Below, in pieces: positions 1 through 41,617 of a stretch of 41,617 nt of DNA. This DNA is from a virus. The notes beneath the pieces are model-generated. The model saw nothing but the letters and a program-made list of their open reading frames with translations, made no database searches and was not told where the DNA came from. The DNA lies in IMG/VR virus record IMGVR_UViG_3300023174_008682, positions 1-41,617 of that record; one strand, 5' to 3'. A program made the position numbers and the translations under genes. Numbering within the stretch: position 1 is the stretch's first letter; each line of letters opens with the position of its first letter.

Positions 1-297
1 TTCTTCCTTTGCTTTGACATCTATAACGGGCGCAACTTCTATGACAATGCCTGGTTCATGTATCTTGACTTCATCTACCATGGATTCATATCGCTCCACA
101 ATATACTTTTGGAAGGCTAGCGGCTTGATCCAATCAAGATTATTTCTGAGATCCATTTTCATTTGTTGAGCTTTTTTTGCTACCAGCTCAACACCTTCAA
201 TAAGGCATAGCCAACGGGCATATTCGTCAACAGTTAGGTCATGTTCCTTGGTCTTACAAGAAACTTTAATTTGTTTTTTTGATGTATGTAATTGCAT
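1..297 (-). CDS. hypothetical protein, 3' end beyond window
   Basis: An open frame starts at the ATG at 297 and stays open through 99 codons to the window edge, so the C-terminus is missing. It begins MQLHTSKKQIKV and is rich in charged residues and helix formers, with no membrane segment or cysteine cluster. It overlaps the 3' end of the upstream 146-residue gene by 32 bases in another frame, which suggests translational coupling in one leftward transcript. I do not recognise the family and infer no function. Support is the unbroken frame, the sensible codon use and the operon position. Confidence 0.6.
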   Translation of the reverse strand, partial: MQLHTSKKQIKVSCKTKEHDLTVDEYARWLCLIEGVELVAKKAQQMKMDLRNNLDWIKPLAFQKYIVERYESMVDEVKIHEPGIVIEVAPVIDVKAKEE

Positions 298-706
298 ATC
301 CAATGATTATAAGGGCAAGCTTGCGGGCGTCAAATACATTCTTCTTTGTGCTTAGCTCTGAAACACTGTGATCCAAGAACTTCAAATTGTGTTCCATATT
401 AGTTGTCACTAAGTCCAAGCACCTCTGAATATTACTTTGCTGCTCAATATTCACATCACTTTCTTTGAGGGATGTTGTCATATATAAGGAGAAAAGAGAG
501 ATAAGATTCTTAATAAATGCTGCATCGCTGGTGCTAGGTTTATAGTAATTTAAACCAGTGGTATAGTACTTAAAAAGATTGTTGGGTAGTGTCTGCTCTA
601 GCATGGCACAAAATTCCATGGGATTATAAGCTACAGGTGCAGCTGTAGATATTTGTGTGGGTGGCACAGTGTGTGTTATTTGATCAAGATTGCTTTGAGG
701 TGACAT
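266..706 (-). CDS. hypothetical protein
   Basis: A 146-residue protein with a polar, Pro/Gln/Thr-rich N-terminus (about residues 1-30) followed by a mostly helical body. It ends in a hydrophobic stretch near residues 131-140 (LALIIIGYAITYI) that is too short and too terminal to call a membrane anchor with certainty. Its start overlaps the end of the upstream membrane zinc-ribbon gene by 23 bases, and its end overlaps the next gene by 32 bases, so all three look co-transcribed. No family recognised. Confidence 0.7.
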   Translation of the reverse strand: MSPQSNLDQITHTVPPTQISTAAPVAYNPMEFCAMLEQTLPNNLFKYYTTGLNYYKPSTSDAAFIKNLISLFSLYMTTSLKESDVNIEQQSNIQRCLDLVTTNMEHNLKFLDHSVSELSTKKNVFDARKLALIIIGYAITYIKKTN

Positions 707-1106
707 TTAGTATCTCTGGTTTGGTTGTGTCTGTGTCTTGTAGTGGTTCAGTGAAGAGAGCGGTTTGGGTGGTGGTAAAGACACTTATGGCTTTCTTGCA
801 CTCCCTGCATCTGTACCTGTTTTCTGCATTAAAGCGGAACGGTATCACCTCTTTTACTTCAAGGTGGCATGGGCATGCAACTTCAATACTTTGATAATTA
901 AATAGCCTGATGCGCTCGTTTTCTAGTGCTTTATTCTTAAGCTCTATGTGGGTATTTAGAAGCTGTTGTATGGCATAGCTCAGAGCAAACTGAAAACATA
1001 TGCCTGCAAAAAACCCGAAATACATGTTAAGACCACAATGATCAAAGATGATCCCAGTGATAATGGTGATTGATAGGAACAGGAAAACTCTAAATGGCAA
1101 TGGCAT
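684..1106 (-). CDS. small membrane protein with cytoplasmic zinc ribbon
   Basis: A 140-residue protein. Residues 5-22 and about 27-48 are two hydrophobic segments that would form a membrane hairpin. A charged helix follows, then a zinc-ribbon-like cysteine set: C78/C80-H81 and C100/C103. The C-terminal tail is Thr-rich and polar. The start codon overlaps the stop of the upstream gene by one base (TAATG), typical of coupled translation. The function is unknown; membrane-tethered zinc ribbons of this kind could act in host takeover or envelope interaction, but that is a guess. Confidence 0.7.
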   Translation of the reverse strand: MPLPFRVFLFLSITIITGIIFDHCGLNMYFGFFAGICFQFALSYAIQQLLNTHIELKNKALENERIRLFNYQSIEVACPCHLEVKEVIPFRFNAENRYRCRECKKAISVFTTTQTALFTEPLQDTDTTKPEILNVTSKQS

Positions 1107-1501
1107 TATCTCTCTATTTTAACGGTAATCCTTAAATTATCAAGCCGTTTTATAGTAGATTTAACAAATTTATACGCTTCAGTCAGATCTGCAATTGCGG
1201 CATTTATATATCCTATATTTTCTTTGCTGCTGCAAATGGGGTTCTGCTCAGAGCTTCTTAACAATGTCAATGAGTTGTTTAGGTTGAATATTACATTTCC
1301 TATGCTAGGGACTAAATTGTTTAATGGGTACGGAAGTACTTTGCTATCAACTACATTATTGGGATATTGATCATTTTCGTTTGATTTGCCTAATATGTCT
1401 CTTAGGAACACTCTTTGAGCACTAAATTCTCTAGCAGCAATACCTTGAACCCATTTGTTGTAGTTCATTGTAGTGTCTTCTTTTATGGGCAGATTAACCA
1501 C
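1106..1501 (-). CDS. hypothetical protein, late-promoter linked
   Basis: A 131-residue soluble protein of unknown family. The frame opens with GTG at 1501, exactly 5 nt downstream of a leftward TAAATA late-promoter core. The same spacing recurs at several other genes in this window, so I prefer the GTG over the internal ATG at 1468. It is the first gene of a leftward set that continues through the membrane zinc-ribbon protein. The region between this gene and the rightward gene at 1535 holds two divergent late-type promoters. No catalytic motif seen. Confidence 0.65.
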   Translation of the reverse strand: MVNLPIKEDTTMNYNKWVQGIAAREFSAQRVFLRDILGKSNENDQYPNNVVDSKVLPYPLNNLVPSIGNVIFNLNNSLTLLRSSEQNPICSSKENIGYINAAIADLTEAYKFVKSTIKRLDNLRITVKIER

Positions 1502-1506
1502 AGGAT

Positions 1507-1514
1507 TATTTAAT
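1507..1514 (-). promoter_or_regulatory. T4-late-type promoter ATTAAATA
   Basis: Leftward ATTAAATA, one or two bases from the T4 late consensus TATAAATA read by gp55. Five bases (ATCCT) separate it from the GTG start at 1501, so the predicted transcript begins at or next to the start codon. Confidence 0.6.
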
Positions 1515-1521
1515 CAATAAT

Positions 1522-1529
1522 AATAAATA
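1522..1529 (+). promoter_or_regulatory. T4-late-type promoter AATAAATA
   Basis: Rightward AATAAATA with five bases (ATTGT) before the ATG at 1535. It is back to back with the leftward late promoter at 1507-1514, so 33 bases serve both divergent genes. No Shine-Dalgarno sequence fits in the gap. Confidence 0.65.
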
Positions 1530-1534
1530 ATTGT

Positions 1535-1954
1535 ATGGGTTTATTTAAAGAAGTATTTGATAAGTTGATTGAACAAGATAGAGATCTGAAAACACCAGAG
1601 GCTCCTGAAGCTCCTGTAGCTGCTCCAGCAACAGACAAGGAAGCAATGGCACAAAAGCTAGATACTGCTACTCCTGATGATTTTGATGTCAAGGGTGGCA
1701 TAACAAATGTAGATGCCATTAAAGCCAAGCAAAAGGAAAAATTAAAAGATTGGATTTCTAAAATAGATGACTTTATTGAATTTCTGAATGGTACAAATGA
1801 AGGGTCTGTGCAGAGTTTGTTGCATTCAGCTACATGCGAAACAATGTTTCAGGATATAGCCAGAAGTGAGAAGAAAAAGATTGCGCGCCTTGCAGCAGAA
1901 ATGAGTTCGTTGAGTGAATCACTCAAGGGGTATCTCATTTCTTCCAACGAGTAA
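1535..1954 (+). CDS. hypothetical protein, probable late gene
   Basis: A 139-residue protein and the only rightward gene in the first 11 kb. Residues 22-37 form an Ala/Pro/Glu-rich linker (TPEAPEAPVAAPA). The rest is charged and helical, with likely coiled-coil character near residues 110-135. It starts 5 nt after a late-type AATAAATA, which argues for late expression and a possible virion or assembly role. Its 3' end overlaps the convergent primase gene by 20 bases, with no terminator hairpin visible. I do not recognise the family. Confidence 0.65.
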   Translation: MGLFKEVFDKLIEQDRDLKTPEAPEAPVAAPATDKEAMAQKLDTATPDDFDVKGGITNVDAIKAKQKEKLKDWISKIDDFIEFLNGTNEGSVQSLLHSATCETMFQDIARSEKKKIARLAAEMSSLSESLKGYLISSNE

Positions 1955-2981
1955 TCTCAATCATAAGAAGATTGGCTTTGAGGCCACAGTGTGAATTCTG
2001 TATAATAAATTCTGGGTCAACGCTATTGAGATTTTTTGCTATACAGTAGTCGTTGATGTCCTTGAAAGCTTTGCCCATGTCTTCAGGCCATATGAACACA
2101 GTTTCACCTCTTTGTAGAAGTTTCGTTGTCTTCTTTCTACTGGCCATATCTTGCCATTGGCTATCCAGCACCCATATGCGTTTATGAAGCTTGAGACTAT
2201 CCAACTGCTCCTGTTGTAATGGTGTGAACATGGCGTGACTATTCTCTTGAATTCCTGCTACAGCTATACCGTTTCTAACAAAAAAGGAGTCAATTGGGCC
2301 TTCAAAGATGAAGACATATTCTAGGTCAGTAGAAACCTTGTTGATATTGTATAAGGATTTTTCACTATTGAGTTTGGATAGGTACTTGGGATAATGCTTT
2401 AGATTGTCACATAGGACTGTTCTGGATTGGTAGAAGATAATTTCATTATTGAAGGTATAGAAAGGAATAACCAGACGGTTCTTGTGTATTGCATCTGTTA
2501 AAGAGATCCAGAGAGTTGAAGGTTTGTTTATGGCAGTATGCAGTTTGCGTCTTTTGATTAACTTCAAGGCTTCTATTACTGTTGGATTATCTATGTAAAA
2601 ATTTAACTGCTGACAATCAAAAAGGTTAATTGAATCCTTGGGTAATTTTTCTATGTTTATTCTTCTGGGTGCATCTTTTTTATCCAATAAGATATCAGTG
2701 GGTAATAGGTCAAAATTTCTTGATTCCTTTATCATCTCATCAATAGTTTGTGATGAGACAGTTTCAATCCATTTCACTGGATTGCCATACCACCCACAAT
2801 TATGACAGCATATGGAGTTCTTATCTACTATGTAATAACATCTACGCTTCTTGCCCCAGGAACCGCCTTCTCTGCATATAGGGCAGCCAGCTTCATAAAC
2901 GTTGGTTATCTTCTTAAACTTGGGGTAACCAGCATATTGATAGAACTTCTGGACAATATATTCTTTTGGTAATAGAACCAC
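1935..2981 (-). CDS. 61: DNA primase, T4 gp61-like
   Basis: A 348-residue primase that would make RNA primers for lagging-strand synthesis together with the gp41 helicase. The N-terminal zinc-binding domain shows C33-x2-C36 and C58/C59 to C62 (CCHNCGW). A TOPRIM-type core carries FEGPIDSFF, with the conserved Glu and the DxD/S-type acid. The length matches T4 gp61 (about 340). The start is a GTG at 2981, exactly 6 nt below a sigma70-like -10 box, so it is predicted to be translated from a leaderless transcript. The 3' end overlaps the rightward gene at 1535-1954. Confidence 0.9.
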   Translation of the reverse strand: MVLLPKEYIVQKFYQYAGYPKFKKITNVYEAGCPICREGGSWGKKRRCYYIVDKNSICCHNCGWYGNPVKWIETVSSQTIDEMIKESRNFDLLPTDILLDKKDAPRRINIEKLPKDSINLFDCQQLNFYIDNPTVIEALKLIKRRKLHTAINKPSTLWISLTDAIHKNRLVIPFYTFNNEIIFYQSRTVLCDNLKHYPKYLSKLNSEKSLYNINKVSTDLEYVFIFEGPIDSFFVRNGIAVAGIQENSHAMFTPLQQEQLDSLKLHKRIWVLDSQWQDMASRKKTTKLLQRGETVFIWPEDMGKAFKDINDYCIAKNLNSVDPEFIIQNSHCGLKANLLMIEITRWKK

Positions 2982-2987
2982 AGTTCA

Positions 2988-3015
2988 AGTATACATGAAT
3001 CTACAAAAGGTACAA
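2988..3015 (-). promoter_or_regulatory. sigma70-like promoter for primase
   Basis: -35 TTGTAC (3010-3015), 16-bp spacer, -10 TATACT (2988-2993), then 6 nt to the GTG at 2981. The predicted +1 is the first base of the start codon. Confidence 0.6.
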
Positions 3016-3016
3016 G

Positions 3017-3211
3017 TTATTTCTGTTCAGGCTTTGTTATTGCTTCAATTGAAACAATGCCCTTGCGGATAAAGGTTCCAGAAGCGGGGTCAATCCACTG
3101 TGCTTCAGTTATCTTCTGATCACCCTTGATGTATGTTTTTAATTGAGGTCTAACTGGTTCACCACTAATGGGTGACATAATTACTTTTGGCTGCACGAAA
3201 TCTGTACTCAT
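3017..3211 (-). CDS. hypothetical protein (64 aa), late-promoter linked
   Basis: A longer frame opens at 3256, but the ATG at 3211 (MSTDFVQPKV) is preferred because a late-type ATTAAATA sits exactly 5 nt upstream and because this start avoids overlap with the neighbouring gene. The 64-residue product is soluble and probably beta-rich, with segments such as GTFIRKGIVSIEAI. I do not recognise it. Its position between primase and other small leftward genes is typical of T4-like accessory proteins. Confidence 0.6.
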   Translation of the reverse strand: MSTDFVQPKVIMSPISGEPVRPQLKTYIKGDQKITEAQWIDPASGTFIRKGIVSIEAITKPEQK

Positions 3212-3215
3212 GTAA

Positions 3216-3506
3216 TTATTTAATCTGCAAAAGTCTATTGCTATGCTCTTTCTCATTCTTTTTGAATTGCTGCATGCATGTCCTATAGATATTTACAGGG
3301 AGCTTCTCTACAGTATCCACAATTTTTTGATCAACACCAAATGTAAATTTCTCCACCGGTATGTCGCGGTTAATCATTTTTGGAAGGCTCAAAAACTTGT
3401 GATTGTTGTTGCTTGTTGTCATGTAAACTAGCAACTCACCAAGGTATACACCACCTGTAACTGCATATATGAACTGTTTCTTGGGGTGGGGTTTGGAGAA
3501 AAACAT
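3216..3506 (-). CDS. hypothetical protein
   Basis: A 96-residue protein beginning MFFSKPHPKKQFIYAVTGG, with a hydrophobic but short N-terminal half (IYAVTGGVYLGELLVYM) and a charged, helical C-terminus. The first base of its ATG region abuts the stop of the upstream reductase at 3506, so the two are probably co-transcribed and coupled. No motif identifies a function. Small proteins of this size and position are common and conserved among marine T4-like phages. Confidence 0.65.
   Translation of the reverse strand: MFFSKPHPKKQFIYAVTGGVYLGELLVYMTTSNNNHKFLSLPKMINRDIPVEKFTFGVDQKIVDTVEKLPVNIYRTCMQQFKKNEKEHSNRLLQIK
3217..3224 (-). promoter_or_regulatory. T4-late-type promoter ATTAAATA
   Basis: Leftward ATTAAATA followed by 5 nt (ATTAC) and the ATG at 3211. 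It lies at the very 3' end of the upstream gene. Confidence 0.6.
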
Positions 3507-4369
3507 TATGCTTTATACCCAGTTATGAAACTCTTGATTGTATCTTCTAGGATATCGTCAACATGAGGCATCAGTAAAGCTTCAGAGACTGCCTTGCTTT
3601 CATCCAGTACACAATTTGAGCGCTGAGCCTTGATGTCTAGGTCTTTAATGTCAACCAATTTCCAATTAGGGTTGGTAAGACCGCAGCTAGCAAGCAAATC
3701 AGCTATTTTCTTCCCTGTAATTACTCCAGGATTAACAACATTAAGAGGGCCGACAATACGTGTTAAGGCATTAGTGGTAATTAAATTGTATATAAATGCA
3801 TTCAGGTTGTCAGTGTTTGTTCCACTGTTAGGATGATCAATGATATTGTCATACTTGAATATCTTATATATCAAATTTTTTGGAACAGCTTTGTTATTAA
3901 ATGGCATTCTTATTCTAAGGGTTATAGCGTCAAAATTAGCTAAATTATTTTCACATATGTGTTTTGTTTTGGAGTAGAAGCTACTATCGGGATTATAGAT
4001 ACCAAAATTTGGAATGTCTGTTTCTGTAAAATTCTTTGTGTAGCCTGTATATATGCAGCCTGAGGATACATTTACTAGCTTGATGCCAAGCTTTTCACAA
4101 ATTTTAACCATTCTAAGTGGCAGTGTTACATTGTAAAAGTAACAATTTTCTTTGTCAAGCTCACAAGCATCAACATTGGGTACCCCTGTGTACCCAATGC
4201 AGTTTATCAGTACTGTACAGCCCAAAGTTTTGAGTGTATGCTCCAATTGCTTTGGTTCTGTGTAGTCTAGTTGTGTGCGGTTAATAGTTGTAAGGTTGCA
4301 ACCTCTGTTATTCAGGTGCTCACTCAGTGATGAACCAATAAATCCAGATCCTAGCAGTACTACTTTCAC
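3506..4369 (-). CDS. NAD(P)-dependent sugar reductase/epimerase, RmlD-like SDR
   Basis: An extended short-chain dehydrogenase/reductase of about 287 residues. It opens with MKVVLLGSGFIG, a Rossmann GxGxxG nucleotide-binding loop, has an NVSSG strand and the catalytic YSKTK (YxxxK). The closest known group is dTDP-4-dehydrorhamnose reductase (RmlD) and relatives, which finish nucleotide-sugar synthesis in the cytoplasm. The frame extends to a GTG at 4384, but the GTG at 4369 gives a canonical Rossmann start and lies exactly 6 nt below a sigma70-like -10 box. It may supply a sugar to the glycosyltransferases in this genome. The substrate is not determinable here. Confidence 0.8.
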   Translation of the reverse strand: MKVVLLGSGFIGSSLSEHLNNRGCNLTTINRTQLDYTEPKQLEHTLKTLGCTVLINCIGYTGVPNVDACELDKENCYFYNVTLPLRMVKICEKLGIKLVNVSSGCIYTGYTKNFTETDIPNFGIYNPDSSFYSKTKHICENNLANFDAITLRIRMPFNNKAVPKNLIYKIFKYDNIIDHPNSGTNTDNLNAFIYNLITTNALTRIVGPLNVVNPGVITGKKIADLLASCGLTNPNWKLVDIKDLDIKAQRSNCVLDESKAVSEALLMPHVDDILEDTIKSFITGYKA

Positions 4370-4375
4370 ACAATT

Positions 4376-4403
4376 ATGATACACTATTTGAAGAGAAAAT
4401 CAA
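4376..4403 (-). promoter_or_regulatory. sigma70-like promoter for the SDR gene
   Basis: -35 TTGATT (4398-4403), 16 bp, -10 TATCAT (4376-4381), then 6 nt to the GTG at 4369. This spacing decides the start codon choice. Confidence 0.6.
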
Positions 4404-4714
4404 TCCTTTGTAGCACTGTGTATGAAAAACTTGTTGACAAAAGTGGCAAGTGAGTCAGCTTCTTGCTGATTGTGTGCGGAAATTATATTAATGGGCTCAC
4501 CTTCTTCATTATATCCTAATAAAATAAAACAATTGAGAAACTCTAGAATTGTATTTGTAAGAGCTTCTATGTCTTTTCTTTTGGCATTGCGATCTTTTAG
4601 CTTTCCTTGCAAAAAGTTAAAGATTGCCTTGTTTGTGAGTTCTTTAATTTCTTCGTGTTTAGCGGGATCGAAATTCTCTAGAGACTTGTCATTGTTCTTA
4701 GAGTCTTTTTTCAT
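4400..4714 (-). CDS. hypothetical protein
   Basis: A 104-residue, highly charged N-terminus (many Lys/Asp/Glu) leading into a helical region, NTILEFLNCFILLGYNEEGEPINIISAHNQQEADSL in part. It has the look of a small soluble regulator or partner protein. It starts 6 nt downstream of a late-type ATTAAATA. It overlaps the upstream 123-residue gene by 17 bases, so it can also be reached by read-through. No family recognised. Confidence 0.65.
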   Translation of the reverse strand: MKKDSKNNDKSLENFDPAKHEEIKELTNKAIFNFLQGKLKDRNAKRKDIEALTNTILEFLNCFILLGYNEEGEPINIISAHNQQEADSLATFVNKFFIHSATKD

Positions 4715-5069
4715 TTGAATTATTTAATGTTTTGGAGTAATATCTGTTGCGACCGGGGTAGTCACTGTTAAAAACACCGTGTTTCATAAGAAAATTAATG
4801 ACAACCTGCATGCTATCTGTCTTGAGAAAGTAACTCTTGGGTATTCTTTCACCCCCATCATCTAGTTCAAAGAGTGTCTCTCCAAGCTCAGTCTTATTAG
4901 CATAGCAAGTGCACATGACAGAATTGAAGCTTGGATTTATCATTACTGTCCATCGCCGTGGGTCACTTTTAGCATAAACTGAAAACAGTCTCAAGACAAC
5001 AAATCCGTTGTCTCGCAATCTCTTGATAAAATATGCTGGTGTTCTTAGTTTATTGTTTGATGTTTTCAT
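4698..5069 (-). CDS. hypothetical protein
   Basis: A 123-residue basic protein with a likely alpha/beta fold. It has an N-terminal RLRDNGFVVLRLFSVY segment and a central MINPSFNSVMCTCY stretch with one Cys pair (CTC). It follows the sliding clamp with a 3-base gap and so is probably co-transcribed with gene 45. I see no catalytic signature. Being next to the clamp suggests a replication or transcription accessory, but nothing in the sequence proves it. Confidence 0.65.
   Translation of the reverse strand: MKTSNNKLRTPAYFIKRLRDNGFVVLRLFSVYAKSDPRRWTVMINPSFNSVMCTCYANKTELGETLFELDDGGERIPKSYFLKTDSMQVVINFLMKHGVFNSDYPGRNRYYSKTLNNSNEKRL
4721..4728 (-). promoter_or_regulatory. T4-late-type promoter ATTAAATA
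   Basis: Leftward ATTAAATA with 6 nt (ATTCAA) before the ATG at 4714. It lies inside the 3' end of the preceding gene. Confidence 0.5.
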
Positions 5070-5072
5070 AAA

Positions 5073-5804
5073 TTAATTAGCTAACGCAGAAACAATGAAT
5101 TTAATGCTGGTATTAATTAAATTGGTTTCAAATACAAACACCCCGATTTTTGATGAAAATGCACAGTTTAGTTCTTTAAACCTCATAGAAGAAATTATTC
5201 TGAATATTTCAAAATTCAATGGTATATTTGAAGCTAATTGTGGGCCTGTATAATTTGTTGATATCTTCAATCCATATGAATCAACGTTAGGCCTGGCTTT
5301 ATCTGTTAATTCACCGTGCACAGTACCATCTTTAAATGATAGATATATTTTATTAGTGTCAGATGCTATGGTACTTCCTTTAATGAGGCTAAGCAGATCA
5401 GTGTACTGCAGCTTGAAAGTTCCATCCATCTTGACCTCATTGAGCTTTTCCATGCTTAGCTTGGGAACAGAAATAATGCCATTCTCAAATAAGTGGTATT
5501 TGAATCGCATATCTGCTGACTTGTATGAGAGTGAATTGTTGTCTAATTCAAATGTAATGCTGTCTTGATTGATAATAGACAGAATGCGGGTTAACTTGCT
5601 CAAGTCAGGGATGTTTAACTGTGTAGGTGCAACTTCTTCACTCAGGTTATAAATGGCATTGAGTATGACAGTATTGTCAGATGTTGCAATGAGTGTTGAG
5701 ATTTGCTTTGACTGAACATTCAAGACAGCACTATTAGCAACCTTGCTTACAGGAATGAGGAAATTGTTAAGAAAAGAGGCTCTATCTTGTAAACATAAAC
5801 TCAT
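5073..5804 (-). CDS. 45: DNA polymerase sliding clamp, T4 gp45-like
   Basis: A 243-residue protein with the beta-rich, low-cysteine pattern of gp45/PCNA clamps (T4 gp45 is 228 residues). Features include an N-terminal helix, repeated beta hairpins such as LSYKSADMRFKYHLFENGII, and an inter-domain region near residue 120. It would encircle DNA, tether the gp43 polymerase and activate gp55-dependent late transcription. It starts 6 nt below a strong sigma70-like promoter. It lies in the T4-core block close to genes 32 and 59. Identification rests on length, fold pattern and context; sequence motifs in clamps are weak. Confidence 0.8.
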   Translation of the reverse strand: MSLCLQDRASFLNNFLIPVSKVANSAVLNVQSKQISTLIATSDNTVILNAIYNLSEEVAPTQLNIPDLSKLTRILSIINQDSITFELDNNSLSYKSADMRFKYHLFENGIISVPKLSMEKLNEVKMDGTFKLQYTDLLSLIKGSTIASDTNKIYLSFKDGTVHGELTDKARPNVDSYGLKISTNYTGPQLASNIPLNFEIFRIISSMRFKELNCAFSSKIGVFVFETNLINTSIKFIVSALAN

Positions 5805-5810
5805 TATTCT

Positions 5811-5838
5811 ATGATAAAGAGTGCGCGCGCAATATCAA
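5811..5838 (-). promoter_or_regulatory. sigma70-like promoter for sliding clamp
   Basis: -35 TTGATA (5833-5838), 16 bp, -10 TATCAT (5811-5816), then 6 nt to the ATG at 5804. The spacer contains an alternating GCGCGCGC run. Confidence 0.65.
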
Positions 5839-6236
5839 GCTTTATTAAGTGCGGTAGCAAGGGTATCAAGCTTACGCTCTATCCTATCTATTGCATCAAA
5901 TATTTGTTTTGAATATGGTGAAGCTTCAAAGTTAAATTCCAATTGGTTAGTGTCATTTGGAATAACAGGTGCATGTAATGATACGGGTGCATGTAATGAT
6001 ACGGGTGCAGGATATGAACCAGACGTCTGGGGCAGTTGTGCTACTTCAGGCCTTGAGACTGCTGATGTTGGTATTGATTTGATAATGTTACCAACATCCA
6101 CATTAACGTGCTGCAATGTTGCAGAACTGTTGATGACACGACTGTTGAGATCTTTGATCTCTCCCATCTGCTGTCCAATGAATTGGATGGTTAGCAGCTT
6201 TGCTTCTTCAGCAGATATGTCTTTGAATGTGTCCAT
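5835..6236 (-). CDS. hypothetical protein with tandem hexapeptide repeat
   Basis: A 133-residue protein lying between the clamp and SSB genes. The N-terminal half (to about residue 50) is helical. A Pro/Ser-rich linker contains a duplicated VSLHAP unit (about residues 78-90) encoded by an 18-base DNA repeat. The C-terminal 40 residues (IFDAIDRIERKLDTLATAL) look like a coiled coil. The start lies 3 bases after the gp32 stop, so it is likely co-transcribed with gene 32. It may be an oligomeric adaptor in replication, but this is inference from context only. Confidence 0.65.
   Translation of the reverse strand: MDTFKDISAEEAKLLTIQFIGQQMGEIKDLNSRVINSSATLQHVNVDVGNIIKSIPTSAVSRPEVAQLPQTSGSYPAPVSLHAPVSLHAPVIPNDTNQLEFNFEASPYSKQIFDAIDRIERKLDTLATALNKA
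5968..6009. repeat. 18-bp tandem repeat, 2.3 copies
   Basis: The unit GGTGCATGTAATGATACG occurs at 5968-5985 and 5986-6003, followed by a partial third copy (GGTGCA). It is in frame and encodes the repeated VSLHAP linker of the overlapping protein. Confidence 0.85.
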
Positions 6237-6239
6237 TCT

Positions 6240-7091
6240 TTATAGATCGTCAAGAAGTTTCTTAAGAGCCTCATCACTGTCAACTGTTGATGGAGCAGCA
6301 CTCTTTGTTTCAGCCACTGGTACTGGCGCACTTGTCCTGGCTACAGGAGCAGCTTTCTCTTTCTCAATAACCTCAACATCCTCACTGCAATGATAGTGCT
6401 TGTTGAGCATATCTTTTAGCTCATCATAACTCTTAACAGTTAGGTATGACTCGAGATCAAATACACCTTTGTAGATCTTATCATAAGAATCCTCATCAAC
6501 TCCTTCAATCTCTTTTGGAGTTGTAAACTTAGAAGACACATATGTTGGGTAATCTCCCTGTTTCTCAACTTTAATCTTCAAGTTAACACCCTTAGGGGAC
6601 AGATCAAAAATTCTCGGACCATATTCTTCTGCTTCTTCACCTTCCATTGCATCCATGATAATTTTATGAAGCTGTTTTCCAAAGCGGAGAACCTTGATCT
6701 TATTATTATTTTCAGTATTCACAGGGTCATTAATGACATAGCAATTCACTAGCCATCTCTGTGTCCTGATGATACCACGAGCTTTTTCTTTTTCTTGCTC
6801 AGTACCATTCTTAAGAATTCTATAGCGCTCTTCAGCAATAGGATCACGCTGATTCCATGTAGTAGGGCTCACTGCAGTGACTAGCTGACCAGTTGAAAAG
6901 CTATTCCATCCATAAGAATAGTAATGGCAAAAGGTCTTGGTAGGGTCTTTGATCAGGGGCAATAATCTGACAGTGTATGTATTGCCTACTTCAGTGCGTA
7001 TAAAGTCTTTAGATTTATTGGAGGCGTTTTGGTTGTCTTTAGTTAGAGCAGTTTTAATGCTCTCAAACATTGAGGATGTAAATGAATTCAT
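6240..7091 (-). CDS. 32: single-stranded DNA-binding protein, T4 gp32-like
   Basis: A 283-residue protein with gp32 architecture. The basic N-terminal tail is followed by an OB-type core containing TYTVRLLPL, FCHYYSYGWNS and RWLVNCYVINDP, and an acidic, Ala/Pro/Val-rich C-terminal tail ending DEALKKLLDDL, which in T4 recruits partner proteins. The T4 core zinc-binding Cys set is not apparent, as in many marine relatives. It coats single-stranded DNA at forks and in recombination. It has its own sigma70-like promoter inside the end of gene 59 and starts 6 nt below the -10 box. Neighbours 59 and 45 fit. Confidence 0.93.
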   Translation of the reverse strand: MNSFTSSMFESIKTALTKDNQNASNKSKDFIRTEVGNTYTVRLLPLIKDPTKTFCHYYSYGWNSFSTGQLVTAVSPTTWNQRDPIAEERYRILKNGTEQEKEKARGIIRTQRWLVNCYVINDPVNTENNNKIKVLRFGKQLHKIIMDAMEGEEAEEYGPRIFDLSPKGVNLKIKVEKQGDYPTYVSSKFTTPKEIEGVDEDSYDKIYKGVFDLESYLTVKSYDELKDMLNKHYHCSEDVEVIEKEKAAPVARTSAPVPVAETKSAAPSTVDSDEALKKLLDDL

Positions 7092-7095
7092 AGTC

Positions 7096-7761
7096 TTATG
7101 ATATATTATTATGTGATGAGTTCAAGCTTTTTTTAATTTTTTCTTTGCATGTTTCAGCAAAGAATCTGCATTTTTTAGAATTAAAATACTTGACTTTGAA
7201 TGTATTGAGATTGCTAACAAAATCATCACCAAGCATAAACCGAATAACCTCATTATCAGATGCCTTAAAGTTTCTCTCAAAATTATCAAAAGTTAAGAGG
7301 CTGTAAATATTAATTTTTCTTTCTTTTAAGTGTACAAGAAAAGCAAATATATTTTCATCTTTGAATGATATGTAGTTATCAATGCTAATGCTATTTTGTT
7401 TGCAGTATTCAGCAATAAACTTAAATGAATCTTTTGTTGAAGTAAGCTGATCTGCATCATCAGGCTCTAGCTTTTCTCGTTGTTTCTGGAAGATAGTATA
7501 TGCTTTAGCAGCTTTTAGTGTTGTATAGAAAGAAAGATCAACATAGCCATTGTCAGGATATATGGTGTAGGGTGCACGGAAAAAATCATCTAGCTTGACA
7601 CTTTTATTGCGGTTAAAGAAGCTAGATAGTTTCTTGAGACATATAAAGATTTTCTCATCTAAATTAGAGAAATCTTTTCTGTACGTATATGGCTTGTTGG
7701 AGCTTGCTCTAGAATTTTTAAGAAAGGAATTGTATATATTTTTCTCGAAATCTGATATCAT
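7096..7761 (-). CDS. 59: helicase loader, T4 gp59-like
   Basis: A 221-residue, Lys/Phe/Tyr-rich helical protein matching T4 gp59 in length (217) and position directly upstream of gene 32. gp59 binds fork DNA and gp32 and loads the gp41 helicase. Segments such as RAPYTIYPDNGYVDLSFY and the basic C-terminal tail CKEKIKKSLNSS fit the family's two all-helical domains. The ATG overlaps the stop of the bS21-like gene by 4 bases, so the two are translationally coupled. The call is based on context plus overall similarity. Confidence 0.75.
   Translation of the reverse strand: MISDFEKNIYNSFLKNSRASSNKPYTYRKDFSNLDEKIFICLKKLSSFFNRNKSVKLDDFFRAPYTIYPDNGYVDLSFYTTLKAAKAYTIFQKQREKLEPDDADQLTSTKDSFKFIAEYCKQNSISIDNYISFKDENIFAFLVHLKERKINIYSLLTFDNFERNFKASDNEVIRFMLGDDFVSNLNTFKVKYFNSKKCRFFAETCKEKIKKSLNSSHNNIS
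7098..7125 (-). promoter_or_regulatory. sigma70-like promoter for gp32
   Basis: -35 TTGAAC (7120-7125), 16 bp, -10 TATCAT (7098-7103), 6 nt to the ATG at 7091. It overlaps the last codons of gene 59. Confidence 0.6.
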
Positions 7762-7967
7762 TTATGGTATTTCCATTTGTCGCGTAAAGCCTGGGCTTTG
7801 AGTCTTTTGTATTGACTGGGTTTGACATATCTGCTCTTTAGTCTGAGCTCTTCAAGTAGAAATGTTTTCTGCATTTCAAAACTAAATTTCTTATACATTT
7901 TATCAAAGTATGCTTTGTCTGTGCATTTATCTTTGTTTAATTTGACTTCTGCGTTGATTTGGCTCAT
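7758..7967 (-). CDS. rpsU: ribosomal protein bS21 homologue
   Basis: A 69-residue basic protein that aligns with bacterial bS21 (71 residues in E. coli) across its core. FDKMYKKF matches FDVALRRF, then LLEELRLKSRYVKPS matches LAEVRRREFYEKPT, then a Lys/Arg/Ala-rich tail KRLKAQALRDK. The invariant Y47-x-K-P50 stands in for YEKP. bS21 is the last small-subunit protein added and lies beside the 3' end of 16S rRNA. Phage-encoded bS21 proteins are known. It sits in a 4-base-overlap chain (108-aa, 94-aa, bS21, gp59). It could exchange into host ribosomes and alter initiation. The alternative is a T4 gp33-type small protein, which fits the sequence worse. Confidence 0.72.
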   Translation of the reverse strand: MSQINAEVKLNKDKCTDKAYFDKMYKKFSFEMQKTFLLEELRLKSRYVKPSQYKRLKAQALRDKWKYHK

Positions 7968-8248
7968 AAAATGTTAAAATTCTTGGAGTTGATAAATTTC
8001 ATAATATACTTACTCTTATACAAGGTTGTGTCAAATTGCAAGAAATATCTTAAGCTGTAGTAATCATTCTTAAAATCGCAATAATTTGTTAAGAGGGTTC
8101 TATATTTTTTATCCTTTAAAACCAAGAGAAATACATTAGCTAGATTTAGTTTCTTTGCATCAAGAAGGGAACAGAAAGTGCAAAAAGATAGGAATAGATG
8201 CAATAGTTCATATTGAGTCATTTTTTCAGATGGGTCAGTATTTGTCAT
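7964..8248 (-). CDS. hypothetical protein
   Basis: A 94-residue protein rich in Leu, Phe, Tyr and Lys, predicted mostly helical (YELLHLFLSFCTFCSLLDAKK). Both ends overlap neighbours by 4 bases (ATGA type), placing it in a tightly coupled operon with the bS21-like and gp59 genes. In T4 this position is taken by gene 33, the late-transcription co-activator. I see no gp33-like C-terminal clamp-binding motif, so I do not assign it. Function unknown. Confidence 0.65.
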   Translation of the reverse strand: MTNTDPSEKMTQYELLHLFLSFCTFCSLLDAKKLNLANVFLLVLKDKKYRTLLTNYCDFKNDYYSLRYFLQFDTTLYKSKYIMKFINSKNFNIL

Positions 8249-8571
8249 GCTACAGGGTAGAGTAGTTTTGAAATTTTAATAAAAACATTATTAACTTTAC
8301 CTATGGCCACAGTTTCCACTCCTCCACCTTCAAAGAGCTTGCTAGCAAAGTTTCCAGCGTGTAAAGTACAATTTGATAATTTTATGAAGATAATTTTTTT
8401 CTCGATGTCTACTACAAGAGCAATATTGCATTGTAGAAATTTTATGAGATTGTCTGCAGCCTCATCATACCTATCTACAGCAAATGTACTTGCTATCTTG
8501 TAGGGTGTTTTTGTGGTTCCTAGCGGTATGACTCCTTGGAATATGTCTTTTTTGATTGATTCGTTTGACAC
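8245..8571 (-). CDS. DHHA1-like small protein (tentative)
   Basis: A 108-residue protein starting at GTG 8571. The C-terminal part, IKLSNCTLHAGNFASKLF followed by EGGGVETVAIGKV, resembles the DHHA1 substrate-binding module of DHH phosphoesterases and nanoRNases (pattern: strand, 'A..lGGGGH..AAG'). The key His of GGGH is replaced by Val, and no DHH catalytic domain precedes it. It is the first gene of the coupled operon leading to bS21 and gp59. A TATAAATC element 5 nt before the GTG resembles this phage's late promoters but is imperfect. The assignment is weak; it may be an orphan nucleotide-binding domain. Confidence 0.5.
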   Translation of the reverse strand: MSNESIKKDIFQGVIPLGTTKTPYKIASTFAVDRYDEAADNLIKFLQCNIALVVDIEKKIIFIKLSNCTLHAGNFASKLFEGGGVETVAIGKVNNVFIKISKLLYPVA

Positions 8572-8603
8572 ATATAGATTTATAGATATAGCTCAAAAGT
8601 CAA

Positions 8604-9929
8604 CTATGTTAATGAAAGGTTTGATAGTGTGGATATTGAAGATGTTGAAGCTGCAGTTTCATTGTTAATTTCATCTTCTGTCAGTGTTAATGTACCGTAA
8701 TCTATGCGCATATTAACAGAGCCGAAATTTGCACCAAATCTGTTCTTCATCATTCCCATCTTTATTATGCCTAGTTCTTTGTCTGAATCTTCTTGCCATA
8801 TGCTTAGGATTACATCTGCAGTAAACCCTAGACCCATGGATTCTGATAAGGTATTGAGACCTGGATCACTAATTTCATACCCTTGACGATTGAGCTGTGT
8901 GGCAGTAATTACAGGCATGTTAAAAACATAAGATAATGCTCTGAGCTGCTCTGTTATATGCTTTACCCGTTCATATGTAGTATTGCCTAATGTAGTGTGC
9001 AGCAGGTTAACATAATCGACCACTAAAGCATCAATCTTAATTCCTTGATTTACAAGCTTTTTTATGAATGCTTTGAGATGATTGGGTGTAATAGTAGATG
9101 GTGGGAATTCTTTGATAATTATCTTGGCATTATTTGTATTATCTTTGTATTCTTTTAGTTGTTGATAGAGAGTTGAAGATTCAGATTTTAAATGACTGTA
9201 AGGTATTTTTGTAATGTTGGTACATAAGCGCTTGGCATATATCATCTCTGGCATCTCAAGTGTGACAAGTAACACCGTTTTGCCTTGGGATGCAATGTTA
9301 ACAGCAATGTTGCCTAAGAATATGCTCTTACCAATGTTAGTTTCACCAGCAAAGATATATATGGCTCTTCCATTCTCCAAAAGCCCGCCGCCAATTTTGT
9401 CATCTAACCATTTCCATTTTGATGGTATGAAGTTTTCTATCTTGTTAAGGTCTTCCACGATCAAATCGGCATTCTCTAATAAGTCTAATCCTATATTGGT
9501 TGTTAATGATAAATTGCATGCTTTCTCAAATTTATGTAATACCTGGCTAGTATCTACAGATCCTTTGTTGATATCATCCACAACTTCAAGCATAGTGTAG
9601 TAAACAGCCTTCTCTTTTAGAAAGGTTTCTGTATTGCTTGCAAGTTCATCAGCGTTAAAATTCTTATCAATAGAATCAAAGCTTGTAACTACCTTTTTGA
9701 ACCCGCTCTTGAGTTCCTCTGTTATGAGATAACTTTTGATTTCTGTAGGTGTGGGTTTTACTCCTCTGCGGTTGTAAAACTCTTTGATGATTGTGACTAT
9801 ATTCTTGATGTCAGCATTCTTGAAGAATAAGGGATTGAGATAATCTACTATGGATGCAAGATAAGTCTCATCTGTCAGAGACTTATACATGATTATATTT
9901 TCAAAAAAATCTAGGTCGAGCTTTTGCAT
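8604..9929 (-). CDS. 41: replicative DNA helicase, T4 gp41 (DnaB family)
   Basis: A 441-residue RecA-fold hexameric helicase that unwinds the fork ahead of the polymerase. The N-terminal helical domain (1-140) is followed by Walker A GETNIGKS (195-202), the Walker B-like region ALVVDYVNLLHT, and DnaB-type motifs ITATQLNR and MGMMKNRFGANFG (motif H4 with an Arg finger). The length is close to T4 gp41 (475). The start at 9929 lies 6 nt below a perfect TATAAT. It is encoded upstream of the loader operon. High confidence. Confidence 0.95.
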   Translation of the reverse strand: MQKLDLDFFENIIMYKSLTDETYLASIVDYLNPLFFKNADIKNIVTIIKEFYNRRGVKPTPTEIKSYLITEELKSGFKKVVTSFDSIDKNFNADELASNTETFLKEKAVYYTMLEVVDDINKGSVDTSQVLHKFEKACNLSLTTNIGLDLLENADLIVEDLNKIENFIPSKWKWLDDKIGGGLLENGRAIYIFAGETNIGKSIFLGNIAVNIASQGKTVLLVTLEMPEMIYAKRLCTNITKIPYSHLKSESSTLYQQLKEYKDNTNNAKIIIKEFPPSTITPNHLKAFIKKLVNQGIKIDALVVDYVNLLHTTLGNTTYERVKHITEQLRALSYVFNMPVITATQLNRQGYEISDPGLNTLSESMGLGFTADVILSIWQEDSDKELGIIKMGMMKNRFGANFGSVNMRIDYGTLTLTEDEINNETAASTSSISTLSNLSLT

Positions 9930-9935
9930 AATCTT

Positions 9936-9941
9936 ATTATA
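9936..9941 (-). promoter_or_regulatory. -10 box TATAAT for gp41
   Basis: Perfect TATAAT exactly 6 nt before the ATG at 9929. No good -35 box is seen at 16-18 bp; GTTAAGG lies directly upstream instead, so activation may need another factor. Confidence 0.45.
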
Positions 9942-9945
9942 TACC

Positions 9946-10620
9946 TTAACTCGAGTATTCTCTTAAAAACTTTATCTGACTCTGAGTAAATACAGTATCA
10001 TTCACGTTCATGAGCCCTGGTGACTTGTGGATTACCCATATGGGTGCAACACCAAGCTTGAGCTTTAGTTTATTTGCATCAATGCAGCTAGCAATATCGT
10101 AATGGTGAAATGTATAGTTTTCATTAAACTTCCATCCAGCAGCTTTAATGCTTTCTGTCTTTAAGCTTAGAAACAATCCATCCAACACAGCAACACGACT
10201 TGGTGTAGGGCCAAAGCTGGTTACATGGAAGGTTTGATCATCAATATAATGTGCTACTGCTCCTCTTAAGTTGCCACTGCTGAACCCACCACACATCAGG
10301 TGCCATAATGCTGGTTGGCGTATGATAGGGTTAATACCTCCTGCAAGACCAATAATATCAAACTGTTTGTGATAGAGCTCCAGCTTATTAGTAATATTAT
10401 AATCATCTATTGTAATGTCATCATGGCAAAATACTATGTATTCAAAGTTATTGATTTGTTTTTCCAGGAATGTGTTGTAACACTTGCTGAGTCCAGATTT
10501 ATTATAACTTTCAAAAAAAGGAGTTATATTGGAATCTTTTTCTGCAATCTTGGTTATGCTCTTATAGTACAGTGTATCAGTTATCTTGTTTCTTGTGGCG
10601 CTAAAGAAAGCAGTGCTCAT
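9946..10620 (-). CDS. glycosyltransferase-like protein, StrF/GT-A type
   Basis: A 224-residue protein with a GT-A-like nucleotide-diphospho-sugar fold. Near residue 60 it has YIVFCHDDITIDDYNI, where the HDD provides the metal-binding acidic motif. This is followed by LAGG and a middle region with LDGLFLSLK and a C-terminal HHYDIASC acidic/His pair. This layout matches the StrF-type group of family-2-like transferases. It overlaps the amidotransferase by 4 bases and would be translated from the same leaderless transcript. The acceptor and donor are unknown; it might glycosylate a virion protein, host surface or modified base. Confidence 0.7.
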   Translation of the reverse strand: MSTAFFSATRNKITDTLYYKSITKIAEKDSNITPFFESYNKSGLSKCYNTFLEKQINNFEYIVFCHDDITIDDYNITNKLELYHKQFDIIGLAGGINPIIRQPALWHLMCGGFSSGNLRGAVAHYIDDQTFHVTSFGPTPSRVAVLDGLFLSLKTESIKAAGWKFNENYTFHHYDIASCIDANKLKLKLGVAPIWVIHKSPGLMNVNDTVFTQSQIKFLREYSS

Positions 10621-11303
10621 GATGAAAAGAATGGTGAGTTTGTTTTGAAGTCACCAACTGCAGTCAGACCTTCCACGGTCTGCAAATACAAGGTACCTTC
10701 CTCAAGGGGGTTGAAGCCTGTTGCTCTGATGGAAGAAAAATCATTGGTTAGATAGTTAGCATATAGAGTGCTACCTGAACGAGCAAGATATACATTGTTT
10801 GACTTGTCATTATAAATCCATAAGCCAAAGGTGCCTTGTAGTAGGGATAAGGCTTTGCAAATGCCTTTAACTTCATTCTTTGCCTTGGCTATGTGTATGT
10901 ATACTAGGGGTGGGATAACTGAGGTGTCCACTTCATTTACACATTTAAACTTCTTGAGATCTTTGCGCAGTATATTATGATTTGTGAGCACACCATTGTG
11001 TGCAATATACCACTGCTTCTCATTGAAGGGGTGTGTTGTTTGGTGTGTATACTCGCGCTTGGAAGATGTGGGTGCCTGTGTATGTCCCAGGTAATTCCTG
11101 AAGCTATTCAGTGGCTTTGTTTTGTTGCCTTTCAGCTCAATGCTTAACTTGCCTTTGAAATTGAAGGTTCCCTTCGTCCTCACAATGGCATGTATCTTTG
11201 TGTCAATGAAGAGGCCTCCGTAAGAGAAGTTGCCTCTCTTTTTATTTTGATCGTAAAGCTTAATGTATCTGGTGTAGTCTGAAGAGCCAAATATGCCGCA
11301 CAT
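10617..11303 (-). CDS. class II glutamine amidotransferase (Gat), single domain
   Basis: The start is at 11303 (MCGIFG), giving the N-terminal nucleophile Cys2 required by Ntn glutaminases, rather than the longer frame from 11327. An upstream sigma70-like promoter 6 nt away supports this. Visible motifs are RGNFSYGG (23-30), GHTQAPT (73-79) and AHNG (101-104). The usual Arg of GHTR is Gln here. At 228 residues it has only the glutaminase domain, so the ammonia acceptor domain must be another protein. In archaea and in phage 9g a Gat domain fused to QueC helps make archaeosine (G+). QueC lies one gene away here, suggesting a split Gat/QueC pair. An alternative is a sugar or Asn-type amidotransferase. 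Confidence 0.85.
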   Translation of the reverse strand: MCGIFGSSDYTRYIKLYDQNKKRGNFSYGGLFIDTKIHAIVRTKGTFNFKGKLSIELKGNKTKPLNSFRNYLGHTQAPTSSKREYTHQTTHPFNEKQWYIAHNGVLTNHNILRKDLKKFKCVNEVDTSVIPPLVYIHIAKAKNEVKGICKALSLLQGTFGLWIYNDKSNNVYLARSGSTLYANYLTNDFSSIRATGFNPLEEGTLYLQTVEGLTAVGDFKTNSPFFSS

Positions 11304-11309
11304 CAGATT

Positions 11310-11338
11310 ATTATAATACCAAAGCATAAGTAATTCAA
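11310..11338 (-). promoter_or_regulatory. sigma70-like promoter for Gat-GT operon
   Basis: -35 TTGAAT (11333-11338), 17 bp, perfect -10 TATAAT (11310-11315), then 6 nt to the ATG at 11303 that encodes MCGIFG. It confirms the start that exposes the catalytic Cys. Confidence 0.7.
11325..11332 (+). promoter_or_regulatory. variant late promoter CATAAGTA
   Basis: Rightward CATAAGTA, 7 nt before the ATG at 11340. It is one base from the TATAAGTA used at 29535. It is embedded in the spacer of the divergent early promoter. Confidence 0.4.
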
Positions 11339-11339
11339 G

Positions 11340-12209
11340 ATGAATAATGATGCTAAACTCATATTTGAAGCTTATTTAAACAAAACCAAGATGCTAAGTG
11401 AAATTCCTGCATATGCAGCAGGTGACTTGGATATATCTGAACCCAAGCTTCAAGCAGCTCCTGGTGGTGGATATGGACTAAAGACAGCAGCTGCAAAAAC
11501 AGGTAAGACAATGAAACAAGTTTCTGATGAACTAGTTAAAAAAATTCAAGCAACACTTTTCAAGCCGGAATCACATACCGTTGATGGTGTTGAATACAAC
11601 CTTTTCTACCCCGGTAATGACATGAAGCTGAGAAATGATCTGCAGAATTTAGTTCAAAAAGAATTGGGTCTTGGTAAGACTGAAGCTAATTATACTGCAA
11701 GAATAGTACGTAATATGCTCAATATAGTTGTAAAAGATGATGCTACTGGTGGTGTAGCGGTGCAGGCTGATAAAGTTAAATCTGCTATACAGGCAGCTGT
11801 GTCAAGTACTACAAAAACAGAAACAGTATATGAAATTGATAAAGCTGTAAAACTTGCGGATAAAAATATTAAAATGATAGTTAATAGTTTACCAGATGAG
11901 GATGTGGGAGAGAGGGAGATATTGGGTGTATTGAAAGCAGCAATAAAAGAATTTAATGAAGCACCTGGTAGGGGCAAGGGAGATATGATTAAAGTGAAGT
12001 CATATGACTTGCTTGATAAATTAAAAGAAGCAGGTGTATTGAAGGAGAAGCAGGTGGAAGTGCAGTCTAAGGAAGGTGAGGGTACAGGTGAAGTGACAAA
12101 TATTGATGATGTGCCAGAGTATGATGATGTGGGGCAAGCAGCAAAAGAGTTAGGCTATATTAACAGGGGTAGAGGCAGAGATCCAGGCAGCTTTAGTTTC
12201 GGTGACTAA
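11340..12209 (+). CDS. probable virion/internal protein
   Basis: A 289-residue protein oriented against the surrounding early genes. The N-terminus MNNDAKLIFEAYLNK contains IFEA, resembling the I/L-x-E prohead-protease site found in T4-type capsid-targeted proteins. The rest is helical and Ala/Lys/Val-rich without catalytic motifs. The C-terminus is Gly/Asp/Arg-rich (INRGRGRDPGSFSFGD). The orientation and a late-like CATAAGTA element suggest late expression. It overlaps the convergent QueC gene by 17 bases. I infer a structural or internal head protein; no family name is claimed. Confidence 0.65.
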   Translation: MNNDAKLIFEAYLNKTKMLSEIPAYAAGDLDISEPKLQAAPGGGYGLKTAAAKTGKTMKQVSDELVKKIQATLFKPESHTVDGVEYNLFYPGNDMKLRNDLQNLVQKELGLGKTEANYTARIVRNMLNIVVKDDATGGVAVQADKVKSAIQAAVSSTTKTETVYEIDKAVKLADKNIKMIVNSLPDEDVGEREILGVLKAAIKEFNEAPGRGKGDMIKVKSYDLLDKLKEAGVLKEKQVEVQSKEGEGTGEVTNIDDVPEYDDVGQAAKELGYINRGRGRDPGSFSFGD

Positions 12210-12939
12210 TCAATCTGCACTTATATTTTTCCCAGGGTAGTGTTATCTTATATGGTATGGGGTCTATATACTTTGCATCCATAAAGCCTTTTATGCGCAA
12301 AGAGCATGCAGTACATTCACCACAAGCTTGCTCTTCTCCCTCATAGCAAGTCCATGTCTGACTAAAATCCACTCCAAGTTTTATACCCAGTTTAATGATT
12401 TCCTCTTTAGATTTATCGATTAACGGTGCTTGTACTGTAATTTTATTTCTACGGTTCAAAGCTGACACTTTGTTAATTTGCTCCAGAAATTCTTCACTGC
12501 CATCCCAGAACCCTGCAACACTGTCGGCTTGTGCAGCACCATGAAAAACAGTGCTAGCTCCATAGTTTTCTGCTATTGCTAGCGATATGCTGAGTAACAT
12601 TAAATTTCTATAAGGAACGTAGTTTACTGTCTGAGGGTCACCCATTACATCTTTAGCTTTAGCTACTGCGACCTTGTTGTTGAGAAGTGAAGATACTTGA
12701 CAGATATCTTTAAAAAACGGTAATTTTATGTGTTGACTATCAACAGGTATATCAACTGATTCAATCTGAAATGATGCACAATTTATTTCCTTATTGCGAT
12801 GTTTCTGCCCGTAGTCATAGTTAACTGCAATTACTTTATCATACCTACTTGCAGCCATATGTAACAGCACAGAGCTGTCCATACCACCACTGATGGGTAC
12901 TACTGCCTTACTGGATGGGCTCTTCTGTTTGCGCTTCAT
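12193..12939 (-). CDS. queC: 7-cyano-7-deazaguanine synthase QueC
   Basis: A 248-residue PP-loop ATPase that converts CDG to preQ0 using ATP and ammonia. The PP-loop SGGMDSS spans residues 17-23, and the C-terminal zinc set is C198, C206, C209 and C212 (C-x7-C-x2-C-x2-C). The length is normal for QueC (about 230). It overlaps uvsX by 32 bases, so it shares that transcript. With FolE, QueD and QueE in this same window, the phage can make preQ0 from GTP. The nearby free-standing Gat domain may act with it, as in Gat-QueC fusions that form the amidine of G+. Confidence 0.93.
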   Translation of the reverse strand: MKRKQKSPSSKAVVPISGGMDSSVLLHMAASRYDKVIAVNYDYGQKHRNKEINCASFQIESVDIPVDSQHIKLPFFKDICQVSSLLNNKVAVAKAKDVMGDPQTVNYVPYRNLMLLSISLAIAENYGASTVFHGAAQADSVAGFWDGSEEFLEQINKVSALNRRNKITVQAPLIDKSKEEIIKLGIKLGVDFSQTWTCYEGEEQACGECTACSLRIKGFMDAKYIDPIPYKITLPWEKYKCRLISHRN

Positions 12940-14023
12940 TAGAGTTGTACTGGTAATCTAATATAAGACGTTTATCCAATTCAGGGATGATAAATTCTTC
13001 ATAAAACAAAGGATCCTTTGCAAAAGTCTTAGCATAACCAAGTTTATCACCCTTTTTATATTTACCTGATGTGATGCCCACAGAATATGTGGCTCCAGCT
13101 TGCTCCACAATGCCTCGTGCAGCCGCCATGGCCAACAGTCCACTGTATTTGTTCAGGCCAGTCTTGAAGGATAGATACATTTCTGCTTCAAGGAATGGTG
13201 GGATGAAACGATTCTTTACAGTCAGAGCTCGCAGGGTTGTACCAGAGTATTTGTTGGCTTCAGCAATCTTCTTATCATCAGCATCCATGGAATCACCTTC
13301 ACCTTCTTTTTCATTGCGCTTGGCCAATTGTACCAAAATACTGGACATGTACACTGGGCCTGATCCACCTGCCTGACTCTTCACTAATGTGGGGTACATG
13401 GAGCCTGGATCTTCATATGTATGATTTGTGAACATAATTGTCACACCAGCCTTTGCAGCCTTGAATGTGAGAGTGCGGAACAGGCTCTTGAGTGACTTAG
13501 CACGCAGACCCATGTCTGTAGCGGACTTATCCTTAATAATATCATCCAGTTCTTTTTGAGAGGCCAGATTACCCAAGCTGTCAATGCTGATGATAAATTT
13601 ACCTTTGGCATTGTTCTCTATGACACTATCTAGGAATGTAGAGATTTGATTTCTACATTGATCGATGGTATCCACAGGCACATATTTGGTGTTCTCTGCA
13701 TCCAGTCCTACCCCCTTGGTGCTGTTCTCATCAATGGCTATTTCAGTATCAAATATGACTGGAGTCAATCCTCTTTTTTGAGCACTGGCCAAGATCTTGT
13801 TCACAATGAATGTCTTGCCAGTTTGACTGGGGCCTGAGAATCCAATGATCCTGCCCTTGGGCACACCACCATTGCGGCAGCTGCCGCCCAGAATGGCATT
13901 GAGAGCATAACAACCTGTATCAAACCATTCATCCACTTTGCTCAGAGCATTTTCATTGAGATAAGATGCTTCACTATTCATCTTGTCTAGGGAAGCAAAT
14001 ACTTTATTAAGTTCTCTACTCAT
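12908..14023 (-). CDS. uvsX: RecA-like recombinase UvsX
   Basis: A 371-residue strand-exchange ATPase, close in length to T4 UvsX (391). Walker A is GPSQTGKT (64-71). Walker B is the IISIDSLGNL segment. The MFTNHTYEDPG segment and the Gly-rich loop SQAGGSGPVYMSS correspond to RecA/UvsX DNA-binding loops. It forms presynaptic filaments with UvsY and gp32 for recombination-dependent replication. The start at 14023 is 6 nt below a sigma70-like promoter. QueC follows in the same transcript with an overlap. Confidence 0.95.
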   Translation of the reverse strand: MSRELNKVFASLDKMNSEASYLNENALSKVDEWFDTGCYALNAILGGSCRNGGVPKGRIIGFSGPSQTGKTFIVNKILASAQKRGLTPVIFDTEIAIDENSTKGVGLDAENTKYVPVDTIDQCRNQISTFLDSVIENNAKGKFIISIDSLGNLASQKELDDIIKDKSATDMGLRAKSLKSLFRTLTFKAAKAGVTIMFTNHTYEDPGSMYPTLVKSQAGGSGPVYMSSILVQLAKRNEKEGEGDSMDADDKKIAEANKYSGTTLRALTVKNRFIPPFLEAEMYLSFKTGLNKYSGLLAMAAARGIVEQAGATYSVGITSGKYKKGDKLGYAKTFAKDPLFYEEFIIPELDKRLILDYQYNSNEAQTEEPIQ

Positions 14024-14029
14024 AGGTCT

Positions 14030-14057
14030 AGTATGAATTATTGTTGAGTTAAATCAA
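14030..14057 (-). promoter_or_regulatory. sigma70-like promoter for uvsX-queC
   Basis: -35 TTGATT (14052-14057), 16 bp, -10 CATACT (14030-14035), 6 nt to the ATG at 14023. Confidence 0.55.
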
Positions 14058-14060
14058 CTA

Positions 14061-14429
14061 TTATTCGTCAAACAGCTTGACAACTTTTTCAGTTGTAGGA
14101 GCTACATTTGCTGTATCAGCTAGCTGACCAGAAAAGAGCTTGTTGTACTGATCGATGAGACGTGGCTCATTATCAACTTGAACTCCTTCAACAATATTAT
14201 CACGTTTGAACGCCCATATTGTTCCATCGTTGCGGGTTTTTTCAGATACAAACTCGCGGAAAAACAATGGAATTGTTTGCACATTGAGTTGTCCTTGTTG
14301 TGTGGGCTGGACGTGTATGATCGCTGGGTTTTTTACAACTAGCTTGTTCTTATCTGAGTCAGCATGCTGCTCAGCAATAATGGTACGTCCGATGTGATCG
14401 ATAAATGTGACAATGTTTTGTTTGCTCAT
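14061..14429 (-). CDS. conserved phage hypothetical protein, beta-rich
   Basis: About 122 residues from the ATG at 14429 (MSKQNIVTFIDHIGRTIIAE); the frame extends to 14465 but the promoter spacing favours 14429. The N-terminal 60 residues are a run of short beta strands of Sm-like or beta-barrel appearance (TIIAE, LVVKNPAIIHVQ, LNVQTIPLFF). The tail is acidic and Lys-rich. It lies between the polymerase and UvsX genes. It may be a replication or RNA-binding accessory, but only the strand pattern supports this. No catalytic residues are seen. Confidence 0.65.
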   Translation of the reverse strand: MSKQNIVTFIDHIGRTIIAEQHADSDKNKLVVKNPAIIHVQPTQQGQLNVQTIPLFFREFVSEKTRNDGTIWAFKRDNIVEGVQVDNEPRLIDQYNKLFSGQLADTANVAPTTEKVVKLFDE

Positions 14430-14436
14430 ATGGAAT

Positions 14437-14465
14437 ATATTATAATGATCTGTGTTAAAAATCAA
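14437..14465 (-). promoter_or_regulatory. sigma70-like promoter
   Basis: -35 TTGATT (14460-14465). Either TATAAT (14439-14444, spacer 15, 9 nt to ATG) or TAATAT (14437-14442, spacer 17, 7 nt to ATG) could be the -10 box for the gene starting at 14429. Confidence 0.45.
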
Positions 14466-17053
14466 CTACTCATTTTAAGTAAATCAAATAAATCTGTCTG
14501 AACTTGTGTACCTGGTGCTTTGAGCTTCCAGTTTACAGCTTCATAAAATCTATCAATTACAGAAAAGATGATCTTTTCAAACATTTTCTCTCTATCAAGC
14601 TCAAAGATATTTTTAAATTCCTTGGGATATGTGTACTTGTATCCGATTATATTGATGCCATATCTATTAGGCTGCCTGGCATAGAGATACCTGACCTTAT
14701 CTCCAGAAGAGAGTGACTCATACTTGCGCTCTATTTTAAATTTCTCTAGGAACATATTATAAAAATATGCAGCTCTTACATGTATGGGCATGTGCTTTGC
14801 AACATTAAACCCATCACATTGTGCGGCATATTTCTCATACCCCTTGATGCCCATGACAAATGCAATGTCTTCTACTGGTAACTCTTTGAAGAGGTCATAT
14901 GTTTCATTAAAAATTTTATTTGTTTGAGTTAAATCTCGAGTCATGAGCATTGTTTCAATAATTTTCTTTACATAGGGTTTGATAGGCGCTGGCATAGTAG
15001 TGCGCACAACTTCAACACCAGTATACTTGAACTTGTCACAGGGTATGCCCTCCTCATCCAAGACATGTAACACATATCTCTTTTTCTGTAGAAACAATCC
15101 AGCATCTGCAATTGCTTCTCGCTTAAAGATTAGACGGCAATCAATGGAACCCAGGGAGGTGTGTCCCCACTTGGTAATTCCCTGATTCAAGTGGTCTTCC
15201 ATATCTTGTACTTGCTTGTAGTAGGCTGCAGTGACTTTGCCTTTACTATCAAGCATCTTTAAGCCTGTATTGCGCACTATGTGCTTTATGGAAACATAAG
15301 AACTGTCAGTATCATTATAGATAATAGGGGTATCCTCTCTGAGTTCGCTCTCTGTAAGGTTAGCTCTAGTTCTAATAAACTCTTCCAATAGTCTATTTGA
15401 TTCTTTAATAACTGCTTGACCAGTTAATGTAATTGATTCTGCCAACTCATCATCACCAAGTGGGCTATGTTTGTTGCCAAAGTAACCATAAATTGTATTG
15501 ATGAGAATCTTAATGGTATGCTGTGTGATATTTAAGTTGTCTATCTCGTGTTTGAGTTTTGTGTATTCTACAGACTCTTTATCCAGAGGGATTGATTTTC
15601 TCTTTAAAAGCTTCAACTGTCTTTGGATTTCAACCCTCTTTTTATAAAAATGATCCACTGTTTCAGGTATTATGCCTTTTTTCTTCTGTGTAAAGAGAAC
15701 TTTAGCTTTGGAGATGGCTATCTTTTCTTTTTCCACAAACTTCATAAAGCTTGGTATAGATAACTTAAAATTTTGTCCATTGACATGTTGAATGGTAATA
15801 TCTTTATCGGTCTTATCTGTGATGGTACCTATTTTAGTTTCAGGTGATAAGTTGAGTGTGATCATTACGTTTGGATACAGACTATTGGCATCAAAAGATA
15901 CAATGTTCTCCTGAAACCCCTTCAAGGGCTCACCTACATAGGCACCAGCATTCTGCTCCTCATTTTCTTTACCTTTCTTAAAGGTGGGAATACGCTTTTT
16001 GTGGAACCTTGCTCTAATAGCGCACAATCCGGTAATAACAGATAGAGATCCAAGAGCTCCTTCAAGTGTAGTTAAACCTGCATATGATATCATGCGCAAG
16101 AGCTTGAGATATTGAAGTTTCTCTTCTAGTCTCACCAGCAGGTTAACGTCTTGAATGTTGTAGTCAATAAATAACTCCCAGTTATCATCTGATAGAGAAG
16201 CGAGATTTGTATCACCATAGTCAACTTTATTTTCACTGAGCTCTACTTCACCGATGGCATCTAATTTATATGATTCACGCAATACGGGGCAAAAGCGCTT
16301 GTATATGTCGAGATAATCAACGCACGAAACACCTTCAATATGCCAGTGTATTTGTTCTCTGCCAAACTTGCCCATAAAGGTAACAGGTCTCAGATTCCCA
16401 ACAGGTGACAGTCTCTTTGTATCATCTTCTCCGAGAATTTTTGTAATGCGGTTGATGATGTAAGGTATGTCAAAGAATTCGCTATTCCAGCCTGAGAGAA
16501 TGTCGGGATAATCAGACTCAAAGTAACTGAGAAACTTTTCAAATAATTCCTTCTCAGTTTTGCAGGCATAGTATGTGGTGTTTGTCTGTTTTGCTACGTA
16601 ATCCTTCAAGCCCCAGGTGAAGAAATGTTTCTTAAGTGAATCATAGGCTGTTATGACGTTGATAGGATGCTCAGGATTTGAGGGAGATGGGAAGGTGTCA
16701 GGACTGTACGTCTCAATGTCTATGAACAACACCTTGAGTGGATGTTTTGTAAAATCCTCGCTTTCATTCTTTTCCCAGAAATTATCAATGAGAAATTGTT
16801 GTTGTACATTTAGATTTTCAAAAACTCTAATAATGCTATTGTCTTTGAGATACCTGCTACGCTCAGCTTGATTTTTGAATTTCTTCTTCTTTAGCTTGGT
16901 ATCAAAGATGCTTGTTATGTCGCTCTCTTTATTTGTTTCTAAATATATATACGGCTCAAAGGTTGTATCATAACTTATTCGTTTTCCGCTCTCATCCCAT
17001 GTGAAGAGTCGGATAGTTTGATCTCTGGGTATGTATGCTATATTTCGAAACAC
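14462..17053 (-). CDS. 43: DNA polymerase, family B, T4 gp43-like
   Basis: An 863-residue replicative polymerase with proofreading. Exonuclease motif I DIETYS carries D112 and E114. Exo II is WNSEFFDIPYI and exo III lies around YNIQDVNLL. Polymerase motif A is FDANSLYPNVMI, motif B is around ILINTIYGYFGN, and motif C is YNDTDSSYV. The length is close to T4 gp43 (898). The start is GTG at 17053, 5 nt below a TTGATA/TATAAT promoter. It works with clamp gp45 and SSB gp32, both in this window. The frame is intact, with no intein or intron. Confidence 0.97.
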   Translation of the reverse strand: MFRNIAYIPRDQTIRLFTWDESGKRISYDTTFEPYIYLETNKESDITSIFDTKLKKKKFKNQAERSRYLKDNSIIRVFENLNVQQQFLIDNFWEKNESEDFTKHPLKVLFIDIETYSPDTFPSPSNPEHPINVITAYDSLKKHFFTWGLKDYVAKQTNTTYYACKTEKELFEKFLSYFESDYPDILSGWNSEFFDIPYIINRITKILGEDDTKRLSPVGNLRPVTFMGKFGREQIHWHIEGVSCVDYLDIYKRFCPVLRESYKLDAIGEVELSENKVDYGDTNLASLSDDNWELFIDYNIQDVNLLVRLEEKLQYLKLLRMISYAGLTTLEGALGSLSVITGLCAIRARFHKKRIPTFKKGKENEEQNAGAYVGEPLKGFQENIVSFDANSLYPNVMITLNLSPETKIGTITDKTDKDITIQHVNGQNFKLSIPSFMKFVEKEKIAISKAKVLFTQKKKGIIPETVDHFYKKRVEIQRQLKLLKRKSIPLDKESVEYTKLKHEIDNLNITQHTIKILINTIYGYFGNKHSPLGDDELAESITLTGQAVIKESNRLLEEFIRTRANLTESELREDTPIIYNDTDSSYVSIKHIVRNTGLKMLDSKGKVTAAYYKQVQDMEDHLNQGITKWGHTSLGSIDCRLIFKREAIADAGLFLQKKRYVLHVLDEEGIPCDKFKYTGVEVVRTTMPAPIKPYVKKIIETMLMTRDLTQTNKIFNETYDLFKELPVEDIAFVMGIKGYEKYAAQCDGFNVAKHMPIHVRAAYFYNMFLEKFKIERKYESLSSGDKVRYLYARQPNRYGINIIGYKYTYPKEFKNIFELDREKMFEKIIFSVIDRFYEAVNWKLKAPGTQVQTDLFDLLKMSS

Positions 17054-17058
17054 AACTG

Positions 17059-17087
17059 ATTATACAAGGCATTACTGATTATATCAA
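17059..17087 (-). promoter_or_regulatory. sigma70-like promoter for DNA polymerase
   Basis: -35 TTGATA (17082-17087), 17 bp, perfect -10 TATAAT (17059-17064), then 5 nt to the GTG at 17053. ATAATCAGT occurs twice in this short region. Confidence 0.7.
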
Positions 17088-18295
17088 TAACTATTAATTT
17101 TGTTGAGCAGTACCCGCTCCGGAGCATTAACAGGGTAATTATAAAGCTCATAATATTTAGAAATATTTTCTTCATTCTCCAAGAAGCGCGACTCTGCAAC
17201 CTTTCTGCACTTTGTGGAAATATTCATGTACCGGCCCTTCTTGGAAAGGGTATCATCGATTTGATCTATCATTTCATCCCCAGTCTTGAACTTGATTGGA
17301 GCAGCTTCATATGTCTCCATATCTTGGCATGCAATGGGTATACCATAACAACTGGCTTCAATATGTTTCAAGTCACTCTTGGCTTTATTGAAGGTGTTGT
17401 TCTGCAAAGGTGCAACCATCATATTAACTCTCAAGTTGTAAATTTTTTCAGGATATTTATAAAGCTGTTCCCATGGATGGAACTCAATCTTACCTGCTTT
17501 AGCTAAGTGACCTAAGGGCAGAGGAAAGGCACCTAGGAATACCCATTGATACTTGTCTGATGTTTTGGTGATAATTTCACATACATGAGCAAAATCATCA
17601 TTCTGACCAACCCTATTCTCAACATCAAAATGTGCGCCAGAGCCTGCATATAGAATACGTGGTCTCTTCTCATAAAGATCATAATTTTCTGAAATGCGCT
17701 TTTCACTATAAAAATTACCCATCCACCATTTGGGAGGGTAGTTAGGAATGACTGTAACGTTCTTATTATTTGTTTTACTTTTATAATAATCTCTCATGTA
17801 ATTGCAGGTTACAGTAACTTCATCACACATCTCCATGATCTCTTGACAATATTTGCGGATATTAGGGTCTGTAAAAGCTGGTTTGAACTTATTATATTCA
17901 GGTATGTCTTCATGAAAGACAAGATCGTCAATTTCATATATAAGACGGAATCCAACTTGTTTTTGTATTTCTTTTAGATGTCTAACAAATTTTAACTGGT
18001 GTTCTGTAGCTTGGCGTTGAATACGAATGGCTTTAACGCCTCTATAATAATTAGGGTCCAATACCATCACTGTGCTTCCATGAACAATCATCTTTTGATG
18101 AGCATTGAGAAGATGTTCTGGCCAGATCATTCTCCAGAATCCGCATCCACTATAGTCAGCGTAGTAGTTTAAGGCGCGATTTAAAGATAGTTCTGGTGGG
18201 GGTGGTAATGATTCAGGTTGACGGGGAGCACCTTGTGAGAAGCCAGTACCGAAGGGGGTTGCAAAAGGAGCAGGGAAGGGAGAAACACTAAACAT
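17084..18295 (-). CDS. glycosyltransferase, GT4/GT-B-like
   Basis: A 403-residue protein with a Pro/Phe/Gly-rich N-terminal 40 residues and then a two-domain GT-B layout. The N-domain includes FRLIYEIDDLVFHEDIPEYN, a signature common in phage and bacterial GT4-like enzymes. The C-domain has RILYAGSGAHFD, WVFLGAFPLPLG and a donor-site region DLKHIEASCYGIPIACQD (E-x7 type). It would act in the cytoplasm, transferring a sugar from a nucleotide donor. It sits between the polymerase and gp46, where marine T4-like phages often carry such genes. Acceptor unknown. Confidence 0.8.
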   Translation of the reverse strand: MFSVSPFPAPFATPFGTGFSQGAPRQPESLPPPPELSLNRALNYYADYSGCGFWRMIWPEHLLNAHQKMIVHGSTVMVLDPNYYRGVKAIRIQRQATEHQLKFVRHLKEIQKQVGFRLIYEIDDLVFHEDIPEYNKFKPAFTDPNIRKYCQEIMEMCDEVTVTCNYMRDYYKSKTNNKNVTVIPNYPPKWWMGNFYSEKRISENYDLYEKRPRILYAGSGAHFDVENRVGQNDDFAHVCEIITKTSDKYQWVFLGAFPLPLGHLAKAGKIEFHPWEQLYKYPEKIYNLRVNMMVAPLQNNTFNKAKSDLKHIEASCYGIPIACQDMETYEAAPIKFKTGDEMIDQIDDTLSKKGRYMNISTKCRKVAESRFLENEENISKYYELYNYPVNAPERVLLNKINSY

Positions 18296-18302
18296 GTTAT
18301 AT

Positions 18303-18330
18303 ATCTTAACCTAGTCTCCTTGATAGTCAA
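18303..18330 (-). promoter_or_regulatory. possible sigma70-like promoter for the GT4-like gene
   Basis: -35 TTGACT (18325-18330), 16 bp, imperfect -10 TAAGAT (18303-18308), 7 nt to the ATG at 18295. The GTTAAGATATATAA stretch is shared with the gp41 upstream region. Confidence 0.4.
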
Positions 18331-20125
18331 GGTAATTTACACGCTTTGTTATGCCATTAGTTTTTTCAAGAAAGATGATGTCACCTGTTGCTGATTTAAT
18401 GCTTTCCTTTCGGTGACTGATAACCATAGCACATTCTTTAAACTTCTCCACTCTTTCTTTTAGGATGGCAATGACTAACTCTACACCTTTTTCATCAAGT
18501 GATGAATCAAATAGCTCATCATATATGGAGAAATTAAAAGATACATCCCCTTGAAGTCTGCGAATATCCATGAATGTGAATAAGCATGCTAAATCAATAT
18601 TCTTGCGCTCTGCACCACTAAAATTAAAATAAGAACATTCCTTACCTTTGTCGTCAATAATGCTCTCTTCAAAGTATTCATTAAACTTGCAAATACAATT
18701 AGCATCCATCTTTTTGAGGTAATACGTTAGTTTAGTATTAAAAATTTGTAGTATTTTCTTAACTATGTATGACTTAACCCCTTCTTCTGATAATATAAAT
18801 TTAACTACGTCAAGCTTTGCTAGATCTTTTTTGAGTTCTTCAATCTTATTTGAAATACATTTAATTTTTTCCTCATACTCAGTAAGCGAGAGTTCAGCTT
18901 GATTGTTACTCAGATCGATATCCTGCAAATCAACTTCCAGCTCTTTCTGCCATTTGTTGAGTTGATCAATGCGTTGCTTAATATTCTCTTGCTCCTTAAG
19001 CTTGAGCTGGTGTTCGTTATGTTTTTGTTTGAGCGATTCAATTGCTTTATTAATCTTCAAATCAAGCTCAGCTTGTTCTTCTTCTTTTTCAATTAGCTGT
19101 TTAACTTGAATTTCTGTATCATGTATTTCATCTTTAAGTTTCTTCTTCTCTTCTTTTATCATTGCTTTATCATGATCTGTCACAGGCTTAAGACATATGG
19201 GGCACTTATTTTTATCTGTACCTATTTTTGCCATGTCTTTTTCTTTAATATCAATCTGTGTCCTCATCGAGGATACTTGATCGCGGATTTTCTTTACACT
19301 TTCATCTATCTTCTCAAGCTTTGTACTCAGGAGTTGTATATCATTTTTATTTTTATCTATATCAAGAGCTTGAAACTTTGAAACAAGAGATGTAAGGGAG
19401 GTCAACTCCTTTTCATTATTCTGCTTTCTAGTTAAATATTTTTCTTTTTTAAATTTTTTCTCTTGCTTGATACCATCTGCTTGTTTCTTTAATGTCTCAA
19501 TAGTACTACTGGCTTCATCAAACCGTGTAGTGTGCAATTCATAAGTCTTCTTGCGCTCACTAATATCATTTTTTGCATCATTTAGCATATTGCTAAAAAC
19601 AGAGAGATTAAGAATATCTTCAATAAACTTCCTCTTTTCTTGCTTCTTCTTTGCCATGAAAGGAACTGTGTTATTAACAGTCATGATTACACAATTCTGA
19701 AATATTTCTGGTGTACACTCAAACTTTGACATGATAAATGCATTAGTATTTGTTATACTATCGCGTGTCTTATCATCACCATCTATGTATATGTAACATT
19801 TTGAAGGATCTAGCGTTCTTGTAATCAATATGGTCTCTTTATTGTTGTATCCAGTCACCGTGACCTCCAGATTAATCTCACATGTCTTCTTGTTGACATT
19901 ATTAATGATAAATTCTTTCTTGAGGTCTCGCAATGTTTCACCAAAGACTGCAAAGTAAATAGCATCTGCGATTGTAGACTTACCGACACCGTTGCGCCTA
20001 TCATCCTTATCTCTATTGACACCAGTAATGATGTGTAAGCCTGGCCGAAACTCTACACTAACTGGTTCACTACCAACAGAAAGAAAGTTCTTTATCGTTA
20101 TTTTGTTAAATTGTATGCTCTTCAT
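18311..20125 (-). CDS. 46: recombination nuclease ATPase subunit, gp46 (Rad50-like)
   Basis: A 604-residue SMC-type ATPase. Walker A is NGVGKST (45-51). Long coiled coils run from about 180 to 300 and 320 to 430, separated by the zinc hook C308-P-I-C311. The ABC signature SGAERKNIDLA and Walker B FNFSIYDELFDSSLDEKG lie near the C-terminus. It partners gp47 to resect DNA ends for recombination-dependent replication and for host DNA breakdown. The ATG overlaps the gp47 stop by 4 bases, as expected for a stoichiometric complex. Confidence 0.95.
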   Translation of the reverse strand: MKSIQFNKITIKNFLSVGSEPVSVEFRPGLHIITGVNRDKDDRRNGVGKSTIADAIYFAVFGETLRDLKKEFIINNVNKKTCEINLEVTVTGYNNKETILITRTLDPSKCYIYIDGDDKTRDSITNTNAFIMSKFECTPEIFQNCVIMTVNNTVPFMAKKKQEKRKFIEDILNLSVFSNMLNDAKNDISERKKTYELHTTRFDEASSTIETLKKQADGIKQEKKFKKEKYLTRKQNNEKELTSLTSLVSKFQALDIDKNKNDIQLLSTKLEKIDESVKKIRDQVSSMRTQIDIKEKDMAKIGTDKNKCPICLKPVTDHDKAMIKEEKKKLKDEIHDTEIQVKQLIEKEEEQAELDLKINKAIESLKQKHNEHQLKLKEQENIKQRIDQLNKWQKELEVDLQDIDLSNNQAELSLTEYEEKIKCISNKIEELKKDLAKLDVVKFILSEEGVKSYIVKKILQIFNTKLTYYLKKMDANCICKFNEYFEESIIDDKGKECSYFNFSGAERKNIDLACLFTFMDIRRLQGDVSFNFSIYDELFDSSLDEKGVELVIAILKERVEKFKECAMVISHRKESIKSATGDIIFLEKTNGITKRVNYLDYQGD

Positions 20126-21237
20126 TTGTGTTTTTTATAAAGATCCTGACTGTATTTTATAATAAACTCTTTGTCTTCAATATCTAGTAAATTGATAAAT
20201 TCCTCTATAGCTTTAGATATGTCAACACCGGATACATCCAAATTGGCATCATCATTAACCTGTATCTCATTGCTAACTAAAGAATAATCAACAGAGAGAG
20301 AGAATGGTTTATATACAGCTAGTTTCTTGAGCAAAGTATCAACATGATCAGGTGCAACTTTCATATCAATGATGAGCTTGACAATATTACCTTCAATTTC
20401 TGATTGTATTTTTTTGAGATCGCTTTGATCTTTTACTACAGCTCCTTGCTTTGTAATTGCAATTAAGTCAGTTAATAATATTTTTTTATGTTTAGGTGAG
20501 ATGGGATTTTCAGTAAAATTAAGACTCATATCTTTTAGATTCAAGATATAATACCCTTTTGTTGTGCCAGTATCACTAAAATCCATCTCAAAAGGATTAC
20601 CTACATATACAATTTTCTTACCGTTGTAATTTCTTTCATCACGAAGATGAAAATGACCTGTGAGCACCAGTGATCCTCTGCTTAGCAATTCATCAGTCTT
20701 AGTGCCATGGTCACACAGCTTATAGCTGTTCATCTTAAAGCTTTCAATCTCAAAATGACCAAAGATTATATCTGATATATCTATTTCAGCAGTGTTATAT
20801 CCCCATGGTACAAAACAGCATTTCTTACCTAAAATGGTAGTATTAGTAACTCTTGAAACAATTGAAATATTCTTCCAGCCATCAAATAAAGCTAGAGAAT
20901 TTATATCAGCTCTATCCTTGTAATATGAATCATGATTGCCTACTATTATGACAATGTTAAAGTCCTTCCATATCTTAAAGATTTCATTAACAATGTGTAA
21001 TGTGTTTACTGCGATCTCATCACGATAGTGAAAGACATCTCCTAAAATAAAAATATCTTTTATATTTTTTTTAACAAGCTCAAGCTTGAGCCATTGAGCC
21101 CATTTGAGAGCTATGTCGTGCCAGAATATACTATTCTGGTGCACGCCAATGTGGAGATCTGCAATACAGCAAATCTGATCACCGCGTACAGTAAAATCTT
21201 TAGTTTCCAGAAGAGTTGTAGTTCTCGTTATCATCAT
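20122..21237 (-). CDS. 47: recombination nuclease subunit, gp47 (Mre11-like)
   Basis: A 371-residue calcineurin-type phosphoesterase. The metal-binding motifs appear in order: ADLHIG (D27, H29), LGDVFH, VGNHDSYYKD and GHFHLRD. The C-terminal 130 residues are the capping and gp46-binding region. The start at 21237 overlaps the gp55 gene by 38 bases, so it is coupled to late sigma factor synthesis. A second Met follows directly. It is an exo/endonuclease in complex with gp46. Confidence 0.95.
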   Translation of the reverse strand: MMITRTTTLLETKDFTVRGDQICCIADLHIGVHQNSIFWHDIALKWAQWLKLELVKKNIKDIFILGDVFHYRDEIAVNTLHIVNEIFKIWKDFNIVIIVGNHDSYYKDRADINSLALFDGWKNISIVSRVTNTTILGKKCCFVPWGYNTAEIDISDIIFGHFEIESFKMNSYKLCDHGTKTDELLSRGSLVLTGHFHLRDERNYNGKKIVYVGNPFEMDFSDTGTTKGYYILNLKDMSLNFTENPISPKHKKILLTDLIAITKQGAVVKDQSDLKKIQSEIEGNIVKLIIDMKVAPDHVDTLLKKLAVYKPFSLSVDYSLVSNEIQVNDDANLDVSGVDISKAIEEFINLLDIEDKEFIIKYSQDLYKKHK

Positions 21238-21811
21238 TATTTGGAGAAGGATCTACGTATATGTGGTATGATGCATCACTATCGTGCGATGTCATTAAAT
21301 CTGTATAGACGCGGTCCCTATAATTAGTAACAGTTTCATGATGCTTTTTTTCTTTTTTTATTCTGTTGATAAAAGCATGGAATGCTATGGTTGTAAAATA
21401 AGAGAAGGGGCTAAAGCCTGAATCAAGTTTGAACTTTTTATTTTTTAAAGCTGCCACCATCTTTACGATGGCATCACCTATCATATCATCCTTGTATGAG
21501 TAGTTAATGAAGTTAGGCGCATATGAAAGCCCTTGAGCTATCTTAGTAATTGATTCACCGAGTTTAATTGAAATAAAATCCGTATTATAATAGATGCGTA
21601 TTTCTTCCTCAAATTCACGCCCATTAACATAGTGTACCTTTTCTTTGCCCCTAGGCTTTTTTACCAAGGATTTGTGAGAAGCTGGGCTAAGGATGTTAGT
21701 GATTGGGTCTACAGCAGGAGCTGTAGTATCACTCTTACCGTCATCAGTTTCTTCAGGATGTCGCTTGCTCTTGTGCTTGCTTGATTTGGTATGTAATGTT
21801 TTCTTTTTCAT
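21200..21811 (-). CDS. 55: late-transcription sigma factor, gp55-like
   Basis: About 203 residues from the ATG at 21811 (MKKKTLHTKSS); an upstream Met at 21865 would give 221 but would deepen the overlap with uvsW. The N-terminus is Lys/Ser/Asp-rich. The core, INYSYKDDMIGDAIVKMVAAL with FDS-type SGFSPFSYFTTIAFHAFINRIK, is the sigma region 2 helix set that in T4 reads TATAAATA. The tail is acidic and Asn-rich. It directs host RNA polymerase to late promoters with clamp gp45. The window's many nATAAATA elements are its likely targets. Confidence 0.88.
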   Translation of the reverse strand: MKKKTLHTKSSKHKSKRHPEETDDGKSDTTAPAVDPITNILSPASHKSLVKKPRGKEKVHYVNGREFEEEIRIYYNTDFISIKLGESITKIAQGLSYAPNFINYSYKDDMIGDAIVKMVAALKNKKFKLDSGFSPFSYFTTIAFHAFINRIKKEKKHHETVTNYRDRVYTDLMTSHDSDASYHIYVDPSPNNDDNENYNSSGN

Positions 21812-23216
21812 ATAAATGTTTTCGTTTTTCGAAATGCTGAGAACCGTATTGTAGATCATCTGCAATGTCTATGATTATAAGCTTATCTTTATCCTTATGC
21901 AACCGTAAACCTCTTCCGATCGACTGTAATATCCTTATTTTAGCTTTACCTCCACCTGCAAATATAATGTAGTGTAAATTTTTAATATTGATACCTGTAG
22001 AGAATATCTTAGAAATGGCTACTACAACAACGTTATCGCATTCCTCCATTAATTTTCTAACTTGTTCTCTTTCTTCTACTTCGACTTCACCGCGTATAAA
22101 AAATACCTGTTTATCATTACATGTTTGCTTGATGGAATTGTAAACTGTTTCGCCATGCTCTATGTAATCTACTAGTATCAGGGTATTCTTTAAGGTTTTA
22201 CATGCAACTCTGGATAGTATAGTATTTCTGAATTCATTCTTTATTAAGAAGTTAATCTCTGCTCTGTATCTATCGGATGCATTCTTTAGTTCCTTAGGAT
22301 ATGCGGGGAGTGTTTTATAGCTCAACATCAATACCTGCACTGTGACATTGCTTACATAGCTTTCTAACCGCAACTGATAGCTGGTCTTCTCGTAAAGAAC
22401 AGGTCCAATCTTACCTATTATATTCCATTGATCAAGTAAGCAGTCAGGCATAGTGCCAGTTAATCCAAAGCGAACTGGTGTTTTTATTTTTTTAATTATC
22501 TTATTTACTTCATTACCTCTTCTGATTTTATGCACTTCATCAACAAACAATGCATCTACATCTTCTATCCAAGTTATGTCACTGTTCTTACTCTGTAAAA
22601 TGCCGAGATTAGCAATGATAACATTTGTATTTAGATTTAAATCGTGGCTACCTGTCCACTTGCTACAGGTGAATGGGACGTTATAAGAAACAAAATCTTT
22701 TGATGTCTGCTCCACAAGACTCAAATCAGGGACAATATAGAGACATTTTATCTTTGTGTTTAGTTGATGCAGTTTAGCGAGAAGAGATGCTGCAGCAAGT
22801 GTCTTGCCACCAGCTGTTGCAAGCACTATTGTACCTCTGCCTGACTTAAGAGCAGTCCTGACTATCTCCTCTTGGTAGTCTCTGAGAGAAATCGACAGTG
22901 GTACAAGCTCCTGACTATGTGCAGATTGATTTTGCCAAGTTCTAGCTGGTTTTATTTCATTCAGCAATTCTTCTTCTACTTTTATCTCATCAGGATACTG
23001 TTTTGTAATGAAGTATCTTTTAATTTCCACTGCAAGACATGGCTCAAATTTGCCTGTGGGTGTTATGGCATAGGTTCGTTGAGGTGCAAATCGACCATAA
23101 CCTCTTATAAATTTTGCAGCCTCATTTTTAATGGAAAAGTGTTCCCGTATTTCATTTAGCTTATCACTATCAACAATACCCATCCTCTTCTTACTGTCAA
23201 ACTTTAATTCCGTCAT
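21753..23216 (-). CDS. uvsW: DNA helicase UvsW
   Basis: A 487-residue SF2 helicase. Walker A is ATAGGKT (133-139), the DEAH-type motif II is DEVH, motif III LTGTMPD follows, and QSIGRGLR is motif VI. The N-terminal 100 residues are the accessory DNA-binding part. UvsW remodels R-loops and branched DNA and shifts replication from origin-driven to recombination-driven. The length is close to T4 UvsW (502 or so). It overlaps uvsY by 4 bases upstream and gp55 by 59 bases downstream. Confidence 0.94.
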   Translation of the reverse strand: MTELKFDSKKRMGIVDSDKLNEIREHFSIKNEAAKFIRGYGRFAPQRTYAITPTGKFEPCLAVEIKRYFITKQYPDEIKVEEELLNEIKPARTWQNQSAHSQELVPLSISLRDYQEEIVRTALKSGRGTIVLATAGGKTLAAASLLAKLHQLNTKIKCLYIVPDLSLVEQTSKDFVSYNVPFTCSKWTGSHDLNLNTNVIIANLGILQSKNSDITWIEDVDALFVDEVHKIRRGNEVNKIIKKIKTPVRFGLTGTMPDCLLDQWNIIGKIGPVLYEKTSYQLRLESYVSNVTVQVLMLSYKTLPAYPKELKNASDRYRAEINFLIKNEFRNTILSRVACKTLKNTLILVDYIEHGETVYNSIKQTCNDKQVFFIRGEVEVEEREQVRKLMEECDNVVVVAISKIFSTGINIKNLHYIIFAGGGKAKIRILQSIGRGLRLHKDKDKLIIIDIADDLQYGSQHFEKRKHLYEKENITYQIKQAQEQATS

Positions 23217-23602
23217 GTTGTCTCAAGTTTTATTATCTCAAGTATATTCTTTATATCATATGATGCAGAGCTTAAGGTTTTCTCTGTTTTTTCCAATAAT
23301 TCTATTACAAGCTCCAGCTCTCTTATTCTAAGATAGAAATCCTTTACTTCACTTGTGCTGTCTGCCATTTTCTCGAGAACAGGTGTTGTGAGCTTAACTG
23401 ATGCTGTTTCATTCAGTTTCTTTATTAATGTAGATTTGAGTGTTTCCTTGTCCTTCTTTAGGTTTGCCAGCTCTAGCTTGTGCCTGATGCATCTGCCTGC
23501 CCACTTGTGTTTTATGCCTGGTAATTTAAGTGCATAGTCCTTGAGGTACAGTTCATCTATCTTTAAATCCGCTTCTAGCTCCTTTATATATTGGTCTAAC
23601 AC
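23213..23602 (-). CDS. uvsY: recombination mediator UvsY
   Basis: A 129-residue helical protein, close to T4 UvsY (137). The segment LPGIKHKWAGRCIRHKLELANLKKD carries the Lys/Arg DNA-binding residues typical of the family. It loads UvsX onto gp32-coated DNA. The start is GTG at 23602, 6 nt below a sigma70-like -10 box. It heads a five-gene leftward operon (uvsY, uvsW, 55, 47, 46) in which every junction overlaps. The divergent late gene begins only 34 bases away. Confidence 0.88.
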   Translation of the reverse strand: MLDQYIKELEADLKIDELYLKDYALKLPGIKHKWAGRCIRHKLELANLKKDKETLKSTLIKKLNETASVKLTTPVLEKMADSTSEVKDFYLRIRELELVIELLEKTEKTLSSASYDIKNILEIIKLETT

Positions 23603-23603
23603 A

Positions 23604-23611
23604 TATAAATA
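23604..23611 (+). promoter_or_regulatory. T4-late promoter TATAAATA (perfect)
   Basis: Perfect TATAAATA facing right, 24 nt before the ATG at 23636. It is the only late element here with a normal-length leader and probably drives the rightward virion cassette. Confidence 0.75.
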
Positions 23612-23636
23612 ATAGTATAAGTATACAAGTAATCAA
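23609..23636 (-). promoter_or_regulatory. sigma70-like promoter for uvsY-uvsW-55-47-46
   Basis: -35 TTGATT (23631-23636), 16 bp, -10 TATTAT (23609-23614), 6 nt to the GTG at 23602. It is superimposed on the rightward late promoter at 23604-23611. Confidence 0.6.
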
Positions 23637-23902
23637 TGAAAACATTTAAACAGTTTTATTTGGAAGAAGCAGCTGGTGCACGTTGCACTAAGGTTACTGG
23701 CCAGCAGTCATCCACCCGGTCTGATAAAAAATATATGCGATGCACACGTGTGGGTGGCAAATTAAAGAGGGTTCATTACGGTGATCCCAATCTGCGTATT
23801 AAAAAATCTAATCCTAAGAAAAGGAAATCCTTTAGAGCGAGACATAAGTGTTCTTCAGCAAAACCAGGAACAGCTAAGTATTTTAGCTGTAAAAATTGGT
23901 GA
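23636..23902 (+). CDS. small basic Cys-containing protein with capsid-targeting-like N-terminus
   Basis: An 88-residue, strongly basic protein. The N-terminus MKTFKQFYLEEAAGA is close to the T4 internal-protein capsid-targeting peptide (MKTYQEF..EA type) and includes an L-x-E protease-like site. The body has CTKV, CTRV, KCSS and SCKNW cysteine positions and a Lys/Arg-rich stretch (KKSNPKKRKSFRARHK) suited to DNA packing. Proteins ending KCSSAKPGTAKYFSCKNW-like are recurrent in marine T4-like phages. A role as a packaged DNA-binding head protein is inferred. It is first in the late rightward cassette. Confidence 0.75.
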   Translation: MKTFKQFYLEEAAGARCTKVTGQQSSTRSDKKYMRCTRVGGKLKRVHYGDPNLRIKKSNPKKRKSFRARHKCSSAKPGTAKYFSCKNW

Positions 23903-24138
23903 AAAATTTTAAAGATTTCTTCAATGAGCAGAATGTTGCTGGTGGAGCAAATAGTGTCTTTGGTCACAGTACTGCAGGTGCAATAGGAGCAACAGGCAAT
24001 CAATTTCCATCACAGACAGATAAGGGATTCAACGAAGGAGATTTTAGATTGCCCAAAGTGTTGGGTGCAGGTAAGAGAAAGAACAAGAGAAAAAAATTTG
24101 TTGTGCAGAGACGCTACTTACCGGGATTAGGACTGTAA
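23899..24138 (+). CDS. small basic protein with capsid-targeting-like N-terminus
   Basis: Starts at GTG 23899, overlapping the previous stop by 4 bases, and reads MKNFKDFFNEQNVAGGANS. An in-frame TTG at 23896 is less likely, since the GTG start reproduces the M-K-x-F-K-x-F pattern of the preceding gene. The 79-79-residue-class product is Gly/Ala-rich in the middle and ends in a basic Lys/Arg cluster (GKRKNKRKKFVVQRR). It is probably processed by a prohead protease and packaged. No enzymatic motif. Confidence 0.65.
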   Translation: MKNFKDFFNEQNVAGGANSVFGHSTAGAIGATGNQFPSQTDKGFNEGDFRLPKVLGAGKRKNKRKKFVVQRRYLPGLGL

Positions 24139-24181
24139 TTGCATGGATATGGGACATTGGTTGTTGCAGGAGAACATTACA

Positions 24182-24556
24182 ATGAATGAGGATACTTTTG
24201 GCTTTATATATGAAATAACAAATACAGTAACAGGGAAAAAATATATAGGGAGAAAGCAGTGCAGATCCAAATTGAAGCGCAAGCCATTGAAGGGTAAGAC
24301 ACGCAATAGAATTGATTACAAGGAATCTGACTGGAGGGAGTATACTAGTTCTTCTAATGAGTTGAATAGCGATATAGGTAAAATTGGTAAAGATAAGTTT
24401 GTATTTAAAATACTGAAAGCGTGTGGCTCAAAATGGGAATTGGCATACTTTGAAATTTCAGAACAAATTGCGAGAGGTGTATTGCTGAGCGATGATTATT
24501 ACAATGGAATTATAAATGTGCGTATTGGAAGACCTCCAAAAAAAATGCTTGATTAA
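24182..24556 (+). CDS. GIY-YIG-like endonuclease domain protein
   Basis: About 124 residues from the ATG at 24182, chosen over the upstream ATG at 24143 because AGGAGA lies 9 nt before it. The sequence reads FGFIYEITNTVTGKKYIGRKQC. The 'IYE...KYIGR' pair matches the GIY-YIG beta hairpin with the catalytic Tyr and Arg, although the first motif is divergent (FIY). The following WREYTSSSNELNSDI and KWELAYFEISEQIARGVLL are typical of a conserved marine-phage variant. It may nick DNA in packaging or repair. It is within a late structural cassette and not next to an intron, so a homing role is less likely. Confidence 0.7.
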   Translation: MNEDTFGFIYEITNTVTGKKYIGRKQCRSKLKRKPLKGKTRNRIDYKESDWREYTSSSNELNSDIGKIGKDKFVFKILKACGSKWELAYFEISEQIARGVLLSDDYYNGIINVRIGRPPKKMLD

Positions 24557-24582
24557 GGTCTTTCTTTATTCATACTCATTGC

Positions 24583-25143
24583 ATGCTCGAGGAGACTATT
24601 CTCAAGGAATATAATCTACACATTGTTAATTTTAACTATATCTTTAAACATTATATAGAAAAGAAGCTTGTTAACGATCTGTATGATCACAAGGTTTTAA
24701 CTATAAAATCATCTATAGTACGCAAACTCATATACCACCACGTAATACATGAGCTTTGCAATTATGTTCTCAAGAGAAAGCGACTAGAGAAAATTGTTAT
24801 ATTCTTTAATACTAGTGAGTTATACAATCTGGAGATATGTCAATATCTACCTGAAGAAGTGTTGATCAAGTATCTTGAGATGGTTATAAGAAAGGTGAAA
24901 TCTGTCCTTCCATTAAGAATTTATCAGAGTACTGCAGCTTTTGAATATTTTATGCATAAACTTGCAAAAAAAGATGGAGCAGGTAGAGAGATGCTCTTGA
25001 GAATGAAGCATTTAGTAGATTCAAGTGATATATATAAGTTTACATTTGAGAAATGTAGAAAGTTTGTTGCAAGGGAAGGACTTCTATTTCTCAACACACA
25101 GTACTTCAATAATCTTAAATCCAAACAATTGTTACTTATATGA
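24583..25143 (+). CDS. hypothetical protein, helical
   Basis: A 186-residue protein, almost entirely alpha-helical and rich in Leu, Lys and Tyr. It has no cysteine cluster, catalytic motif or capsid-targeting-like N-terminus. It lies 26 bases after the GIY-YIG-like gene and overlaps the late promoter and start region of the next gene. The context is virion assembly. I do not recognise it and assign no role. Confidence 0.6.
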   Translation: MLEETILKEYNLHIVNFNYIFKHYIEKKLVNDLYDHKVLTIKSSIVRKLIYHHVIHELCNYVLKRKRLEKIVIFFNTSELYNLEICQYLPEEVLIKYLEMVIRKVKSVLPLRIYQSTAAFEYFMHKLAKKDGAGREMLLRMKHLVDSSDIYKFTFEKCRKFVAREGLLFLNTQYFNNLKSKQLLLI

Positions 25144-25149
25144 TAAATA
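25142..25149 (+). promoter_or_regulatory. T4-late-type promoter GATAAATA
   Basis: GATAAATA with exactly 5 nt (ATTCT) before the ATG at 25155. It makes 25155 a better start than the upstream in-frame ATG at 25140. Confidence 0.65.
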
Positions 25150-25154
25150 ATTCT

Positions 25155-25607
25155 ATGAGCTTTACTGAAAATCTAAATAAATACGTCTTATCTCTTGAGC
25201 AAGACCTTACGTCCACACAGCAACAAGATGCAACACAGCCACCAATTACACAAGCAGTGGCAATACCAAAGCCCACTACTGGAGAAGCTAAGCCACAGAG
25301 TGTTTCACCTGAGGGATATGTAGAGATGGTGCGTCTTCTTGCAAAAGCTCTTGTTATGAATGTTCCACCAGAATCCATTGATCAACTCTTCAACCAGGAG
25401 GTAACAAGTGAGAATGCAAGTGAAATAGCACAGGGGTTACAAGGCCTTATTAAGACAACTGGTAACTTTAGTGACAACCCTGAGAGGGTAGAGAACAAGC
25501 ATTTTCTACAATTTTACAATACAATTAACGAGAATAATTTTTATAAGAAATTTAAGGAAATTGTTTCTATCATGAAGAAGTATAGTAATGATATTGATAT
25601 AAGTTAA
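25155..25607 (+). CDS. hypothetical late protein
   Basis: About 150 residues beginning MSFTENLNKYVLSLEQDL. A Gln/Pro/Thr-rich linker (about residues 20-45) separates a short N-terminal helix from a helical domain with VEMVRLLAKALVMNVPPESIDQLFNQEV. The N-terminal helix plus a disordered linker resembles scaffold-core or internal proteins, but no family match is claimed. A late promoter 5 nt upstream supports late expression. The next gene follows after 2 bases. Confidence 0.62.
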   Translation: MSFTENLNKYVLSLEQDLTSTQQQDATQPPITQAVAIPKPTTGEAKPQSVSPEGYVEMVRLLAKALVMNVPPESIDQLFNQEVTSENASEIAQGLQGLIKTTGNFSDNPERVENKHFLQFYNTINENNFYKKFKEIVSIMKKYSNDIDIS

Positions 25608-25609
25608 TA

Positions 25610-27022
25610 ATGAAAAAGCGGTACAAGAGCTTGGGTGAGGTATATTTGGCAGAATCTTTTCTAAAGAAATTGCCTCCACTCCCTGGGCAAGGAGTTCTGG
25701 GTGAGGCAAAAATTAAGATAACATTTAATGATGGTCGTGTGAAGGAGCTTGAGACCAGTGATTATACAGCAGGCAAACTGCTTGGTGTAGAGGCCAAGGT
25801 AACAACTGGATTAAATGAAGAAGCAAAGAAATGGTTTGCAGCGGGAGGATGGAGGGAAGAGGCACAAGGCATAGGTGTACCGATGCTGGTCAACATAATT
25901 GAAAGAAATTTAAAGACAGATAATACAGGCATTGTGAGGGAAGTTATTGAAGATATAAATACAATTCTAGGCATAAAGAAGACCTTGAGCAATTTTAAGG
26001 CTAACCTGAAGGAGCCAAAATTCTCTGTTAATGGTTTCATTAAGAGTTTTCCTGTTAAATTGAAGCAATTGGGTAATGTGAGTCTCATTAGAGACATTGA
26101 GAGGAATTTAATATTTTCTGAAAGTGGTGTGACGATAGGTCCAGGGGAGGTTCTGGCAACACTATATAGTGAAATGGTGAACCCTAGGAAAGGTGATTTG
26201 TCTTTTCCAGATGGTAAGGTAGTTGAGCTCAAGGGGTCTACTAAAGAGGATTCAGGTGGTCGACCAGGTAAGAAAAGTGTTGTAGATGCAGCAACAAGAG
26301 CTCTTGTAACCTTGAGGGCTGAGTACAGTAAGCTGCGTGGTGTGATGGATGCTAAGCTGGCTACAGAGCTGGTTGAAATATTAAAGCCCTATAGGTCAGT
26401 GCTGGATAGCATGATAGGTGATGTGAAGCTGAATCAAAAGAGATTTGCAAATCAAAAAAGATTTGTAAGCGTAGCAAATATGATATTTTCTGATAACATG
26501 AATATGGGTAAAATTCTTGCAAATATTCCTGATTTAGATGCTTTCGCCAAAGCAGGGGATACTCTTACAGGTAGTACTGTGGGTACGCAGATTGCAGAGA
26601 AATTGAGTGTGTACAAAGATAATAGAGAGGGTAAGGAGATTAAAACATTTCGAAATTATTTTAATACAGAAAAGAGATCAAATATTTTAGCAGAAAAACT
26701 CGCTTCCTTTTCAGTGCGCCCTGAGAGAATAGATAAAGTGTATCTAGAGAAATATTTAGTTAAACTTGGTAATGACTTCAATTCTATCTACGCTGCAAAA
26801 ATTGTCTCAGCAATACAAATCGCTGATTATCAGGCCGAGGAGGGGTTTAGTTACATCATTTTCTTTAATAGTATGTCCGATCAGCAGGTTGTTGTAGGGG
26901 AATTTACCCAAGATTATATGACAAATTTAAATATAAGCATTAATAGTTCACTAAGGTTCAAGAGTGTTAACCCAGGCACTGGTGGTACTTCGGGTAGAGG
27001 TGGGTTCAATATAATTGTATGA
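25610..27022 (+). CDS. probable virion-associated protein with PD-(D/E)XK-like motif
   Basis: A 470-residue protein. The N-terminus contains SLGEVYLAESFL, which has an L-x-E site. Around residues 175-210 the sequence reads GPGE180VLATLYSE, KGD196LSFPDGK, VVE206LK208G. An upstream Glu, then Asp, about 9 residues, then E-x-K is the active-site pattern of the PD-(D/E)XK nuclease fold. A conserved-looking GGRPGKKSVVDAATRAL follows. The C-terminus is beta-rich and Gly/Ser-rich. If the motif is real, the protein could be a DNA-cutting enzyme packaged or used in head maturation. I do not recognise the family by name. Confidence 0.6.
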   Translation: MKKRYKSLGEVYLAESFLKKLPPLPGQGVLGEAKIKITFNDGRVKELETSDYTAGKLLGVEAKVTTGLNEEAKKWFAAGGWREEAQGIGVPMLVNIIERNLKTDNTGIVREVIEDINTILGIKKTLSNFKANLKEPKFSVNGFIKSFPVKLKQLGNVSLIRDIERNLIFSESGVTIGPGEVLATLYSEMVNPRKGDLSFPDGKVVELKGSTKEDSGGRPGKKSVVDAATRALVTLRAEYSKLRGVMDAKLATELVEILKPYRSVLDSMIGDVKLNQKRFANQKRFVSVANMIFSDNMNMGKILANIPDLDAFAKAGDTLTGSTVGTQIAEKLSVYKDNREGKEIKTFRNYFNTEKRSNILAEKLASFSVRPERIDKVYLEKYLVKLGNDFNSIYAAKIVSAIQIADYQAEEGFSYIIFFNSMSDQQVVVGEFTQDYMTNLNISINSSLRFKSVNPGTGGTSGRGGFNIIV

Positions 27023-28230
27023 TAACTTTTGAAGAGTTTTTATTGCTGGAGGGGGGTGCTGCTGGTCATATGGCACACCCCTTTGATCTGCCCTCAGTAC
27101 GTACGGGCAAAGATCTTATTAATTTTTTTAAGAAAGCAGGTGATAGTGTAGGAAGAAATAAGACACATGTGAAATTTGATGGTTTAAATATCAGCCTGAA
27201 GCTTGTAGAGGAAGATGGTAAATACCGGTTTGCTCTTGATAGAGGCAGTAACAAACCCATAGACATAAAGGGTATTACAGCAGATAATATAGAAGAAAGG
27301 TTTGACAAAGGACATGGAATGATACCTGTGGGTAAATTTATATTAGGTGTCATGGATAGTGCTCTTGATACAATAAAAACAGAACTCAAGGTGTTGGGTC
27401 TTTTCAATTCAAATAAGTTTCTGAATACAGAGTACATTACAAAGCTTACCAATGTAACTGAATATGATAGAAATATGGTAGTATTTCATGGAGTAAATGA
27501 ATTTTTTTATGAGAAGAGTCCGCTCAGAAGATCATCCAGAAGATCATCACGTGAAATTTCATATAACAAGAAGACATTGGATCAGCTTGTATCAAAATTA
27601 AAGCCAATTTTCATGCAGCATGATTTTGAAGTGTTTGGTCCAACCCGAGCAACCGGTGAAGATGCAGCGGATTATAATTCTGTCCTCAATGGTACTCTTG
27701 GCATTGTATACAATGGCAATGATATGCAAACAAAATCTCTTAGAGGGTGGCTTGAGGGTGCAAAGAATCCAAGCAAGGTCTTTGTGCGTGATGTTAACAA
27801 CAAGAAGATACCAGCAATGTCAAAGTCAAATTATTTGTACATACTAGCAGGTAAGCCTATAGCTGGTCTGGTTGGTGATAATCCTGAATATCAAAAAGCT
27901 GTGGCAGATGGTGCAATATTCTATCATGCGACCCGCATGTTGGGTAATATGTTTCTTAAGACCTTGGGGTCAGAGGCAGGTGAACTTGCAAAACATGAGG
28001 GCATAGTCATAAGAGATGCGCGTGTTGCTTCTGTTCCTGTGAAAATAACTGGTGAATTCATTGTCAAGGGAATGTCAAGTCAATTTCAAAAATCAGAGAA
28101 TGAAGAAGGTGTGAGTGGGCTTGTGGGTGCATTAAATTATGCAAACACTACTGGTGATTATATGCAGAATAAAAGTTACTTGAGACAGCCACCATACGGG
28201 AGCCCGCCTAATGTTGGAGCATACGTATGA
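27019..28230 (+). CDS. ligase-like nucleotidyltransferase with capsid-targeting-like N-terminus
   Basis: A 403-residue protein starting MITFEEFLLLEGGAAGHMAHPFD, a pattern seen widely in marine T4-like phages. THVKFDG contains K52-x-D54-G55, the motif I of ATP-dependent DNA/RNA ligases. HE327G328IVIR332 resembles motif IV (EGxV), and the following VK342ITGEFIVK350G resembles motif V lysines. Together these suggest a covalent nucleotidyltransferase fold. No OB-fold domain is evident, so end-joining activity is uncertain. It overlaps both neighbours by 4 bases. There is an in-frame RRSSRRSSR duplication near residue 170. Confidence 0.65.
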   Translation: MITFEEFLLLEGGAAGHMAHPFDLPSVRTGKDLINFFKKAGDSVGRNKTHVKFDGLNISLKLVEEDGKYRFALDRGSNKPIDIKGITADNIEERFDKGHGMIPVGKFILGVMDSALDTIKTELKVLGLFNSNKFLNTEYITKLTNVTEYDRNMVVFHGVNEFFYEKSPLRRSSRRSSREISYNKKTLDQLVSKLKPIFMQHDFEVFGPTRATGEDAADYNSVLNGTLGIVYNGNDMQTKSLRGWLEGAKNPSKVFVRDVNNKKIPAMSKSNYLYILAGKPIAGLVGDNPEYQKAVADGAIFYHATRMLGNMFLKTLGSEAGELAKHEGIVIRDARVASVPVKITGEFIVKGMSSQFQKSENEEGVSGLVGALNYANTTGDYMQNKSYLRQPPYGSPPNVGAYV

Positions 28231-28790
28231 TATGTTTTGAGACATTTTTCTTTGAAGAGCAGGATACAAGAGCAATTGCTCTTCTCCCTGGTGGATTTAA
28301 ACCACCGCACAAGGGTCACTTTGAAGCATTAAAATATCTACTCAAGGTGACGGGTGCCAAACATGCAATAGTATTTGTAGGGAAGTTGGCACGTGAAGGT
28401 ATTACACAAGATCAAGCAATAAAAATATGGGACATATACATGAGATATATTCCTGCAAAAATAGAAATAATGCCTGCCATAGGAATTGATAAGGCAGGGA
28501 GAGAGGCATCACCACTTAGTATGACATATGATTTTATTGCAGATAATAAAGATAGTTTTAGTAATTTTTATGTTGGAGCAGGTGCAGAGGATTTAGCAAG
28601 GTTCAAAGGTTTGGAAAAAGATAAAGAAAAATATCCTAATACCACAATAATCTCCATACCGCCACAATTTGATAGAATCTCAGGAACTATTACACGCAGT
28701 CAAATACAGACAAAAGATGCACAGGCTTTAGACTTTATTCCGCCAGAGATAAGAGAGAAAGATCAAATTAAGAGAATTCTATCCCTCTAA
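28227..28790 (+). CDS. cytidylyltransferase/NMN adenylyltransferase-like protein
   Basis: A 187-residue protein of the HIGH nucleotidyltransferase superfamily. After the capsid-targeting-like MICFETFFFEEQD come PGGFKPPHKGH with H28-x-G-H31 and the C-terminal ISGTITR (151-157), the ISxTxxR motif that binds the nucleotide phosphates. Enzymes of this group make NAD, CoA precursors or CDP-alcohols. TGGAG lies just before the start and it overlaps the preceding gene by 4 bases. The unusual point is a metabolic enzyme fold behind a head-targeting-like peptide. Substrate unknown. Confidence 0.82.
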   Translation: MICFETFFFEEQDTRAIALLPGGFKPPHKGHFEALKYLLKVTGAKHAIVFVGKLAREGITQDQAIKIWDIYMRYIPAKIEIMPAIGIDKAGREASPLSMTYDFIADNKDSFSNFYVGAGAEDLARFKGLEKDKEKYPNTTIISIPPQFDRISGTITRSQIQTKDAQALDFIPPEIREKDQIKRILSL

Positions 28791-29504
28791 TTGTTTTAAC
28801 ACTTCCAGAAATAGTTTTTCCTTAGTTTCCTTGGATTCATTCTTGAGCTTGTGCTTCAAGGAGTCAAGCAAGTGATCTCCACCAGTCACGATAGCATTGT
28901 ATAGATCTATTTCTGTTTCTTCTTGAAGCCCACCAATGTCATTCATGGCAGTAATTTGATTTCTGAAGCTCTCAAAATCCTTGTAATTAAATACAGAATT
29001 CAATTGGTCGTGTGCATTAGTGATTTTACTCAATACCCATGCTTCTATATTTGATCCTGGCTTCATCAAGGGGTATAGCATAGCAGAGAGCTTAAAAATT
29101 CTGTAAATTAACTGTTTAGCCATATAGGAATAAGAATCAGCATCTTCATGCTCTGCATCACACATGCCACCACACTCCTCACAGTTTTCATCGTCACCTT
29201 CTTCTTCTTCTTCTGCTTGCTGCGGTACTGCTGCAGGACCTGTGACAGTAGCTGTTGTTGCAGGTTGATTAGGCGCAGTACCAGAAGTTGGTACCTGCAC
29301 AGCAATCTGTTTCTTTATTGCAGAAGAAGATGGTATTCCTGTTGCAACACCAGCAACACCATCTTTAACAAGCTTATTAACTTTAACTCTTTTTTCTGGT
29401 GAAAGATCTTCAGAAGGGCCACCCTGTGCACCAGGGCCCATATTAAGTTCATTAATCTGTTTTGCATAAGCTTCATTAAGCAGCTCAAAATCCTTCTTTA
29501 CCAT
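28779..29504 (-). CDS. hypothetical protein, probable internal/virion protein
   Basis: About 241 residues from the ATG at 29504 (MVKKDFELLNEAYAK); the frame extends to 29525, but a late-type AATAAATA ends 5 nt before 29504. LLNE is an L-x-E-type site. A disordered Pro/Thr/Ala-rich section (60-100) leads to an acidic run EEEEEGDDENCEECGGMCDAEHED with a possible CxxC..C metal site. The C-terminal half is helical. It converges on the nucleotidyltransferase gene with a 12-base overlap. It may be a scaffold-like or packaged protein; this is inference. Confidence 0.62.
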   Translation of the reverse strand: MVKKDFELLNEAYAKQINELNMGPGAQGGPSEDLSPEKRVKVNKLVKDGVAGVATGIPSSSAIKKQIAVQVPTSGTAPNQPATTATVTGPAAVPQQAEEEEEGDDENCEECGGMCDAEHEDADSYSYMAKQLIYRIFKLSAMLYPLMKPGSNIEAWVLSKITNAHDQLNSVFNYKDFESFRNQITAMNDIGGLQEETEIDLYNAIVTGGDHLLDSLKHKLKNESKETKEKLFLEVLKQLEG

Positions 29505-29509
29505 GAAAA

Positions 29510-29517
29510 TATTTATT
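29510..29517 (-). promoter_or_regulatory. T4-late-type promoter AATAAATA
   Basis: Leftward AATAAATA, 5 nt (TTTTC) before the ATG at 29504. Confidence 0.6.
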
Positions 29518-29534
29518 CTTTTCACATGGACTTA

Positions 29535-29542
29535 TATAAGTA
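29535..29542 (+). promoter_or_regulatory. variant late promoter TATAAGTA
   Basis: Rightward TATAAGTA, 6 nt before the GTG at 29549. It forms a divergent pair with the leftward late promoter at 29510-29517. Confidence 0.45.
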
Positions 29543-29548
29543 TTATTA

Positions 29549-29977
29549 GTGATTATTTTTGAGAAGTTATTTATTGAGGCCATTGATAATGATTTAGTTA
29601 GCAAGGGACCAATTTTGAGTGTAATAGAGGAATTAGATATAGAAGGAATCGGCAAAGTGAAAGCCAAGGTTGACACAGGAAATGAAGCATACAATGTGCT
29701 GCATGGTACAGATATTACCTATGCAGATAACTCAGCAACATTTAAGACAGTTAATAATGTGACAGTAACGAAACCTGTCTTGAAAAAGATAGAGATTAAT
29801 ATAGGCAGTGGTAATATTGAGAGCAGACCTGTTGTAGAGATGCCTTTCACTATGCATGGTAAGAAGTATACAACACCATTCAGCATAGCTGACAGAAGCA
29901 CCAATGAAGAGCCTGTGTTACTTGGTGAAATTTTTCTCAGTAAAATAGGTGCAACTGTTGATGTGAATTTAAATTAA
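29549..29977 (+). CDS. retropepsin-like protease (putative ATP-dependent zinc protease family)
   Basis: A 142-residue protein starting at GTG 29549: MIIFEKLFIEAIDND, again a capsid-targeting-like leader with I-x-E. KAKVD42TG44 gives the D-T-G of aspartic, retropepsin-like proteases. The C-terminal PFSIADRSTNEEPVLLGEIFLSKIG fits the 'DR....P.LLG..FL' signature of the RimB/zinc protease family (Pfam PF05618 as I recall it). A cytoplasmic or head-packaged protease is possible. It converges with folE and overlaps it by 9 bases. The call is good at fold level; the substrate is unknown. Confidence 0.78.
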   Translation: MIIFEKLFIEAIDNDLVSKGPILSVIEELDIEGIGKVKAKVDTGNEAYNVLHGTDITYADNSATFKTVNNVTVTKPVLKKIEINIGSGNIESRPVVEMPFTMHGKKYTTPFSIADRSTNEEPVLLGEIFLSKIGATVDVNLN

Positions 29978-30625
29978 TTTACGATTCTGCGCAAATTCAA
30001 TAAACTTATAAAACTCATTGCGTGAATTGTCTTTGTCATCCAAGAATGCACCAGACATTCTGGCAGTACGCATTGTTGAGTCATGTCTGATGCCGCGGTT
30101 AGAACAACATGTATGTGCAGCTTCAATCATTACTGCAACACCTTTATTTTTGCAACATACTTCATCAATATATTTGTGAACTTGCATTGTTAAATTTTCC
30201 TGCACTTGAGGGCGGCGAGCAAACCAGTCGACAATGCGATTGAGTTTGCTCAATCCAATGACCTTGCCATCTGTAGCAGGAATATAAGCTACATGTGCAA
30301 ATCCCATGAATGGTGCATGATGATGAGAGCAGAGTGATGTGAGTTTGATGTTGTTCTGACAAACCATGCCATCATATTGATCAATGTTCTCAAAAGCAGT
30401 TACTTTTGGTGGATTGCTGTAACACCCAGCAGCAAAATCATCCACAAAAGCCTTGGCCACTCGGAGTGGTGTATTGGAGCTGTTGGGATCATCCCTCCAG
30501 TCATATCCCAGTGCATCCATGTATGCCTCATAAGCTTTTGCAGCTTTCTGTATGATTGCACTGCGCTCTTCTGCAGTGTGTGGATGATTGTGATTGGCAA
30601 ATTGAAAGCGCTTAGGATTACTCAT
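29969..30625 (-). CDS. folE: GTP cyclohydrolase I, FolE
   Basis: A 218-residue enzyme converting GTP to dihydroneopterin triphosphate, the first step to preQ0 (and to folate). Zinc ligands are C99 and H102 in TSLCSHHHAPF, and C173 in AAHTCC. The signature GLSKLNRIVDWFARRPQVQE is intact. The length is normal. It has its own sigma70-like promoter 7 nt upstream of the ATG. The -35 box abuts the late promoter of the divergent gene at 30672. With QueD, QueE and QueC in the window it completes a preQ0 route. Confidence 0.96.
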   Translation of the reverse strand: MSNPKRFQFANHNHPHTAEERSAIIQKAAKAYEAYMDALGYDWRDDPNSSNTPLRVAKAFVDDFAAGCYSNPPKVTAFENIDQYDGMVCQNNIKLTSLCSHHHAPFMGFAHVAYIPATDGKVIGLSKLNRIVDWFARRPQVQENLTMQVHKYIDEVCCKNKGVAVMIEAAHTCCSNRGIRHDSTMRTARMSGAFLDDKDNSRNEFYKFIEFAQNRKLI

Positions 30626-30632
30626 AACATGT

Positions 30633-30660
30633 ATTATATGATATATGACGTCGATTTCAA
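30633..30660 (-). promoter_or_regulatory. sigma70-like promoter for folE
   Basis: -35 TTGAAA (30655-30660), 16 bp, perfect -10 TATAAT (30633-30638), 7 nt to the ATG at 30625. Confidence 0.68.
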
Positions 30661-30666
30661 TAAATA
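30659..30666 (+). promoter_or_regulatory. T4-late-type promoter AATAAATA
   Basis: Rightward AATAAATA, 5 nt (ATATT) before the ATG at 30672. It overlaps the -35 of the divergent folE promoter. Confidence 0.65.
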
Positions 30667-30671
30667 ATATT

Positions 30672-31109
30672 ATGGGATTTCATAAGTTACTGAAAGAATC
30701 ATTGATGAAAACGAATCTTGTGCGTGTGAGAGTTAAAACGGATCCCGCCAAGATATCAGATAATGAGGATTTTAGAAAAATTGCAGGCTATGAGGGGTTT
30801 ATTCTCAGTGAAGATAGATTAGGATTGAAGATATTGTTGCTTGATCCTGAATTGACTATCAAGGGTGGAGTTCCAAGTGAATTGTTAGAGATATTAACAC
30901 ACCAGCATGACATAGATCTAACCAATGATTACAAAAATTATGCTAAAGACTGTCTTGCCAAGCACAAGAATAAGAAAGAAAATGACCCTGTGTTTGGTCA
31001 GATAGATAACACCAGTGACATAGGTGAAATAGAGGTTTTTCTGAGACAATCGGGTTACACGGAGAATGAACTCAATGATCTGTACAGGAGCTACATAGGC
31101 AATGAATAA
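30672..31109 (+). CDS. hypothetical protein, probable virion protein
   Basis: About 145 residues from the ATG at 30672 (MGFHKLLKESLMK); the longer frame from 30645 is disfavoured because the late promoter lies inside it. LLKES gives an L-x-E at the N-terminus. The N-terminal half is beta-rich (RVRVKTDPAKI, GLKILLLDPEL). The C-terminal half is helical with Asp/Asn-rich loops. It overlaps the next gene by 8 bases. No family recognised. Confidence 0.65.
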   Translation: MGFHKLLKESLMKTNLVRVRVKTDPAKISDNEDFRKIAGYEGFILSEDRLGLKILLLDPELTIKGGVPSELLEILTHQHDIDLTNDYKNYAKDCLAKHKNKKENDPVFGQIDNTSDIGEIEVFLRQSGYTENELNDLYRSYIGNE

Positions 31110-31731
31110 ATTTGATGAACTGGTCAATCGCATTCTGAGTGAAGGATTGGGTGCCAATCTCAAAGCAATGGGCAAGACTGCCGTTAAAGCACCCTTCAGA
31201 GCTGCAGGCTATGTGGCCGGCAAGGCAATCAACCCAGCTGCATATGCACGTGGAGCTGCAGGGGTGGTAGGAGCTGTTGCAAAAGTGGCTCAAGCTCCAG
31301 GCAAGGCCTTGGATATGGCTGATCAGATGGTCAGCAAGGGCACAATAGCGCCATTGGCTAATGCAGCTGCAGGTGCAGTGCAAGGTGGTCTGCAGAAACT
31401 TGGTGGGGCATTATCTAAGGCAGGTACTACATTAACTGGTCAATACCAGAAACAAAAACAGGATGATTTAAAATCTGGTGCTTTTGTGGATACAAATTTA
31501 CCAGCTGGCACTGTGAGCTTTGATCTTGCAACCATGAAAATGAACACAGCAGCAGGCAAAGCAAACATAGGCTTACCTGCACGTGCAGGCGATGTGACAC
31601 AGTTAAAGCCAAATGATATTTTTACTGATATTGACAAACGCTCTGGTAAATCATCAATTTACAAAGTGGTAAAGAAAACAAGTGACAACAAAAATCTCTT
31701 GGCAATTCCTATAACTTTCAAAGGTGCATAA
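31102..31731 (+). CDS. Ala/Gly-rich probable internal or membrane-active virion protein
   Basis: A 209-residue protein, MNKFDELVNRILSEGLGANLK, with an L-x-E site (ILSE) followed by a long Ala/Gly/Val/Lys-rich stretch (about residues 25-115) of alternating small and basic residues. This could form amphipathic helices, as in ejected internal or pore-forming proteins. The C-terminal 80 residues are a compact beta domain (GTVSFDLATMKM, SIYKVVKKTSDNKNLLAIPI). AGGAG lies 13 nt upstream. It is the last gene of the rightward cassette. Function inferred from composition only. Confidence 0.6.
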   Translation: MNKFDELVNRILSEGLGANLKAMGKTAVKAPFRAAGYVAGKAINPAAYARGAAGVVGAVAKVAQAPGKALDMADQMVSKGTIAPLANAAAGAVQGGLQKLGGALSKAGTTLTGQYQKQKQDDLKSGAFVDTNLPAGTVSFDLATMKMNTAAGKANIGLPARAGDVTQLKPNDIFTDIDKRSGKSSIYKVVKKTSDNKNLLAIPITFKGA

Positions 31732-31752
31732 TAATTAATCTGAGAATACTAG

Positions 31753-31780
31753 TTGATTTTTTAAAAAAATTGGTTATAAT
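31753..31780 (+). promoter_or_regulatory. sigma70-like promoter with 40-nt leader
   Basis: -35 TTGATT (31753-31758), 16 bp, perfect -10 TATAAT (31775-31780). It precedes the methyltransferase-like gene at 31821 and probably queD. The long leader has no clear Shine-Dalgarno sequence. Confidence 0.65.
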
Positions 31781-31820
31781 AATATAGGTAATAAAAAAGA
31801 ACATTACCAGATAAAACAAT

Positions 31821-32384
31821 ATGCCATTTAACAACGACTACTATCTCCAAGAAATGATGGACACATTCATCAGAGATAATGAAGTAGAATTATTAATAGA
31901 AACAGGAACATACAAAGGTGACACAACAAGATATCTAGCAACACATAATAAACCGGTAATTACTACAGAATTAGTTGAAGAATTATACAAAGAAGCATGT
32001 GACAACACCAAAGAGCATGCAAATATTACAGCATTGCTAGGAGATTCAACAACTCTCCTGCAACCTTTGTTGCCTTCAAATAATGAGAAGGTGTTTTTCT
32101 TCTTAGATTCACATGGTGCCAATGATCGATCATTGGATAGAGAATTGGATCTGATTGCAGAATCAAACATTACACCCTTCATTGCCATACATGATTTTCT
32201 AGTACCAGGTACTTCTCTTGGATATGATTCGCATGATGGGCAGGCATATTCGTTTGAAGTGTTCAAAGACAGATTTGATAAAATCTATAAACAGTTTGGT
32301 GGATATGTTTATCATTATAATGACGATAAAGCAGTAGGTAGTCGCAGAGGTTGCATATTTCTTAAGCCTCTGCCAAAAAAATAA
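31821..32384 (+). CDS. SAM-dependent methyltransferase-like protein
   Basis: A 187-residue class I methyltransferase-like fold. Motif I is LIETGTYKGDTTRYLA (the G-x-G loop for SAM), followed by VITTELVEELYKEAC, with acidic E binding the ribose, then LLGDSTTLL and VFFFLDSHGAND, where the DSHG is the likely metal or substrate acid as in FkbM/CmcI-type O-methyltransferases. It could methylate a sugar or small molecule. It lies upstream of queD and shares its rightward transcript, from the promoter at 31753. Substrate unknown. Confidence 0.75.
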   Translation: MPFNNDYYLQEMMDTFIRDNEVELLIETGTYKGDTTRYLATHNKPVITTELVEELYKEACDNTKEHANITALLGDSTTLLQPLLPSNNEKVFFFLDSHGANDRSLDRELDLIAESNITPFIAIHDFLVPGTSLGYDSHDGQAYSFEVFKDRFDKIYKQFGGYVYHYNDDKAVGSRRGCIFLKPLPKK

Positions 32385-32437
32385 CTTAGATGGTAACTCT
32401 AGTGGAATAAACTGATTAACAATATACAATAAAGAAT

Positions 32438-33142
32438 ATGAAATTTAGCAGTACAAAAATAATTGAATTAGGAAGTTGTGCATTTAGACAATGGAAAGCA
32501 GATAGTCATTGCAAATTCATACATGGATATAGATTGATAGCCAAGTTTTATTTTACATGTGATTATTTGGATGAGAGGAACTGGGTTGTTGACTTTGGTG
32601 GATTGAAGGCACTTAAAAGCGTCTTAGAAAAACAATTTGATCATACATTCTGTGTGTCTGCTGATGATCCTTTGTTGGAACAATTCAAAGCTTTACATGC
32701 TTCAGGTGCTGCTGATCTGAGAATCATGGAAAAAGGTGTTGGTATAGAGAGAACAACAGAATGGTGTTTTGAAATAGCAGATGCACATGTTAGAGGCATT
32801 ACAAATAACAGATGCTGGGTGGAGAAAGTTGAAGTATGGGAGCATGATAAAAACTCTGCAATTGCAGAATATGCTGCACCTGCAACATTTGTCAATAGCA
32901 AACACAATACAAAAGTGGAAGGTAAGTTTATTGCTGAACAATTGGAACTCCACATGGATCATCCTTTGGATATTCCTTATGCAACAGCTGTGGGTGCACC
33001 TGCACCAGGAATTACACGCGTATCTGCAGGTGGTCAAGTGGATGATACACCCCTCAAGACAGAGATCAAAGGTGCACCAATTGGTAACAAGACAACCACA
33101 GGTTTTGGTAATCTCTTTGGCGGTACTTCATGGGGGACGTAG
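32438..33142 (+). CDS. queD: 6-carboxytetrahydropterin synthase-like QueD, extended
   Basis: A 234-residue QueD/PTPS-family protein, the second preQ0 step. The core (1-140) has DSHC25KFIH29GY31, equivalent to C-x3-HGH with the catalytic Cys, WVVDFGGLK, the FDHTFCV His, and ADAHVRGI/VEKVEVWEHDKN at the C-end of the T-fold. Two of the usual zinc histidines appear changed: HGH is HGY, and the first His region reads SCAFRQW. About 90 extra residues (Pro/Gly/Thr-rich) follow the normal end. It is probably functional in a phage-specific variant form. Confidence 0.85.
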   Translation: MKFSSTKIIELGSCAFRQWKADSHCKFIHGYRLIAKFYFTCDYLDERNWVVDFGGLKALKSVLEKQFDHTFCVSADDPLLEQFKALHASGAADLRIMEKGVGIERTTEWCFEIADAHVRGITNNRCWVEKVEVWEHDKNSAIAEYAAPATFVNSKHNTKVEGKFIAEQLELHMDHPLDIPYATAVGAPAPGITRVSAGGQVDDTPLKTEIKGAPIGNKTTTGFGNLFGGTSWGT

Positions 33143-33327
33143 AGAAATCACAGCTTGATGCTGAAACCAGACAGCAGCTGTATGGTGGCGAAATCTCTGA
33201 TTATTATAAAAATCCTCAGAAAGAATTAAAAGATGACAACAAGGAGTTGGGTAACATATACACCAGAATGAATAAAAAATTATTTAAGCTTGATACTAGC
33301 AATGACCTTAACAATAAATCTAAGTAG
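33130..33327 (+). CDS. hypothetical small protein
   Basis: A 65-residue charged protein (MGDVEKSQLDAETRQQLYGG) that overlaps the end of queD by 13 bases and converges with phoH, overlapping it by 48 bases. It is rich in Asp, Glu, Lys and Asn and likely helical. The coupling to queD supports that it is a real gene. No motif or family is visible, and the long antisense overlap with phoH lowers confidence. Confidence 0.5.
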   Translation: MGDVEKSQLDAETRQQLYGGEISDYYKNPQKELKDDNKELGNIYTRMNKKLFKLDTSNDLNNKSK

Positions 33328-34026
33328 TTTGCTCCTGGTAATATCCTCTTCAGTGAAGTGGAATGCGTTGATACCATTCTCATGACTCTGATCAGTATCA
33401 AAAGCTTTCATTATGTTTGCAAATCCTGACTTCTGAATATCAGATTGCAAAGAATCACCTATCACAAACAACTTACAATTTTTTCCAAATCTGGTCAATA
33501 TTGTCACAAGCTCACTATGTTCAAGATTTTGTGCCTCATCCACAATTACAACATTGTTTGAAAAAGTTGCACCTCTCAAGAAGTTAACTGGTATGCTTTT
33601 CAAGTAATCACTTTCAAACAACATCTCTGTTATCTGCTTGCCAACCAATTCATCACACTTCTCAATAAGCGGTATGCTCCATGGTTTAAATTTTTCATCC
33701 ACTTCACCTGGTAAACTGCCCAGTTTTCTTGTGGCTGATTCTACTATGCTTCTTATATACACTATTTCATCAATCTTTTTATCTCTAAGCATTGATAGCG
33801 CAACATACACAGCCAGGTATGTTTTTGAAGAACCTGCTGGCCCATCACAGAATAGAATTTGTGAGGATTCATCCATTGCTCTTTCAACAAAAGCTTTGTG
33901 ATGATCATTTAAGTGAAATTTTTGATCAATCTTAAAATTAAGAAAAATATCATTTCTAATGATACCATTTTCATCTTTGGCATGTGATTTGGCAGCTTTT
34001 TTAAGCTGTCTGTCTTTTTTTGACAT
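33280..34026 (-). CDS. phoH: PhoH-like ATPase
   Basis: A 248-residue P-loop ATPase of the PhoH family, common in marine phages. Walker A is GPAGSSKT (62-69), Walker B is VVIVDEAQN, followed by the sensor region FVIGDSLQSDI. The role in phages is unsettled; it has been linked to phosphate stress and RNA metabolism. Unlike the replication genes, it has a late-type AATAAATA 7 nt before its ATG, suggesting late expression. The gene faces left between the QueD and QueE transcripts. Confidence 0.93.
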   Translation of the reverse strand: MSKKDRQLKKAAKSHAKDENGIIRNDIFLNFKIDQKFHLNDHHKAFVERAMDESSQILFCDGPAGSSKTYLAVYVALSMLRDKKIDEIVYIRSIVESATRKLGSLPGEVDEKFKPWSIPLIEKCDELVGKQITEMLFESDYLKSIPVNFLRGATFSNNVVIVDEAQNLEHSELVTILTRFGKNCKLFVIGDSLQSDIQKSGFANIMKAFDTDQSHENGINAFHFTEEDITRSKLLRFIVKVIASIKLK

Positions 34027-34033
34027 CTACAAT

Positions 34034-34041
34034 TATTTATT
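34034..34041 (-). promoter_or_regulatory. T4-late-type promoter AATAAATA
   Basis: Leftward AATAAATA, 7 nt (ATTGTAG) before the phoH ATG at 34026. Confidence 0.5.
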
Positions 34042-34077
34042 CTGGATGTCATTCTTTTAATTGATAATATATTATAT

Positions 34078-34281
34078 ATGAAGGAAATAAATGTTACTCT
34101 CACAGAAGAAGAGGTGCATAATTTATGGTGTGTTTTAGGAGAATTCCGACGCATTACACGGGATCAGTATCATAGGTTTGTAGGAACTGGGTATGCATAC
34201 TCCGATAGTGTACACAGTAAAGAGATTTATGATATAGCATGCAGCTTATATAAAAAACTAGTTGAAGATGAACATTCCTAA
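34078..34281 (+). CDS. hypothetical small protein
   Basis: A 67-residue acidic protein beginning MKEINVTLTEEEVHNLW and largely helical, with the look of a small binding or anti-host factor. It lies between phoH and queE; the AT-rich segment TAATATATTATAT just upstream could be a -10 region but has no clear -35. The queE promoter overlaps its last codons. No family recognised. Confidence 0.55.
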   Translation: MKEINVTLTEEEVHNLWCVLGEFRRITRDQYHRFVGTGYAYSDSVHSKEIYDIACSLYKKLVEDEHS

Positions 34282-34289
34282 TTTATAAT
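34262..34289 (+). promoter_or_regulatory. sigma70-like promoter for queE
   Basis: -35 TTGAAG (34262-34267), 16 bp, perfect -10 TATAAT (34284-34289), then 10 nt to the ATG at 34300. The predicted leader is only about 4 nt. Confidence 0.65.
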
Positions 34290-34299
34290 GTGACTATAT

Positions 34300-35037
34300 A
34301 TGGACGGTACACTCTTTCTTAGTGATGATAAGATATTCCATACCGTAGAAGGCGAAGGCGAGCATGTGGGTAAACCTTCAGTTTTCATGCGTGTTGCCAT
34401 GTGCAATTTGACATGCCAAGGCTTCAAGAGCAAGGACTCGCCCTATGGTTGTGATAGTTTTGTTAGCTGGTCTGTCAAGAACAAAATGTCCAATGGCAAC
34501 ATACTTGACCTGCTGGATAAAAGTGGTTATGTGGAATTTTTACGCAGAGGTGACATATTAAAAATAACTGGTGGTGAGCCTTTGATTCAACAGAAAAGTT
34601 TACTTGCATTAATTGATGACTTTGTTGAGCGCTTCAGCTTCATACCAAGAATAGATTTCGAAACAAACGCTACAATCATGCCTCTACCTAAATGGTATGA
34701 AACATATTTTGCCACATTCACAACTTCACCAAAGCTGACCAATAATGGTGACCCTGAAGAGAAGCGGTACAAACCTGAAGTATTAGAATGGCATGCAAAG
34801 AATGGTTCAGGATTCAAGTTTGTTGTTTCAAAAGAAGAGGATCTTAAGGAAATTATAGAAAAGTATGTAGCCCGGTTTAACATTAGACGCAGCAAGATCT
34901 GGTTGATGCCATGCTGTGGCAGCAGACAGGAGCATGTTACAATTGCACCTTTAGTTGCTGAATTTTGTAAAACCACAGGGTTCAATTTTAGCCCTCGACT
35001 GCAGCTTGTCATCTGGGATAAAGCTTTAAAAGTTTAA
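34300..35037 (+). CDS. queE: 7-carboxy-7-deazaguanine synthase-like QueE (radical SAM)
   Basis: A 245-residue radical SAM enzyme, third preQ0 step (CPH4 to CDG). IFHTVEGEGEHVGKPSVFMRVAMC is a typical QueE N-terminus. The cluster cysteines are C35, C39 and C51, that is C-x3-C-x11-C rather than the canonical C-x3-C-x2-C. GGEP (91-94) is the SAM-binding motif. WLMPCCGSR occurs near the C-terminus. It has its own sigma70-like promoter. The epimerase follows after 3 bases. Marine phage QueE-like proteins of this type are known; the altered cluster motif deserves attention. Confidence 0.88.
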   Translation: MDGTLFLSDDKIFHTVEGEGEHVGKPSVFMRVAMCNLTCQGFKSKDSPYGCDSFVSWSVKNKMSNGNILDLLDKSGYVEFLRRGDILKITGGEPLIQQKSLLALIDDFVERFSFIPRIDFETNATIMPLPKWYETYFATFTTSPKLTNNGDPEEKRYKPEVLEWHAKNGSGFKFVVSKEEDLKEIIEKYVARFNIRRSKIWLMPCCGSRQEHVTIAPLVAEFCKTTGFNFSPRLQLVIWDKALKV

Positions 35038-35040
35038 AAT

Positions 35041-36084
35041 ATGAATATTCTTGTTACCGGTTCTGCCGGGTTAATAGGATCCGCAGTTGTGAGACATTTC
35101 TGTCAGCAAGATAATACTGTGCATGGCATTGACAATAACATGCGCAAAGTGTTCTTTGGTGCCGATGGGTGCACAGATAGAAATACAAAAAGGTTAAGAA
35201 AAACTTTCAGCAATTTCAGGCATCTCAAATATGACATACGCAATAGAGATAAAATATTAAGCCTATTTGCAGATACAAAATTTGATGTAATAATTCACAC
35301 TGCAGCTCAGCCAAGTCATGATCTAGCTGCAAAAATTCCTTTTGATGATTTCGATACTAATGCTGTTGGTACATTGAATCTACTGGAAGCAACAAGACAA
35401 CACTGCCCTGAAGCTATCTTTATTCATATGTCCACAAACAAAGTATATGGTGATAACCCCAATAAATTGCATCTCATGGAGTACGAGAAACGATTTGATT
35501 ATGCTGATAGTGTATATCCTGGTATATCTGAAACATTTGACATTGATAACTGCAAACACTCTCTTTTTGGAGCTTCAAAAGTTGCCGCAGATATTCTCGT
35601 GCAAGAATATGGCAGATACTTCAATATTAAAACTTGCTGCTTGAGAGGTGGCTGTCTCACTGGACCCGATCATAGTAGCGTTGAGCTTCATGGCTTTTTA
35701 AGCTATCTGGTAAAATGTAATATCACTAAAACACCTTACAAAGTATTTGGATACAAAGGCAAGCAAGTGCGCGACAACATACACAGCTTTGATGTTGTGA
35801 GGTTCATGGACCATTTTATTGCTTCGCCAAAAGTAGCAGCTGTCTACAACATTGGTGGTGGCAAGCAAAACAGTTGCTCCATTCTGGAAGCTTTTGATAG
35901 AGTAGCTAGTATTACTGGCCGACGGATGGACTATGAATACATTGACTGTGCTAGAGAGGGTGATCATATTTGCTATTATTCCAATCTAGCAAAGATGAAG
36001 ACAGATTATAAAGATTGGGACATCACCAAGAATTTAGATGATATTTTCATAGAAATAGTTAATTCACATTTGAAAAAGCTTTAA
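35041..36084 (+). CDS. NAD-dependent sugar epimerase, CDP-tyvelose/paratose epimerase-like
   Basis: A 347-residue extended SDR. The Rossmann loop GSAGLIG spans 7-13. [16 protein letters not shown] is typical of the CDP-paratose 2-epimerase group. STNKVYGD follows the catalytic Thr/Ser region, and SLFGASK carries K180, with Phe176 where the catalytic Tyr of YxxxK normally sits. [22 protein letters not shown] is a strong subgroup signature. It would act on a nucleotide sugar in the cytoplasm for the nearby glycosyltransferases. It follows queE by 3 bases and shares its transcript. Confidence 0.87.
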
Positions 36085-36105
36085 TAAGGATTAAATGTTT
36101 ATCAC

Positions 36106-36840
36106 ATGAGAATAGCTATTTCAGGTACAGCATGTCAGGGAAAAACAACTCTTGTTAATGATTTCATAAGAAATTGGCCAATGTATGAAAGATCAGAAGA
36201 GAGTTACAGGAGAGTAATTAAAGAAGAAAAGCTTGGAATAAATAAGAACGTTAACAAGGATGGGCAATGGAAGATTCTCAATTGCCTTGTTGATGATCTA
36301 CAAAAGTCTCCTGCAGATGGGTTTGTATTGTTTGACAGATGCCCACTAGATAACTTGATTTACTCAATGTGGAGCTTTGAGGCCAACTCATCAGATATTG
36401 ACAAAGATTTTATTGACAAGTGCATACCAGTTGTCAGAGAGAGCATGAAATTGTTAGATATCATTCTTTTTTTACCAATTACTAAAGTAGCCCCCGTGCA
36501 AATAGAACTGAAGGCAGACAGAGAAACTGATACCATTTTCATCAAAGAAATAGATAACATCTTCAAAGCAATGGAGAGGCAATATATGTTAAATGGTGGT
36601 GAACCTTTCTTCTGTAAAGATGATAAACCTGCACTCATTGAAATATTTGGCTCACCAGAAGAGCGTATCAAGATGATCGAGCTTTATGTAGCAAAAAATG
36701 GTAGAATTGTGGATGAAGAAGAGAGTGTCTTGAGTAAGGAGAATCTTGACCTAATGGAGTCACTCCTTTATGCACAAAAGCAAGTAAAAGACAAAGAGGA
36801 TGAAGAGGGCAAACTATACAATAAATTTATACGCAAGTAA
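36106..36840 (+). CDS. P-loop kinase/ATPase, NadR- or AAA_28-like
   Basis: A 244-residue P-loop protein. Walker A is GTACQGKTTL (7-16) and F-D77-R78-CPLDN is the DRx motif typical of deoxynucleoside, thymidylate-like and NadR-type kinases. A lid-type segment with KADRETD lies near residue 145. The C-terminal 50 residues are acidic and helical. It probably phosphorylates a small nucleoside-like substrate, but which one cannot be read from the sequence. It is followed immediately by the late promoter of the next gene. Confidence 0.78.
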   Translation: MRIAISGTACQGKTTLVNDFIRNWPMYERSEESYRRVIKEEKLGINKNVNKDGQWKILNCLVDDLQKSPADGFVLFDRCPLDNLIYSMWSFEANSSDIDKDFIDKCIPVVRESMKLLDIILFLPITKVAPVQIELKADRETDTIFIKEIDNIFKAMERQYMLNGGEPFFCKDDKPALIEIFGSPEERIKMIELYVAKNGRIVDEEESVLSKENLDLMESLLYAQKQVKDKEDEEGKLYNKFIRK

Positions 36841-36846
36841 TAAATA
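36839..36846 (+). promoter_or_regulatory. T4-late-type promoter AATAAATA
   Basis: AATAAATA overlapping the stop of the kinase gene, with exactly 5 nt (TTATT) before the GTG at 36852. Confidence 0.62.
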
Positions 36847-36851
36847 TTATT

Positions 36852-37070
36852 GTGAGTAATTTTAATAAGAAGGTAGAAGAGCTTCAAGAAAGCTTCCGTT
36901 CCATAGTATATAAGAAGCGCGAATTTTATCCTAAAAATTTTAACCTGTCAGAAGACTTTGTTAAAGCATTCAAGAGTGAATACAAGAGACTCATAGATGA
37001 AGGGCTAGAACCAAAGAAAGCTTTGGTACGTCTCAATAAGGCCCTTTTATTTCACACTGTCAATCAATAA
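36852..37070 (+). CDS. hypothetical small protein, late-promoter linked
   Basis: A 72-residue basic, helical protein starting at GTG 36852 (MSNFNKKVEELQESFRS). The late promoter spacing supports this start. Segments KKREFYPKNFNLSEDFVKAFKSEYKRL suggest a small DNA-, RNA- or protein-binding role. It converges with the virion-like gene at 37064 with a 7-base overlap. No family recognised. Confidence 0.62.
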   Translation: MSNFNKKVEELQESFRSIVYKKREFYPKNFNLSEDFVKAFKSEYKRLIDEGLEPKKALVRLNKALLFHTVNQ

Positions 37071-37753
37071 TTGTAAACCAATCTCCAGTACATCAGATTG
37101 CCTACAGCTGCAGACTGTACCTCCATGCTATTAATAACAAAGGTGAGAATACCAGTATTGGCATTATAAGTAAGACCTTGGATGCGTGGCATATAATTAT
37201 ATGCTGCATAAGAAACAGTAGGTGAATAATATGGTGTCAGATATATATGAAATGGTTTGATCAGACCTCCAATATTACTAGGCACCGTTATTCCCACAGC
37301 ATTGCTTGCAGAAGCACCTTGTTGAAATACTGCGGTACCTGTTTGCTCGTACACTACATTAGTTGATGAAGTAGTTGCTATTGTTGTCAGTAGAGCCTGA
37401 TACTCTGGTGAGCCTGTAACGTAAGTAGCAGATGTAACAACACCATTTGTTATCTCCACCCTGTTATAATAGCTCATTGATCTGTTAACACCTGTCTTGC
37501 CATTGCTTGTGTAGGATTGGGCGCTCAATGTATCGAGCGTAAGTGTTGTCAATAATGCATCGTTGCCTGTTAGGGATCCTAGCACAGTCGCATTACCATA
37601 GAGATCAGTCTTCACTACATTAAAATCATTAAACGTAATTATCTGTGTACCATTGCTTGTTTGCAGAATAAGATTATCTGTTGCTAGAGCCAATTGTGCT
37701 GGTGGTAGATTCAGAATACTTACTGTGGTGCTATTTGTACTATCGATTGCCAT
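37064..37753 (-). CDS. probable tail/fibre-associated virion protein
   Basis: A 229-residue protein of the Ser/Thr/Asn/Tyr-rich, cysteine-free, beta-strand type typical of phage fibres, whiskers and neck proteins. It begins MAIDSTNSTTVSILNLPPAQLALATDNLILQ in part, has internal NGxxTxxxTLxGN segments, and ends in an aromatic Tyr-rich domain. A perfect TATAAATA lies 6 nt before its ATG. It stands alone on the minus strand in front of the glycosyltransferase block, which could modify it or its receptor. Exact role unknown. Confidence 0.68.
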   Translation of the reverse strand: MAIDSTNSTTVSILNLPPAQLALATDNLILQTSNGTQIITFNDFNVVKTDLYGNATVLGSLTGNDALLTTLTLDTLSAQSYTSNGKTGVNRSMSYYNRVEITNGVVTSATYVTGSPEYQALLTTIATTSSTNVVYEQTGTAVFQQGASASNAVGITVPSNIGGLIKPFHIYLTPYYSPTVSYAAYNYMPRIQGLTYNANTGILTFVINSMEVQSAAVGNLMYWRLVYNY

Positions 37754-37759
37754 TGTTAA

Positions 37760-37767
37760 TATTTATA
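37760..37767 (-). promoter_or_regulatory. T4-late promoter TATAAATA (perfect)
   Basis: Perfect leftward TATAAATA with 6 nt (TTAACA) before the ATG at 37753. Confidence 0.7.
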
Positions 37768-37786
37768 CTAAAATAAAGAGATTCAT

Positions 37787-38596
37787 ATGAGTAAAATTGG
37801 TATAGGCATAGTTACTTGCAATAGACCAGCATTTCTGCTCAAATGCTTCAATTCTATACCTAAAGCGGATGAGTTGGTTATTGTCAATGATGGTGCAGAT
37901 TTTAGTGATATAGACAAGTTAAAAGCAAAAAGAGCCTTTCAATATATTCATAATAAAGTCAATTTAGGTGTTTCCAAGTCTAAAAATATACTCTTTAGAA
38001 ATTTATTACAGAAAAACTGTACTGATATTTTTATTATTGAAGATGATATCATAGTTAAAGATGCAAATGTTTTTAATGAATATATAAAAGCAAGAAACAT
38101 AACAGGTATTCAGCATTTCATGTTTGGCTATCATGGACCTGCAAATAAGGCAGGTGTTTCAGGTGGCAAAGCCAAGCCGAAATATGTTATTGACTATGGT
38201 AAGATGAAGATCGCTATCAATGAGCATAGCGTTGGTGCATTTTGTTATTACACAAGTGATGTGCTCAATAAAGTAGGTATTTTCGATGAACAGTTTACCA
38301 ATGCCTTTGATCATGTAGATCATGATTATAGGATTGCCAAGGCAGGCTTTTCACCACCCTATTGGAATTGGCCTGACCTTGCTAACAGCATGGATTACCT
38401 CGAGGAAATTGAATGCTCTGAAGCAAGCAGTACTATTAGACCTAGGAGCGATTGGAGAGAGAATATAGAAAAAGGCGTTGTATACTTTAAACAAAAGCAT
38501 GGGTACCTCCCTGCTTGGCAGGGATGTGTACCCGACACATCAGAGGATGAAGTTAAGAAGATACTAAAAACAATTTACAAGAAATATGCTAAATAA
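37787..38596 (+). CDS. glycosyltransferase family 2
   Basis: A 269-residue GT-A enzyme. IGIGIVTCNRPAFLLKCF is the classic GT2 N-terminal strand and turn. It is followed by ELVIVNDGAD and IFIIEDDIIV (metal-binding DxD-like EDD), with FDHVDHDYRIAKAGF as the acceptor-side acidic region. AAAGAG lies about 6 nt upstream of the start. It opens a rightward, overlapping series of glycosyltransferases running to the window edge. Acceptor unknown. Confidence 0.88.
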   Translation: MSKIGIGIVTCNRPAFLLKCFNSIPKADELVIVNDGADFSDIDKLKAKRAFQYIHNKVNLGVSKSKNILFRNLLQKNCTDIFIIEDDIIVKDANVFNEYIKARNITGIQHFMFGYHGPANKAGVSGGKAKPKYVIDYGKMKIAINEHSVGAFCYYTSDVLNKVGIFDEQFTNAFDHVDHDYRIAKAGFSPPYWNWPDLANSMDYLEEIECSEASSTIRPRSDWRENIEKGVVYFKQKHGYLPAWQGCVPDTSEDEVKKILKTIYKKYAK

Positions 38597-39941
38597 ATAC
38601 TTTGACTGCATCTATGTTATCAATCTGAAGCGACGCCCTGACCGCTTAGCTCATATCACCGAACAGCTTACACAAGTTAATATTGCATTCAAGCTAATTG
38701 ATGCTGTTGATGGGAATGATGTGAAGTGTAACCTCAAGGTAGGTAATGGTTGGAATTACAAGGGTGTTACAGGATGTGCATATAGCCATAAAAAAGTTTA
38801 TGAAGATGCACTCAATAATAACTTTAAAAAAATATTAATTGTTGAAGATGATAATATTTTTGCTGACAAGTTTGTTGAAAAATTCTCTCATTTTATAAAA
38901 CAAGTACCAGCTAACTGGGATATGCTTTATTTTGGAGGCAATCATCAAAGCAGACCAAAGGCTATCAACATAAATGTTGAACAAATAACACACACCTATA
39001 CAACAAACTGTTATGCCATTTGCTGTGATGTATTGCCAGAGCTCTTGAAGTATCTTCCCAGTGACACAGAAAAACTGCCAATGCCAATTGATGTGTTGCT
39101 CACAACAATACAAAAAAGAGGCAATAGCTACTCACACAAACCACATATCTGCTGGCAGCTTGGTGATTTCTCTGACATAGAAAACAAGCAACAGGAGACA
39201 CCATATCTTAAGTCACATGCCAAGAAAGCATCGCTCATCATCTCATCCTTCAATCAAAGTAAGAGATTAAAATTTTGCCTGCAGAGTGCAATCAATCAGC
39301 ATTATGAAAACTATGAAGTTATTTTGGCCGATGATAATTCCACTGATAGTACCCTCACAATAGCTGAGGAAATGTTTCCTGGCGTGCAGGTATCGCTCAA
39401 TAAGAAATCACAAAAAAATAAATATACTCTGGCTGACAATTGGAACACTGCTGTAAAATTAGCATCAGGAGAGAGACTCATTTTCACTAATGGTGACAAT
39501 CTGCTCTCACCTAGATTTGTTGCTGCTCACATGGATCCTGCAATGCAAAATGATATTATTTTTGGTCCAAATGAACGTACTACAGAAGAAATTGTACCAC
39601 TTTTAGATAGCAATAATACACATCGTGAATTATTGAGTCATATAAAAATTATTGAAAAGGATTTGCGACAAGATGGTAGTTCATACACTTACAATCAACT
39701 TTTCAACACCTGGTATCCATGGGGTAATAATTTCTCTGTACCTGCAGATATCTTTAGAGATGCAGGTGGTTTCCCACCAAAAACTTTTTATGGAGGAGAA
39801 GAGAAAGAGCTTCTTGATAATATAGTACAAAAATCTAATAATATTAAAATCAAGTCAAATGTACATGCATACACATTGCACCTATGGCATCCACAATTCA
39901 ATAACACAGAAACCAGAGCAAGAGAAGAATATTTTTTATGA
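38586..39941 (+). CDS. two-domain glycosyltransferase: GT25-like plus GT2
   Basis: A 451-residue fusion. Residues 1-200 are GT25-like: YVINLKRRPDRLAHITEQL, then IDAVDG, GCAYSHKKVYEDAL and ILIVEDDN, as in LPS galactosyltransferases. Residues 215-451 are GT2-like: ASLIISSFNQSKRLKFCLQS, EVILADDNSTDST and NWNTAVKLASGERLIFTNGDN. Two different catalytic domains in one chain suggest sequential addition of two sugars. It overlaps the previous gene by 11 bases and the next by 4. Confidence 0.88.
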   Translation: MLNKYFDCIYVINLKRRPDRLAHITEQLTQVNIAFKLIDAVDGNDVKCNLKVGNGWNYKGVTGCAYSHKKVYEDALNNNFKKILIVEDDNIFADKFVEKFSHFIKQVPANWDMLYFGGNHQSRPKAININVEQITHTYTTNCYAICCDVLPELLKYLPSDTEKLPMPIDVLLTTIQKRGNSYSHKPHICWQLGDFSDIENKQQETPYLKSHAKKASLIISSFNQSKRLKFCLQSAINQHYENYEVILADDNSTDSTLTIAEEMFPGVQVSLNKKSQKNKYTLADNWNTAVKLASGERLIFTNGDNLLSPRFVAAHMDPAMQNDIIFGPNERTTEEIVPLLDSNNTHRELLSHIKIIEKDLRQDGSSYTYNQLFNTWYPWGNNFSVPADIFRDAGGFPPKTFYGGEEKELLDNIVQKSNNIKIKSNVHAYTLHLWHPQFNNTETRAREEYFL

Positions 39942-40717
39942 TATGTTACCCCCTACTGGGCAAAAATGGTGAGTTTGGCAATCAACTATTTCAAATAGCA
40001 GCAACATTATCTCATGCAAAAGATAACAACACAAATGCTTTATTTCCCGCGTGGAACTACATGAATTTATTTAAAACTAAATTAAATTTAAATTTCAATC
40101 AAGCAGATGTTAAAAATAAATATTCTGAAAAAAATCTATACTACAACTCTATTCCCAATCTGCCTGACTTAGCACTCTATGGGTATTTTCAATCAGAAAA
40201 ATATTTTAAACATAATTCTGAACATATTAAACATCATTTTACATTTCTTGATGATCTAGAGACACATGTAAAGACAAAATATACTTTTCTTAGTAACGAT
40301 GATACAGTTGGTGTGCATTTGAGAACATATTCTCGTGGTGCAATAGATCCAAGACATGTTCATGCAGATGTTCTTGAAAATGTAGCTTACCTGAAGCAAT
40401 CATTTAATTATTATGGCAAGAATAAGAGATTTGTAGTTTGCAGTGATAATATTGCTAAAGCTGAACAGATACTTGGTGGTAATTTAAATTTAACTTTTAT
40501 TAAGAGTGGTGATTTAATTAATGATTTCATTGTGCTGAAGAATTGCAGAAACCATATCAATTCTGCTTCTTCATTTAGCTGGTGGGCATCATGGTTGAAC
40601 AATAATAAAGATAAGAAAATTACTGTGCCGCAGAAGTGGTTCAATGTGACACCAGAGCAGGATTCATGGTATAATTCTAAAGATATTGTACCCGAGGATT
40701 GGATAAAATTAGGATAG
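39938..40717 (+). CDS. GT11-like alpha-1,2-fucosyltransferase
   Basis: A 259-residue GT-B protein with GT11 hallmarks. The N-terminus is YPLLGKNGEFGNQLFQIAA (GxGNQxFQ). GYFQSEKYF precedes VGVHLRTYSRG, the HxRRGD-like donor-binding segment in a variant form, then FVVCSD and the C-terminal SASSFSWWASWL. GT11 enzymes transfer fucose from GDP-fucose to galactose in alpha-1,2 linkage, as in H-antigen synthesis. It overlaps both neighbours. The HxRRGD variation could alter donor use, so activity on fucose is inferred. Confidence 0.88.
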   Translation: MICYPLLGKNGEFGNQLFQIAATLSHAKDNNTNALFPAWNYMNLFKTKLNLNFNQADVKNKYSEKNLYYNSIPNLPDLALYGYFQSEKYFKHNSEHIKHHFTFLDDLETHVKTKYTFLSNDDTVGVHLRTYSRGAIDPRHVHADVLENVAYLKQSFNYYGKNKRFVVCSDNIAKAEQILGGNLNLTFIKSGDLINDFIVLKNCRNHINSASSFSWWASWLNNNKDKKITVPQKWFNVTPEQDSWYNSKDIVPEDWIKLG

Positions 40718-41550
40718 AGTGTATCATATGCAATATGTTTGAACCGGTTTTACAGTCTGGCTTTTGGGGAGGGTTACCGTTCCCCAAATTCAAGAAACCC
40801 ATCTTAATTTGTCATGATGGCTTTTGTCAGAAAATTTTTAATGAGAACAAAGACAATTTTAAAGTTTTTATACAAGGCTGTGAACCTGTGCAAGCATTCT
40901 ACTTAAGTCATCCTAATTTTGATAAAAATATATTAAAGCAGTTTGATCTTGTTCTATACCATGATTCCTCCTTTGCCCTGGGCAAGACCAATAAAATCTT
41001 TCCATTTGGCACCTGCAGGATATCAGATAAATTTAAAAAGACCGCTACAAATTATGAAGTATCATTTATTTGTGGAACAAAAAATTATCTCCCCGGCCAC
41101 AATCTCAGACATGAAGTTTACAAGAGATTAGGTGAGATACAAAATTTATCCATAAAGGCTTATTATACTTTCCCTGCAGGTACATCAGGCAGATGTGAGC
41201 CAAAAGATGATATCTTTGCCACATCACAATTTTCTATTGTAATTGAAAATCATAGAAATGAAAATTACTTCACAGAGAAGCTCATAGATTGTTTAGTAGC
41301 TGAAACAATTCCTTTCTACTGGGGATGCTCTAATATTGATGAGTATTTTAATAAACAAGGTATTATAAAATTTAATGATGCTAATGATTTGTTTGAGAAG
41401 CTCAAGCTAATAACACCTGAATTATACAAAAGTAAAGGGAATATCATAAGAGAGAATAAACAAACAGCATTGCAATATGCTGGTAATTTTGAGACATCAC
41501 CTCAGTTTTATGTTGATAGGGTAGTTAGAGAGATAAATTCATTATTATGA
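40699..41550 (+). CDS. GT10-like alpha-1,3/4-fucosyltransferase
   Basis: Up to 283 residues. The donor-binding signature is complete: FSIVIENHRNENYFTEKLIDCL followed by IPFYWG, matching GT10 enzymes such as Helicobacter FutA (F..ENs..Y.TEKi..a.....IPiYWG). The frame opens with TTG at 40699; an ATG at 40735 is an alternative start that would trim the first strand. GT10 proteins add alpha-1,3 or 1,4 fucose (Lewis-type). It overlaps the GT11 gene by 19 bases and the next gene by 4. Fucose as donor is family knowledge, not shown here. Confidence 0.9.
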   Translation: MDKIRIECIICNMFEPVLQSGFWGGLPFPKFKKPILICHDGFCQKIFNENKDNFKVFIQGCEPVQAFYLSHPNFDKNILKQFDLVLYHDSSFALGKTNKIFPFGTCRISDKFKKTATNYEVSFICGTKNYLPGHNLRHEVYKRLGEIQNLSIKAYYTFPAGTSGRCEPKDDIFATSQFSIVIENHRNENYFTEKLIDCLVAETIPFYWGCSNIDEYFNKQGIIKFNDANDLFEKLKLITPELYKSKGNIIRENKQTALQYAGNFETSPQFYVDRVVREINSLL

Positions 41551-41617
41551 CAATAGACATCGTCTTCATTGGTACAGGTAAATATATTGACTTTCTGCCT
41601 TCATTCTATAAGAGTGT
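41547..41617 (+). CDS. GT6-like glycosyltransferase, N-terminus only
   Basis: An ATG at 41547 overlaps the previous stop by 4 bases and the frame is open for 23 residues to the window edge: MTIDIVFIGTGKYIDF then LPSFYKS. This matches the N-terminal strand of family 6 enzymes (the ABO blood-group and bacterial GT6 group), which read I-x-I-x-[FY]-x-x-T-G-K-Y-x-x-F-x-x-x-F-Y-x-S. GT6-like genes are known in marine cyanophage. Only the first strand and helix are visible, so the rest, including the metal-binding motif, is unseen. Confidence 0.6.
   Translation, partial: MTIDIVFIGTGKYIDFLPSFYKS

Follow-up and report, generated by a model that had tools for sequence, protein, structure and literature searches.

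Five glycosyltransferase genes lie in one direction at the right end of a stretch of viral DNA 41,617 bases long (IMG/VR virus record IMGVR_UViG_3300023174_008682, positions 1 to 41,617; "the window" below), in the order GT2, GT25-GT2, GT11, GT10 and the start of GT6. The tandem of GT11, GT10 and GT6, which follows a GT2 gene and a GT25-GT2 fusion, is a real cluster. In animals, enzymes of these three families make the sugars of the ABO and Lewis blood groups. A plausible product is a surface glycan of the host with a branched, fucosylated cap, and we give about an even chance to what seems to us the most likely role of the genes, the building and capping of a fucosylated oligosaccharide on the host envelope. 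The core of the cluster, GT11 followed by GT6, is already common in aquatic phages and annotated in many cyanophages. What is new here is the GT10 gene between GT11 and GT6, a sub-clade of GT11 with a variant motif, and a cassette whose content can be swapped.

The window and its glycosyltransferase genes

The window ends on the right inside a gene and is therefore a fragment. Among its genes are T4-type replication genes, and its DNA polymerase gp43 is about 30% identical to cyanophage and pelagiphage counterparts. We looked for psbA in the window and did not find it; a cyanophage identity has no support from psbA or from close gp43 similarity.

The first gene of the cluster (37787..38596, +) encodes a GT2-type glycosyltransferase (PF00535, E 8.5e-6; phrog_2456, E 2.3e-25) and has the same position in four related loci, L012, L274, L275 and L276. 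In L012 a gene that by eye resembles GuaC/IMP dehydrogenase (4898-5863) directly precedes it; this gene is absent from the window. The second gene (38586..39941, +) encodes a two-domain glycosyltransferase, with GT25 at the N-terminus (PF01755, E 2.7e-21) and GT2 at the C-terminus (PF00535, E 2.6e-20), the two matches falling in separate stretches of the protein. It is 65-73% identical in L272-L276. Two further glycosyltransferase-like genes lie outside the operon, one GT2-type (PF13712; 9946-10620, -) and one GT4-like (phrog_7162; 17084-18295, -).

The open reading frames, Pfam and PHROG matches and synteny with L274 agree with the earlier note that GT11, GT10 and GT6 genes follow one another at 39938-41617. 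The same note had them overlapping head to tail, which holds firmly at one of the two junctions. GT10 and GT6 share 4 nt (41547-41550, ATGA), a firm overlap that recurs in L274, and the GT25-GT2 and GT11 genes upstream firmly share 4 nt as well (39938-39941). The overlap of GT11 with GT10 hinges on a TTG start at 40699. The ATG at 40735 encodes M13 of this reading frame, which is invariant in the alignment with L274 and L273. Judged by this alignment, it is the likely start of GT10 in place of the TTG, and a 17-nt gap would then follow GT11.

T4-like phages are known for DNA-modifying glucosyltransferases, and the five genes might be taken for enzymes of T4-type DNA glucosylation. We reject this role, for which we see hardly any chance at all: none of the five has a DNA glucosyltransferase family as its best match, and the window has, apart from them, a 7-deazaguanine gene set that could provide for DNA modification. 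That set comprises the preQ0 (7-cyano-7-deazaguanine) pathway genes for QueC (12193-12939, -), FolE (29969-30625, -), QueD (32438-33142, +) and QueE (34300-35037, +), and is reminiscent of phage 7-deazaguanine DNA modification. In such phage systems QueC is sometimes fused to a class-II glutamine amidotransferase; the window has a separate gene for one at 10617-11327 (-).

GT11 with a variant motif

The GT11 (alpha-1,2-fucosyltransferase family) gene (39938..40717, +) encodes a protein of 259 aa that matches PF01531 with E 3.4e-16 (59.8 bits, above the cut-off of 23.9) and phrog_2644 with E 7.7e-36. Its AF2 model (pLDDT 91) has the GT-B fold of the fucosyltransferase superfamily. All 50 PDB matches listed in the fold search are fucosyltransferases (FUT8, POFUT1, AtFUT1, NodZ), at moderate TM-scores of 0.5-0.6. 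A phmmer comparison with the PDB gave only chance matches to bacterioferritin, and it was the fold search that resolved the identity. By profile and predicted fold, the protein is a divergent member of GT11. A bacterial relative (35%) is found in a Woesebacteria MAG contig (L277), which may itself be viral.

Alpha-1,2-fucosyltransferases carry the motif HxRRxD, in which the first arginine is reported to be critical (PMC4202792). In the window this motif I is replaced by the variant VGVHLRTYSRGAIDPR (40307..40354, +). Where HxRRxD would stand the protein has HLRTYS, so that the histidine and the first arginine are kept while the second arginine and the aspartate are replaced, and the specific claim of an alpha-1,2-fucosyltransferase is weakened by this. 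To our knowledge, POFUT1 also lacks the second arginine. The four closest distinct relatives have HLRTYS (L274), QLRTYS (L276), QIRTYS (L012) and QLRTYT (L273), followed in each case by xGxIDPR, and the five clade members together share V-G-V-[HQ]-x-R-T-Y-[ST]-x-G-x-I-D-P-R. Most other phage GT11 proteins retain HxRRGD or a near form. Since the variant is conserved although the four relatives are only 49-58% identical to the window protein, the replacement suggests selection for a function rather than decay.

If the substitution has changed what the enzyme does, the clade may no longer be specific for fucose or for the alpha-1,2 linkage. It would then use another GDP-sugar or acceptor, and its product would not be H-like. 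This is one of two serious rivals to a fucosylated host cap. It gains from the variant being present in all five members and from the lack of detected GDP-fucose genes in the records of the clade. But the first arginine is kept in all five, the predicted fold matches fucosyltransferases including POFUT1, and the order of GT11 and GT6 is preserved, directly in L276 and with GT10 between them in L274 and the window. On balance we regard a changed specificity as unlikely, if well worth bearing in mind.

Genes for GDP-mannose dehydratase and GDP-fucose synthase were searched for in the window and in the records of its closest relatives, all of them fragments, one of 105 kb, and none scored over the cut-off. 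What matched weakly in the window were short-chain dehydrogenases of other kinds (35041-36084 and 3506-4384). If fucose is used, it would therefore come from the host or from genes in an unseen part of the genome. Other phages do have such genes nearby. ACG-2014f has an annotated GDP-mannose dehydratase near GT11 and GT6, in S-SRM01 both this enzyme and a GDP-fucose synthase are annotated close to GT11 and GT10, and in the L015 record both profiles are matched along with GT11 and GT6. S-SCSM1 has been described with both GDP-fucose genes and an alpha-1,2-fucosyltransferase (PMC9602691). The gene at 35041-36084 (+), between QueE and a kinase-like gene, resembles nucleotide-sugar epimerases. We considered it as a supplier of the GT10 donor, an idea that is weakened because L274 has the order GT11-GT10-GT6 without this epimerase; L276 also lacks it at that place.

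GT10

The GT10 (alpha-1,3/4-fucosyltransferase family) gene (40699..41550, +) encodes a protein that matches PF00852 with E 1e-6 (29.0 bits, above the cut-off of 23.9) and the structure 2nzw with E 9.7e-8. Its orthologue in L274, 69% identical, reaches 18.4 bits against PF00852 on its own. A single-sequence search found no relatives of GT10; an alignment-based search did. The top Foldseek matches of its model are HpFucT and FUT9. The nucleotide-binding motif FSIVIENHRNENYFTEKLIDCLVAETIPFYWG (41230..41325, +) aligns residue by residue with FNLCFENTQGYGYVTEKIIDAYFSHTIPIYWG of HpFucT, and the alpha-1,3-FucT motif (ENx...Y.TEK...P.Y.G) is present in the alignment with 2nzw.

The truncated GT6 gene

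The contig ends 23 codons into the last gene, the 5' end of a GT6 (ABO transferase family) gene (41547..41617, +). The final 71 bases, starting at 41547, read MTIDIVFIGTGKYIDFLPSFYKS(V). A search among viral contigs with the exact 32 bases from the contig end gave no match, and thus no direct extension.

The 24-mer encoded by these 71 bases matches phrog_3317 with E 3.6e-5. Full-length members of phrog_3317 belong to PF03414, which is GT6, and most of their length can be aligned to human ABO transferase and BoGT6a. In a comparison with a phage GT6 profile the 24-mer scores 26.6 bits, and 2000 shuffles of it reach 6.3 at most. It has 61 matches in 50,697 phage records; the 30 of these that were listed fall at the beginning of a glycosyltransferase gene, in many cases one annotated as family 6. 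Among all open reading frames of the scanned loci it matches 88 GT6 frames and nothing else. In L274, which has the same gene order, GT6 is complete and carries DSD and HDETHLN at the DXD/NXN and HDES.LN sites, which in the window would lie beyond its end. By these matches the truncated gene is GT6, its identity being settled by synteny with L274. The family assignments of the earlier note were thus right, including this one from 23 codons, borne out by the profile score, the shuffles and L274.

The note had also called for a look at the GT6 metal-binding motif. It is present as DSD in the syntenic L274 protein, and phage GT6 relatives have the DXD form: DAD in 79 of the 80 scored (L192-L271), and DSD in L274 and L276. 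In bacteria, most GT6 enzymes have NXN and need no metal (PMC3961637), so that the lack of a metal-binding motif would not have spoken against GT6. Metal dependence is predicted from the DXD motif, and in that respect the phage enzymes may be closer to those of vertebrates.

How widespread is the pairing

GT6 occurs in 71 of the 50,697 phage records, 64 of them from Synechococcus or Prochlorococcus phages, and in at least 406 viral contigs. In the best 80 of these, GT11 is in the neighbourhood of GT6 every time (80/80), and it stands immediately upstream in 77 of the 79 with room there; all 80 are at least 58% identical to the query and form one lineage group, not independent cases. Given this regularity, the GT11 and GT6 steps are probably functionally coupled, in keeping with an order of H first and A/B second. 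GT11 followed directly by GT10 is frequent as well, with 19 pairs, two being the window's own (W and L001) and 17 lying elsewhere. Three other loci (L021, L106 and L107) have all three families in a different order, and the order GT11-GT10-GT6 was seen in no locus other than the window and L274.

Cyanophage GT6 has been on the published record since 2014 at the latest (PMC3961637). Because the core pair is widespread and annotated, the surprise implied by the earlier note at three families in one operon was overstated.

Sister phages and a cassette of changing content

The closest counterpart, L274 (IMGVR_UViG_3300017788_003683), has GT2, GT25-GT2, GT11, GT10 and a complete GT6; its GT11 is 58% identical to that of the window. 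Its right end is complete, with an unassigned 176-aa gene and then a DUF366-type gene after GT6. Wherever the flanks of the sister loci are readable, GT2, GT25-GT2 and GT11 are kept on the left. On the right are the DUF366-type gene and a gene of 123/124 aa, with a Cpn10-like gene in L273 and L276. Between these flanks L274 has GT10, GT6 and the 176-aa gene; in L276 GT10 is missing and GT6 is accompanied by four other genes; and L273 has GT10 and two genes that by eye are transferase-like, but no GT6. Read from gene content, then, this is a swappable cassette, in which the left genes are common to close relatives while GT10 and GT6 differ among them. The pattern is similar to that of host-recognition islands in T4-like marine phages, which are variable and contain glycosyltransferases (PMC7029224).

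Two suggestions can be made from this. The first is that a small T4-like clade carries, at a fixed site, a swappable cassette for different ABH/Lewis-like host caps, with a GT11 of new active-site motif. GT2, GT25-GT2 and the variant GT11 would be the left border, DUF366 and the co-chaperonin the right one, and GT10, GT6 and other transferases would be exchanged between them. We put this forward tentatively, as something that could be so but more probably is not. The second is that the glycosyltransferases were gained singly as accessory genes with no joint product, and are adjacent because of recombination at a hot spot. The coming and going of GT10 and GT6, with other transferase-like genes in place of GT6 in L273, is what such acquisition would produce. 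Yet GT11 followed by GT6 is too regular for it, even though the loci counted are close relatives of one query, and we find it very improbable.

What the enzymes might make

Our preferred reading is that the genes cap a glycan of the host, and the donors, linkages, acceptor and biological purpose that follow are what we infer; the analysis itself shows the gene order, the families, the folds, the active-site features that GT10 conserves and the coupling of GT11 with GT6 across phages. The cassette would belong to a part of a T4-like phage genome that varies and is of the host-recognition type. Its enzymes would act during infection, extending and capping an oligosaccharide, most likely lipopolysaccharide or some other glycan of the host envelope. 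Backbone or core sugars might be added by GT2 and GT25-GT2, an alpha-fucose or closely related sugar by GT11 onto a galactose-like residue, and a second, branching fucose by GT10. GT6 would place alpha-Gal or alpha-GalNAc beside the sugar added by GT11, as ABO transferases do on the H antigen. The altered surface could block superinfection by competing phages or change the recognition of the cell. For islands of this kind in T4-like marine phages, the current proposal is that they modify the surface (PMC7029224, PMC9602691).

Host-glycan capping is favoured by the families and their synteny, the fold matches, the alignment of GT6 relatives to ABO transferase and BoGT6a and the GT11-GT6 pairing. 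The GDP-fucose genes near such transferases in other phages and, by analogy, the E. coli O86 pair described below also point to it. Counting against it are the GDP-fucose genes not found in the fragments of the window and clade (the host could supply the donor), the degenerate second arginine and aspartate of GT11 motif I, and a GT6 represented here by 23 codons. The earlier note had gone further and named an ABH/Lewis-like cassette. That reading is supported in part. Three families in one operon and the coupling of GT11 to GT6 stand; an ABH/Lewis product is unsupported, because GT11 also includes the alpha-1,3-fucosyltransferase HhFT2 (PMC4202792) and the family does not fix donors, acceptors or linkage.

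The other serious rival is that the cassette decorates the phage's own particle, its tail fibres or capsid, and not the host surface. Chloroviruses glycosylate their own capsids, and the operon adjoins a variable fibre-like gene. This gene (37064-37753, -), which faces the glycosyltransferase operon, by eye encodes a fibre-like or structural protein and has no family match; homologues of varying length and C-terminal sequence occupy the same place in L012, L274 and L276. An envelope polysaccharide is the better fit for a set of several enzymes that includes GT25, an LPS-type family, and for the usual pairing with nucleotide-sugar genes in cyanophages. We think particle decoration distinctly unlikely.

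If the products are as proposed for host-glycan capping, phages would offer a large and as yet unexplored supply of fucosyl- and Gal/GalNAc-transferases of blood-group type, among them prokaryotic GT6 of the DXD type, unlike the NXN enzymes of bacteria. The tight pairing of GT11 and GT6 gives a directly testable reaction order; no experiment with a phage GT6 or GT11 is known to us. The exchange of GT10 and GT6 among sister phages would, if true, show how phages vary the glycan imposed on their hosts.

Comparison with known systems

Other systems offer partial parallels. The cyanomyoviruses S-CAM9, S-PRM1, Bellamy, S-8S5x, DSL-LC03 and ACG-2014f likewise have GT11 upstream of GT6, mostly overlapping or adjacent, inside a glycosyltransferase cluster of a T4-like phage. 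Their cassettes differ in having no GT10 between the two in the loci read, and motif I of GT11 is canonical in those that were aligned. In several, an epimerase gene lies immediately upstream or a GDP-mannose dehydratase is annotated close by. In E. coli O86 the GT11 enzyme WbwK and the GT6 enzyme WbnI make a blood-group-B-like O-antigen (PMC4202792). There too one GT11 and one GT6 occur together, in that case acting on one surface glycan, but the genes belong to a bacterial chromosomal O-antigen cluster and are experimentally characterised. BoGT6a of Bacteroides ovatus consists of the GT6 catalytic domain only, as does phage GT6, and differs in being NXN and metal-independent (PMC3961637), whereas the phage proteins here have DXD. 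The alpha-1,3-fucosyltransferase of Helicobacter pylori (2nzw) is the best fold match of the window GT10, which keeps its C-terminal motif but is shorter (271-283 aa) and has a poorly predicted N-terminus (pLDDT <50, residues 1-27).
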